Positions 1-47,150 of a stretch of 47,150 nucleotides of DNA are shown in pieces. Within the stretch, counting starts at the first letter, position 1; each line of letters starts with the position of its first letter. The notes beneath the pieces were generated by a model. It did no database searches. It was given only the letters and a program-made list of their open reading frames with translations, and was not told where the DNA came from. The DNA is from Bacteroidales bacterium (lineage in GTDB: Bacteria; Bacteroidota; Bacteroidia; Bacteroidales; F082): assembly GCA_017537965.1 (NCBI GenBank), contig JAFYJV010000014.1:1-47150 (forward strand). Reading direction: 5' to 3'. A program made the position numbers and the translations under genes.

Positions 1-1211
1 GCAAGTCGCTGGCCCTGCGTACCCACACGCAGACCTCGGGCTGGTCGCTCACCGAGCAAGACCCGTTCAACAACGTGGCACGTACCTGCATCGAGGCTAT
101 GGGAGCTGCCCTGGGCCACACCCAGTCGCTGCACACCAACGCCCTCGACGAAGCCATCGCCTTGCCGACCGACTTCAGCGCCCGTATCGCTCGTAACACC
201 CAGATCTACATCCAAGAAGAGACCAATGTCTGCCGTGTGGTGGATCCGTGGGCTGGATCCTACTACGTGGAGAGCCTCACCCGCGACCTCTACGAGCGCG
301 CTTGGGGTCACATCCAGGAGGTGGAAGCCATGGGTGGCATGGCCAAGGCCATCGACACCGGTCTTCCGAAGATGCGTATCGAAGAGGCCGCTGCCCGCAA
401 GCAGGCCAAGATCGACTCTGGCCGCGAGACCATCGTTGGTATCAACAAGTACCGCCTCGACCACGAAGACCCGATCGAGACCTTGGAGGTGGACAACACG
501 GCGGTGCGTGAGTCGCAGATCAAGCGCTTGAAGGAGCTTCGCGCCAACCGCAACGAGGCCGACGTGCAGTGTTGCCTGGAGGCCATCACCAAGTGTGCCG
601 AGACCAAGGAAGGCAACCTCTTGGCTCTCGCCATCGAGGCCGCCAAGTGCCGCGCCACCCTCGGTGAGATCTCCATGGCCTGTGAAAAAGTCGCTGGCCG
701 TTACAAAGCAGTGATCCGTTCAATTTCAGGAGTATATTCTATGGAAACAAAGAATGATGCAAGATTTGAGGAAGCCTGCCGCAAGGCCGACGAGTTCGCC
801 AAGATGGAAGGCCGCCGTCCGCGTATCATGATCGCCAAGATGGGTCAGGACGGTCACGACCGTGGCGCCAAGGTGGTCGCCACCGGTTACGCCGACATCG
901 GCTTCGACGTCGATATGGGCCCACTGTTCCAGACGCCCGCTGAGGCTGCCAAGCAGGCCGTCGAGAACGACGTCCACATCCTGGGCGTGAGTTCTTTGGC
1001 CGCTGGTCACAAGACTCTCGTGCCTCAGGTGATTGCTGAGCTGGAGAAGCTCGGTCGTCCCGACATCATGGTCACCGTGGGTGGCGTGATTCCCGCGCAG
1101 GACTACCAGTTCCTCTACGACGCCGGCGCTGTGGCCATCTTCGGTCCTGGCACGGTCATCAGCGATTCGGCCATCAAGATGCTGGATCTGCTGATTGCAG
1201 CGAGGAAATAA
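1..1211 (+). CDS. mutB: Methylmalonyl-CoA mutase large subunit, C-terminal part (5' end outside window)
   Basis: The frame is open from base 3, so the gene starts outside the window and about 402 C-terminal residues are present. The enzyme interconverts succinyl-CoA and methylmalonyl-CoA using adenosylcobalamin, on the route to propionate. The first visible residues include [16 protein letters not shown], a hallmark of the barrel domain of the large subunit. The C-terminal third is the B12-binding domain with the cobalamin-ligating GQDGHDRG motif (DxHxxG; around bases 850-875) and the family end IAARK. Codon use is strongly biased to C or G at third positions, as expected for a highly expressed gene. 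No second subunit follows; the small subunit would be expected upstream. A hairpin and a Rho-independent terminator follow directly. Confidence 0.96.
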
Positions 1212-1224
1212 GCCCTACCCCCAG

Positions 1225-1245
1225 CCCCTCCCCTCGGGGGAGGGG
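1225..1245. repeat. GC-rich perfect palindrome after mutB
   Basis: Two perfect nine-base arms (CCCCTCCCC at 1225-1233 and GGGGAGGGG at 1237-1245) enclose a three-base loop. It lies 13 bases after the mutB stop and before a separate terminator. It has no T-run of its own, so it looks like an mRNA 3'-end protecting hairpin or a dispersed palindromic element. The sequence shows the structure only; its role is inferred. Confidence 0.6.
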
Positions 1246-1255
1246 GGAAACTACT

Positions 1256-1287
1256 AAAAAATCCCGCCAAAAAATGGCGGGATTTTT
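1256..1287 (+). terminator. Rho-independent terminator of mutB
   Basis: A 13-base arm (1256-1268, ending ATCCCGCCA) pairs with 1275-1287 (TGGCGGGATTTTT) around a short A-rich loop. The A-run on the left and T-run on the right make it usable in both directions. Confidence 0.88.
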
Positions 1288-1299
1288 GTATATTATTCC

Positions 1300-1307
1300 T
1301 ATTTTTG
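1300..1307 (+). promoter_or_regulatory. Possible -7 element for the 1356 gene
   Basis: TATTTTTG matches the Bacteroidota -7 consensus TAnnTTTG and lies 49 bases before the start codon. No TTTG is found at the right distance upstream, so the promoter is only partly supported. Confidence 0.4.
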
Positions 1308-1355
1308 CAATTATTTTGGGTAAATAGAGTTATTAAAAAGCAAACATAAACCATT

Positions 1356-2000
1356 ATGAAAAACAAAATCACAACCATCGTGCTGGTTCTTCTCGCCACC
1401 TTCATCACTCTAGGAGGCACCACCAGCTGCAAAAGCAAGAAAAGACTCGCCAAAGAAGCTGCTGAAGCTGAATACAAAGCCAAAGTGGCCGAAGCCGTGA
1501 GAGACCTCACCGCCATCCTCGACGACGAAACCCCATGGACCCTTGAAGAAAAAATCCACCGCGTCCAAACCATCAAGGACTGGAACCTCCAAAACGCCGA
1601 GGTCGATGACCTCCTGTTCCAAGTAGAGAAAAAACTCGCCCGCGAACGCGCCCAAGCTGAACAAGAAGCCGAAGAAGCCCGCAGAATCCAAGAAGCACAA
1701 CTACAAGCTCAACAACCGAGAAATGTGCTGGAAACCAACTTCTCTCGCATCGCCAGCGCTAGCAACACCACCCAAGCCAACAGCATCATCAACGAAACCC
1801 TGAAACTGTTCGCCTCCAACAACGTCCCCGTACTCATCATCATCAGCCAAGCCGGTGGCTTCAACGATTATGACCGCCCGACCACCATTGAGAACTACCT
1901 CAACTACGTCAAAGACCAAAAAGTCTCCCGTAATAAAGTCAATGAACTGAAATTCAACGACGACGGAAAAATCACGGAAGTCGAACTCATTAAAAAATAA
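1356..2000 (+). CDS. Putative lipoprotein with Ala/Glu/Gln-rich coiled coil, function unknown
   Basis: This 214-residue protein has a hydrophobic leader ending TTSC (Cys25), an atypical but plausible lipobox, followed by the basic stretch KSKKR. Residues of about 30-125 are very rich in Ala, Glu, Gln and Arg with heptad-like spacing, suggesting a long helix or coiled coil. The last 90 residues are more globular (FNDYDRPTTIENYLNYVKD). I do not recognise a family. It is the first gene of a plus-strand series of exported proteins (1356-7079), separated by nine bases from the next, so co-transcription is likely. A periplasm-facing lipoprotein is the best guess for location. Confidence 0.8.
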   Translation: MKNKITTIVLVLLATFITLGGTTSCKSKKRLAKEAAEAEYKAKVAEAVRDLTAILDDETPWTLEEKIHRVQTIKDWNLQNAEVDDLLFQVEKKLARERAQAEQEAEEARRIQEAQLQAQQPRNVLETNFSRIASASNTTQANSIINETLKLFASNNVPVLIIISQAGGFNDYDRPTTIENYLNYVKDQKVSRNKVNELKFNDDGKITEVELIKK

Positions 2001-2009
2001 AGCATCATC

Positions 2010-2582
2010 ATGAAAAAGATATTGGCAATTCTCGCCATCGTGCTGTTCGCCGGAACCGCCATGGCACAAGACAACCTGGACTTCGAACGCAAGCAGGCCA
2101 TTGACTCCCTCGCCCTCGAAAAGGTAAGGGACCTCAGCAAATACATCAAGATTGTCGGCTCTAAAGAGACCGCCTGGAGCGAAGCCAACCGCGTCATCGA
2201 CCGCGCCGAAGAACTGTTCATGATCAACGCCGAGATCGGCGTCTCGTCAATCAACTCCACCAACATCAAGTATTATAAGGTGCGCCCCTACTTCGAGCAC
2301 CTCATGCGCCTCAACTACGATCGCGTGGAGATTGAGTGGTACAACATCGAATATGTGTCAGACCTCCAACGCCAACCCGACGGCACCTATGTAGGCGTCA
2401 TCACCATCTTCCAGACCTTCCGCGGCTACGACAAAGAAGGCAACCTGGCCTATAAAGACACCACCAAGAAAGACATCACCGTCTATGTCAAACGCAAGGA
2501 GACCCAGATCGGCGGCCGCATGATCGGCTTCTGGGATGTCCTCCTCGGCGACATGAGAGTGAAAGAGACGGCTAATAAATGA
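2010..2582 (+). CDS. Secreted protein of unknown function (190 aa)
   Basis: The start gives a clean Sec signal peptide (MKKILAILAIVLFAGTAMA) with cleavage before Gln20. The mature part is mixed alpha/beta. It ends with strands that read like a small periplasmic fold (VEIEWYNIEYVSDLQ, TYVGVITIFQTFRGYD, DITVYVKRKETQIG). No family is recognised. Its stop codon overlaps the start of the next gene as ATGA, which implies translational coupling. The overlap falls exactly at the edge of a tandem heptamer repeat (2582-2637). Confidence 0.82.
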   Translation: MKKILAILAIVLFAGTAMAQDNLDFERKQAIDSLALEKVRDLSKYIKIVGSKETAWSEANRVIDRAEELFMINAEIGVSSINSTNIKYYKVRPYFEHLMRLNYDRVEIEWYNIEYVSDLQRQPDGTYVGVITIFQTFRGYDKEGNLAYKDTTKKDITVYVKRKETQIGGRMIGFWDVLLGDMRVKETANK

Positions 2583-3469
2583 GAAGGAAGAAGATAGAAG
2601 TGAGAAGTAAGAAGACAGAAGACGGAAGACAGAAGACAAGGTTTACTGTCTTCCTCTTCCTGCTTTTGTTGTTAGGCGTGGATGCCGGGTCAGTTGTGGC
2701 ACAAAACATCGGCAACTACCGGATGGACGAGACCCATCTCTATGCCATGACCAAGCAGATGGGCCAGTTTATCCGCCGGTTCAACTACGAGGAAGACCAA
2801 TTCGGCAACCAAATCAACCCAAAAGATCCCGCCTACCGCAACCGTAAGAAACGTCAACAGTCGCTGGCCATCCTCTTTGACCAAGAGACCTACGGCAACC
2901 AACCCGACCTGCAACGCTTCTTCATCGAAGACGTCACTTCCGACGACTCCACCTTCATGACCTTCCTCGGAGGACGCTGGTATTCCGAAGTGTCGGCAAC
3001 CTTCCAATACAAAGGAAAAGATGTCAGCCTCATCATGATCCTTGGCATCGAAAAGGAGGGCCTTGGATCAAAATGGGTGCTCAACAACATCTACTTCTCC
3101 GAATTCAACAAACTCTTCCCGAAAGGAGAGATAACAGAGAAAGAGAAACACTTCCTCCACCCCATGAGCCATGAGCTGGATTTCATGAACATCTACAAGA
3201 TCTTCAAGGAGCCGGAGATCATCGAATACTACGCCTCCAAGAACTTCCAACCCGACTACCTCACGCTCTTTTTCTATGAGATCAAACGGGGCAATCTCAT
3301 TTTCAAGAATGTCGATTCCGTGAAATTCCACGTCTTCCAAATCAAGGACTGGTACTTTGAGGTGTCGTGGTTCAACCGCAGCGGAAACAACGCCGGATGG
3401 CTTATCTCCAACCTCATCTACCTTCCTGAAAAGGACAAAAAAGACCTTATCAACTTCTACGAACCATGA
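2579..3469 (+). CDS. Secreted protein of unknown function with a repeat-encoded N-terminus (296 aa)
   Basis: The first 20 or so residues are highly basic (MRRKKIEVRSKKTEDG and on) and are encoded by eight tandem heptamers of AGAAGNN type. A hydrophobic segment (FTVFLFLLLLLGV) and a cleavage site before Gln (VVA, then Q) follow, so the repeat lengthens the n-region of the signal peptide. No ATG lies between the repeat and the signal core, so 2579 (ATGA overlap) is the most likely start. GTG or TTG starts inside cannot be excluded. The mature region is mixed alpha/beta with no recognised domain (for example GRWYSEVSATFQYKGKDV). It ends in an ATGA overlap with the LRR gene, indicating a coupled operon. 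Confidence 0.78.
   Translation: MRRKKIEVRSKKTEDGRQKTRFTVFLFLLLLLGVDAGSVVAQNIGNYRMDETHLYAMTKQMGQFIRRFNYEEDQFGNQINPKDPAYRNRKKRQQSLAILFDQETYGNQPDLQRFFIEDVTSDDSTFMTFLGGRWYSEVSATFQYKGKDVSLIMILGIEKEGLGSKWVLNNIYFSEFNKLFPKGEITEKEKHFLHPMSHELDFMNIYKIFKEPEIIEYYASKNFQPDYLTLFFYEIKRGNLIFKNVDSVKFHVFQIKDWYFEVSWFNRSGNNAGWLISNLIYLPEKDKKDLINFYEP
2582..2637 (+). repeat. Tandem heptamer array, 8 x AGAAGNN, inside the start of a gene
   Basis: Eight consecutive seven-base units can be read: AGAAGGA, AGAAGAT, AGAAGTG, AGAAGTA, AGAAGAC, AGAAGAC, GGAAGAC, AGAAGAC. The array begins inside the overlapping stop/start of the two genes and encodes the basic N-terminus of the 2579 product. Because the unit is not a multiple of three, gain or loss of one unit would shift the frame. 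Confidence 0.9.
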
Positions 3470-6042
3470 TGAAAAAAACTGTCGCACTGGTATTGCTGCT
3501 GTGCTGCCTTATCTTCAACGGCACAGCCCAAAATAAAAACAACAGCTTCACCAAAGAGGAGCTGGCCAACTATGAAACGGAGATCCACAAGATGGTTCAC
3601 TACCTTCAGGAGACCCTCAACTTCATAGGCGACTCCACCCAATCGGCCCAAGAAAAAGAGATCATCTTCTCGCAGAGCTACTCCAAGATCTTCCAGGACG
3701 ACAAGGTCCAAGTGGAGGACGACCTCGACACACGACGCAGCACCACCCTCTCAAAAGACGTGCAAGCCTATCTCAAAGACATCGACTTCTTCTTCCGCTA
3801 TGCCAAGTTCACCTTCGACATACAAAGTATCGCCAACCTCAGCAAAACCGACGGCAGCCCCTATTTCAAGGTGAGCCTGAACCGCAAACTCGAAGGCATG
3901 ACCGTCACCAACGACACCATCAACGAAGTCAAGAACAGGTTCATCGAGATCAACCTCGACAAGAAAAACAACGACCTGAAGATCGCCAGCATCTACACCA
4001 CCAAGATCAACGAACGAGAGTCGCTGCGCTACTGGTGGAACTCCATGCCAAGCCCATGGAAAGACTACTTCGGGAAAGACCTTATGGTGAACGACAGCAT
4101 CCCGCTGAAGTCGGTCATGCAGATCAACGAGAAAGACTTCATCTATGCCTTTCCTGTGCTGACAGAGATCGACGGCGAGACCGTAGTCACCGACTGGAAA
4201 GAGAGCCTCGTCAAAAACGGACTCGACACACTCTACAAGCAGCTGAAGACCTTGAGCTTGACACAAAACGTCGATGTGTCGGGCATCAGGACCATCACCA
4301 CCCTTGAGCCTATTGCCGAACTTTCGGAACTCAGCGTGCTCAACCTCTCCGGGACCAATGTTGACGACCTCATCCCGCTGCGCAACGCCAATAAACTCAA
4401 AGTGCTCAAACTTGCCGAGACTCGCATTTATGACCTGTCACCTCTGAAATACGACCTTACTATCCAAGAGTTGGACGTCGCCCATACCGATGTCGATGAC
4501 CTTGGTATCCTTCAAACCCTCAACAAGATTGAGAAACTCAACATCTCCAACACGAGAGTCACCAAGCTGAAACCCGTCGAAAACTGCCTCGGCCTCACCC
4601 ATCTGATCGCCGATGGCAGCAAGATCAATCAGATACAATCGCTCGGAAAGCTGGAGAACATCGTGGCACTCGACATCAGCAATACCAGCGTCAAGGACCT
4701 CACTCCTATCAGCAACCTCAAGTCGCTTCAGAGCCTGAAGATCTCCAAGACCCTCGTGAACAACCTGGAGGCACTGCGCGAGATGGAGAACCTCAAAGAG
4801 TTGTATTGCAGCAACACCAACATCAGAGACCTCTCGCCCCTCAAGAGCCACCGGAGACTGAGCAAGATCTACTGCGACAACAGCCGCATCGATGTCAACC
4901 AAGCCAGCGAGTTCAGTAAGGAAAATCCCTTCACCCTGGTCATCTACGACACCAAGGCTCTTGAACAATGGTGGGAAAATCTCCCGATCTATTGGAAAGC
5001 GGTCTTCTCCAAGCAACTGAGACTCAACGACGAGCCTTCGACAGAACAGCTTCACGAAGTCATCAACATGACCGATCTCGACCTCTCGGGCAACGAGTTC
5101 CTCCAGAACCTGCTTCCGGTGAGCCGCCTCACCAACCTCGTCAACCTCAACATCTCCAACACCGAGATCACCCGTCTGGACCCGCTGTATGGCATGACCA
5201 ACATCGAGAACATCAACCTTGAGAACACCTATATCAGCGACCTGAAACCGCTGTCCACCATGAGCAGCCTGAAAGTGCTGAACATCAACAACACCGCCAT
5301 CGAAGATCTGACGCCGCTTGTGGCCAACAATCATCTTGAGACCATTTGGGCTGAAAACTCCTCCGTCACCCAGCAGAAAGTGAACCCGCTGAAGGAAGCT
5401 CAGCCCAACGTTACCGTGGTGTTCCAAACCGAAACGCTGCAACAGTGGTGGGACGGCCTCGACGATACTTGGAAAGGCATCCTGAGAACCCATATCGGCT
5501 GCGACGACTACGAGCCATCGCCACTCGAACTGCAACGCATTGTTGACTTGCAGCAACTCAACATCGAACAAGAAAACACCATCCAATCGCTGGAACCCAT
5601 CCGCAATTTCCATTGGATTGAGAAACTGAGCATCGTGGGCCAAGGCATCCGCGACATCAAACCGCTCGAAAACAAGATTCATCTGAGCGAACTCCTCATG
5701 CAAAACAACCCTATCAGTGACCTCGGTCCGATTGAAAACGACACGTTGATTACGGTCCTCAACATCGAAAACACACAGGTCTCTGATCTATCAGACCTTG
5801 AGAAGATGGTCCATTTACGCATCCTCAACGCAAGCGGCACAGGCATCAAGTCGCTCAAGCCACTCGCCAAAATGAACGAGCTGGAGGAACTGCTTATCAA
5901 CAACACCAGCGTCAAAAACATCTCTCCCATTGAGGACATCCCATCGCTGAAACTACTCAAGATATACAACACCAGGGTCAAGAACAAGACCGTCAACGCT
6001 TTACAGCAGAAAAGGTTTGATCTGAATATTGTTTATTATTAG
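3466..6042 (+). CDS. Secreted modular leucine-rich-repeat protein with three WW-linker modules
   Basis: The 858-residue product has a signal peptide (MMKKTVALVLLLCCLIFNGTA) with Gln next. After a unique domain of about 160 residues come internalin-like 22-residue LRRs of the form LxxLxxLxLSxTxIxDLxPL, in three blocks. Each block is preceded by a linker of about 40 residues with the pattern LxxWWxxLxxxWKxxF, at Trp pairs 190-191, 502-503 and 661-662. LRRs of this type usually bind proteins; the partner here is unknown. No T9SS sorting domain or lipobox is seen, so the protein is either periplasmic or released by another route. Starts at 3466 and 3469 are both possible. The gene overlaps its upstream neighbour by four bases. 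Confidence 0.9.
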   Translation: MMKKTVALVLLLCCLIFNGTAQNKNNSFTKEELANYETEIHKMVHYLQETLNFIGDSTQSAQEKEIIFSQSYSKIFQDDKVQVEDDLDTRRSTTLSKDVQAYLKDIDFFFRYAKFTFDIQSIANLSKTDGSPYFKVSLNRKLEGMTVTNDTINEVKNRFIEINLDKKNNDLKIASIYTTKINERESLRYWWNSMPSPWKDYFGKDLMVNDSIPLKSVMQINEKDFIYAFPVLTEIDGETVVTDWKESLVKNGLDTLYKQLKTLSLTQNVDVSGIRTITTLEPIAELSELSVLNLSGTNVDDLIPLRNANKLKVLKLAETRIYDLSPLKYDLTIQELDVAHTDVDDLGILQTLNKIEKLNISNTRVTKLKPVENCLGLTHLIADGSKINQIQSLGKLENIVALDISNTSVKDLTPISNLKSLQSLKISKTLVNNLEALREMENLKELYCSNTNIRDLSPLKSHRRLSKIYCDNSRIDVNQASEFSKENPFTLVIYDTKALEQWWENLPIYWKAVFSKQLRLNDEPSTEQLHEVINMTDLDLSGNEFLQNLLPVSRLTNLVNLNISNTEITRLDPLYGMTNIENINLENTYISDLKPLSTMSSLKVLNINNTAIEDLTPLVANNHLETIWAENSSVTQQKVNPLKEAQPNVTVVFQTETLQQWWDGLDDTWKGILRTHIGCDDYEPSPLELQRIVDLQQLNIEQENTIQSLEPIRNFHWIEKLSIVGQGIRDIKPLENKIHLSELLMQNNPISDLGPIENDTLITVLNIENTQVSDLSDLEKMVHLRILNASGTGIKSLKPLAKMNELEELLINNTSVKNISPIEDIPSLKLLKIYNTRVKNKTVNALQQKRFDLNIVYY

Positions 6043-6075
6043 AAGTAAGAAGATAGAAGTAAGAAGTAAGAAGAG
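6041..6075 (+). repeat. Tandem heptamer array, 5 x AGAAGNN, directly upstream of a start codon
   Basis: Units are AGAAGTA, AGAAGAT, AGAAGTA, AGAAGTA, AGAAGAG. The array begins within the TAG stop of the LRR gene and ends two bases before the ATG at 6078, so it fills the whole intergenic space and the translation initiation region. Confidence 0.9.
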
Positions 6076-6077
6076 AT

Positions 6078-7079
6078 ATGAAAAAGGGTTTGATAATAGT
6101 GTTGTTATTGATGGTTTTTGCATGCGATCATCAGCCCAACAAGCCTCAGCCTACTGATCCCAAGCCGACAACAACGGTGAACGTGCCAGCGTTCAATGCC
6201 GACTCGGCCTACGCCTTTGTGAAGGCCCAGACCGACTTCGGACCGAGAGTGCCGGGCACTGAGGCGCATGCATTATGCGCCCAGTGGCTCATCGACAAGC
6301 TTGTGGAATACGCCGACACCGTCATGGTACAGGAGTTTCGCACACGACTCTATAACAACAAAGGCATCGATGGACAAAACATCATCGCCAGTTTCAACCC
6401 CAAAGCTGCCAAGCGTATCGTGCTCTGTGCCCATTGGGACTCACGGCCTTTTGCCGACCACGACCCAGACGAGGCCAACTGGAATCATCCTATCGACGGC
6501 GCCAATGACGGTGCCAGCGGCGTGGGCGTGCTTCTCGAGAATGCCCGTTGCTTTCATCATCAGCCCTTGAATGAGAAATTGGGGGTTGACATCGTTTTGT
6601 TCGACCTCGAAGACTATGGTCCGCGCCAAGACCAAACAGAACAATACTACGACGACCGTCGGAACCATTGGGCTCTTGGGGCACAACATTGGTCGGCACA
6701 GCCACATGTCCCTGGTTACCATGCCAACTACGGCATCTTACTTGACATGGTTGGCAACAAACAACCCAATTTCATGAAGGAATATTACTCACAAGGATAT
6801 GCCGCATGGCTTAGCAACAAAGTTTGGCGAATCGCACAGGATCTTGGTTACCGCGATGCTTTTGTCAACGAGTTTGGCGATGCCATTAGCGACGACCATC
6901 TTCCCATGAACGAGATCGCTGGCATCCCCACCATCGACATCATCGACTTGCGACCTGAAAGCAGCAACCAGTCCTTTCCTGAGACCTGGCACACCCTTCA
7001 GGACAACATCGAGCACATCGACAGGAAAAGCCTCGAAATGGTCGGAAACGTATTAAATTACACCGTTTACAATGAATAG
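6078..7079 (+). CDS. M28-family lipoprotein, glutaminyl-peptide cyclotransferase-like
   Basis: The protein has 333 residues with a lipobox ending at Cys16 (LMVFAC). M28-fold metal-site motifs are in order: AHWDSRP (His119, Asp121), GANDGASGVG (Asp144), DLEDYG (Glu178), LDMVG (Asp223) and the late TWHTLQDN (His305). The GANDGASGVGVLLE block and Trp-His-Thr context resemble bacterial type II glutaminyl cyclases, such as that of Porphyromonas gingivalis, more than aminopeptidases. The likely reaction is conversion of N-terminal Gln to pyroglutamate on exported proteins, at the periplasmic side of a membrane. An aminopeptidase activity cannot be excluded from sequence. Its initiation region is a heptamer repeat. 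Every predicted signal-peptidase-I substrate in this window exposes Gln, which suits this role. Confidence 0.87.
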   Translation: MKKGLIIVLLLMVFACDHQPNKPQPTDPKPTTTVNVPAFNADSAYAFVKAQTDFGPRVPGTEAHALCAQWLIDKLVEYADTVMVQEFRTRLYNNKGIDGQNIIASFNPKAAKRIVLCAHWDSRPFADHDPDEANWNHPIDGANDGASGVGVLLENARCFHHQPLNEKLGVDIVLFDLEDYGPRQDQTEQYYDDRRNHWALGAQHWSAQPHVPGYHANYGILLDMVGNKQPNFMKEYYSQGYAAWLSNKVWRIAQDLGYRDAFVNEFGDAISDDHLPMNEIAGIPTIDIIDLRPESSNQSFPETWHTLQDNIEHIDRKSLEMVGNVLNYTVYNE

Positions 7080-7103
7080 TTGATAAAAAACCATTAACAA
7101 TTC

Positions 7104-7133
7104 TTTGTTTATTGAAGAAAATAACTATCTTTG
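7104..7133 (+). promoter_or_regulatory. Promoter of the 7196 beta-barrel gene
   Basis: TTTG at 7104-7107 and TATCTTTG at 7126-7133 are 18 bases apart, matching the Bacteroidota -33/-7 promoter. It predicts a 5' leader of about 55 bases. Confidence 0.72.
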
Positions 7134-7195
7134 CCCTATTGAAAACGAAATTAACAACTTAATTAACCTAATTTATTAATCAAAATCATTTCACA

Positions 7196-7660
7196 ATGAA
7201 AAAGTTATTACTCGTTTTGATCGCCGTTCTCGGTATTTCAGTCGCAGCTAGCGCACAAAGCAAGGCCATCGGTATCCGTGCTGGTGGTGGCCAGGGTTAT
7301 GGCACTGAACTTTCTTATCAGCAAGCTCTTGGTGGCATCAGCCGTTTGGAAGCTGACCTCGGTTTCTATGGCTACAGCACTTTCGGTCTGGCTCTTATTT
7401 ATCAAATCCACAATGACATCCCGGCCGTCCCGAACCTCGGATGGTATGCTGGTGTTGGTGGTAGAGTGACTATGAGCACTTATTATGGCACCTATTTTAA
7501 CATCGGTGCTGTTGCTCAAGCTGGTGTTGACTATAATCTTCAACCCGTCATCAACCTTCCTTTACAGGTGTCATTGGACATCCGTCCTTGCCTCTATCTG
7601 TATCCTGCCACCGCTTTCTATTGGGGTGACATCGCATTGGGTATCCGTTGGATGTTCTAA
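7196..7660 (+). CDS. Small outer-membrane beta-barrel protein (154 aa)
   Basis: A signal peptide (MKKLLLVLIAVLGISVAASA, Gln next) precedes a Gly/Tyr/Ala-rich mature protein with alternating hydrophobic strands (GISRLEADLGFYGY, WYAGVGGRVTMSTYYG, ALGIRWMF). The terminal Phe is the usual recognition residue for outer-membrane barrel assembly. The size fits an eight-strand barrel of the OmpA/OmpX-like group common in Bacteroidota. The gene has its own promoter and ends at a strong bidirectional terminator. Specific function is unknown. Confidence 0.86.
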   Translation: MKKLLLVLIAVLGISVAASAQSKAIGIRAGGGQGYGTELSYQQALGGISRLEADLGFYGYSTFGLALIYQIHNDIPAVPNLGWYAGVGGRVTMSTYYGTYFNIGAVAQAGVDYNLQPVINLPLQVSLDIRPCLYLYPATAFYWGDIALGIRWMF

Positions 7661-7681
7661 TGCTTAGTAGGACTTACCTAT

Positions 7682-7718
7682 AAAAAACAGGCGCCATCTC
7701 CGATGGCGCCTGTTTTTT
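7682..7718. terminator. Bidirectional Rho-independent terminator between convergent units
   Basis: Perfect 17-base arms (7682-7698 and 7702-7718) enclose a three-base loop, with an A-run on one side and a T-run on the other. It ends both the plus-strand barrel gene and the 15-kb minus-strand SusCD/PNGase operon. The TAA of the last minus-strand gene lies in the T-run (7718-7720). Confidence 0.93.
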
Positions 7719-8467
7719 TATTGTCCATTGAGGAAAGCGTCGAGCTCCCGTTTGGAAGAGTCGTAGCTAAAAGCTGCGTTTACCAAGAAGTATTTGTTTT
7801 TATCCACGCAGTAGGGATAGGCAAACTTGGCGAATTCGAGGCGGTTGCTCTCAAAGGAAAACAGCTTGCAGATCTCCGTCACCTGGGAGGCTCTCAACGG
7901 ATTGTTCGTGGCGATCTGCTTGGCCAGTGTGAGACGGGTGTTGTCGAATGACTCGCCTGACAAGGCTGTACGAGCCTCCTCAAAATCTCTATCCGACATG
8001 CATGGGACATCCATGGGTGGCGCCACCGGCATAGGGGGTGCCACCGGCATCTCTTCCATCACCAAAGGCGTGGTCAACTCCGGACGGATGCTGTGTGTGG
8101 CCGCCACCCAGCCAAAAAAGTTACCTTGCTGACGGATGACAAATGACTGAGCCGTCTGGTCGAATGCGACATACTGGCCAAAACAATGGCTGTCGTCGTC
8201 ATCAAGAACTACTCGAACATAGCTGTCACCGGCAGGAATTTCAGTGACAGAGATCGATTTTACTGGCATTTCGTTTTGCAATACTTCATCGATATATACC
8301 CAAAACGGGATATTCAGGCTGGTGGAGACCGTCAGTCCCACTGGATCGTGATGTACTACGGCCCCTCCGTGGTTTTTAGGCCGAACAGTAGCGGTTTTCT
8401 TCGGCGATTGGGCACTCACCGGCAGAATAAAAATACAGAGTAGGAATGATAAAACAATGTGTTTCAT
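7718..8467 (-). CDS. Secreted DUF4476 protein, last gene of the PNGase operon
   Basis: This 249-residue product has a signal peptide (ILPVSA, Gln20 next). An N-terminal half of about 110 residues is strand-rich (TVSTSLNIPFWVYIDEVLQ) and is followed by a Pro/Met/Val linker (PVAPPMPVAPPMDVP, about 141-155). The C-terminal DUF4476 domain (about 158-247) has the typical FDNTRLTLAKQI and LFSFESNRLEFAKFAY stretches. DUF4476 has no known activity. Only eight bases separate it from the upstream PNGase gene, so it belongs to the same transcript. Whether it contributes to glycoprotein use is not shown. Confidence 0.88.
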   Translation of the reverse strand: MKHIVLSFLLCIFILPVSAQSPKKTATVRPKNHGGAVVHHDPVGLTVSTSLNIPFWVYIDEVLQNEMPVKSISVTEIPAGDSYVRVVLDDDDSHCFGQYVAFDQTAQSFVIRQQGNFFGWVAATHSIRPELTTPLVMEEMPVAPPMPVAPPMDVPCMSDRDFEEARTALSGESFDNTRLTLAKQIATNNPLRASQVTEICKLFSFESNRLEFAKFAYPYCVDKNKYFLVNAAFSYDSSKRELDAFLNGQ

Positions 8468-8475
8468 GACAATAA

Positions 8476-11073
8476 TTATTGAATGACGACTTTTTTGGTA
8501 ATGAGTTTTCCTCCTATCACGTTGACCAGGTAAAGACCTGAAGGCAGGTCGCTGACATCGATGGTGGCAGTCTTGTCCATCACGAAGCCGCGCACCTCAA
8601 TGCCTTGGGCGTTGAGGATATGAACGCTGAGTTTGCCCAGCTCATAGTCCGTGGCAATGGTCATCTGGCCTTTCACCGGATTGGGCATGACAGTCACCGT
8701 AAACGGGTCTTTCTCAATATCGGGATATTCCTTGATATCGACCAACGTGCTTTCGTTGTTGGATCGGCTCACGACCATGCCCGAGACGCGTAGGAGAGGG
8801 TTGTCGGGATTGGAGCATAAGATACATAGGTTTTGTCCATCAACACAACCAGGATAGTTGGGATGGCATTGGTCGATATAGTTCGGGTCGAACTGATAGA
8901 AGAGATGGGCGCCGCCTTGAGTCAAATACGCTGTCATGTCGTAGTCCCACACCAAGGCCATACTGCCCGGACACCATCCGCTCCGTTCGTAGGTCCACGT
9001 GCCGTTTTGTGGCTGACAGCCGGCTGGGTTTGGATTGCAGGTACGCCAAAGGTGCTGATCGAACCTATTTTGGCCATCCACAAAGACATGGTGTGTGGCT
9101 TCATAAAACTCCGCCGCGTTGCCAGTATTATAGGCGTTGTTTGAAGAGTTGCTCCAGTTATGACCGCTGGTGATGATCTTCAGGTGGGCTTCCTCTGTGT
9201 TTTCGGCAAACTCGAAATCCACCTCTGGAACCGGCTGCTGGTTGGCATAGTCGCCAAACTCGTAGGTGCCAAACCAAATAGGTTGCACATCAGAATATAG
9301 ATAATCTGGGGTGCCTTTCTGCATATTGAAAGTCAGAATGGGATTGAAACTCCAGTTATGCCATATCTCGTAATAAACCTCAAACTCCACCAATCCTTGC
9401 AGGACGGATGTATAATCAGTGACATCCAAATCGTCGTCGCATTCCACACCGAAAGGCGAGCAGTAACGGAACAGCTCTACCCATTCGCCTCGATGGTTCT
9501 TGACACGGACAAAACCGATATGGTCGTAAGGATCGCAGCTGTTGTTGACACATTGATGGTCGTAATGCGCATTGATGGTGGTAAAGGCTCCCACATGCGT
9601 AGGCAAGGCATATTCTCCGTAAGAGTATTGATGGGCCGACGTCACTACCAGATCGCCGTTCATGGCCACTGCATCCACGTTGTTGTAGGTGTTGGTCACG
9701 GTGAAATGGTTACTCATCGTGGTAGTCTTGCCTCCCGACTGGGTGATGGAAGCGGTCATGTTGAAGTCGCCAAAGGAAGTGGGTTCCCAAAGGCCAAACC
9801 AATAGCCGTTGTCGGGGTCGTCGGGATAGGCCGTCTTCAGTTGGATGGTCTGTCCATCGACGTTGCAGTGCACATCTTTGAACTTGATGACGTCGCCGTG
9901 TTCGATATGCGCGCTCAACACCAGCATCACCGGTTTCAGCTCGGGCATATAGACGTTCAAGTTGTCGTACGGCCGACGGATAGTGATCTCCGGCGTAAAA
10001 TGATCGGGGTTGACCACCTCGAAAGTGCGGTTCACCGACGGTGCGGCCTGCCACTGCACGCCATCGCCTGGCTGAGAAGCGCGGATCTTGACCATGCCTT
10101 CTTCGCCGGTCAGAAACACCTTGTTTTCTTCCAAGGTGGCAGGTCCTTCTATCAGCTCAAGCTGTACGGGAAGTCCCGAAGATGCAGAGACGTTGAGTGC
10201 AAAAGGTTCATCGAAGGTAAGCTTGTCGGGGATAGCTTCGAAATCGATGAACTGGGATGCCAGTCCTGCCGGCGTATGCCGTACAACGATGTTGTCGAAG
10301 CCGCCATGTGAGCTGCTCAAGAAGAACACGCCATCCCATACGGCCGGATCGAAACGGTCGCCACTGCCAGGGGTGAGACCGGCGTTGAGACCTTGTATCT
10401 CAGGGATGGGCTCAAACTCGCCGTTCAAGGCAAAGTCGGCGAATAACGAGACGGCACCTTCCCTGTTGTTGGCTTCCAAGTCGATCATCAGCTTCCAGCG
10501 CACCCAACCTGCTTCAGGCGTATCGTAGTCGATATCGACAGGCATGGTGTTGTCGGGCAGGACGATGCCGTTGACAAACTTGGGCAGTGTTCCCGTACCC
10601 GTGGTGATGAAATACACGCCACCGTCCTGCACGTTCAGGTTGGGATTGGGCTGGGTGGTCTCATAGCTCATTGGCGGCAACACCGTGCCGTCGCCATCGG
10701 CATCATACCCCACACCGAAACAAGTGCCCCACCAGTTGCGGAGCATGTCGATCTCTATCTCGATGGTGCCGCCTGTCGAAAAGTCGAATGGGAAGTCGGC
10801 GGTGGACTTGTGCGTGGCTACTTCGCCATAGTTGGTGTTGGCGTTGTTGAAAAAGACTCCTATAGTCTCGTCGGGACAGATCGCACCACCCGCACCAAGA
10901 TAAGCAGTCACAAAGGTGCCACCGCCTGCACTGTGTGCACGCGACACCCATCCATGTTGGCCGTTCAAGGGAGCGTTCTCCACACAATCGTTAAAGTCCA
11001 TGATGGCCGTCGTCTGGGCCATCAACCCACCCAAAAAGGTCAATAATAGCAATAACAAAGAAGTTCTTTTCAT
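8476..11073 (-). CDS. T9SS-secreted PNGase F-type peptide-N4-(N-acetylglucosaminyl)asparagine amidase, copy 1
   Basis: The predicted reaction is hydrolysis of the bond between Asn and the N-glycan, leaving Asp on the protein. The 865 residues comprise: a signal peptide (cleaved before Gln20); a jelly-roll or lectin-like domain (about 22-270); an Ig-like domain (about 275-353, SGLPVQLELIEGPA); a second Ig-like domain (about 360-460, PEITIRRPY); PNGase F N-domain (about 485-610); PNGase F C-domain (about 615-770); and a T9SS type A sorting domain (about 790-865, PNPVKGQ to ITKKVVIQ). By eye alignment to Elizabethkingia PNGase F, catalytic Asp60, Glu118 and Glu206 correspond to Asp517 (CDPYD), Glu569 (YYEIW) and Glu655 (NAAEF), and RAGWCPG corresponds to RSGWCPG. 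It sits 19 bases after the GH3-like gene in the operon. Activity is inferred. Confidence 0.92.
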   Translation of the reverse strand: MKRTSLLLLLLTFLGGLMAQTTAIMDFNDCVENAPLNGQHGWVSRAHSAGGGTFVTAYLGAGGAICPDETIGVFFNNANTNYGEVATHKSTADFPFDFSTGGTIEIEIDMLRNWWGTCFGVGYDADGDGTVLPPMSYETTQPNPNLNVQDGGVYFITTGTGTLPKFVNGIVLPDNTMPVDIDYDTPEAGWVRWKLMIDLEANNREGAVSLFADFALNGEFEPIPEIQGLNAGLTPGSGDRFDPAVWDGVFFLSSSHGGFDNIVVRHTPAGLASQFIDFEAIPDKLTFDEPFALNVSASSGLPVQLELIEGPATLEENKVFLTGEEGMVKIRASQPGDGVQWQAAPSVNRTFEVVNPDHFTPEITIRRPYDNLNVYMPELKPVMLVLSAHIEHGDVIKFKDVHCNVDGQTIQLKTAYPDDPDNGYWFGLWEPTSFGDFNMTASITQSGGKTTTMSNHFTVTNTYNNVDAVAMNGDLVVTSAHQYSYGEYALPTHVGAFTTINAHYDHQCVNNSCDPYDHIGFVRVKNHRGEWVELFRYCSPFGVECDDDLDVTDYTSVLQGLVEFEVYYEIWHNWSFNPILTFNMQKGTPDYLYSDVQPIWFGTYEFGDYANQQPVPEVDFEFAENTEEAHLKIITSGHNWSNSSNNAYNTGNAAEFYEATHHVFVDGQNRFDQHLWRTCNPNPAGCQPQNGTWTYERSGWCPGSMALVWDYDMTAYLTQGGAHLFYQFDPNYIDQCHPNYPGCVDGQNLCILCSNPDNPLLRVSGMVVSRSNNESTLVDIKEYPDIEKDPFTVTVMPNPVKGQMTIATDYELGKLSVHILNAQGIEVRGFVMDKTATIDVSDLPSGLYLVNVIGGKLITKKVVIQ

Positions 11074-11092
11074 GATTATAGTTTTATAATTG

Positions 11093-12466
11093 TCATTTCA
11101 GATGAAACCGTGCTTTCAAAGGCGTGTTGTTCATGGCATTGCCCACATAGGCGACATAGAAGCCCGGTTCGGCAATCCAGCTCTCCGACACCTCGTCGTA
11201 AAACAGCACCGATGACTCGTTGATAGGGAAGCTGACTTCCTGACTTTCACCAGGTTTGAGGGTGACTTTTCGGAAGCCTTGTAGGGTCTTGTCGGGTTTG
11301 GGCAGCGAGGTCTTGATGTCGTGGATATAAAGCTGCACCACCTCCGAACCCTCGCGATCGCCAGTGTTGGTCACAGTGACGGTGACAAAGAGGTCGCCTC
11401 CGATGGGAAGTTCCCTTCCTGACTGGACCATGTTGGTTAACTCAAACGAGGTATAGCTCAGCCCGTATCCCAAGGCAAACAGCGGTTCTTTTTCTTCTAT
11501 TCCTTTCCATTCGTATGGCAGTTTGCCCGAAGGGTTGACTTCACCGGTAAGGACGGCTGCCAAGGCTTCGGCTCCTTCTTCACCCATTTCTCCGGCTTGA
11601 ATCAAGGCAGAAACTTTTTTTAGGAAGGGGATCTCGTCACGGTCAGAGAAATCGTCGGTAAGAATCACGACATCGGCCAAACCTGCTTTTATCACCACTT
11701 GATCGAAAGTACAGGCAGCCCAGTCGGCCTGGATATGGCGTCGCGACAAAGCCTCTTCCAAGCCTTCCACGGGATGGGCACCGACCATCCAAATCTTACA
11801 AGAGGCGCCTGCCGACAATGGGAGAAGGCCATGGTCGTTCTTCAAAAGCACAATCCCTTCTTCGGCAATTGTCCTGGCAACAGCCTTTTGTTCATCAGTA
11901 CCCAGAAAACCCATTGGACGCTGACGGTTCATGGATGTCAGGCAATACAGCTGCAGCAGGGGGCTCAGACGGTCATCTACCGATTCGGAAGCAGGTTGAT
12001 CCAAGGCCTCAAACCATTCATCTTGCGCCACTGCCATGCCACAGGAATGCACGCCTTCGATAAAAGGCGAAACCATCTTCAACGCCAGATAAGGATCACT
12101 GCCCGTTTCAGCGATGTCGATGTTGCCAATCATGTGTACATTGCGGTAAAGAGCCCTTTCGGCGAGCGCATGACCATATTGCCATGCCAGCTCGGGATCC
12201 CATGCGGAAGCAAGAAAGGAACAGGAAGGAAACAGCGGATCACGCTGGGTATCGACGTTGAAGGAAGGGATTCCCAGTCGTGGCACACCTGGCTTGACGG
12301 TGGATGACATCCCTTGAAGCAGGACGCTTTTTTCTTCAGGTGTCATGCGGTTCAACGCATCTTCCACTCTGTCATCCAAAGGTTTGGTGTCGTCCAGATA
12401 GACAGGGAGCTGGGCCATGGCTCCCAGTGACATCAACAAAAGGGTGATTGTTATTATTCTTTTCAT
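11093..12466 (-). CDS. Shrunken secreted GH3-like protein, probably not a functional glycosidase
   Basis: The 457-residue product (GH3 enzymes usually have about 700-800) keeps a signal peptide (AMA, Gln19 next), the early GH3 stretch RVEDALNRMTPEEK and FPSCSFLASAWDPELAWQYG. It also keeps the second-domain start EEGIVLLKNDHGLLPL, GEVNPSGKLPYEW and a fibronectin-III-like C-terminal domain (about 360-457). The barrel domain is compressed. The segment that carries the nucleophile Asp (usually GFVMSDW-like) is absent, KHF is replaced by AQDEW, and the GPxG motif is missing. The frame is intact with no stop. It is either a non-catalytic binding or regulatory relative or a decaying gene still read in frame. 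It lies between two PNGase genes in the operon. Confidence 0.82.
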   Translation of the reverse strand: MKRIITITLLLMSLGAMAQLPVYLDDTKPLDDRVEDALNRMTPEEKSVLLQGMSSTVKPGVPRLGIPSFNVDTQRDPLFPSCSFLASAWDPELAWQYGHALAERALYRNVHMIGNIDIAETGSDPYLALKMVSPFIEGVHSCGMAVAQDEWFEALDQPASESVDDRLSPLLQLYCLTSMNRQRPMGFLGTDEQKAVARTIAEEGIVLLKNDHGLLPLSAGASCKIWMVGAHPVEGLEEALSRRHIQADWAACTFDQVVIKAGLADVVILTDDFSDRDEIPFLKKVSALIQAGEMGEEGAEALAAVLTGEVNPSGKLPYEWKGIEEKEPLFALGYGLSYTSFELTNMVQSGRELPIGGDLFVTVTVTNTGDREGSEVVQLYIHDIKTSLPKPDKTLQGFRKVTLKPGESQEVSFPINESSVLFYDEVSESWIAEPGFYVAYVGNAMNNTPLKARFHLK

Positions 12467-12477
12467 CTTATTTCAAT

Positions 12478-12522
12478 TCCCAGGATGTTGCCCTGGACTG
12501 GGTTAGACACCCTTTGCAGGGC
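12478..12522. repeat. Imperfect palindromic element between the GH3-like and PNGase 2 genes
   Basis: CCCAGG at 12478-12483 and CCTGG at 12492-12496 can pair. Outside that, GCCCTG at 12490-12495 can pair with CAGGGC at 12517-12522, giving two alternative stems. At 62 bases this gap is the longest in the operon. It may be a remnant of a dispersed palindromic repeat or a processing site; no T-run supports termination. Confidence 0.5.
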
Positions 12523-12528
12523 GATCTA

Positions 12529-15072
12529 TTAGTCTTTAATGAATTTCTTTGTGATCACGCTGCCACCGAGCATCTTCACGAAATAGATTCCCGAAGGCAA
12601 TGTGCCGACATCGATGGTGCGTTCACCTGTGAAGGTGAAATACATCATCTCTTGGCCTTGCATGTTCAATATCAATACGCTGACGGCGCCTTTGTCGTAA
12701 TCGGTTTTCAGCGTCAGTTGATCGTGGACGGGGTTGGGAACCATTATCACGTCGAAGGATGGGGCGACTTCGGGATGATGGATGCCAAGAATTCCGTTCG
12801 CATCATTGCTGAAGGAGACGACTTTGCCCGACACCTTGAGGATCGGGTTGTCGGGTGCCGCACACTCCGTGCAGGTGACGCCGTTGACACAGTCGGGATA
12901 GTTGGGGTGGCAGTAATCGAGATAAGTCGGATCGAATTGATAGTTGAGTTCAGCACGGCCTGCTGGGAGAAACTCGCTCAAGTCGAAGTCCCATACCATG
13001 CCTATCGAGCCAGGACACCATCCGCTGCGAGAATAGGTCCAAGTGCCATTCTGAGGCTGGCAGCCTGCCGGATTGGGACTGCAAGAGCGCCACAGGTGCT
13101 GGTCGTAACGGTTTTGGCCGTTGACGAAGACATGGTGGGTGGCTTCATAGAATTCCGCAGCATTGCCGGTATTGTAGGTGTTGTCGGTGCCACTACTCCA
13201 GTTATGTCCGGTAGTAGTGAGCTTCAGCACCGCTTTCTGGGTATGCTCGGAGAAAGAGTAATCGACGGCTGGTACGGGCTGTTGGTTGGCATAGTCGCCA
13301 AATGGGAAAGTGGCGAACCAGATCTCATCCACATCGGCGTAGAGGTATTCGGGGTCGCCTTTGGTGAAAGTGAAGATCAGATTTGGGTTGGAACCGTCGC
13401 CATTCCAGAGTTCCATATAGTATTCCATCTCCACCAGTCCTTGCAACAAGGAGGTATAGTCGCTCACATCGAGATCGTCGTCGCATTCCACGCCGAAAGA
13501 AGTGATGTAGCGGAACAGCTCCACCCACTCGCCACGGTAGTTGCGGATGCGGACACCGCCCACCCGGTCGTAGGTGTCGCAGTGGTTGTTGACACAGTTA
13601 TAGTCGAAGTGCGCCATGATCTGGTCGAAGGCACCCACATGCGAAGGAAACACATAATCGCCTTTGGCGCTATGTTGGCTGGGTGTACACACCAGGTCGC
13701 CGTGCATGGTGATTACCTCCAAAGTGTTGTCGATCTGTTGTTCCAGTGTAAATTGGTTGTGTTGTTCCGACACCTTGCCACCCGACTGGACGACTCGGAC
13801 GGTCATGTCATAGTCACCGAAGGCATCAGGGGTCCATAAACCATAATAATAGCCGTTGTCGGGATCATCGGGATGGGCTGTTTTCAGTTCAATTTCCTGA
13901 CCGCCGATCGAGGCTTTGAAGTCGATGAAATGGATCACCTCGGGATGTTCGATATAGGCTGAGACCACCACCATCACAGGATACAAGTCGCTCAGATAGA
14001 CCTTGGTGTTTTCGTATGGTCGGCGGATGGTGATCTCAGGTTCGTAGAGGTCGGGATCGACCACCTCGAACTGTTTGATTACATCGGGAGCGGGAAGCCA
14101 TGTCTCGTTACCAGGCTGGAAGGCCTTGAAACGTACGACACCCGTCTCGCTTGTGAGGGTCAACACGTTGCCGTTGATGCTGGCGGGACCTTCTATCATT
14201 TCGAACGAGACGGGCAGACCCGACGAGGCATGAGCCGAAAGGGTGATCGGGGCATTGAACACCAACTGGTTGGGGATGTCTTCCATTTCTATGAGTTGGG
14301 CACTTCCAGGTGGTTGCTGCCTAACCAACAGGTTATCGAAACCGCCCGTGCCGCCTTGTGCATGGAAGAAGAGGCCATCCCAGACTCGATAGTCGTTCTT
14401 GTCGCCAGAGCCGGGAGTGAGATGCATGTTGATGTTGGTGGCCGCTGCCTGTTGGATCCATTCGCCGGTGCATCCCGGTTGAACAAAGACGGTCACGGAG
14501 CCTTCCCCGTTGAAGGCAGCAAAATCGAACGACATCTTGTATCGATTCCAGCCGTCTTCGTCGAATGCAAATTCCAAAGAGGAGCCATTGGGTAGGCAAA
14601 GCTTGGCGTGGCCGCTATCGCCCTGTCCCTTGCAAAACAGATAGACGCCGCCGTCGGCATCGTTCATGCCTGGCAGGATGTGACCATCACCGTCGGCATC
14701 GAAGCCTACGCCAAAGAAGTTGCCCCACCATGTTCGGTTCATGTCCATCTCAAGATCCATGATGCCGCCTTCCTGAAAGCTGAAGTTGAAGTTGGCCGAA
14801 GCCTTACGGGTGGCGGTACGACCCACGCCTGAACCGCCGTATGGGTACCAAACAGCCATCGATTCGTCGGGGGCCATGCTGGATCCACAAACATAGCCCA
14901 CATCGAAGTCTTGCGAGGCGGGGGCTGTTTGGTAGTGTGTCACCCAACCATCCTGGCCGTTGAGGTTTTGGCTGCCCTCAGTCAAGGAGTTGAAATCATA
15001 GCGATATTCCACTTGGGCAGCAATCCGTCCACTTATCGTCAACATCAATAACAATATGATTGTCTTTTTCAT
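12529..15072 (-). CDS. T9SS-secreted PNGase F-type amidase, copy 2
   Basis: It has the same architecture as the other two copies: jelly-roll-like domain, two Ig-like domains, PNGase F N- and C-domains, and a T9SS type A sorting domain (about 770-850, VPNPVHDQ). I chose the ATG at 15072 because it gives the standard leader MKKTIILLLMLTISGRIAA before Gln; an in-frame ATG at 15081 adds three residues. Numbered from 15081, the residues aligning with PNGase F Asp60, Glu118 and Glu206 are Asp505 (CDTYD), Glu557 (YYMELW) and Glu643 (NAAEF), all present. The conserved block NPAGCQPQNGTWTYSRSGW is intact. It starts 37 bases after copy 3 (28 bases if 15081 is the start). Predicted substrate is N-glycosylated protein or peptide outside the cell. 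Confidence 0.92.
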   Translation of the reverse strand: MKKTIILLLMLTISGRIAAQVEYRYDFNSLTEGSQNLNGQDGWVTHYQTAPASQDFDVGYVCGSSMAPDESMAVWYPYGGSGVGRTATRKASANFNFSFQEGGIMDLEMDMNRTWWGNFFGVGFDADGDGHILPGMNDADGGVYLFCKGQGDSGHAKLCLPNGSSLEFAFDEDGWNRYKMSFDFAAFNGEGSVTVFVQPGCTGEWIQQAAATNINMHLTPGSGDKNDYRVWDGLFFHAQGGTGGFDNLLVRQQPPGSAQLIEMEDIPNQLVFNAPITLSAHASSGLPVSFEMIEGPASINGNVLTLTSETGVVRFKAFQPGNETWLPAPDVIKQFEVVDPDLYEPEITIRRPYENTKVYLSDLYPVMVVVSAYIEHPEVIHFIDFKASIGGQEIELKTAHPDDPDNGYYYGLWTPDAFGDYDMTVRVVQSGGKVSEQHNQFTLEQQIDNTLEVITMHGDLVCTPSQHSAKGDYVFPSHVGAFDQIMAHFDYNCVNNHCDTYDRVGGVRIRNYRGEWVELFRYITSFGVECDDDLDVSDYTSLLQGLVEMEYYMELWNGDGSNPNLIFTFTKGDPEYLYADVDEIWFATFPFGDYANQQPVPAVDYSFSEHTQKAVLKLTTTGHNWSSGTDNTYNTGNAAEFYEATHHVFVNGQNRYDQHLWRSCSPNPAGCQPQNGTWTYSRSGWCPGSIGMVWDFDLSEFLPAGRAELNYQFDPTYLDYCHPNYPDCVNGVTCTECAAPDNPILKVSGKVVSFSNDANGILGIHHPEVAPSFDVIMVPNPVHDQLTLKTDYDKGAVSVLILNMQGQEMMYFTFTGERTIDVGTLPSGIYFVKMLGGSVITKKFIKD

Positions 15073-15109
15073 AACTATCATTTCAAATCCTTAAACTACT
15101 CTTAACTGC

Positions 15110-17764
15110 TTACTGTTTCACGATCTTCCTTGTCACCATCTGGCCGCCGATGATCTTGACAAAATAAATGCCTGCTGGCAAGTCGCTCATGTCAATGGTA
15201 GCCGAGTCTTTCATGCTAAAACCGCGCACCTGGACACCTTGGGAATTGATGATGTGAACGCTGGCATTGCCTTTGTCGTAGTCGGTTTTGATAGTCAAGA
15301 GGTCGTTCACCGGGTTGGGGGTGAGAATCACTTGGAAGGGATCTTTATAGATGTCGGGCAACGCAGGAACTTCTGTAAGGATGTCGGTGTTATGGCTATA
15401 GGTCACTACCTTACCGGAAATTATTAGGATCGGGTTGCTTGAATCCTGACAATTGGGACAGCTGTTTTGTCCAGTAACACAATCGGGATAGTTGGGGTGG
15501 CATTCATCGATATAGGTGGGATCGAACTCATAGAGCAAATCTACATTGCCGTCGGTGAGATAATTGTCCAAAGAATAATTCCACAACATTGCCATGCTAC
15601 CTGGGCACCAGCCGGCACGAGCGTAGGTCCAAGTGCCGTTTTGAGGCTGGCATCCAGTGGGGTTGGGAGAACAGGCTTCCCATAGATGCTGTGTGTGAAC
15701 CGTAGCGCCATTGAATTTGATGTTGTGCGTGGCTTCGTAGAATTCAGCGGCATTGCCTGTGTTATAGTTGCCGTTGTCACCGCTACTCCAATGGTGTCCT
15801 GTGGTGGTAAGTTGCAGTTTGGCCTTTTCTACACAAGGATCAAATACAGCCTTGTGGAGCGGAACAGGACATTGGTTTGCATAATCGCCAAAATCATAGA
15901 TTCCAGACCACACTTCCTGCAAATCCACATAAGGATATTCTGGTGTTCCTTTGGTATATTCAAAAAGGGCAATTGGACTGTAGCCTTCTCCCGCAGATTC
16001 ATACATTTCGCAAGAATACTTGAATTCAACAAGTCCTTGCAACACCGACGTGAAGTCAGTTACATCAAGGTCATCAACACATTCGACACCAAACGGGGTG
16101 AGATAACGGCAAAGTTCCACCCATTCGCCACGATAGTTCTTCACATAAACTTGACTCACATGGTCGTACGACTTGCAATTGCCGTTCAAACAGTTGTGCT
16201 CATAATGCAAATTGATGGCATTGAACGCATTAACGTGGGTGGGGAAAGGAAAATCGCCATAGCTGTCAAAATGACCATTAGTCGCCACCATTTCGCCATT
16301 TAGGGCAGTGACCGTCATATCATTATAGTTGGTGGTCACCTCAAAAGTATTGGAGGCCGAGGTTGCCTTGCCGCCCGTCTGGACGATGCGCACGGTCATG
16401 TTGTAGGTGCCTGGGCCCGAGGGAGTCCAAGTGGTGTACCAATAGCCGTTTTCAGGATTGTCAGGATAATCGGTCTTTAGGGTCAGTACCTGTCCGTCAA
16501 TCGTGGCTTTCACTTCTTCAAACTTGAGGATGTTTCCGTGGTCGATATAGGCACTCAGCACAATCATCACGGGATTCTCGAAGTTGGGCATATAGACCTT
16601 GGTGCCTTCGTAAGGACGGCGGATGGTGATTTCTGGAGCGTAATTCTCAGGATCCACTACATAGAAAGTCCGGGTCACCGCAGGAGCCGGTTGCCATTGA
16701 GTGCCGTCGCCAGGCTGGGTGGCACGCACTTTCACGGTGCCTTCCTGACCAGTGAAGGAGAGGATGTTGCCATCGATAGTAGCAGGACCTTGAACGACTT
16801 CATAGTTAACGGGAAGACCTGAAGTGGAAACGGCCTGGAGAGTGATAGGGGCGTTGTACACCAGCTGGTCTGGGATCTCGGCAAAGTCGATGAACTGTGC
16901 CGCCAGGCCGCCGGGGAAATGGCGTACGGTGAAGTTGTCGAATCCACCCCAGCCGCTGTTGAGCATGAAGATGTGATGCCATGTGGCAGGATCGTATTTG
17001 TCACCGCTACCGGGGGTGAGCCCAGCGTTGACGCCTTGACATTCCGGCACGGCTTCCCAGTCGCCGTTGGGCGTATATTCTTTCATATAGAGCGTCACCG
17101 CTCCAGCGCCACCGTTGGCATCCAGGTCAATGGAGATTTTCCATCCGTACCAATGCTTTTGAATAGCGGGGTTGATTTCGCAAGCAAAGGTGTTGTTGGG
17201 CAATACCACACCACTTTTGAAATAGGGGTCGGTCGCTCGGTTTTGTGTGGTCAACATCCAGACGCCACCGTCGGGCAGAGTGCTGTTGGGATCAGGGAGG
17301 ACTGGTTCGCAAATAGCATGATTGGGAGCCGCCATAAAAGGAGGAAGTACGGAACCGTCGCCATTGCCATCATAGCCGATGCCAAAGAGGTCGCCCCAAC
17401 ATTCGCGCCACATGTCGCATTCCACCTCAATGATACCTCCTGTGGAAAAGTCAAAGCCATATTGGGTGATGTCGTGTGTGGCAATGTCGCCAAAACTCGT
17501 TCCCGAAGCGATTGAAAACACTGCCATGGTCTCATCTGCCGCTGGTGTTTCCGGCGTGTCATTCCAAAAGTGACCAAGATAACCTGTGTACATGGGATGG
17601 CCGGCATTGCCCGCATGATGGACGCGAACATACCAACCATCTTGTCCGTTCAGGTCGGCTTCTTCGGTATAGGTAGGTTCATTGAAGTTGAAGGTGACCT
17701 CTGTCTGGGCCATCAGACCGATGCCCAGAGCCATCATCATAAGGAATAAAAATGTCTGTTTCAT
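15110..17764 (-). CDS. T9SS-secreted PNGase F-type amidase, copy 3
   Basis: This is the longest copy (884 residues) and the first after SusD. The signal peptide ends LMA before Gln20. The jelly-roll-like region (about 22-285) is followed by Ig-like domains (about 295-370 and 375-478), PNGase F domains (about 505-785) and the T9SS sorting domain (about 810-884, LTPNPVND). Catalytic-site equivalents are Asp534 (CKSYD), Glu586 (SCEMY) and Glu674 (NAAEF). Two differences from the other copies stand out near the active site: CK replaces CD before the Asp, and the Trp after the Glu118 equivalent (Trp120 in PNGase F) is Tyr. Loops are longer and contain extra Cys residues. Substrate preference may therefore differ. 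It is 32 bases downstream of SusD. Confidence 0.92.
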   Translation of the reverse strand: MKQTFLFLMMMALGIGLMAQTEVTFNFNEPTYTEEADLNGQDGWYVRVHHAGNAGHPMYTGYLGHFWNDTPETPAADETMAVFSIASGTSFGDIATHDITQYGFDFSTGGIIEVECDMWRECWGDLFGIGYDGNGDGSVLPPFMAAPNHAICEPVLPDPNSTLPDGGVWMLTTQNRATDPYFKSGVVLPNNTFACEINPAIQKHWYGWKISIDLDANGGAGAVTLYMKEYTPNGDWEAVPECQGVNAGLTPGSGDKYDPATWHHIFMLNSGWGGFDNFTVRHFPGGLAAQFIDFAEIPDQLVYNAPITLQAVSTSGLPVNYEVVQGPATIDGNILSFTGQEGTVKVRATQPGDGTQWQPAPAVTRTFYVVDPENYAPEITIRRPYEGTKVYMPNFENPVMIVLSAYIDHGNILKFEEVKATIDGQVLTLKTDYPDNPENGYWYTTWTPSGPGTYNMTVRIVQTGGKATSASNTFEVTTNYNDMTVTALNGEMVATNGHFDSYGDFPFPTHVNAFNAINLHYEHNCLNGNCKSYDHVSQVYVKNYRGEWVELCRYLTPFGVECVDDLDVTDFTSVLQGLVEFKYSCEMYESAGEGYSPIALFEYTKGTPEYPYVDLQEVWSGIYDFGDYANQCPVPLHKAVFDPCVEKAKLQLTTTGHHWSSGDNGNYNTGNAAEFYEATHNIKFNGATVHTQHLWEACSPNPTGCQPQNGTWTYARAGWCPGSMAMLWNYSLDNYLTDGNVDLLYEFDPTYIDECHPNYPDCVTGQNSCPNCQDSSNPILIISGKVVTYSHNTDILTEVPALPDIYKDPFQVILTPNPVNDLLTIKTDYDKGNASVHIINSQGVQVRGFSMKDSATIDMSDLPAGIYFVKIIGGQMVTRKIVKQ

Positions 17765-17796
17765 ATTGATTGACTTTTAACTATTGTAAATTCAAT

Positions 17797-19485
17797 TTAT
17801 CTGAAATCCATCCACCAAACCTTGGTTTGTCTCGTGTCGCCATGCAACATCCTGGTCAATTGTTCGGTGTAGTTTTCGTAATTGTATTCTATTTCTTTTT
17901 GAGGATATTCCATTCGATAGGAAGTCAACTTGGCATGGTTGGTAGTGGTAGGCGTCGCCATGGTGCGACGGGCCAGAGCCCAAGCTTCCCAAGGTTGACG
18001 GAAGAGGTTCAACCAACGCTGTTGATAGATCATTTTCAAGTAAAACTCTTGACTGCCATCATATTCGGGATTCATCCAAACAGCGTAATTCATCACATTG
18101 GCTGCCATGTTGTTGCTCCAAGCCCAAATATCGAGGTTGTTGACATAATTGGTGTAATCGGGATAACGATAGGTCCAACGGGACGTCTGGTTGGGGATAT
18201 GGGTCCAGAAGAGGAATGACTGGTAAACGCCTGACCGGATGGATTCGTCCGCGTTGAGAGGCGGTGTAATGCCACCGATATTGCGAACTTCAATTTCAGC
18301 CTTCATGAAGAGTACATCGGCATAGGTCACCAAAATTTGGGGTACGTATTTCTCGTCTCTTGTCAAATAGTAGTTGAAGGGTGAGAAAAGGCATGAGGGG
18401 CCTTTGAAGGTATAGCTGGCGTCGCGCGACTGGGCATAGGGGGAGCCACCTTCCGTTGGGGTGTCAATGGTGCGGATCTGTGGATAGGGTCTCCAGGCAC
18501 CGTCAGGGAAACTATCAGTCTTATGGTTAGTGTCGAAGAACAAATACGTGCGGTAGTCATAAATCCTCCAATTGTCCCTATTGTCGGGCTTGGCAAGGCA
18601 ACTCCAGATGGTCTCGCCCATGCGGAGGTGCTTGTGTTCACGGAATGACCAATTGGTATCCCAGTTAGTACCCAATACACTGGGCCACAGGCAGATGCCT
18701 CCACCTGTTGTGCTACCACCCGAAACATTCATCTGGGTATAGATAAAATGATAGGCGTTCACCAACAAAGGCGTGGAATAATTGGGATCCTTGTCATACA
18801 TACGAAGACCATGTCTGAGGATCAACGAATTGGCAAACTCTGCCCACAGCGTGTAGTTGTTGTTGAGCAGCACGTCGTATGACAGTTTATAAAAATCATT
18901 GCCCAAAGGGGTGGCTATCGTGTCCTTTTGCAATACGTCACGTGACCAGACCAACTCTTCCAGCAAGGATTTATAGATGCTTTCTTGGGTATCCCATTCA
19001 GGTTTCATGGTCTCTTGTGAAGCTGCATTTTCCCAAATACGACCCGCCTGGGAATAGGGAATGTCGCCGAAGATATCCGTCACCTTAAAGGTCTGGTATG
19101 CTTTCAGCACGTTCAGTTGGGCGCGTACCTTGTCGCAAATCGCAGTGTCGGCCTGTTCTTCATCATAGGCATCGAAACGTTTTTCCAGTTCACGGATGTT
19201 GGCCAGCATGTAATAGTAATCCGACCAAACTGCCGAAATGCCGATTTGTGAATTGCCCCAAGACTCAGATGTCAAAGCACCGAGTTCTGTTTCAGGATAC
19301 CAGATCTCGTTTTGCAGGTAAAACTGCTCGTTCATGCTTTGTTGCAACGATCCCACCACACCGTTAAAAAGTGCTTCGATGGTTGTTCCCGTAGGTGAGA
19401 ACGGATCTCGATTCATGTCTTCAAAGTCTTTGGTACAAGAGACCATTATTAGACTCATTATAATACTGTATAATACCTTTTTCAT
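17797..19485 (-). CDS. SusD/RagB-like surface lipoprotein (SusD-like family 2)
   Basis: The 562-residue protein has a lipobox ending at Cys17 (IMVSC) followed by TKDFEDMNRDPFSPTG, a typical SusD start. TPR-type helical segments include VRAQLNVLKAYQTFKVTDIFGDIPYS, broken here only for description. Bulky aromatic loops and a late YADVLFMKAEIEVRN stretch are also typical of the SusD-like 2 group. SusD proteins cap the SusC channel and bind the imported ligand, usually a glycan, sometimes a peptide as in RagB. The pairing with three PNGases suggests released N-glycans or glycopeptides as ligand (inference). The gene follows SusC by 38 bases, nearly all of which are a heptamer repeat. Confidence 0.93.
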   Translation of the reverse strand: MKKVLYSIIMSLIMVSCTKDFEDMNRDPFSPTGTTIEALFNGVVGSLQQSMNEQFYLQNEIWYPETELGALTSESWGNSQIGISAVWSDYYYMLANIRELEKRFDAYDEEQADTAICDKVRAQLNVLKAYQTFKVTDIFGDIPYSQAGRIWENAASQETMKPEWDTQESIYKSLLEELVWSRDVLQKDTIATPLGNDFYKLSYDVLLNNNYTLWAEFANSLILRHGLRMYDKDPNYSTPLLVNAYHFIYTQMNVSGGSTTGGGICLWPSVLGTNWDTNWSFREHKHLRMGETIWSCLAKPDNRDNWRIYDYRTYLFFDTNHKTDSFPDGAWRPYPQIRTIDTPTEGGSPYAQSRDASYTFKGPSCLFSPFNYYLTRDEKYVPQILVTYADVLFMKAEIEVRNIGGITPPLNADESIRSGVYQSFLFWTHIPNQTSRWTYRYPDYTNYVNNLDIWAWSNNMAANVMNYAVWMNPEYDGSQEFYLKMIYQQRWLNLFRQPWEAWALARRTMATPTTTNHAKLTSYRMEYPQKEIEYNYENYTEQLTRMLHGDTRQTKVWWMDFR

Positions 19486-19487
19486 AA

Positions 19488-19522
19488 TTCTTCTTACTCC
19501 TTACTTCTGTCTTCTGACTTCT
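19488..19522 (-). repeat. Tandem heptamer array, 5 x AGAAGNN, filling the SusC-SusD gap
   Basis: Read on the minus strand the units are AGAAGTC, AGAAGAC, AGAAGTA, AGGAGTA, AGAAGAA. The array starts one base after the SusC stop codon and ends two bases before the SusD ATG. The fourth unit creates AAGGAG, a Shine-Dalgarno-like sequence, about ten bases before the ATG. Confidence 0.9.
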
Positions 19523-19523
19523 A

Positions 19524-22500
19524 TTACAAATTCACCTTTAATGATAGCATGACAGACCTCGTCCCTGGATATGATCCGTATTCCAATCCCTGGGCATTGC
19601 CAGAGCCTTGTGTCCCTTCAGGGTTGATGTTGTCGGGCAAAGTCTTGTAGAAATAAAACAGGTCACGACCCACCAATGAGATGGAAGCCTGTTTGAAGAA
19701 GTTTTGCTTGTCGAGCCATTTGCGTGGGAAGTCGTATGTCAACGACAGTTCGCGCATCTTGATCCAAGTGTTGTCCACAATGCCTGGAGTGGTGAGGATG
19801 TTGCCCCATCCGCCAAAGTTGGGCATGTATTTATAGAGGTAATGTACCACATGATCGTTTTCCACGGCTTCGCCCGTCTCGGTATTGATGCAATAGCCAG
19901 GAAGAATGACACCGTAGTTGCCAATGTAATTGCCATCGGCATCGTAATAGCGCAGACCGTTGCCTTCACGCTCGTAAAGTGTTTCCGGACTTTGACCAGT
20001 CTGCATACCCACCACGTATGAAGCACAGTAGATCTGGCCTCCCAACTTGGCATCGACCAAAGCGTACAGCGACCAGTTTTTGTAGGAAGCCCTTAAATTG
20101 ATACCACCTGTTAACAAGGGGGCGCAGTTGCCTACAGGTACACGGTTGTCTGTCTTCAAATAAGTGGTACCCGACTCATTGAGGAGTGGTAGGGCGTTGC
20201 CATCGGCATCGTAGAAAGGACCAACGGTAGTGCCATCGGGCATGGTGTATTCATAAACGTAGTCCCAACCATAGATGGTGCCGTATTCCTCGCCTTCCTC
20301 CACTGCGACGGCGGGACCGTTGGAACCCCAAATCTCAGAGAGCAAATACATGTTGGCTCCAGCAAGATCGACAATTTTGTTTTTGTTGCGAGCCAAATTC
20401 AAGCCCACTTGAACGCCGTAATCCTTGGCTTGTGCGATATCGTAAGTCATGATGGCCTCAATGCCTTTGTTGGTCACCACACCTGTGTTAATAGTCACAT
20501 TGCTTGCGCCCGATGAAGGAGCGAGCGGTGAGGAAAGGATTTGATCCCATGAGTAGATGTCGTAATAAGTGAAATCCATGTTGAATCTTGCACCGAGACC
20601 CAAGTCGAAGCCAAATTCAAAGGCGCGTTGCTTTTGGGGTTTCAGTTCCAAAGGCGGCACTGTGGAAGGCAATGACGAAGAGAGTTGATGGCCAAACGAG
20701 CCCGTGTTATAGGTATAAGTGAGTTGATAGGGCTCTGTGTCGCTCGCAGTCTGTGCCCAAGATCCTCTCAGCTTTAAGAAGTTGACAGGACCCCAATTCC
20801 AGTTTTTAAAAGCGGACGTCGGCACAAAACTCAAGGTCGCCGAAGGATAGAAGTAGCTGTTGCGCGTGACCGGCAGCGTTGACGACCAGTCGTTACGGCC
20901 AGTCACGTCAAGGAATAGCCAGTTGTTATAGCTCATGTTCAAGAAGGCATATAACGAGTTGACTTGTTTTTCCCATTTCGACTCTCCGAAGACTCGTTCC
21001 GTGGCTGAAGAGTAGTTGTAAATGGTATAAAGATTGGCATAAGCCCAATTTCCAGAGCTGCCATTGAGACCGTCGCGATAACCGTAATACTGTTCGCCAC
21101 CAACAGAGAAACGTATGTTGAGCGGAGTGTCAAAGAGTTTGTCCTTATAGGCAGTGAGCAGAAAGTCCATGTCACGGGTAATGGAGGTGTTTTTCTCTTT
21201 TTTATAATAGCCGCCTGCCATTTCGTCGATGGTGGTGGGTTTGTGTCGTGTAATATAGTTGTCGTTGGTCCAGTCAAGGGCTACCTTGGCGTTGGCGCTC
21301 AACCAAGGCGTGATGTCGTACATCAAACGGACAGATCCAAACATCTTGTCGCGATCGAGTGTCGTGTTGTTATTGTAGAAAGTCCAGAAAGTGCTGCTGT
21401 AGATATATTGATAGGGATAGCCATCAAACTGGTTCATTGTTCCATCAGGATTTTCGTAAGAAGTGACTTCCAAGCCTTTCCAGCTGCGAGGCCAACTGTA
21501 GAGCAACCCTTTGTTGAAGTTGCTGTTCGATTCACCGATTTCAGGGGAGTTCAAACGGTAATAATCCAGATAGGTGAAGGCCACATCAACTTTGATCTTG
21601 TCGGAAACGTTGATGAGGGAACCTACGTTGACGGTGGACTGGCGAAGGTTGCAGTTGTCGATGATGGCATCAGTACGCGAGTCGGTGAACGACACACGGA
21701 TGCTTCCAAAGTCGCCGGCATTTTGCAGCGAGATGTTGTTGTTCATCGTGTGGCCATTGTGGTACAACAGGCTGAGGTTGTCGGGTTGGGGATCGTATTT
21801 GCGCACCACACCGTCCCACCAAAGTACGCTCTCGCCATTCATCTCTGGACCCCAGCTTTGGGCACCGCCATAGTAGCCAAAAGTGGTGTTGGTAGGTTCG
21901 CCTGCCGGGCCGTCATCGACGCTATAAATACCTGGATATTCATATACCTGGTTGCCGTCCTCGTCGAACATTCCCTCTATGGGGGTCAATGTAGGCGTGT
22001 TGAAGGTGATGGGACCTCCTGCGCCATATTTGTTCTGCACCGAGCGAAAGAGGTATGGTTGCGTAATCTTATATGAAGTATTGTAGCTGATACCCAATCC
22101 ACGTTGTTTACTGCCTTTCTTGGTAGTGATGAGTACCACGCCGTTGCCGCCTCGTGAGCCGTAAAGGGCGGCCGCAGTGGGGCCTTTCAAGATATCAATG
22201 TTCTCGATGTCTTCCTGGTTGATATTGTTCAGGGCTGTACCCCAATCACGTCCACCACTCCAAGCGGTGACGCCACCTTCGTTGGTCATAGGGACACCGT
22301 CCACCACGATGAGCGGCTGGTTGTCGCCCAAGATGTTGTTGTTACCACGGATGACGATACGCGAAGCACCACCGTCAACGCCGTTAGGGTTGATGATCTG
22401 AACACCTGCGGAACGTCCGCTCAAGGCACTGATCACGCTACCGGAACCTGACTTGGCAATCATATCGCCTCCGATTTCTTCGGTGGCATAACCCAATTCC

Positions 22501-22853
22501 CTTTTCTGACGTTTGATACCCAAAGCTGTTACCACGACATCGTCAAGCAGTTGTGCATCCTGATCCAAAGTGACATTAATCTTGGAACGACCATTTACGG
22601 CATGTTCCTGAGTGGTGAAACCAACGTAGCTGAAAACCAAAACAGCCTTGGCGTCCACTTCAATGCTGTAATGGCCGTCAATGTCGGTGATGGTTCCAAC
22701 ACTGCCGCCTTTTTCCTTGACTGTTACGCCTGGAAGTCCGAAACCATCATCGCTTGAAACGACGGTACCTGTTACCGTCAAATGCTGGGCAAAGGTCGTA
22801 ACAGAGGAAAACAAAATGAACAACCAAAGAAATAGTAAATATTTTTTATACAT
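19524..22853 (-). CDS. SusC/RagA-like TonB-dependent outer-membrane transporter
   Basis: The 1109-residue protein imports a ligand through the outer membrane with TonB energy. A signal peptide (TFA, Gln23 next) leads into a carboxypeptidase-regulatory-like domain (about 25-103, GTVVSSDDGFGLPGVTV). The SusC linker DDVVVTALG (104-112) follows. The plug domain contains the classic RGNNNILGDNQPLIVVDGVP and LKGPTAAALYGSRGGNGVV. The rest is a 22-strand barrel ending in VMLSLKVNL. It is the first gene of the SusCD/PNGase operon and has its own promoter at 22902-22931. No sensor, sigma or anti-sigma gene lies nearby in this window. Confidence 0.95.
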   Translation of the reverse strand: MYKKYLLFLWLFILFSSVTTFAQHLTVTGTVVSSDDGFGLPGVTVKEKGGSVGTITDIDGHYSIEVDAKAVLVFSYVGFTTQEHAVNGRSKINVTLDQDAQLLDDVVVTALGIKRQKRELGYATEEIGGDMIAKSGSGSVISALSGRSAGVQIINPNGVDGGASRIVIRGNNNILGDNQPLIVVDGVPMTNEGGVTAWSGGRDWGTALNNINQEDIENIDILKGPTAAALYGSRGGNGVVLITTKKGSKQRGLGISYNTSYKITQPYLFRSVQNKYGAGGPITFNTPTLTPIEGMFDEDGNQVYEYPGIYSVDDGPAGEPTNTTFGYYGGAQSWGPEMNGESVLWWDGVVRKYDPQPDNLSLLYHNGHTMNNNISLQNAGDFGSIRVSFTDSRTDAIIDNCNLRQSTVNVGSLINVSDKIKVDVAFTYLDYYRLNSPEIGESNSNFNKGLLYSWPRSWKGLEVTSYENPDGTMNQFDGYPYQYIYSSTFWTFYNNNTTLDRDKMFGSVRLMYDITPWLSANAKVALDWTNDNYITRHKPTTIDEMAGGYYKKEKNTSITRDMDFLLTAYKDKLFDTPLNIRFSVGGEQYYGYRDGLNGSSGNWAYANLYTIYNYSSATERVFGESKWEKQVNSLYAFLNMSYNNWLFLDVTGRNDWSSTLPVTRNSYFYPSATLSFVPTSAFKNWNWGPVNFLKLRGSWAQTASDTEPYQLTYTYNTGSFGHQLSSSLPSTVPPLELKPQKQRAFEFGFDLGLGARFNMDFTYYDIYSWDQILSSPLAPSSGASNVTINTGVVTNKGIEAIMTYDIAQAKDYGVQVGLNLARNKNKIVDLAGANMYLLSEIWGSNGPAVAVEEGEEYGTIYGWDYVYEYTMPDGTTVGPFYDADGNALPLLNESGTTYLKTDNRVPVGNCAPLLTGGINLRASYKNWSLYALVDAKLGGQIYCASYVVGMQTGQSPETLYEREGNGLRYYDADGNYIGNYGVILPGYCINTETGEAVENDHVVHYLYKYMPNFGGWGNILTTPGIVDNTWIKMRELSLTYDFPRKWLDKQNFFKQASISLVGRDLFYFYKTLPDNINPEGTQGSGNAQGLEYGSYPGTRSVMLSLKVNL

Positions 22854-22901
22854 ATATAATAAATTTATTAGTACTAAATTCTATTTAATACGATTAAAAA
22901 A

Positions 22902-22931
22902 CAAAAATATAAAAAAATAGTTAAAATCAAA
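22902..22931 (-). promoter_or_regulatory. Promoter of the SusCD/PNGase operon
   Basis: On the minus strand TTTG (22928-22931) and TATTTTTG (22902-22909) are 18 bases apart, matching the Bacteroidota consensus. The start site would fall near 22896, giving a leader of about 43 bases to the SusC ATG. Confidence 0.72.
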
Positions 22932-22959
22932 GAGTATGAACCTCTTTCATGAAAGAATT

Positions 22960-24324
22960 TCAAACTTCGCTATCCTTGCTCAACTGGCTGAACGATTTGG
23001 GTGCCAATTCGGGCATGACACGTTTCGTAAAGGCGTTCTTATTAACCAACTGCTTGATTTCAAGTTTTTTAAGCCATTGTGCACAATCCATTTTCTTCCT
23101 TGATTTGCAATGGCCTATCATGGTTTTGACAAGCGCTTCGAATTTTGCATCACCTATGCGTTCGGTGGCGACAAGACGGCGATTTTCAATAATGAGGTCG
23201 GTGATAGGTATTTTCACAGGACACACTTCCACGCAACGGCCGCAAAGAGAACACAAGGTGGAGAGGTGCTGGAAATCCTCCAAGTCTTTCATCAATGGGG
23301 TCATCACCGTACCAATAGGTCCGATATAGGTAGTGCCGTAAACGTAGCCGCCAATGTTCTTGTAGATGGGACAAACGCTGACACAAGCACCGCAATGGAT
23401 GCATGACAACGCCTGTCTTGCTATCTCGTTGCCAAGCAAGTCGGTACGACCGTTGTTGAGCAGAATGACCACCATTTGTTCAGGACCTTCGCCGTCTTTT
23501 GATGGTCCCATGGTAATGGAACTGACAGCATTCAAAGGATAACCTGTGGCATGGGATGAAGTGAGTGGAAGCAAGATGCTGAGGTCTTCCATGGAAGGAA
23601 TCACTTTGTCGATGCCGGCGACAACAATATGGATCTTGGAAGAAGCACAAGCCTTGAGGATGTTGCCTTCATTTTCAGCCAAGACCACGGCTCCTGCATC
23701 CGACACCAAAAAGTTGACGCCCGTAATGGTGACTTGCGCCTTGTTGATGGATTGACGGATCTGATGACGGATGAAGTTGACCATTTGCTTTGAGCTGCTG
23801 TCTAGTTTCAACTTAAAATGGTCGTGCAAGATTCCATTGATCTCTTCCTTGGATAAGTTCAGAGTTGGAAAAACGGGATGATATGGTGCTTTGTTTGCCG
23901 TCTTCAAGATATAGCGTGCCACACTTGTCTCATACAAAGGCACCTTTTTTATATTAAGGTAATCATCAAGTTCAATCTCATCAAGGACGACAGAATTGGA
24001 ACGCATCACTCCCTTAATGTCGCGCTTGTTGATGAGTTCCCATATCATTTCCTGGGCATCTTCCACGTCTCTGGCCCACAAGACATTGCCGCCGTTTTCA
24101 GTGAAATGGGTCTCGAAATCAACCAACAGCTTTTCCAGGTTCATCAATGACTTGTTGCGTAGAATATGAGCGCGTTGACGTTCCAAATCGGCGTTTCGAT
24201 AGTTGATCCGGCTGTTGTCAAAGCGTTTTTCGTAACAACCCGTGCTGTAGTTGATTTTCTGCCAATGCTCTTCATCGAAGGCAATCTTGCAGTCTTCCTT
24301 GAATTTCGACATCCAATTACTCAT
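22960..24324 (-). CDS. lutB: Lactate utilisation iron-sulfur protein LutB (YkgF family)
   Basis: The 454-residue protein has an LUD domain (about 60-290, LSILLPLTSSHATGYPLNAVSSI). A ferredoxin-like region follows with two CxxCxxCxxxC clusters (Cys308, 311, 314, 318 and Cys358, 361, 364, 368) and then a LutB C-terminal tail. In Bacillus subtilis LutABC oxidises L-lactate to pyruvate; LutB is the presumed electron-transfer subunit. Neither lutA nor lutC is adjacent here, so partners must be elsewhere. The start overlaps the end of rpiB by eight bases, implying co-transcription from the rpiB promoter. Confidence 0.92.
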   Translation of the reverse strand: MSNWMSKFKEDCKIAFDEEHWQKINYSTGCYEKRFDNSRINYRNADLERQRAHILRNKSLMNLEKLLVDFETHFTENGGNVLWARDVEDAQEMIWELINKRDIKGVMRSNSVVLDEIELDDYLNIKKVPLYETSVARYILKTANKAPYHPVFPTLNLSKEEINGILHDHFKLKLDSSSKQMVNFIRHQIRQSINKAQVTITGVNFLVSDAGAVVLAENEGNILKACASSKIHIVVAGIDKVIPSMEDLSILLPLTSSHATGYPLNAVSSITMGPSKDGEGPEQMVVILLNNGRTDLLGNEIARQALSCIHCGACVSVCPIYKNIGGYVYGTTYIGPIGTVMTPLMKDLEDFQHLSTLCSLCGRCVEVCPVKIPITDLIIENRRLVATERIGDAKFEALVKTMIGHCKSRKKMDCAQWLKKLEIKQLVNKNAFTKRVMPELAPKSFSQLSKDSEV

Positions 24325-24769
24325 AGTTCTCGTCTATCTGTTCAATTTTCTCCACTCGCCTGATATGACGTCCACCTTCGAAAGGCGTAGTCAAAAACTT
24401 TTGGACCATTTCCCAAGCCAAATCAAAGGGGATGAAACGTCCTGGAAGTGACAAGATGTTGGCATCGTTGTGTTGTCTGGCGAGTTCAGCCAATTCTACA
24501 TTCCAGCACAAGGCGGCCCTTACATGAGGATGCTTGTTGGCTGTCATCTGGGCTCCGTTTCCGCTGCCGCAAAGTATGATGCCCAACGGATATTCTCCAT
24601 GCTCGATGGCTCTTGCCAAAGGATGAATCATATCGGGATAGTCCACACTCTCTTTGCTATAGGTACCGTAATCTTTCACTTCATAACCGGCTTCCAGCAG
24701 TTTTTCAATCAAAAATTGCTTCATTTCAAAGCCGCCATGATCAGATGCTATAGGAATAATTTGGTTCAT
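24317..24769 (-). CDS. rpiB: Ribose-5-phosphate isomerase B
   Basis: This cytoplasmic enzyme interconverts ribose 5-phosphate and ribulose 5-phosphate in the pentose phosphate pathway. The 150 residues match the RpiB/LacAB fold: IASDHGG (8-13), YGTYSKESVDYPD, catalytic Cys67 in LCGSGNG, and ALCWN with NILSLPGRFI. It is the first gene of a two-gene unit with lutB. Confidence 0.96.
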   Translation of the reverse strand: MNQIIPIASDHGGFEMKQFLIEKLLEAGYEVKDYGTYSKESVDYPDMIHPLARAIEHGEYPLGIILCGSGNGAQMTANKHPHVRAALCWNVELAELARQHNDANILSLPGRFIPFDLAWEMVQKFLTTPFEGGRHIRRVEKIEQIDENYE

Positions 24770-24794
24770 TTTTTCAGATGTTCATATTTTTTCG

Positions 24795-24825
24795 CAAAGG
24801 TATGTTTTTATCTCAATAACCACAA
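24795..24825 (-). promoter_or_regulatory. Promoter of rpiB-lutB
   Basis: On the minus strand TACCTTTG (24795-24802) matches TAnnTTTG, and a TTG (24823-24825) lies 20 bases upstream. The start codon at 24769 is about 26 bases downstream. Confidence 0.6.
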
Positions 24826-25299
24826 TAATAACTTCTTATTTATGAGTGTTTTACTCGTTGTCAATAATCAACAGATTTAAAATATTTAATTGATATTCAA
24901 ATATTTATATTTTTATCAACAATTTAACTGTTGATAAATTGTGATAATTTGGAGACGGTTGCTCATTGGGTGTTTATTTCTTTTGATAGCGTTTTTTTTC
25001 AACGCTGATTTTTTATTATCAACATCGAAACACCTATCTTGTCATTGAAAAATATTCCATAAAAAATTTTTTTTTGATTTTTCTTGCAAAAATAGAAATG
25101 CTTGAAAATGACAAGCCTTTTGAAAAAAATTCTAAGACCTCTAAAAGCTTGTAAGAATAATGCAAGTTTTTTAAGAAAAAGTTATGCAACGTTTCACAAA
25201 CGTATTAATCACCCATTAATCAAAATTTTTAAAAAAAGTTGATGATCGATTAATGATGAACTGTGCAAAATCGAAGGCGACTGGCATCAATGTTTTTAT
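24803..25299. other. AT-rich noncoding region between divergent genes with TTATCAACA boxes
   Basis: No coding frame is convincing in this stretch. TTATCAACA occurs three times: 24913-24921, inverted at 24929-24937 and direct at 25016-25024. A near copy, TAATCAACA, is at 24865-24873. The first two form a perfect palindrome with ten-base arms (24912-24921 and 24929-24938). A run of A and T (about 25050-25085) and three ATTAATC/GATTAAT motifs (25204-25255) follow. TTATCAACA differs from the DnaA box TTATCCACA at one base. It could be a replication origin, a large regulatory region or spacer; the sequence alone does not decide. Confidence 0.5.
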
Positions 25300-25307
25300 T
25301 AGTTTTG
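25300..25307 (+). promoter_or_regulatory. Possible -7 element of the MORN-repeat gene
   Basis: TAGTTTTG matches TAnnTTTG and lies 24 bases before the ATG at 25332. A clear -33 element is not visible. Confidence 0.5.
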
Positions 25308-25331
25308 CATTCAGATGAAAATAGTGATTGA

Positions 25332-26816
25332 ATGAATAAAACTGCCTTTATAGGGTTGTTACTGCTATGTATTTGCTATTCCGGATTGTTGAATGGACAG
25401 TCTGGTTATCAAGTATATTGGTATGAAAATGATAGTATTTCTTCAGAAGGAACCCTACGAGATGGCAAACCTGACGGCTATTGGAAGACCTATTATGAAA
25501 GTGGCCAGCTTAAGTCGGAAGGCAATCGAAAAGACTTTTTGTTGGACGGCCTTTGGTTGTTCTATTCTGAAGATGGTGACACTACATTGGCAGTGAACTA
25601 TCTCAAGGATTTGAAACAAGGAATTAGAAAAACATATCTCTCAGACGAGATCCTTGAAGAACAATTCGACCAAGGCATAAGGGTGAATATGAGCCGCTGC
25701 TATGACAGACAATACCGTTTATTGCAGGTCATCCCAATACGAAACGGTTATGAAGACGGGCTTTCTCCAATCTATGACACTACAGGTAGGCTTATCGAGA
25801 TCATCAGTTACAAAAAAGGCTTTGTCAACAGCCGAGAAGTGATCAATCGCTATGACTCACAAGGGCGCAAACACGGTTATTGGAAAGCTTTTTATCCAAA
25901 TTTCGATTTGAAATGGGAACAGTATTATAAGCATGGATTAAGGGATGGCTTCTACAAGGAATATGACGAAAAAGGCAACTTGAAAGTCATTACTAAATAT
26001 GTGAATGACGTAGAGGTGATAATAGAATCGGCTACGAAACCGCTCCAGATGCAACATGAATACTATCCCAACGGCCGCATCAAGCGCGAAGCCTCTTTCC
26101 GTGATGGAAAAAGAGAAGGTACATGGCGCGAGTTTGATGAAAATGGCAATGTGATCAGTTCGCAAATCTACCAAAACGGTCGTTTGGTCCAATCAGGAGT
26201 CATGGATACAGATGGCACCCGTCGTGGCGAATGGGTGGAACTTTATCCTGATAGCACTCTTCGTGCAAAAGGATTTTTCATCAATGGAAAACGTTCAGGA
26301 GAATGGCGTTTCTATTATCCAGGTGAAATATTGGAACAGCTCGGCAACTACAAGGACGGAAAACTTGACGGTACCTGGACCTGGTATGATCTTTCAGGTA
26401 AGATCCAAAAACAAGAAGATTTCCTTGACGGTGTTCCCGAAGGTTCATACATAGAATATGACGAACTGGGCAACTGCATCGCTAAAGGTAACTATTTCGA
26501 TGGATTGAAGACTGGGAGATGGAAAGAACAGTCAGGCGAGACCTCATTTGAAGGTGAATACCGTAACGGTCATCAAGTAGGAGAATGGGTGTCGTATTAC
26601 GCCAATGGCAAGATGGCTTTTAAAGGCTCATTCAAAGGCGGCTATCCCGATGGAGAACACCTGTATTATTATCCAAATGGGCGCCTTCGTGAAGTTCAAT
26701 CCTATTCGGGCGGCATAAGAAATGGCGTGTGGAAAAAGTTTCTTGATACAGGAGAACTGTTTTTGGAAGAACGCTATGAACAGGACAAAGACGAGATTTT
26801 AAGGGATCAGCAATAA
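25332..26816 (+). CDS. Secreted MORN-repeat (YwqK-type) protein
   Basis: After a signal peptide (GLLNG, Gln next) most of the 494 residues are repeated MORN_2-like units of about 20-24 residues. They have the pattern GxWxxYYxxGxLxxxGxYxxGxxxG, for example DGYWKTYYESGQLKSEG and GEWRFYYPGEILEQLG. Such proteins form beta-hairpin ribbons, and their function in Bacteroidota is mostly unknown. No catalytic domain or sorting domain is seen. The next gene starts three bases after its stop, so the two are probably co-transcribed. Confidence 0.87.
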   Translation: MNKTAFIGLLLLCICYSGLLNGQSGYQVYWYENDSISSEGTLRDGKPDGYWKTYYESGQLKSEGNRKDFLLDGLWLFYSEDGDTTLAVNYLKDLKQGIRKTYLSDEILEEQFDQGIRVNMSRCYDRQYRLLQVIPIRNGYEDGLSPIYDTTGRLIEIISYKKGFVNSREVINRYDSQGRKHGYWKAFYPNFDLKWEQYYKHGLRDGFYKEYDEKGNLKVITKYVNDVEVIIESATKPLQMQHEYYPNGRIKREASFRDGKREGTWREFDENGNVISSQIYQNGRLVQSGVMDTDGTRRGEWVELYPDSTLRAKGFFINGKRSGEWRFYYPGEILEQLGNYKDGKLDGTWTWYDLSGKIQKQEDFLDGVPEGSYIEYDELGNCIAKGNYFDGLKTGRWKEQSGETSFEGEYRNGHQVGEWVSYYANGKMAFKGSFKGGYPDGEHLYYYPNGRLREVQSYSGGIRNGVWKKFLDTGELFLEERYEQDKDEILRDQQ

Positions 26817-26819
26817 ACA

Positions 26820-27707
26820 ATGATGGATAAAGCAATGAGAATTGGCATTGTGGCACCGGCAAGAAAAGTTTCTCCCGAAGAGATGTCATTTGCCTTCAGC
26901 TGGCTTCAGGAAAAAGGCATGGAACCCGTCTATGACAAGCGATTGTTTACCTCTTCTGACATCTTTGCCGGCGATGATACTTTCAGGGCGACAGTGATTC
27001 AGGAACATATGGATCGTCCCGATATTGATGCCATTTGGTTTGCCCGTGGTGGCTATGGCAGCATCCGGATTATCGACAAGCTTGACTTCACCTTATTAAT
27101 TAAGCATCCCAAGCCTTTTGTCGGGTTCAGCGACAGCACCGTGTTTCATGGCAAGATGCAGCGGCTAGGCATCCCAAGCATTCACGCCTCCATGCCCTAT
27201 TGTTTGGACAACAAGACTCCCGAAGCCTTGCAATCGCTTTATGATGCCTTGATAGGAATGCCGTTGCATTATGAAATCCCTTCACATCCTTTGAATCGTT
27301 TGGGTGCTGTTGATGGTGAAATGGTTGGCGGCAACCTGTCGGTGCTGTATGGCATGTTGGGTTCCGATTCGTTTCCCGAGACCGACGGAAAGATCCTGTT
27401 TCTAGAAGAGGTGGACGAGTACATCTATCATATTGACCGTATGATGCGAGGCTTGAAACGCGCTGGCAAATTATCACAGCTGAAAGCCTTGATAATCGGT
27501 GGTTTGACACAGATACACGACAACCCAGAGCCGTTTGGAAAAACGGTGGAAGAAGTCATCAGTGAGGTTGTCGCGGAATATGGCTATCCAATTTGTTTTG
27601 GCTTTCCGGCCGGTCATTTTTCTGACAATCGCGCAATCCTCCTGGGAAGAAATGCTACACTCGTTGTTAATGAAAAAGCTGTGGTCTTTGAAAACGGAAT
27701 GATTTGA
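26820..27707 (+). CDS. ldcA: LD-carboxypeptidase (peptidase S66, LdcA-like)
   Basis: The 295-residue enzyme would remove the terminal D-Ala from tetrapeptide stems during peptidoglycan recycling. Family features are IGIVAPAR near the start, ARGGYGSIR, the nucleophile Ser104 in GFSDST, and the Glu pair 196-197 in LFLEEVDEY. The last catalytic residue is His266 in GFPAGH. No signal peptide is present, so it acts in the cytoplasm. An alternative start at the ATG at 26835 would give MRIGIVAPAR directly. It ends three bases from a convergent gene. Confidence 0.93.
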   Translation: MMDKAMRIGIVAPARKVSPEEMSFAFSWLQEKGMEPVYDKRLFTSSDIFAGDDTFRATVIQEHMDRPDIDAIWFARGGYGSIRIIDKLDFTLLIKHPKPFVGFSDSTVFHGKMQRLGIPSIHASMPYCLDNKTPEALQSLYDALIGMPLHYEIPSHPLNRLGAVDGEMVGGNLSVLYGMLGSDSFPETDGKILFLEEVDEYIYHIDRMMRGLKRAGKLSQLKALIIGGLTQIHDNPEPFGKTVEEVISEVVAEYGYPICFGFPAGHFSDNRAILLGRNATLVVNEKAVVFENGMI

Positions 27708-27710
27708 AAA

Positions 27711-28118
27711 TCACTTGAAATTTCCTACCACTTCCAAGGCTTCGGCCAGCATGTTGATATCCTTCACTTCGATTCGGTCAAACACCGGCTTCACCTTTTC
27801 AAGGATACCTAGATGAACCAACAACACATGGTCGGGTTGTTCCTCCAACAAGCCCTCTGGTATCTTGTTTTTCGCCATGTTCAAAGCCATGCCAACCAGA
27901 CCGTCCATGCCAAATCCGCCCGAATATTTCATCCTTAGGTCGCTGCCGACAATATCCAATACCTTCAAGTCAATGCCCACCTTCTTTTTCATGATGCCGA
28001 GATTCAGCTCATACATCACCTTGACAGTCTTATCGTCAACAGGTTCGAAACTAATGGGTTGATTAGTGTTCTCAGTGACGATGCGTTGGAGTTCCTGGTA
28101 GGAAATGGATGCTTTCAT
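27711..28118 (-). CDS. Conserved small protein of unknown function (135 aa)
   Basis: The product has no signal peptide. It has alternating strands (KTVKVMYELNL, VGIDLKVLDIVGSDLRMKY), a Gly/Met/Leu-rich helix (FGMDGLVGMALNMAKNKIPEGLL) and an Ile/Val C-terminal half (VLLVHLGILEKVKPVFDRIEVKDI). I do not recognise the family. It is a single gene with its own divergent promoter shared with the PPAD-like gene, and it converges on ldcA with a three-base gap and no visible terminator. Confidence 0.75.
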   Translation of the reverse strand: MKASISYQELQRIVTENTNQPISFEPVDDKTVKVMYELNLGIMKKKVGIDLKVLDIVGSDLRMKYSGGFGMDGLVGMALNMAKNKIPEGLLEEQPDHVLLVHLGILEKVKPVFDRIEVKDINMLAEALEVVGNFK

Positions 28119-28139
28119 GACTTAAAAGATTATCGTCCA

Positions 28140-28164
28140 CAAAAGTAAATAATTCTTATCTTTG
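28140..28164. promoter_or_regulatory. Divergent -7 elements for the 28118 and 28200 genes
   Basis: TACTTTTG on the minus strand (28140-28147) and TATCTTTG on the plus strand (28157-28164) both match TAnnTTTG, back to back with nine bases between. Neither has a clear -33 TTTG. Confidence 0.55.
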
Positions 28165-28199
28165 CCGCTCTGATTGATAAACAAACCTATTACAATACC

Positions 28200-30476
28200 A
28201 TGAAAAAACTGTTTTTCTCTTTTACTTTTATCCTTTTGATAACTGTGACAAGTGTCCATTCTCAAGATAGGAAACCCGATTGGATGCGTTGGCACTACCT
28301 CTCCGAAGAGGAAATGAATTCACCAGTCAGAAATGAGAATTTCATTGAAACGGATCCTCCGACTGGCACACCTCGTTTTGTGGCCGAATTTGAGCCCATG
28401 CAAGGTGTGATGATTCGTTATCCCCTTGGCATCCCTACCAGTTTGGTCGTTCAGCTGGCCAACAACTGCCATGTGTATTGCGTAACCCAACAGCAAAACA
28501 ATGCCCAAAATGCTTTTCAAAATGCTGGTGTCAACATGAACAATGTTACCTTTGTCATTGCTCCTTCAGATTCCTATTGGATTCGCGACTACGGCCCATG
28601 GTATATCTTTGAAGATCGTGATCCCGCCATTGTTGACAACAAATACAACCGCAACCGTCCCAATGATGACAACATGTCGCAGGTGTTCGCTAATTTCTGG
28701 AACATCCCGATGTATGGCATGAACCTGACCCACACAGGTGGTAATATGATGGAAGACGGTCGTGGCCATGGCGTAAGCGATGAGCTGGTGTTTCAGGAAA
28801 ACTACAATAATGAGACCAACGTCCGTAACAAGATGCGCGACTATCTTGGCATCGATCCCTACCATGTCACCCTCGACCCGCAAGGCGACTATATCGCCCA
28901 TGTGGACTGCTGGGGCAAATACCTCGCTCCCGACAAGATCTTGATTGCCCGTGTGCCACAGAGCAACTCCCACTATAACGACTACGAGTCGGTGGCCAAT
29001 TACTTCGCAAACACCAACTGCTGCTGGGGCTATCCCTACCAGGTGTATCGTGTGGACGAACCTGGTGGCTATACCTTGGCTCCTTATACCAACAGCTTGA
29101 TTCTCAACAAGACCGTCTATGTGCCAATGGGCGACAATGCCAGTTATAACCAACAGGCTTTGGCAGTGTATCAAGAAGCCATGCCGGGTTACGAGATTGT
29201 TGGTGTCACCAACAACGACTGGAGCATCGGCTGGGAAAACACCGACGCCTTGCACTGCCGCACCCGTGGCGTGATGGATTTCAACATGCTTTTTGTGGAT
29301 CACCGCAACGTACTGCATGGCGAGCAGGAATGGCAAGCTTCCTATCCTGTGGTCAGCAAGTTCATCGCCTATAGCGGTCAAGAGCTGAAACAAGATTCAC
29401 TCCTTGTTTATTATAGCATCAACGGCGGTGCATACCAAGTGGCTCACATGAGCGCTACGGGTAATCCTGACGAGTATGTAGGCTACATCACTGGATATCA
29501 AAGCAATGATTCCATCGATTATTACGTGTTCGGTGCCGATGAATCAGGTCACCGCTACACGCAGCCTGTCTTTGCCGAGCTGGGTCCCCACCACTTTACC
29601 GTGGGACCTCACACTCCTTCGGCTGAATTGACATTCTCAACCGATACCTTGTGGTTTAACTACATGGGACAAGAAAGGTCCTTTGAAATCATGAATGAAA
29701 CGACAGAACCAATCCGGATCAACGAAATCATCCCGGAAGATGGTTCCGCGTTAAACATCATGGAACCCAATTGTCCTTATATCATCGGACCCGGTCAATC
29801 GGTGACAGTATCGGTGGTGCTTCAGACTCCTCCTTTGAAAGATGACTTTTATTCCTATAAGATTCAGATCTTTACTGAAGAAGAACAGTATTATGTGATG
29901 GCTTATGTTGTCAACACGGTTTATGACATGGGCTTGTACATCCCTGGATCACCTATGGTTGAACTGACCGTCAACGAACCCATGGCGCAACCTTATGTTG
30001 TCAATGGCAACTACGGGACACAGTCGCCTATTGAGATCACTGCGGTTTACGAAGGTGATGGACAATATTTGGAATTGACCCATCCATCCCTGCCTTATTC
30101 TTTGCAGGCTGGTGCAAACTTCGAGATCACGATAAAGCCCTATCCCATGGTCAAAGGCGTGGTGACCACCAACGTTATCATTGAGTCGAGCGACGGGACC
30201 TTGGTTTTCTATGTGAGCATCGACGAAGACTTGCTCTCTGTTTCCGAGCTTTCCACCGAGACCAAGCTCTATCCCAACCCGACCACAGGCAACTTCACCG
30301 TGGAAGGCTTGAATATGGCTAAGGTGGAAGTCTATAACCTTGTCGGCCAAAAGGTTTACTCCGAGCAAGGCAAGTTAGTCAATATCAACGCCAGCGAATG
30401 GAACAAGGGAATTTATCTTGTTTCCATCACGGATAACAACGGCGCTGTGGAGACTAAGAAACTGGTTGTAAAATAA
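28200..30476 (+). CDS. T9SS-secreted peptidylarginine deiminase, Porphyromonas PPAD type
   Basis: The predicted reaction is conversion of peptidyl arginine to citrulline with release of ammonia. The 758 residues comprise: a signal peptide (VHS, Gln22 next); a deiminase domain (about 45-380); Ig-like domains (about 380-470, 475-590 and 595-680); and a T9SS type A sorting domain (about 690-758, LYPNPTTGN to KLVVK). Residues aligning with PPAD catalytic Asp130, His236, Asp238, Asn297 and Cys351 are Asp130 (WIRDYGPW), His234 and Asp236 (HVDCW), Asn298 (PYTNSLILN) and Cys353 (ALHCRTR). Arg151 and Arg153 (YNRNRPNDD) match PPAD Arg152 and Arg154, which hold the C-terminal carboxylate. Preference for C-terminal arginine is therefore predicted. 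Plain agmatine deiminase is less likely because of export, Ig domains and these arginines. Confidence 0.93.
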   Translation: MKKLFFSFTFILLITVTSVHSQDRKPDWMRWHYLSEEEMNSPVRNENFIETDPPTGTPRFVAEFEPMQGVMIRYPLGIPTSLVVQLANNCHVYCVTQQQNNAQNAFQNAGVNMNNVTFVIAPSDSYWIRDYGPWYIFEDRDPAIVDNKYNRNRPNDDNMSQVFANFWNIPMYGMNLTHTGGNMMEDGRGHGVSDELVFQENYNNETNVRNKMRDYLGIDPYHVTLDPQGDYIAHVDCWGKYLAPDKILIARVPQSNSHYNDYESVANYFANTNCCWGYPYQVYRVDEPGGYTLAPYTNSLILNKTVYVPMGDNASYNQQALAVYQEAMPGYEIVGVTNNDWSIGWENTDALHCRTRGVMDFNMLFVDHRNVLHGEQEWQASYPVVSKFIAYSGQELKQDSLLVYYSINGGAYQVAHMSATGNPDEYVGYITGYQSNDSIDYYVFGADESGHRYTQPVFAELGPHHFTVGPHTPSAELTFSTDTLWFNYMGQERSFEIMNETTEPIRINEIIPEDGSALNIMEPNCPYIIGPGQSVTVSVVLQTPPLKDDFYSYKIQIFTEEEQYYVMAYVVNTVYDMGLYIPGSPMVELTVNEPMAQPYVVNGNYGTQSPIEITAVYEGDGQYLELTHPSLPYSLQAGANFEITIKPYPMVKGVVTTNVIIESSDGTLVFYVSIDEDLLSVSELSTETKLYPNPTTGNFTVEGLNMAKVEVYNLVGQKVYSEQGKLVNINASEWNKGIYLVSITDNNGAVETKKLVVK

Positions 30477-30487
30477 GGATACAACCA

Positions 30488-30557
30488 AAGCATTAGATAG
30501 GGGTTTACGGACTAATGAGCTTCGCTCATAAGGTCCATAAACCCCTATTTAATGCTT
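30488..30557. terminator. Long imperfect hairpin, probable bidirectional transcription stop
   Basis: AAGCATTAGATAGGGGTTTA (from 30488) pairs with TAAACCCCTATTTAATGCTT (ending 30557) with few mismatches. A nested hairpin ATGAGC-TTCG-CTCAT sits at the tip. It lies 12 bases after the PPAD-like stop and three bases after the end of the convergent 52-residue gene. It lacks a clean T-run, so it may instead be a dispersed repeat or an RNA-stability element. Confidence 0.6.
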
Positions 30558-30559
30558 GA

Positions 30560-30718
30560 TCAAACGTCGAACTTGAATTCGGCGTCGAACCAGCCTGTAT
30601 CTTCTTTCAATAAATCGTATTCTTCACCGGTGAGATGATCTACGACGTGTACGGTGCCTTTGATGTCGTCGTAGGTGAATGTGAACTGCGAGTTCACGTC
30701 GTCTAAAGGAACGTCCAT
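30560..30718 (-). CDS. Small acidic protein (52 aa), unknown
   Basis: ATG at 30716-30718 opens a frame that ends TGA at 30560-30562. The peptide starts MDVPLDDVNSQFTFTYDDIK and ends TGWFDAEFKFDV. It is acidic, has no signal peptide and shows alternating hydrophobic residues as in a small beta fold. The codon pattern (C-rich third positions, as in ACGACGTG) resembles neighbouring genes, which supports real coding. The family is unknown. It lies alone between the PPAD-like gene and the EF-G paralogue. Confidence 0.62.
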   Translation of the reverse strand: MDVPLDDVNSQFTFTYDDIKGTVHVVDHLTGEEYDLLKEDTGWFDAEFKFDV

Positions 30719-30810
30719 TTTAGTTGTCAATACTGTTGAGGCTGCAAAATTACGAATATTTCTGGATTCCCATAGGTTTCAAAGACAAATTTAAAATGGA
30801 CATAGGGACA

Positions 30811-30842
30811 AAAAAATAGAGCGACCTACTGGTCGCTCTATT
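30811..30842 (-). terminator. Rho-independent terminator after the EF-G paralogue
   Basis: Twelve-base arms (30815-30826 and 30831-30842, AATAGAGCGACC and its complement) surround a four-base loop. A T-run on the minus strand follows (A-run 30811-30816 on the plus strand). Confidence 0.88.
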
Positions 30843-30888
30843 GTTGCTTGGCTTTAAGCTGCCATTTGCCATGACAGCCATCGGCATC

Positions 30889-33024
30889 TTACTCTTCTTC
30901 CTTCTGGCTCTCTTCGTATTCCTTGAGCAGGCGTTGCTGCACATCGGCGGGAACCTGGGCGTACTCGGCATACTTCATGGTGAAGGTGCCACGGCCTGAG
31001 GTCAGGGAGCTGAGGGTGGTGGAGTAACGGTCCATCTCTGCGAACGGAACCTTGGCGTGGATGGTCTGGTAGTTGTGATCGCTATCCATACCCATCACGA
31101 TGCCACGGCGGCCGGTAAGGTCGGTCATGACAGCACCCATGAGGTCGGCGGGCATACGCACGTCGAGGTCATAGATAGGTTCCATGATCTTGGGGCCGGC
31201 GTTCTTGAAGGCCATGGAGAAGGCCATACGACCAGCGATCTTAAAGGCCATTTCGTTGGAATCGACCGGGTGCATCTTACCGTCATATACATAGACGATG
31301 ATGTCACGGGCGTAGGATCCAGTCAGAGGGCCTTGCTCCAAGCGCTCGTTGATACCCTTCAGGATGGCGGGCATGAAACGTGCGTCGATGGCGCCACCAA
31401 CAACGCAGTTGGCGAAGATGAGCTTACCGCCCCAAGGCAGTTCGTACTCGTCCTTGGTACGCACGGCGAGTTCCTCGGGATCGGTGTAGCCTTCATAGTA
31501 AGGCTGGAGCCAGAGGTGCACCTCACCGAACTGACCACTACCACCGGATTGTTTCTTGTGACGGTAGTCGGCCTTTGCTGACTTGGTGATGGTCTCGCGG
31601 TACGGGACTTTCGGAGTGCTCAACTCGACACCGATCTTATAGACATTGTCGAAGTACCACTTCAAGGTGTTGAGGTGGTATTCGCCTTGGCACTGGAGGA
31701 TGTTCTGGCGGAGTTCGCGTGACATGCCGGCGATGACGGTCGGGTCAGTCTTGTGCATGTCGTTGAGGATGCCGCCGAGTTTTTCATCTTCCTGTGAGTT
31801 GGCAGCCTTGATGGCGATCTGGAAGATCGGTTCCGGGAATGGAATGGGCGGGAAGGCAGCATCGGCAACCTTGGCATCGACCAAGGAATCACCAACGCGA
31901 CCGTCCTTCAATTTGATGGTGCAGATGATGTCGCCAGCGTTGACTTTTTCCACCTCTTCACGGTTCTTGCCGCGGAAGACAAGAAGTTGTGAGATACGTT
32001 CCTTGTTGCCGGAACGAGGATTCACGAGGTCCTGGCTCTTGACGACGGTGCCGCCATAGACGCGCATCCAAGCGACATCGCCGAGGTTCTGCTCGGTGGT
32101 CACTTTGAAGATCTGCAAGGCGGTGGGATCGTCGTTGCTGTTGTGGAACTCGGTTCCGTTTTCGGCTTTGATGGCCGGAAGGTCAGCGGGCGACGGACAA
32201 GCATTGATGAGGAATTCGCAAAGGCGATAGACGCCCACGCCACGTTTGGCAGCGCCACAGATGACTGGGAAGATGTCACGGTTGATGATACCCAAACGGA
32301 TACCTTGTTCCATTTCTTCTTCGCTCAGGGTCATCTCTTCAAAGAACTTCTCCATAAGGGCCTCGTCACCTTCGGCGGCGTGCTCGATAAGGTTGTTGTG
32401 AAGCTCTTCGGCCTTGCCCATCTCAGCGGCGGGGATGTCTTGGATCTCAGGAGCACCGTTGCCGTTCTTGAACACCAACATCTTCATGAGAATCAAGTCG
32501 ATGACGGCGTTGAAGTCTTCACCCGTGTTCACAGGGTATTGGATCGGAGTGACCTTGTCGCCGAAGTACTCTCTCAGTTCGCGGATGGCATTGTCGAAGT
32601 TGGCATTGCTATGGTCGAGCTGGTTCATGAAGAACACCACGGGCTTCTTGGTGGTCACGGTGTGACGCCAAGCGTTTTCTGTGGTAGCTTCAACGCCGGC
32701 TTGGGCGTTGACAGTGAGGACTGCGGTGTCGGCAGCGTTGAGGCAGGAGACGATGTCACCAGAGAAGTCACTGAAGCCTGGTGCGTCCAGGATGTTGATT
32801 TTCTTGTCGTTGATGATGGTGTACATCATCGTGGCATGGACGGAGATCTGACGTTCCATCTCGATTGGACGATAGTCGGAAACCGTGTTTTTCTCTTCTG
32901 TGCTTCCTTTTCTGTTGATGACCTTGCCTTCGAAAAGCATGTTCTCAGCGAGGGTGGTCTTGCCGGACTTCGCTGCACCGATCAGGGCGATGTTCCGGAT
33001 TTCGTTTGTTTTGAATTCCTTCAT
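30889..33024 (-). CDS. fusA2: Elongation factor G paralogue (EF-G2-like) lacking the catalytic histidine
   Basis: The 711 residues cover all five EF-G domains and match EF-G in length. The G domain is unusual. G1 is GAAKSGKTT (16-24) instead of AHIDAGKTT. The DxxG motif reads DAPGFSDF (80-87), so Phe84 replaces the histidine that activates water in canonical EF-G (DTPGHVDF). G4 is NQLD (134-137) instead of NKxD. Bacteroides thetaiotaomicron EF-G2 is reported to promote translocation without GTP hydrolysis and to matter in starvation and gut colonisation; this protein looks like the same class. It is a single gene with its own promoter (33077-33106) and terminator. Confidence 0.88.
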   Translation of the reverse strand: MKEFKTNEIRNIALIGAAKSGKTTLAENMLFEGKVINRKGSTEEKNTVSDYRPIEMERQISVHATMMYTIINDKKINILDAPGFSDFSGDIVSCLNAADTAVLTVNAQAGVEATTENAWRHTVTTKKPVVFFMNQLDHSNANFDNAIRELREYFGDKVTPIQYPVNTGEDFNAVIDLILMKMLVFKNGNGAPEIQDIPAAEMGKAEELHNNLIEHAAEGDEALMEKFFEEMTLSEEEMEQGIRLGIINRDIFPVICGAAKRGVGVYRLCEFLINACPSPADLPAIKAENGTEFHNSNDDPTALQIFKVTTEQNLGDVAWMRVYGGTVVKSQDLVNPRSGNKERISQLLVFRGKNREEVEKVNAGDIICTIKLKDGRVGDSLVDAKVADAAFPPIPFPEPIFQIAIKAANSQEDEKLGGILNDMHKTDPTVIAGMSRELRQNILQCQGEYHLNTLKWYFDNVYKIGVELSTPKVPYRETITKSAKADYRHKKQSGGSGQFGEVHLWLQPYYEGYTDPEELAVRTKDEYELPWGGKLIFANCVVGGAIDARFMPAILKGINERLEQGPLTGSYARDIIVYVYDGKMHPVDSNEMAFKIAGRMAFSMAFKNAGPKIMEPIYDLDVRMPADLMGAVMTDLTGRRGIVMGMDSDHNYQTIHAKVPFAEMDRYSTTLSSLTSGRGTFTMKYAEYAQVPADVQQRLLKEYEESQKEEE

Positions 33025-33076
33025 TGTTTATTTGATGTCTTACTGTTTATAAATATTCTATTTGAGAATCAGGGTG

Positions 33077-33106
33077 CAAAGGTACTAAAATCCAGTTGAT
33101 TTCAAA
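33077..33106 (-). promoter_or_regulatory. Promoter of the EF-G2-like gene
   Basis: On the minus strand TTTG (33103-33106) and TACCTTTG (33077-33084) are 18 bases apart. The leader to the ATG at 33024 is about 45 bases. Confidence 0.75.
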
Positions 33107-33133
33107 GGATTTTTTATGAAATAGTTTTTTGCA

Positions 33134-34117
33134 TCAAAGTTGTTGCAAGGTTTGGTAGATGTTTTGCCAGCGAGAATCTTCCATTTTTGCCCCTAACACC
33201 TCGATAATGTTGGCAGCAAGCGTGGCTCCCATTTTTGCACATTTCTCAAGCTTTTCACCTTTGACAAAGCCAGCCATGAAGCCTGCCGCCCACATGTCGC
33301 CAGCCCCTGTGGTGTCTATCACCTTGGCTGGGATGGGACCGATGGTGACGGTCTCGTTGCCATGTTGCACAAGCGATCCCTTGGCGCCCACTTTTACGAT
33401 GGCGATGTCGCACAACGAAGCCAGTTCCTTCAGGTTGTCCTCGGGTCGCTCGAATCCGGCAAAGGCAGCCGCTTCGTCTTTGTTGGCAAATACGATATCG
33501 ACATAGTCGCGGAGGATATCCTTCATATAGTCGCGATTGACTTCCACCACGTTATAACTGGCCATGTCGAGGGCAACGGTCATGCCTTTTTCCTTTGCGA
33601 TGGCCAGCGCGCGGTCCACCACCGGGCGGTTGAACACCAGATAACCTTCCACGAAAAGGATGTCCCATCCATCAAACAACTCTGGTTTCAAGTCATCGGG
33701 CGATAGTTCCAGGGCTGCTCCGAGATAGGTGGCGAAGGTGCGTTCGCCATCCTTGGAGATGACCGCTTGGGCACATCCGGTGGGCGTAACGGTTTTCGGC
33801 ATCATGGGCCTGACACCGGTCTTCACCATCTCTTGTTCGAAGAACCGTCCCAGTTCATCGTCACCTACCTTGCCAATGTAGCCGGTCTGCACTCCAAGTC
33901 GCGCAGCACCACTCATCGTATTGGCTGTGGAACCTCCCGCCGCCATGGCACTGCCATATACCTTCAACTGGTCACCTACCACTTTGGAAGTGGCGGCGTC
34001 AACATGTTGCATCGTTCCTTTGGGCAGATTCAACTGTTCCAGGATATTGTCATCGGGTATCTGAGTCAGCATGTCAACCAAGGCATTGCCTATTCCAAGT
34101 ATTTTTTTTGTTGCCAT
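33134..34117 (-). CDS. PfkB-family sugar/adenosine kinase
   Basis: The 327-residue kinase has the PfkB start (ILGIGNALVDML), the substrate motif MAAGGSTANTMSGAARLG and the C-terminal DTTGAGDMWAAGFMAGF with the catalytic Asp of GAGD. It is of the adenosine-kinase-like group common in Bacteroidota; the exact sugar or nucleoside cannot be read. I chose ATG 34117 (MATKKILGIGN) over 34144 because a -7 element overlaps the upstream ATG, which would then not be transcribed. The gene stands alone. Confidence 0.9.
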   Translation of the reverse strand: MATKKILGIGNALVDMLTQIPDDNILEQLNLPKGTMQHVDAATSKVVGDQLKVYGSAMAAGGSTANTMSGAARLGVQTGYIGKVGDDELGRFFEQEMVKTGVRPMMPKTVTPTGCAQAVISKDGERTFATYLGAALELSPDDLKPELFDGWDILFVEGYLVFNRPVVDRALAIAKEKGMTVALDMASYNVVEVNRDYMKDILRDYVDIVFANKDEAAAFAGFERPEDNLKELASLCDIAIVKVGAKGSLVQHGNETVTIGPIPAKVIDTTGAGDMWAAGFMAGFVKGEKLEKCAKMGATLAANIIEVLGAKMEDSRWQNIYQTLQQL

Positions 34118-34141
34118 AATGTGTGTTTTTGATAGAAAGTG

Positions 34142-34149
34142 CAAAGATA
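34142..34149 (-). promoter_or_regulatory. -7 element of the PfkB-kinase gene
   Basis: TATCTTTG on the minus strand matches TAnnTTTG and overlaps the first in-frame ATG (34142-34144), which decides for the start at 34117. No clear -33 box is seen. Confidence 0.6.
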
Positions 34150-34235
34150 CGAAATTATATTTGTTTTTATAAAAAAATAAATCACTGGTTATCAGTGATT
34201 TAAAAATAAACTTGTAAAAAGTTGTAAAAAAAACC

Positions 34236-34265
34236 TTGCGTGGATAAAAAAAAGATGTACCTTTG
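34236..34265 (+). promoter_or_regulatory. Promoter of tRNA-Asn
   Basis: TTG (34236-34238) and TACCTTTG (34258-34265) are 19 bases apart, and the tRNA begins 11 bases after the -7 element. Confidence 0.7.
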
Positions 34266-34276
34266 CAGCCGCAAAT

Positions 34277-34350
34277 GCCTCCTTAGCTCAGTTGGTTAGA
34301 GCATCTGACTGTTAATCAGGGGGTCTCAGGTTCAAGTCCTGAAGGGGGCG
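34277..34350 (+). tRNA. tRNA-Asn (anticodon GTT)
   Basis: The cloverleaf folds cleanly. Acceptor GCCTCCT pairs with AGGGGGC at 34343-34349, the D arm contains AGCTCAGTTGGTTAGAGC, the T arm contains GGTTCAAGTCC, and the anticodon loop CTGTTAA has GTT at 34311-34313. The discriminator base is G and CCA is not encoded. Confidence 0.96.
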
Positions 34351-34373
34351 CGTTTCATGTTATTAATTTTTTG

Positions 34374-34407
34374 AGTAGAAGTCCATTACGGGTTTCTACT
34401 TTTTTTA
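34374..34407 (+). terminator. Terminator of tRNA-Asn
   Basis: AGTAGAA (34374-34380) pairs with TTCTACT (34394-34400), followed by a T-run. The T-run overlaps the stop codon of the convergent GNAT gene (34405-34407). Confidence 0.7.
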
Positions 34408-35223
34408 TTTCCCCGTCGCGCTCCCCGCCCTTCTCATGGCTTCCATGTTCAGCACAGCCTTCACACTTGGGATGTTCACAAACTTTCTGAATGGATAAAG
34501 CAAGTCAACAGCAAGCTTCATCCACCATTTGTAAGTAATATCCAGTTGGCAGTAAGCTTTCCTAAAGTTGAAGTTTTCCATCAGAAAATTCTGGATATTT
34601 GAATGTTCAGTTATTGTCCGGGCTCCGTCGGCAACATATCGGAATTTTCGTTCTCCAAGGTAATGTTCGTTCAAAGAATGGAAAAGCCCATAATAGGGAT
34701 AGGTATTGTTGTGCTTGTACTCGGGAAGGATACCGATCAGTCCGTATTCGCAACAATCAGGCGGCCAAATCCAAACCGTACAGAATCCAATCAGTTCTTT
34801 TTCATGAAATATTCCCCAATACTCATAGCCCCGATCCTTACATTCCAATAAATAATTAAGAAATAAGGCACTGTCCATTTTACGATCGGTGACAGTGTAG
34901 TCATCGTATGTGGCTTTCAAGACGTTCCATCCGTCTTGTTCGAGCAACTCGTAGCCAATCTTTTTAAAAGTCAATGCTTTCAGTGAACGCCTGATCTTGT
35001 TTCGTTCGTTTGATTTCAGCTCATCCAATCCTTCAAAACGGTCCTTGATGACATACCAGAAAGAGGTTTCTTCATTACAGTCGAAGTCGTATGTGTTGCG
35101 CACCAATAGTCCTCCTTTTTTCAACAAGGCGCGTCCTTCCTCTTTGCTGAGTTGCGGCTCATCGTGTGGCGCACCTTCATATCGCCAGGCCTTTCGATAT
35201 AGATAAAAGCCTTTCAAGAGCAA
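34405..35223 (-). CDS. GNAT-fold acyltransferase-like protein at the end of the glycan operon
   Basis: The 272-residue product has no signal peptide. The middle part (about 85-215) reads like a GNAT fold of the FemAB/BioF2 type: RNKIRRSLKALTFKKIGYELL, MDSALFLNYLLECKDRGYEYWGIFHEKELIGFCTVWIW, and GILPEYKHNNTYPYYGLFHSLNEHYL (described in pieces). No acceptor can be named. The gene overlaps the GT2 gene by ten bases, so its context suggests an acyl or amino-acyl modification of a surface glycan. Confidence 0.72.
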   Translation of the reverse strand: MLLKGFYLYRKAWRYEGAPHDEPQLSKEEGRALLKKGGLLVRNTYDFDCNEETSFWYVIKDRFEGLDELKSNERNKIRRSLKALTFKKIGYELLEQDGWNVLKATYDDYTVTDRKMDSALFLNYLLECKDRGYEYWGIFHEKELIGFCTVWIWPPDCCEYGLIGILPEYKHNNTYPYYGLFHSLNEHYLGERKFRYVADGARTITEHSNIQNFLMENFNFRKAYCQLDITYKWWMKLAVDLLYPFRKFVNIPSVKAVLNMEAMRRAGSATGK

Positions 35224-35978
35224 ATCCTTTTTTTAATGGCGTTGAAGACGTAACATGAAAAACTATAGAGCGCATTGAACAACGGCAGCTTTTCCTGTTG
35301 GCGATACACCCTCCAAAGGTCTGCAGAGGCTTTCAGCTTATTCGAACTGGCGGATTTGCTGCGAATTCGGTAAGAAGTCAAAGGTTCTGTAATGGCGTAT
35401 GCCTTAAACCCTTTTTTCAAGATATTGAGCCAAGTGGCGGTGTCTTCGCTGGTTCGGAAATCAGGCACGTTGACTTGTCCGATGATTTCGGTATCAATCA
35501 TCACGGTGGAGCAGCCGATGATGGTATTGCGAAGATAGGATTTATAATTCAAATCACCCGCTGTTTTGATGGTCTTATTCAAAGGCTTGCCACTTTCATC
35601 CACACAGTCGTAGCTGGTATAACTGAAACCGATATTGCGTTCAGTCATGAATTTCAGTTGTCGTTGCAACTTGTCTGGATGCCATAGATCGTCTGCGTCG
35701 AGGAATGCAAGAAACCTGCCTTGAGCCATTTGGATGCATTGGTTTCGGGCATTGGCGATGCCCTCATGTTGGATTTGGGTGGTGAAATGGATACGAGAAT
35801 CCTTTTCGCAAAAAGCTTGAATGATCTTAATGGTATCGTCGCTTGAGTTGTCGTCAACGATATACAATTCCCAATTGGAAAAGGTTTGGTTAATCACCGA
35901 ATTGAGCGTATCGGCAATAAACCGTTCCATGTTGAAACAAGGCACGATAACCGAAACAAGTGAACATTGTTTCTCCAT
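35214..35978 (-). CDS. Family 2 glycosyltransferase
   Basis: The 254-residue protein has the GT-A fold of GT2: VSVIVPCFNMERFIADTLNSV at the N-terminus, IVDDNSSDDT, and the metal-binding LDADD motif at about residues 92-96. There is no transmembrane segment until a short hydrophobic C-terminus. Donor and acceptor are unknown. It sits between manC and the GNAT gene in a tight operon, so it likely adds a sugar to a surface polysaccharide or lipid-linked glycan. Confidence 0.92.
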   Translation of the reverse strand: MEKQCSLVSVIVPCFNMERFIADTLNSVINQTFSNWELYIVDDNSSDDTIKIIQAFCEKDSRIHFTTQIQHEGIANARNQCIQMAQGRFLAFLDADDLWHPDKLQRQLKFMTERNIGFSYTSYDCVDESGKPLNKTIKTAGDLNYKSYLRNTIIGCSTVMIDTEIIGQVNVPDFRTSEDTATWLNILKKGFKAYAITEPLTSYRIRSKSASSNKLKASADLWRVYRQQEKLPLFNALYSFSCYVFNAIKKRICS

Positions 35979-35984
35979 GGCAAT

Positions 35985-37049
35985 TTATTTCAATCCCTCA
36001 ATCCAAACCTTGATCTGTTGCTCGTCGTGAAGCTTGCACACCAGCAAAGAGTGGTCACGATAAGCCACCAAATAGTCCTCCAGACCTTCCACCACCGCCT
36101 CGGTGCCTTCTTCTATATTGACAATGGTGTTGTGGTTGTTCACGGAGACGACCTTGCCCCTCAAGGCATTGCCGTCTGCATCCTTTTTGGCATGGGTGAA
36201 CAACGAGCCCCAGGTGCCGATATCACTCCAACCGAAGTCAGCGGGAATGGTAAAAGTATCGGGCGACTTCTCCATGATGCCATAGTCGATGCTGATGTTC
36301 TGGCAGTCGAGAAATCTCGTGTTGATGAAATCTTGTTCTTCGTGGGTACCGAACTTGTCCTTGCCTTCGTCGAAGAGCGTTACCATAGCTGGAAGATCTC
36401 TACGGAAAGCGTTCAGGATGCCTTTCAGCGTCCAAAGGAAGATGCCGCTGTTCCAAAAATAATTGCCATCGGCAACGAATTTTACGGCAGTATCATAGTC
36501 TGGTTTTTCTTTGAACAACTCCACCTTTACCACTTCTTCTTGCTTCTGACTTCTTGCTTCTGACTTCTTCACCTGGATATACCCATAGCCAGTCTCCGGC
36601 CGAGAAGGCTTGATGCCAATAGTCATCAGGGCGTCGGGGTGTTGGTCCAAGAAGTTGAAACCCAATCGTATGACTCGTTGAAATTCTACTTCGTTGGTCA
36701 CTAGATGATCGGCAGGAGTGACCACGATGTTGGCGTCTTTACATTGGTTTTGGATGCGATAACAAGCGTATGCAATGCAAGGGGCGGTATTACGTCGGGC
36801 TGGCTCACAAAGCACCTGCTCGGGTTTCAGCATGGGCAACTGTTCCAGCACTAGTCCCTTGTAGGCAGCATTGGTCACCACAAGGAAATTCTCATCTGGA
36901 ATCACGGGACTGAAACGCTCGTAGGTACTACGGATGAAGCTTTTTCCAGTACCCAGAATGTCAAGAAATTGTTTGGGAAAATTATCTTTGCTTAATGGCC
37001 AAAAGCGACTGCCAATGCCACCGGCCATGATGATACAATAGTTTTGCAT
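35985..37049 (-). CDS. manC: Mannose-1-phosphate guanylyltransferase with a repeat-encoded insertion
   Basis: This enzyme makes GDP-mannose from GTP and mannose 1-phosphate. The 354 residues hold only the nucleotidyltransferase domain; no isomerase domain follows as in long ManC. Motifs are MAGGIGSRFWPLSKDNFPKQF, read in two parts, then CEPARRNTAPCIA, TPADH, GYGYIQ and the Lys-Pro of FKEKP. Between GYGYIQ (155-159) and VELFKEKP (176-183) lies KKSEARSQKQEE (161-172), which is encoded exactly by five tandem heptamers (36534-36568). Most relatives have a short turn there. The frame is preserved, so the protein is probably functional. Confidence 0.93.
   Translation of the reverse strand: MQNYCIIMAGGIGSRFWPLSKDNFPKQFLDILGTGKSFIRSTYERFSPVIPDENFLVVTNAAYKGLVLEQLPMLKPEQVLCEPARRNTAPCIAYACYRIQNQCKDANIVVTPADHLVTNEVEFQRVIRLGFNFLDQHPDALMTIGIKPSRPETGYGYIQVKKSEARSQKQEEVVKVELFKEKPDYDTAVKFVADGNYFWNSGIFLWTLKGILNAFRRDLPAMVTLFDEGKDKFGTHEEQDFINTRFLDCQNISIDYGIMEKSPDTFTIPADFGWSDIGTWGSLFTHAKKDADGNALRGKVVSVNNHNTIVNIEEGTEAVVEGLEDYLVAYRDHSLLVCKLHDEQQIKVWIEGLK
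36534..36568 (-). repeat. Tandem heptamer array, 5 units, inside the manC frame
   Basis: On the minus strand the units are AGAAGTC, AGAAGCA, AGAAGTC, AGAAGCA, AGAAGAA. They encode residues 161-172 of ManC. The alternating pair of units appears twice, which suggests growth by duplication of a 14-base block. Confidence 0.9.
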
Positions 37050-37051
37050 AC

Positions 37052-38986
37052 TTAAGATTCGTGTTTGTCAAGTTGGCAGAAGACGCTGTTGTTGGATACA
37101 TACTCTGGAACGATGTCTTTCATCACCGACACGATCTTGAAGTCGTCACAAGTTTCCGTTATCCTTTTCAGTGTCTCAATCAAAGCATCCACTTGTTTTT
37201 CTTCGTAATTGCGCACTTTGGCGCGAAGGATCTTGGGATTGTCGGTGGGGACGGTGTTCTCTTTCGTGGCAAGCAGCTCCTCATAGAGTTTCTCTCCCGG
37301 GCGAAGTCCAATTTCCTTGATCTCAATATCGGTCTTGTTCGAAAGCTGGATCATTTTTTTGGCCATGTCATAGATCTTCACAGGCTCGCCCATATCGAAA
37401 ACAAAGATGTCTTTCTCTTCGCCGATGGAGCTGGCTTCCATGACCAGGCTACAAGCCTCGGGTATGGTCATGAAGAATCGGATGATGCGTTTGTCGGTGA
37501 TGGTGATGGGCCCTCCCTTGGCCAGTTGTTTCTGGAAGAGAGGGATGACAGATCCGTTAGAGCCCAACACATTGCCAAAACGGGTGGTGATGAACTTGGT
37601 ACTGCTTTGGCGACTTTGGGTATAGATCTCAGCGATGCGCTTGGTGGCACCCATGACGTTGGTGGGATTCACGGCTTTGTCGGTGGAGATCATCACAAAT
37701 TTTTTCGCACCATAGCGAATGGCTAAATCGGCAATGTTTTTGGTTCCCAACACGTTGTCACAAACAGCCTCGTAAGGGTTCTCTTCCATGAAAGGCACAT
37801 GTTTGTAGGCCGCTGCATGGTAGATCAGTTCAGGTTGGAATTTCTCGAAAATCTCTTCCATACGGCGTTTGTCCTTCACGCTGGCGATGACAAAGATCAT
37901 CCTGTCAATCAACGTCTTGAACGCAGGAGTGTTCTTCAGCTCATATTGCAAGTCGTACATCGGCGACTCAGCCTGGTCGACCATCACCAACAGTTTGGGG
38001 TTGTAGTGCAGGGTCTGTCGGCACATCTCGCTTCCTATGGAGCCGGCGGCGCCCGTAATTAAAATGACCTTGCCGTTCACCTCCCTTTTCACATGTTCCT
38101 TGTCCAGCACGATAGGATCCCGACCCAACAGGTCCTCGATATTGATGTCCTTCACCTCGTTGGCTTTCACCTCGCCGTTCACCCAGTTTTGGAAAGAAGG
38201 GATGGTCTTCACTTTCAGCCCATATCTCATACCCTTTTCGATGATTTCCCTTTTCCGCTCTCCTGGAATGCTTGGCAAAGCCAAGATCAGCACTTGGATG
38301 TTGTTTTTGTTGATAAAATCGTTATTGAAAACCTTGGCTGAATCATAGATGGGAATAGTGTTGATGTCCTTGTTGGCTTTTTTCTGGTTGTCGTCGGCGA
38401 AGGCAACAATCTTGTATGGGGTTTCCTTGTCTTGTTGGATGGCACGGAATAACAACACACCGCCTTCACCAGCACCATAAATCACGGTATTGATGTTTTT
38501 TACTCCTGGATTCTTGTAGAACTCGTTGTAAATGCGTCGGATAAAGAAACGGCTCACCACCATGATCACCATGGATATCAAATAATGATATAGGATGATA
38601 CGGTAGCCTGGAAGGATATGGCCGACAATCTTCGGGTTGATTTGGATGATGATGACTTTGGCGACTATGAGTATGGCCAAAGCGGTCGTGCAGGAGTGAA
38701 AGATCTTTCGGATATCGTTGAAACCCGAGTATCGAATCATTCCGTAATAAGTGCGAAATGTCAAGAACATTACGACATAAACACCCATTACAATAAAGAC
38801 GCGATACCAATTCTTAAACAAATGATCGTGTCCAAGATTATGGTAATAAACGAAAAACATGGATATCGTATAGGCAACGAAAATCACCACGATATCAAAA
38901 GCCAACACCCAGATCCTAGGCAAAGAATCGTTGGCCTGCTTTCCGAAAAGGAAATTGCAGATTTTAAAGAAGATACTTTGTAACAT
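37052..38986 (-). CDS. Membrane-bound nucleoside-diphosphate-sugar dehydratase (CapD/WbpM/PglF family)
   Basis: Family members are UDP-HexNAc 4,6-dehydratases that start synthesis of deoxyamino sugars. The 644-residue form starts with four hydrophobic segments (about 20-160) and a CoA-binding-like domain (IYGAGEGGVLLFRAIQ). The catalytic SDR domain follows: ITGAAGSIGSEMCRQ, YHAAAYKHVPFMEENP, and ISTDKAVNPTNVMGATKR, where Met replaces the Tyr of the usual YxxxK, as is typical for this family. ATG 38986 is chosen because it avoids overlap with the upstream gene; 39034 would add 16 residues. It is two bases upstream of manC. Confidence 0.92.
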   Translation of the reverse strand: MLQSIFFKICNFLFGKQANDSLPRIWVLAFDIVVIFVAYTISMFFVYYHNLGHDHLFKNWYRVFIVMGVYVVMFLTFRTYYGMIRYSGFNDIRKIFHSCTTALAILIVAKVIIIQINPKIVGHILPGYRIILYHYLISMVIMVVSRFFIRRIYNEFYKNPGVKNINTVIYGAGEGGVLLFRAIQQDKETPYKIVAFADDNQKKANKDINTIPIYDSAKVFNNDFINKNNIQVLILALPSIPGERKREIIEKGMRYGLKVKTIPSFQNWVNGEVKANEVKDINIEDLLGRDPIVLDKEHVKREVNGKVILITGAAGSIGSEMCRQTLHYNPKLLVMVDQAESPMYDLQYELKNTPAFKTLIDRMIFVIASVKDKRRMEEIFEKFQPELIYHAAAYKHVPFMEENPYEAVCDNVLGTKNIADLAIRYGAKKFVMISTDKAVNPTNVMGATKRIAEIYTQSRQSSTKFITTRFGNVLGSNGSVIPLFQKQLAKGGPITITDKRIIRFFMTIPEACSLVMEASSIGEEKDIFVFDMGEPVKIYDMAKKMIQLSNKTDIEIKEIGLRPGEKLYEELLATKENTVPTDNPKILRAKVRNYEEKQVDALIETLKRITETCDDFKIVSVMKDIVPEYVSNNSVFCQLDKHES

Positions 38987-38996
38987 GTAAGGAGTA

Positions 38997-39968
<972 letters not shown>

Positions 39969-40760
39969 TTAAAGGTTGTTCTTCTCGATGTCTTTGAAAT
40001 ATTTCACGGTGCCGTAAGTCATCTCGTCGCAGGCAGCATCATCGCACACGATGATGCCTTTGGGATGCATCTGGAGTACGCTGACGGTCCACATCTGGTT
40101 TACGGAACCTTCGACGGCGTGGGCGAGGGCACGGGCTTTGCCGTGTCCGTTCGCGAGGATCATGACCTCGCGGCTGTCCATGACAGTGCCCACGCCGACG
40201 GTAAGAGCGGTCTTGGGCACCTTTTTGATGTCGTTGTCGAAGAATCTCGAATTGGCTATGATGGTATCGGTGGTCAGCGTCTTCACTCGCGTGCGCGACG
40301 TCAGCGAACTGCCAGGCTCGTTGAAGGCGATGTGTCCGTCGGGACCGATGCCACCCATGAAGAGATCGATGCCGCCGTAGCTCTTGATTTTCTCTTCGTA
40401 ACGAGCGCATTCGGCTTCAAGGTCTTTGGCATTGCCGTTGAGGATGTTGACGTTTTCCTTCTTGATGTCGATATGGCTGAAGAAATTGTTCCACATGAAG
40501 CTGTGATAGCTCTCTGGATGGTCTTCCGGGATGTTGACATACTCGTCCATGTTGAAGGTGACCACGTTTTTAAAGGAAACCTTACCCGCCTTGTAGAGTT
40601 TGACAAGTTCACGGTAAGTGCCAATAGGCGTCGAACCCGTAGGCAATCCGAGGATGAAAGGTTTCTTGGCGGTGGGCTTAAATGCTTTGATGCGTTCAAC
40701 GATATGGTTGGCGGCCCAATGCGACATGTTGTCGTAGTTTTTTTCGATAATGACTCTCAT
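39969..40760 (-). CDS. nagB: Glucosamine-6-phosphate deaminase
   Basis: This cytoplasmic enzyme converts glucosamine 6-phosphate to fructose 6-phosphate and ammonia. The 263 residues carry LPTGSTP (phosphate binding), catalytic Asp72 in FNMDEY and His143 in [17 protein letters not shown]; positions agree with Escherichia coli NagB. Being inside a glycan-synthesis operon rather than beside nagA is notable; it may link amino-sugar supply to hexose supply. It starts 18 bases after the DUF4954 gene. Confidence 0.96.
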
Positions 40761-40766
40761 TTTTAT

Positions 40767-40801
40767 AGAATTTAAAATTTAGAATTCAGAAGTAAGAAGT
40801 T
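40767..40801 (+). repeat. Period-7 tract, 5 degenerate units, between DUF4954 and nagB
   Basis: Units read AGAATTT, AAAATTT, AGAATTC, AGAAGTA, AGAAGTT. The last units overlap the final codons of the DUF4954 gene (LLTSEF then stop). The AGAAG strand here is opposite to the genes, unlike the other sites, and only two units match AGAAG fully. Confidence 0.65.
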
Positions 40802-42992
40802 TATTTATGGAGGCGATAAAATCTTCGGTTTCTTGTCGAATCTGTTTCACGAAGCTGACATCGTCGAGTTCACCGATGACGGCCAGTTTTTCTTCCTCGT
40901 TACGGAAAGTGGCGTTGCGGAAAGGATTCTCATAGTCTTTTTTCCTGCTGTCGTAAACCTGGTCGCAGATGAATTGTTGGATACGGATGGCCTTTTCCAG
41001 ATTCTCTTTCCACATCTCGTCTGTCAGCACGTCGGTTTCATCTTTGTAGAGGAACATCAGCGAGAAATAGGCGTGACGAGTCTTCTCGGCTTGGTAACGG
41101 GTCCAGAGCTCATCGTAGCGGTGATGGATTTCGTCCCAATTGTTGAGTACGCCGTTGTTGATGTCTGCCCTCAGCTGGTCCACGTCTTCCTGTGGCATGG
41201 TCTGTCCGCCCAGATTGATCCATTTGCGGAGACGCTTGCCTTTCATCTGTGCGCTAAGGGTGTGGATGTTCTCGTCGGGATGGCTTTCCAGATAATGCAG
41301 GATGGTGTTGACGGCATAGTAGGTAATCATGTCGCCGTATGCATGATAGGCTTTGCGAGGCTTGAGGATACGCACCTTGCGATGGCCTTTTTCAATGCCT
41401 TCGCCAAACACTTCGAGGCTGTCAACAGTGTCGGGTTCATGGTCAAGCAGTTGTTTGCCGAGGGCTCGCAGTGCGTAGTACTCGTAGGTTTCCGGGTCAT
41501 TGCCTTGCGAGCGGAGGTAAGCCTTGGCGACCCATACTTCGAGGAGCTTGCGTGCCTCGATGGTCTCTTCCATGGTATCCGGAGCGAGCGTCTCAAACTC
41601 GATGTTCTGGATCTTGCGTTTGCGCTTGTCGCGTTTCAGGTATTTGGAGGTGTTGCGGGCGATGGCGTACATGTTGTACATCCACCAATAGGCGGGCATG
41701 AGCTCCAACTCGTTCTTCGAGGTGTTGTTGTTGACCAGGCAGAACGGCAACATGATGTTGAGTTCGTTGGGATAGTCGGCCTTGGAAAGCAAGGTAAAAG
41801 AGGCGAACTTTGAAGAGTGTTTCACGCTGGAGCAGAGTCCCGGCCAGAATCCCCTCGAAGCCACGATCTCGCCATCGGTGGCGCGGCTGTTGTGATTGGA
41901 GCCGATGGTGGCACCTGCAGCCATGTTGCTCTGTCCCATCACGCAAGCGGAGATGAGGAAAGAGTTGTTGTGATGCTGCTCGTGTGAGGGGAAGATGAGG
42001 TTGTTGAGCACCTCGCAGCACGAGATGGTGGAGTTGTCGCCCAAGACGGAATGGATGAGACGCGCTCCATATTTCAAGTTGCAGTTGTCGCCTAACACAA
42101 AGCGGGTCGCCACCACGGAGTAAAAGATTCGGCAGCCGTACCCTGTGACGCCGTTGACCAAGATAACTCCTTCGCCGATCTGTGACGGCTCCTCTTTTGA
42201 GGAGTTGATGGTGACGTTCTTCAGTTTGCTGGCGCCTTTGATATAGCAGAAGGGTCCCACTTTGGCGTCTTTAAGGATCCAGCAGTTTTTGATGACGCTT
42301 GATTCACCGATGGTGCCATAATAGCCGCGGTACGGGTCGAAGCTGTTCTGGGTGATCTCCTTGAGCCTTTCTTGGAGCTTGGTGTCGTCGGTGTATTTTG
42401 CCCAGAGGTAGGCATCGGCGGTAGTCATGCCGTCAAAGGGCATGATCTTACGGCTTCCTATCTCGTTCATCACCTCAAGCCACACACGCACGTCTTCGGG
42501 TTCGCCTTCTTTTATGATGCCGTTGCCGAACTTGGAGTGGTCTGTGGTGGACAGTTCGTGGATGTTGAACAGGATACAGCGGTCGCCGATGATGTAGTTG
42601 GCCATGTAATGCACGTCGTGGATGGCCACGTCGTCTCCGATGTCACATGAGATGATGCTGCTGTTGGAGATGCCGATGGGCACGCGAAGGTCGTGATATT
42701 GGAGGACTTTGCGTGAGATCCTTCCAATACGAATCATGCCAAAGAAATGGTTGTTGTGTACCATGCTGGTGTCGAAAACATCGGTGACCCAGATGTCATC
42801 CCAGTTGGTTGCGGAGTTGCTGTTCTTCACGAGTCGCTCAATCTCGTCGGAATGCAAGTGTCGCCAGCCTTCTGTGGGTTTTTTCACCTGCTGGTTGCGG
42901 TAGTAATACTCGTCGTGACCGTCATGAAGATATTTCTCATCGATGAAATTCTTGTAGATACGGTCGTAGTCAATAATAGTAACTTGGTCCAT
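40779..42992 (-). CDS. DUF4954 family protein with left-handed beta-helix
   Basis: The 737-residue cytoplasmic protein has a central hexapeptide-like, left-handed beta-helix region (about 100-400) with repeats such as VPIGISNSSIISCDIGDDVAIHD, in pieces, and IGEGVILVNGVTGYGCRIF. A helical C-terminal half (about 430-737) is rich in charged residues. Such helices occur in acyl- and nucleotidyltransferases; the likely substrate is a sugar nucleotide, but the family has no proven activity that I can name. It stands between galE and nagB, which supports a sugar-nucleotide link. Its last residues are encoded by a heptamer tract. Confidence 0.9.
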   Translation of the reverse strand: MDQVTIIDYDRIYKNFIDEKYLHDGHDEYYYRNQQVKKPTEGWRHLHSDEIERLVKNSNSATNWDDIWVTDVFDTSMVHNNHFFGMIRIGRISRKVLQYHDLRVPIGISNSSIISCDIGDDVAIHDVHYMANYIIGDRCILFNIHELSTTDHSKFGNGIIKEGEPEDVRVWLEVMNEIGSRKIMPFDGMTTADAYLWAKYTDDTKLQERLKEITQNSFDPYRGYYGTIGESSVIKNCWILKDAKVGPFCYIKGASKLKNVTINSSKEEPSQIGEGVILVNGVTGYGCRIFYSVVATRFVLGDNCNLKYGARLIHSVLGDNSTISCCEVLNNLIFPSHEQHHNNSFLISACVMGQSNMAAGATIGSNHNSRATDGEIVASRGFWPGLCSSVKHSSKFASFTLLSKADYPNELNIMLPFCLVNNNTSKNELELMPAYWWMYNMYAIARNTSKYLKRDKRKRKIQNIEFETLAPDTMEETIEARKLLEVWVAKAYLRSQGNDPETYEYYALRALGKQLLDHEPDTVDSLEVFGEGIEKGHRKVRILKPRKAYHAYGDMITYYAVNTILHYLESHPDENIHTLSAQMKGKRLRKWINLGGQTMPQEDVDQLRADINNGVLNNWDEIHHRYDELWTRYQAEKTRHAYFSLMFLYKDETDVLTDEMWKENLEKAIRIQQFICDQVYDSRKKDYENPFRNATFRNEEEKLAVIGELDDVSFVKQIRQETEDFIASINKLLTSEF

Positions 42993-43010
42993 TTGTATCT
43001 GTGAAAGTTG

Positions 43011-44024
43011 TTATTGTCGGTAATGCTGTTCCCATTTCCATGCCGAGGCGACCATCTCGTCGAGAGATCGTTCGGCTTTCCACCCCAATTCTCGGTTGCT
43101 GTAGCTTGGGTCGGCCCAGATCTGTTCGATGTCGCCTTCCCTTCTGCCAACGATCTTGTAGTTGATCTTGATTCCGGTGGCTTTTTCGAAGGCTTTGATT
43201 ACTTCGAGTACGGAATAGCCATTGCCAGTGCCGAGATTGAATACTTCAAAGGCTTGTTTCATCTGACCTTGAACCATACGTTGTATGGCTTTCACATGGG
43301 CTTTGGCGAGGTCAACGACATGGATGTAATCGCGAATAGGCGTGCCGTCAGGTGTGTTATAGTCGTCGCCAAAGACTTTCAGCTGTTCTCGGATGCCGTA
43401 TGCGGTTTGGGTGATATAGGGAAGCAGGTTGTCGGGCACGCCGTTAGGCAGTTCGCCGATGAGTCCACTCTCATGCGCTCCAATAGGGTTGAAATAGCGC
43501 AACGCGATGGCGTTGAGTTTGCTTACATGGACGGTATCGGTGATGATCTCTTCGGCGATCTGTTTGGTGTTGCCGTAGGGACTCTCTGCCTTTTTGATGG
43601 GTGCCGACTCGGAGACGGGCAGGCGGTCAGCCTGCCCGTAAACGGTACACGAAGAGGAAAACACCAAGTGTTGAATGCCATGGGTGTTCATCTCTTCCAG
43701 GATGTTCATCAGTGAGACGAGGTTGTTACGATAATACTTGATCGGATGCTGCACCGATTCTCCAACAGCCTTATGTGCGGCAAAATGGATGACTCCCGTC
43801 AGGTCGGAATGTCTTTTGAAGAAATCGGCGGTTTTCTTGTTGTCGGTCAGGTCGAAGGCTTCAAATTCAGGTACTTTCCCCGTAATCGCTGCGATGTGAT
43901 CCACTACTTCTTTTTGAGAATTGAATAGAGCATCGACAATCACGACGTCGAAACCAGCATTTTGCAGTTCCACCACCGTATGCGATCCGATGTATCCAGT
44001 ACCCCCGGTCACCAATATTTTCAT
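43011..44024 (-). CDS. galE: UDP-glucose 4-epimerase
   Basis: This 337-residue SDR enzyme interconverts UDP-glucose and UDP-galactose (or the GlcNAc forms). Motifs are GGTGYIGSH (7-15), Ser124 in FSSSCTVYG and Tyr150/Lys154 in SPYGNTK. I chose ATG 44024, which overlaps the stop of the upstream gene as ATGA and gives MKILVTGGTGYIG; the longer reading from 44078 has an unrelated N-terminal tail. It is 18 bases upstream of DUF4954. Confidence 0.95.
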   Translation of the reverse strand: MKILVTGGTGYIGSHTVVELQNAGFDVVIVDALFNSQKEVVDHIAAITGKVPEFEAFDLTDNKKTADFFKRHSDLTGVIHFAAHKAVGESVQHPIKYYRNNLVSLMNILEEMNTHGIQHLVFSSSCTVYGQADRLPVSESAPIKKAESPYGNTKQIAEEIITDTVHVSKLNAIALRYFNPIGAHESGLIGELPNGVPDNLLPYITQTAYGIREQLKVFGDDYNTPDGTPIRDYIHVVDLAKAHVKAIQRMVQGQMKQAFEVFNLGTGNGYSVLEVIKAFEKATGIKINYKIVGRREGDIEQIWADPSYSNRELGWKAERSLDEMVASAWKWEQHYRQ

Positions 44025-44425
44025 GTGTCCAAGTTGTTGTTTTGTTCTGTGGGCTGTCCCTCGTTCAGCTTTTTGCAACAGTTCTTGATCCAGGAGAAAA
44101 TGGCATGGCTAATCTCCACCAGCTGGTTCTCCAAGGTCGTCAAGGTTTCCTCGTTGATGATCTCCAGGCGCTCCGCCAGGTTCAGCAGGCTGATGGCCGT
44201 AAAGGCCGTCTCGTTAGCCTTTTCCAGGTGACCGATTTTCAATTCCATCGACCAAAGCTCCCCGGCAAGCGCCACCTTGCTCGCCATTGTCACACCACAA
44301 TCGATCAGCGAAGTAGCCAAATGGCTGTCTTTCTTTTGAAAATTCTTTGATGTTTCGTAAAGGGCTAATGCCAAATCGTTGGCTTTCTGCCACACAGTCA
44401 GTTTTTTGAAATTTGATGTTTCCAT
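44021..44425 (-). CDS. Four-helix-bundle protein (23S rRNA intervening-sequence protein family)
   Basis: The 134-residue product fits the S23/IVP four-helix bundle: FKKLTVWQKANDLALALYE at the start, KVALAGELWSMELKIGHLEKANET (in two parts) and a final amphipathic helix. The family was first seen inside 23S rRNA intervening sequences but also occurs alone; its function is unknown. Here it heads the galE-to-GNAT operon and overlaps galE by four bases. Confidence 0.9.
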   Translation of the reverse strand: METSNFKKLTVWQKANDLALALYETSKNFQKKDSHLATSLIDCGVTMASKVALAGELWSMELKIGHLEKANETAFTAISLLNLAERLEIINEETLTTLENQLVEISHAIFSWIKNCCKKLNEGQPTEQNNNLDT

Positions 44426-44450
44426 AATGTTTATGTGTTTAAAGACTCTA

Positions 44451-44480
44451 CAAAAATAAACAATAAATTTCGTTTGTCAA
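44451..44480 (-). promoter_or_regulatory. Promoter of the four-helix-bundle/galE glycan operon
   Basis: On the minus strand TATTTTTG (44451-44458) matches TAnnTTTG and a TTG within CTTGAC (44478-44480) lies 19 bases upstream. The start codon at 44425 is about 25 bases downstream. Confidence 0.65.
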
Positions 44481-44608
44481 GCGATTTTTGAAATTTTTTG
44501 CATATTTTTGTACACAGCTTCGCCTCGTAAGTCCCATAATGCTTACGGAAAACATCATTTATAAGGTGACAAAAATACAAAAACTATTTTAGAAAGACAA
44601 AGAAATCG

Positions 44609-44616
44609 TAATTTTG
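44609..44616 (+). promoter_or_regulatory. -7 element of tsaB
   Basis: TAATTTTG matches TAnnTTTG, 23 bases before the ATG. The rest of the intergenic region (44481-44608) shows a small inverted repeat CGTAAG/CTTACG (44526-44547) but no gene. Confidence 0.5.
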
Positions 44617-44639
44617 CCTATCAAAGAAATACACAAACA

Positions 44640-45335
44640 ATGATATTATGTCTTGAAACGGCGACTCCTACCTGCTCGGTTGCCATCAACGAAGGAGAAA
44701 AAACTTTGGCCTTGCGTGAATGCAAAGGACAAAATGCACATTCTGAGAAAATTACCATTTTCATCAATGAAGTCATGGAAGAAACGGGACTACGTTACGA
44801 AGCACTCGACGCCGTGGCAGTAAGCAAAGGACCGGGCTCCTATACTGGACTTAGAATTGGTGTAAGCACAGCCAAAGGAGTATGTTATGCTGCCAACATT
44901 CCCTTACTCGCAATAGATACGTTGCACGCCATGGCTTTCGGTATGAGAAACCGACTTGCCTCAGAATTGAAACCCACTGACCTGTTCATTCCGATGATTG
45001 ACGCCCGACGCATGGAAGTCTATTGTGCCGTTTACGATGCCCAGATGAGAAATGTGTCTGAGACCAAGGCTTTGGTGGTGGATACCAATGCGTTCGATGA
45101 ATTGCGCAAAAATCATCGACTGTGGCTTTTTGGTGACGGCGCCCCCAAATTGTCATCGCTTTTTTCCGACCAGCCAGAGATCCATATCGTTGACAATTTG
45201 CAACCTTCAGCCGCTTTCATGGCGCATTTGGCCGACGAGGCGCTTAAAGCTGGCAACTTTGTGGATGTGGCTTATTTCGAGCCTTTTTATCTGAAAGATT
45301 TTGTGGCAGGAAAACCGCATGTGAAAGGTCTTTAA
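44640..45335 (+). CDS. tsaB: tRNA threonylcarbamoyladenosine biosynthesis protein TsaB
   Basis: TsaB partners TsaD and TsaE in making t6A37 of ANN-decoding tRNAs. The 231-residue protein has the ASKHA start ILCLETATPTCSVAI and the family hallmark SKGPGSYTGLRIGVSTAKG (read as SKGPGS and YTGLRIG). The Asp/Ala-rich middle is also typical. Length is normal for the family. It is followed after 12 bases by the M28 peptidase gene. Confidence 0.95.
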   Translation: MILCLETATPTCSVAINEGEKTLALRECKGQNAHSEKITIFINEVMEETGLRYEALDAVAVSKGPGSYTGLRIGVSTAKGVCYAANIPLLAIDTLHAMAFGMRNRLASELKPTDLFIPMIDARRMEVYCAVYDAQMRNVSETKALVVDTNAFDELRKNHRLWLFGDGAPKLSSLFSDQPEIHIVDNLQPSAAFMAHLADEALKAGNFVDVAYFEPFYLKDFVAGKPHVKGL

Positions 45336-45347
45336 TAATAAAGTATC

Positions 45348-46568
45348 ATGAAAAAGATTTTGACGATAAGCATTTTGGCGTTGTTTTGGGTTTCTGCACA
45401 CAGCCAAGCGCCACATCTGTTTGATCATAGTTTTCCCGTAGTGCAGGAAGAACAACCCCAGATCCGCACGCTTATGGATCAAGTGTCTGTGGACAGCATA
45501 CAAGTCACCATTGAACATCTGCAGTCGTATCATACGCGCCGATGGAACAGCAAGATGGTCTATCAAGTGCAGGACTGGCTCTACAATAGCTATGGCAAGC
45601 TGGGCTTCGATTCAGTATATTTCCATGACTTTCCAGTGCTTTACCAAGACAATCTCTATGAGACTTCCGACAATGTTATCGCTTTCAAGCGAGGGTTGCT
45701 TTATCCTGACGAGTATGTCGTATGCGGCGCCCATTACGATTCCTACAACAAATTCGATGGCGATCCCGAATTATTGCGTGCTCCTGGGGCCGACGACAAT
45801 GCTTCTGGTGTAGCTGGTGTCCTCGAAATAGCTCGTTTGCTGAGCCATTGTACTTTCGAACGTTCGGTCATCTTTATCGATTTTGCTGCAGAGGAGATAG
45901 GGCTTTACGGTAGTGCTGCATACGCTCACGACTGTGCGGAACAGTTGATGGACATTGTTGCTTATTTCAACCTTGACATGATTGGCTATTTGGAGGAAGG
46001 TTCCGATATCCACGCCCATCTGCTTTATACTGGCCAAGACGCGCCCCTTGCCAGTTATGTGTTTGATTTCAGCCATGTGTATTATCCCGACATGAGGATT
46101 AGGCAGGGGTGGTTGTCAAATGGCGACAGCGACTATTCTTCTTTCAACCGCAATGGTTATCCAGCCATTCATATTTTCGAGGACACAAACCACAGCTCGC
46201 CTTTCATCCATACGCCCGACGATATCTTGGGAATAAGCGTCAATAATATGAATCAGGCAAAACGCTTCACGGAGATGAACTTGGGTTTGGTGGCTATCTT
46301 GGCTGGACTTATTTCCAACGAGGTGGACGATGTGACATCCGACGGTTTGGTGGTTTTTCCTAATCCCGTTTCGGAGACGCTGAAAATAAAAGGCATTCCG
46401 ATGAACGAAGTCTCGATTTATAATCTGATGGGACAAAGAGTATTAAACGAAACCTGCCGCGGCTCAGCCATCCAATTGGATGTCGCTTCGCTCGCGGCAG
46501 GAGTCTATGTACTGCGTGTACTCGACGATGCGATGAAGGTTCATACGCACCGTATGGTTAAGTATTAG
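45348..46568 (+). CDS. T9SS-secreted M28-family metallopeptidase
   Basis: The 406 residues include a signal peptide (AHS, Gln20 next) and an M28 domain (about 45-320). All two-zinc ligands are visible: His129 (AHYDS), Asp149 (PGADDNASG), Glu182/Glu183 ([10 protein letters not shown]), Asp210 (NLDMIGY) and His288 (FIHTPDD). A T9SS type A sorting domain follows (about 330-406, VFPNPVSET to THRMVKY). An exported aminopeptidase role is likely; the DDNASG and AAEE motifs separate it from the cyclase-like protein at 6078. Its stop overlaps the convergent argF stop by four bases. Confidence 0.93.
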
Positions 46569-47150
46569 TCACCCAAGGTAGCAACCATCACAGCCTTGAT
46601 GGTGTGCATGCGGTTCTCGGCTTCGTCGAAGACGATGCTGTTTTCGCTCTCGAACACGTCCTCGGTGACCTCGATGCCGTTCAAGCCGAACTTCTCATAA
46701 ACGTCGCGGCCGGCCTTGGTCTCCAAGTTGTGATACGAAGGAAGGCAGTGCATGAACTTGCACTTGGGGTTGCCTGTCTTTTTCATCAGTTCTGCGTTGA
46801 CCTGATAGGGCATCAGCATATTGATGCGCTCTTTCCAAACGCTGTCGGGCTCGCCCATCGATACCCAGATGTCGGTGTAGATGAAGTCAAGACCCTTCAC
46901 ACCCTTCTCCACGTCGTCGGTGACAGTAAGTTTGGCACCGGTTTCCTTGGCGATTTCCTGGCACTTCTTGACGAGGTCCTTAGCGGGTTGCAGTTTCTTG
47001 GGGGCGATAATGCGGATGTCCATACCCATCTTCACACCGCCGACCATCAGGCTGTTGCCCATATTATAGCGGGCATCGCCGATATAAGCGAACTTCACCT
47101 GGTTGAGGGGCTTGTCGGTATGCTCCTGAATGGTGAGGAAGTCAGCCAGA
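46565..47150 (-). CDS. argF: Ornithine carbamoyltransferase, C-terminal part (5' end outside window)
   Basis: The frame stays open to the right edge ([17 protein letters not shown] before [16 protein letters not shown]), so the apparent start at 47098 is an internal GTG and the gene continues outside. The enzyme joins carbamoyl phosphate and ornithine to citrulline in arginine synthesis or arginine breakdown. Present are the ornithine-binding region [22 protein letters not shown] and the active-site Cys of FMHCLPSYH. The family end [20 protein letters not shown] is also present (read in parts). Some Bacteroidota have succinyl- or acetylornithine forms instead; the visible end fits ordinary OTC. 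Confidence 0.94.

Follow-up and report, generated by a model that had tools for sequence, protein, structure and literature searches.

SusCD pairs elsewhere are many-copy, multi-purpose transporters, and in the Bacteroidota the release of N-glycans before uptake is known mainly through endoglycosidases. Among the closest described systems is the Gpd complex of Capnocytophaga canimorsus (GpdC-D-G-E-F with SiaC), reported as a SusCD system with a surface enzyme that frees N-glycans; this enzyme, an endo-beta-N-acetylglucosaminidase carried by a surface lipoprotein, leaves one GlcNAc behind on the protein (PMC3128124). The operon described here lies within the window, by which we mean the whole 47,150-nucleotide stretch of Bacteroidales DNA that was analysed. 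Like Gpd as that source describes it, it is a SusCD operon built around an N-glycan-freeing activity predicted to act outside the cell, with a sialidase encoded elsewhere. Unlike Gpd, it has three T9SS-tailed amidases that would take the whole glycan, and it has no GpdE/F-like genes. Neither an endo-beta-N-acetylglucosaminidase nor surface lipoproteins of the Gpd type were found among the operon genes, and the locus resembles Gpd in its working at most.

PNGase genes beside susC/D pairs have been described in Bacteroides, together with plant N-glycan loci, with nothing else reported at the B. sartorii locus in the parts of the source considered here, and with larger loci combining SusCD and PNGase in B. 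vulgatus and B. helcogenes (PMC9522356, Crouch 2022). The Bacteroides PNGases are described as occurring singly, with signal sequences predicted to send them to the periplasm, and often neighboured by GH92, GH29, GH3 or GH130 genes (PMC9522356), whereas the three copies in the window are predicted to leave by the T9SS and have a dead GH3 as neighbour. PNGaseDo from Draconibacterium and PNGaseL from Flavobacterium akiainvivens are T9SS-tailed and carry extra beta modules (PMC12381499); the window PNGases share both traits, and a SusCD context is not described for those two enzymes in the parts of that source considered here. The initial annotation cited single PNGases in Bacteroidota but no characterised SusCD operon with three. 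A SusCD pair beside a PNGase is already in print (PMC9522356), but in the openly licensed literature we found none that describes several PNGases in one SusCD operon, a scope that makes this weak evidence of absence.

Organization of the operon

Seven minus-strand genes at 7718-22853 encode SusC, SusD, two PNGases, a cut-down GH3, a third PNGase and a DUF4476 protein, separated in that order by 38, 32, 28, 62, 19 and 8 bases. Family profile matches bear out the gene set, order, strand and gaps of 8 to 62 bases first read from the DNA. The SusC gene (19524..22853, minus strand) encodes a TonB-dependent outer-membrane transporter that scores 568.6 bits against TIGR04056 (cut-off 368.25). It is the single SusC above that cut-off in its genome, where the runner-up among all 23 scored candidates reaches 72.6 bits. 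The adjacent gene (17797..19485, minus strand; PF12771 1.2e-32) encodes a SusD-like lid protein with a lipobox-like LIMVSC at its N-terminus.

A promoter-like pair, TTTG-18-TATTTTTG, lies on the minus strand at 22902..22931, 56 bases upstream of the SusC start, and we take it to be of the Bacteroidota -33/-7 type. TAnnTTTG occurs within 90 bases upstream of SusC at 19 of 23 loci, against a mean of 2.1 and a maximum of 8 in shuffles. At the other end, between convergent genes, stands a terminator-like hairpin of 17 pairs with a GGA loop (7682..7718, minus strand), with a predicted energy of -27.5 kcal/mol (z -7.2; 0/200 shuffles equally good). A generic motif scan did not list this hairpin, nor did it find an excess of sigma-70-type sites. 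The conserved -7-type box upstream and the strong hairpin downstream agree with the proposal of one promoter and one terminator, and the seven genes are probably transcribed as one unit. The last of them (7718..8467, minus strand; PF14771 1.8e-23) encodes the DUF4476 protein, which has a signal peptide-like N-terminus. In relatives, a DUF4476 gene is often found downstream of a PNGase gene.

Family profile searches found no classical-PUL glycosidase and no sensor-regulator among the seven genes, so that the claim of an operon devoid of intact glycosidase, sulfatase and regulator holds for this gene set. The GH3-like protein (457 aa; 11093..12466, minus strand) lacks the parts equivalent to residues 184-316 and 391-520 of the intact GH3 8va7, gaps of 133 and 130 residues that remove the stretches bearing the GH3 catalytic residues. 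It has no Pfam match to the GH3 N-domain, and a complete catalytic barrel with the nucleophile segment was not found. The comparison thus predicts a non-functional enzyme, as first proposed. We rejected simple decay of a pseudogene as the explanation because another species keeps the same shortened protein (locus L047; 453 aa, aligned at 57% identity with two gaps of 2 residues each); dN/dS between the two is 0.22, with dS near saturation. The protein was found in 1/60 genomes of the genus at E <= 1e-40, which speaks against its importance.

The three PNGases

All three amidase genes lie on the minus strand and match PF09113: copy 1 at 15110..17764 (1.1e-10), copy 2 at 12529..15081 (3.2e-14) and copy 3 at 8476..11073 (2e-14). 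The equivalents of Asp60, Glu118 and Glu206 of PNGase F are, in that order, D534, E586 and E674 in copy 1, D505, E557 and E643 in copy 2, and D517, E569 and E655 in copy 3; the Arg248 equivalent is also present in each. PF09112, the model of the N-terminal half, matches weakly (E 0.16 in copy 1; E <= 1 in 18/36 family members, best 0.00038). The N-terminal half was recovered by other means: phmmer aligns copy 1 to residues 27-280 of PNGase F at 5.8e-28, and a 36-row family profile spans residues 7-279 at 7.3e-45, so that homology extends over both jelly-roll halves. T9SS type A tails (TIGR04183/PF18962) score over the cut-off in all three. The PNGase F-type identity, the three acidic residues and the sorting domains proposed in the initial annotation were therefore all recovered.

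In their two-jelly-roll architecture and their Asp60, Glu118, Glu206 and Arg248 equivalents, the copies resemble type I PNGase F and zebrafish Ngly2 at the level of sequence. They differ from both in an N-terminal extension of about 480 residues, in the T9SS tail and in the three copies per operon, and they carry Tyr in place of Trp59 throughout and His in place of Arg61 in two copies (motifs YDH, YDR and YDH in copies 1, 2 and 3). Ngly2 shares 24% identity with PNGase F and is described as active with just the Asp60 and Glu206 equivalents and inactive without them, and it too departs from PNGase F at 59 and 61, with a His near these places (PMC12753239). Trp59 and Arg61 are therefore not requirements of the family. 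The D60, E206 and R248 equivalents are kept in 102/102 PNGase family members and in 19/19 further proteins from a class-wide survey. Position 118 is variable, being other than Glu in 27/102 members. Glu or Asp at this position is given as the mark of type I PNGases, which do not accept core alpha-1,3-fucose (PMC9522356), with exceptions ascribed to open active sites (PMC12381499). All three copies have Glu, and we predict that they accept core alpha-1,3-fucose poorly. A link between the His61 and Glu118 pair and SusCD was considered and set aside: His61 occurs in 21/46 SusCD-linked rows versus 2/45 unlinked rows as raw counts (11 of the 102 rows, with less than 4 kb of upstream DNA, were excluded), but about 1/6 independent tree pairs supports the association, which is confounded with clade.

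Distribution in the genus and class

One SusC each was seen in 41/60 genomes of the genus, and the same 41 carry this SusD (a single hit in each at E <= 1e-80), adjacent to SusC in 40. All 41 also have this type of PNGase, which is missing from 17 of the 19 genomes that lack SusC (Fisher 4.4e-13, uncorrected for kinship). This co-occurrence may partly follow kinship. Judged by gene content across these genomes, the pairing of SusCD with PNGase is not accidental. The PNGase gene directly follows SusD in 33/41 genomes. Three further families in the class also have arrays of SusC, SusD and PNGase with related SusCD (loci L116, L117, L119, L122 and L125). Our survey for SusCD beside several PNGases showed that triplets exist, but that they are not the norm: arrays of at least three occur in 4/41 genomes, one or two PNGases being usual, and a separate triplet is found in another lineage (L089). 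The three copies in the window are old, separately kept paralogs, and are thus likely to have different substrates or pH ranges. At locus L030, a PNGase of the copy 3 clade lies 79 bases behind genes for the use of sialic acid and N-acylglucosamine.

Candidate enzymes for N-glycan trimming are encoded away from the operon. The genome has three GH92 proteins, two GH20 proteins and one BNR_2 sialidase-like protein, and GH130 was not found in it; the claim that no functional glycosidase is visible stands for the operon but not for the genome. These families occur in 59, 59 and 55 of the 60 genus genomes, respectively, with or without SusC, and are therefore not tied to the operon. No SusC or SusD family call was seen near the GH92 and GH20 genes, whose neighbours were listed unannotated. 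Because GH92 and GH20 are encoded on other contigs, we rejected the window as a typical N-glycan PUL.

Proposed function and alternatives

We hypothesize, with a little more confidence than doubt, that the operon serves N-glycoprotein deglycosylation and uptake, and that it does with amidases what the Gpd complex does in Capnocytophaga. This SusC and SusD would make up the one SusCD importer seen in the genome, the T9SS would export the three PNGase F-type amidases, and these would cut whole N-glycans from the asparagine of glycoproteins outside the cell. SusCD would then pass the freed glycan into the periplasm, to be trimmed there by GH92 and GH20 enzymes whose genes lie outside the operon. 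What the sequences show directly is the order of the genes, their families, the catalytic residues, the T9SS tails and the co-occurrence across genomes; from there we infer the activity, the location at the surface, the cargo, transcription as a unit and the shape of the pathway. The arrangement suggests that the bacterium is a specialist feeding on glycoproteins. This reading is favoured by the homology to PNGase F over both halves with three acidic residues per copy, by the co-occurrence of SusC, SusD and the PNGase type and its recurrence in other families, and by the trimming and sialidase-like enzymes of the genome, the sialic acid genes at L030 and the Gpd precedent. It is weakened because the trimming enzymes are unlinked to the operon and GH130 is missing from the genome, because of the changes at residues 59 and 61, and because the nearest solved relative of the SusC is BT2264 (251 bits; next 166 bits, third RagA at 130 bits). 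The BT2263-2264 structure was reportedly solved with bound peptides. RagAB is named as an oligopeptide importer in a reference title.

These relatives fit a reading that we consider rather unlikely, in which the amidases are the same but the cargo is not: deglycosylation would expose the protein to proteases, and the peptides or short glycopeptides so formed would enter through SusCD. The operon is accompanied by neither a glycosidase nor GH130, and an M28 peptidase gene (6078-7079) adjoins it and is found near 32/77 related loci (cluster c1). However, this gene is on the opposite strand and is likewise found next to loci that have no SusCD; its role as an operon partner is not supported, and we regard it as a conserved neighbour outside the unit; no peptidase was found within the annotated SusCD-PNGase arrays, and the sialic acid genes beside the copy 3 clade also argue against a peptide cargo. 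It is improbable that deglycosylation is non-nutritional, altering surface proteins of host, plant or protist while SusCD serves another substrate. PNGases without SusCD are indeed common (some PNGase is present in 57/60 genus genomes, SusC in 41), but SusC was never seen without this PNGase type (41/41), and other families show the same arrangement with related SusCD. Equally hard to credit is that some copies are glycan-binding or altered PNGase F relatives rather than working amidases. The changes at 59 and 61 and the variability of position 118 across the family would fit this, yet all three copies keep the catalytic Asp, both Glu and Arg248, they have an aromatic-Asp-positive/aromatic motif of the kind reported to typify active PNGases (PMC12381499), and Ngly2 is active with a His near these places.

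Evolutionary implications

If the preferred reading of glycan release and uptake is true, a transporter operon served by amidases would leave no GlcNAc on the protein and deliver the whole core, which would require different downstream enzymes. We tentatively propose, as a possibility that we doubt more than we believe, that each genome of this herbivore-gut genus has come down to a single SusCD, now devoted entirely to N-glycoproteins, and that two lineages separately built three-PNGase arrays with opposite states at the fucose-sensing position 118. Triplication would then be a recurrent means of broadening or dividing up the N-glycan range open to one importer. The bacteria concerned are uncultured and come from the rumen and the horse gut; with a single SusCD per genome, a few purified proteins would suffice to test what the transporter takes up, and hence much of what these bacteria feed on. 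Position 118 is Glu throughout the window triplet and not Glu in the L089 triplet, and its variation offers a ready set of PNGases for probing the type I/type II rule.

Linkage of SusCD to the PNGase

The seven genes of the minus-strand operon at 7718-22853 lie in the places and order proposed by the initial annotation, with gaps of 38, 32, 28, 62, 19 and 8 bases, and the Pfam and NCBIfam calls agree with its names: SusC, SusD, PNGase, PNGase, the C-terminal part of a GH3 with an Fn3-like domain, PNGase and DUF4476. Its promoter and terminator were also supported, the former as a -7-type box present in 19 of 23 loci (shuffles give 2.1) and the latter as a 17-pair hairpin at the operon end. Beside the operon, 3466-6042 (+) encodes an 858-aa leucine-rich repeat protein (PF12799, 5.2e-38; cluster c9), also found near related loci. 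The gene at 28200-30476 (+) encodes a T9SS-tailed member of the Porphyromonas-type peptidylarginine deiminases (PF04371, 1.7e-26) that is also agmatine deiminase-like.

The proposed pairing of SusCD with PNGase is borne out well beyond this genome. A scan of genome contigs yielded 77 related loci, which their titles place mostly in Bacteroidales of the rumen and horse gut, Candidatus Limimorpha and F082 among them; SusD occurs in 26, all of which have a PNGase of the window kind. PF09113 was found in 57 of 60 genomes of the same genus, and we grouped its matches by length and score into two types. Type A, the window kind, is ~850-930 aa long with modest scores and accounts for 97 matches in 43 genomes, some of them truncated where a contig stops; type B is ~570-650 aa long with high scores (44 matches). 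SusC above the TIGR04056 cut-off and SusD orthologs (E <= 1e-80) occupy an identical set of 41 genomes, with one SusC apiece among the 11 best candidates scored per genome at E <= 1e-90, so that a second SusC with a lower score may have escaped. Scoring every one of the 23 candidates in the own genome gave a single SusC at 568 bits, with 72.6 bits for the next match. Type A is present in 41/41 SusC genomes and absent from 17 of the 19 others, the exceptions (G014 and G083) being fragmentary or incomplete assemblies (460 contigs; 77% complete). For this association P is 4.4e-13 by Fisher's test, which takes no account of kinship. SusC adjoins SusD in 40 of the 41 genomes. The type A gene directly follows SusD in 33 and lies 5-6 kb beyond it in two; in six, none was seen on the SusD contig, which in some ends there. 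Type B occurs in many genus genomes, including most without SusC.

Among individual loci, L071:346-12553 has a doubled SusCD pair ahead of one PNGase (SusC-SusD-SusC-SusD-PNGase), and at L043:8579-9913 an AAA_14/DUF4143 ATPase gene, apparently inserted into the operon, separates SusD from PNGase.

Origin of the triplet

Arrays of several PNGases do recur, but the triplet is uncommon: of the 41 SusC-bearing genus genomes, four (G000, G004, G023 and G061) carry an array of at least three type A genes behind SusD, a count lowered by contig ends. In a tree of 102 family proteins (short search, SH-aLRT support only), each window copy groups with proteins of other species in a clade of its own, and the three are thus old paralogs. 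Another Bacteroidales lineage has a second SusCD array with three PNGases (L089:3-12520, and L086 and L091); in L089, SusC and SusD are 46 and 35% identical to those of the window. The L089 PNGases and their relatives branch outside the window-type group (6 versus 96 rows, support 100, with long branches there), which points to a separate triplication.

Class-wide, a PNGase F-like domain (E <= 1e-20) occurs in 156 of 395 genomes. At 5 of 19 places fetched from the best matches, a related SusC (44-48%) and SusD directly precede one PNGase of ~830 aa; one has an unrelated SusCD ahead of a 411-aa PNGase, and 13 have no SusCD, two with little upstream DNA. This distribution indicates that SusCD-PNGase is an old, scattered module, of which the triplet is a local enlargement.

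A SusCD adjoining a PNGase is already in print for B. sartorii (PMC9522356), as are T9SS-tailed PNGases (PMC12381499) and Gpd of Capnocytophaga canimorsus, whose SusCD serves a different N-glycan-releasing enzyme and which is the nearest published system in working (PMC3128124). As far as our searches show, what is new is the repeated triplets, the strict SusC-PNGase tie across the genus and the apparent dedication to PNGase of the one SusCD found per genome.

Active site of the PNGases

Assignment to the PNGase F type was upheld. PF09113 matches all three window proteins and nothing else, type B included, in the own genome, whose assembly is 94% complete and comprises 2.32 Mb in 41 contigs. 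Copy 1 (15110-17764) aligns with PNGase F residues 27-280 (E 5.8e-28), and a profile from 36 family members spans residues 7-279 (7.3e-45) and also matches zebrafish Ngly2 (8.9e-7). The copies are 51-54% identical in the two pairs compared, with 53 and 54% in a further alignment. Their N-terminal 480 residues draw no domain assignment; a Laminin_G_3 domain was found in 2 of 36 relatives.

Copies 1, 2 (12529-15081) and 3 (8476-11073) all keep the equivalents of Asp60, Glu118, Glu206 and Arg248. Across the 102 family proteins, each at least 780 aa, Asp60, Glu206 and Arg248 are invariant, and position 118 is Glu in 75, Gln in 14, Asp in 4, Gly in 4, Val in 3 and Pro in 2. Tyr replaces Trp59 in all three window copies and His replaces Arg61 in two; active Ngly2 likewise deviates at these positions, according to PMC12753239. 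PMC9522356 describes Glu118 as barring core alpha-1,3-fucose in PNGase F and Gly as opening a pocket in type II enzymes, and section 17 of PMC12381499 cautions that open active sites may override this rule. Position 118 is not Glu in the aligned copies of L089, L086 and L091. Among SusCD-linked single PNGases of other families it is Ala in L116, L117 and L119, Thr in L122 and Glu in L125; given these Ala and Thr residues, several may accept core alpha-1,3-fucose.

Glycan or peptide uptake

Aligned with 8va7, the GH3-like protein is missing one stretch of 133 residues and another of 130, the parts that in GH3 enzymes hold the nucleophile and acid/base, and it cannot work as a GH3. The same shortened protein holds the same operon place in one other species (L047) with a dN/dS of 0.22, which indicates that it has been retained, perhaps to bind glycan. 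The view that no functional glycosidase is present thus stands for the operon but not for the genome, which encodes three GH92, two GH20 and one BNR_2 sialidase-like match. Such a set would be expected in an N-glycan eater; GH130 is absent from the own genome. These genes are unlinked to the operon and occur genus-wide with or without SusC.

What SusCD imports may be the released glycan or the freed peptide. The nearest solved structure to the window SusC is BT2264, reportedly a peptide-laden transporter, which speaks against glycan use; we nevertheless regard peptide cargo as unlikely and hold, with modest confidence, that glycan is the probable cargo. Glycan use is favored by a related locus (L030:429-13353) in which a sialic acid-type gene set is followed, 79 bases on, by a copy-3 clade PNGase together with a DUF4476 gene. 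The set includes an N-acylglucosamine 2-epimerase (704.7 bits against a cut-off of 600), a lyase-like protein scoring below its cut-off and two sodium/solute symporter genes, one a mutarotase fusion.
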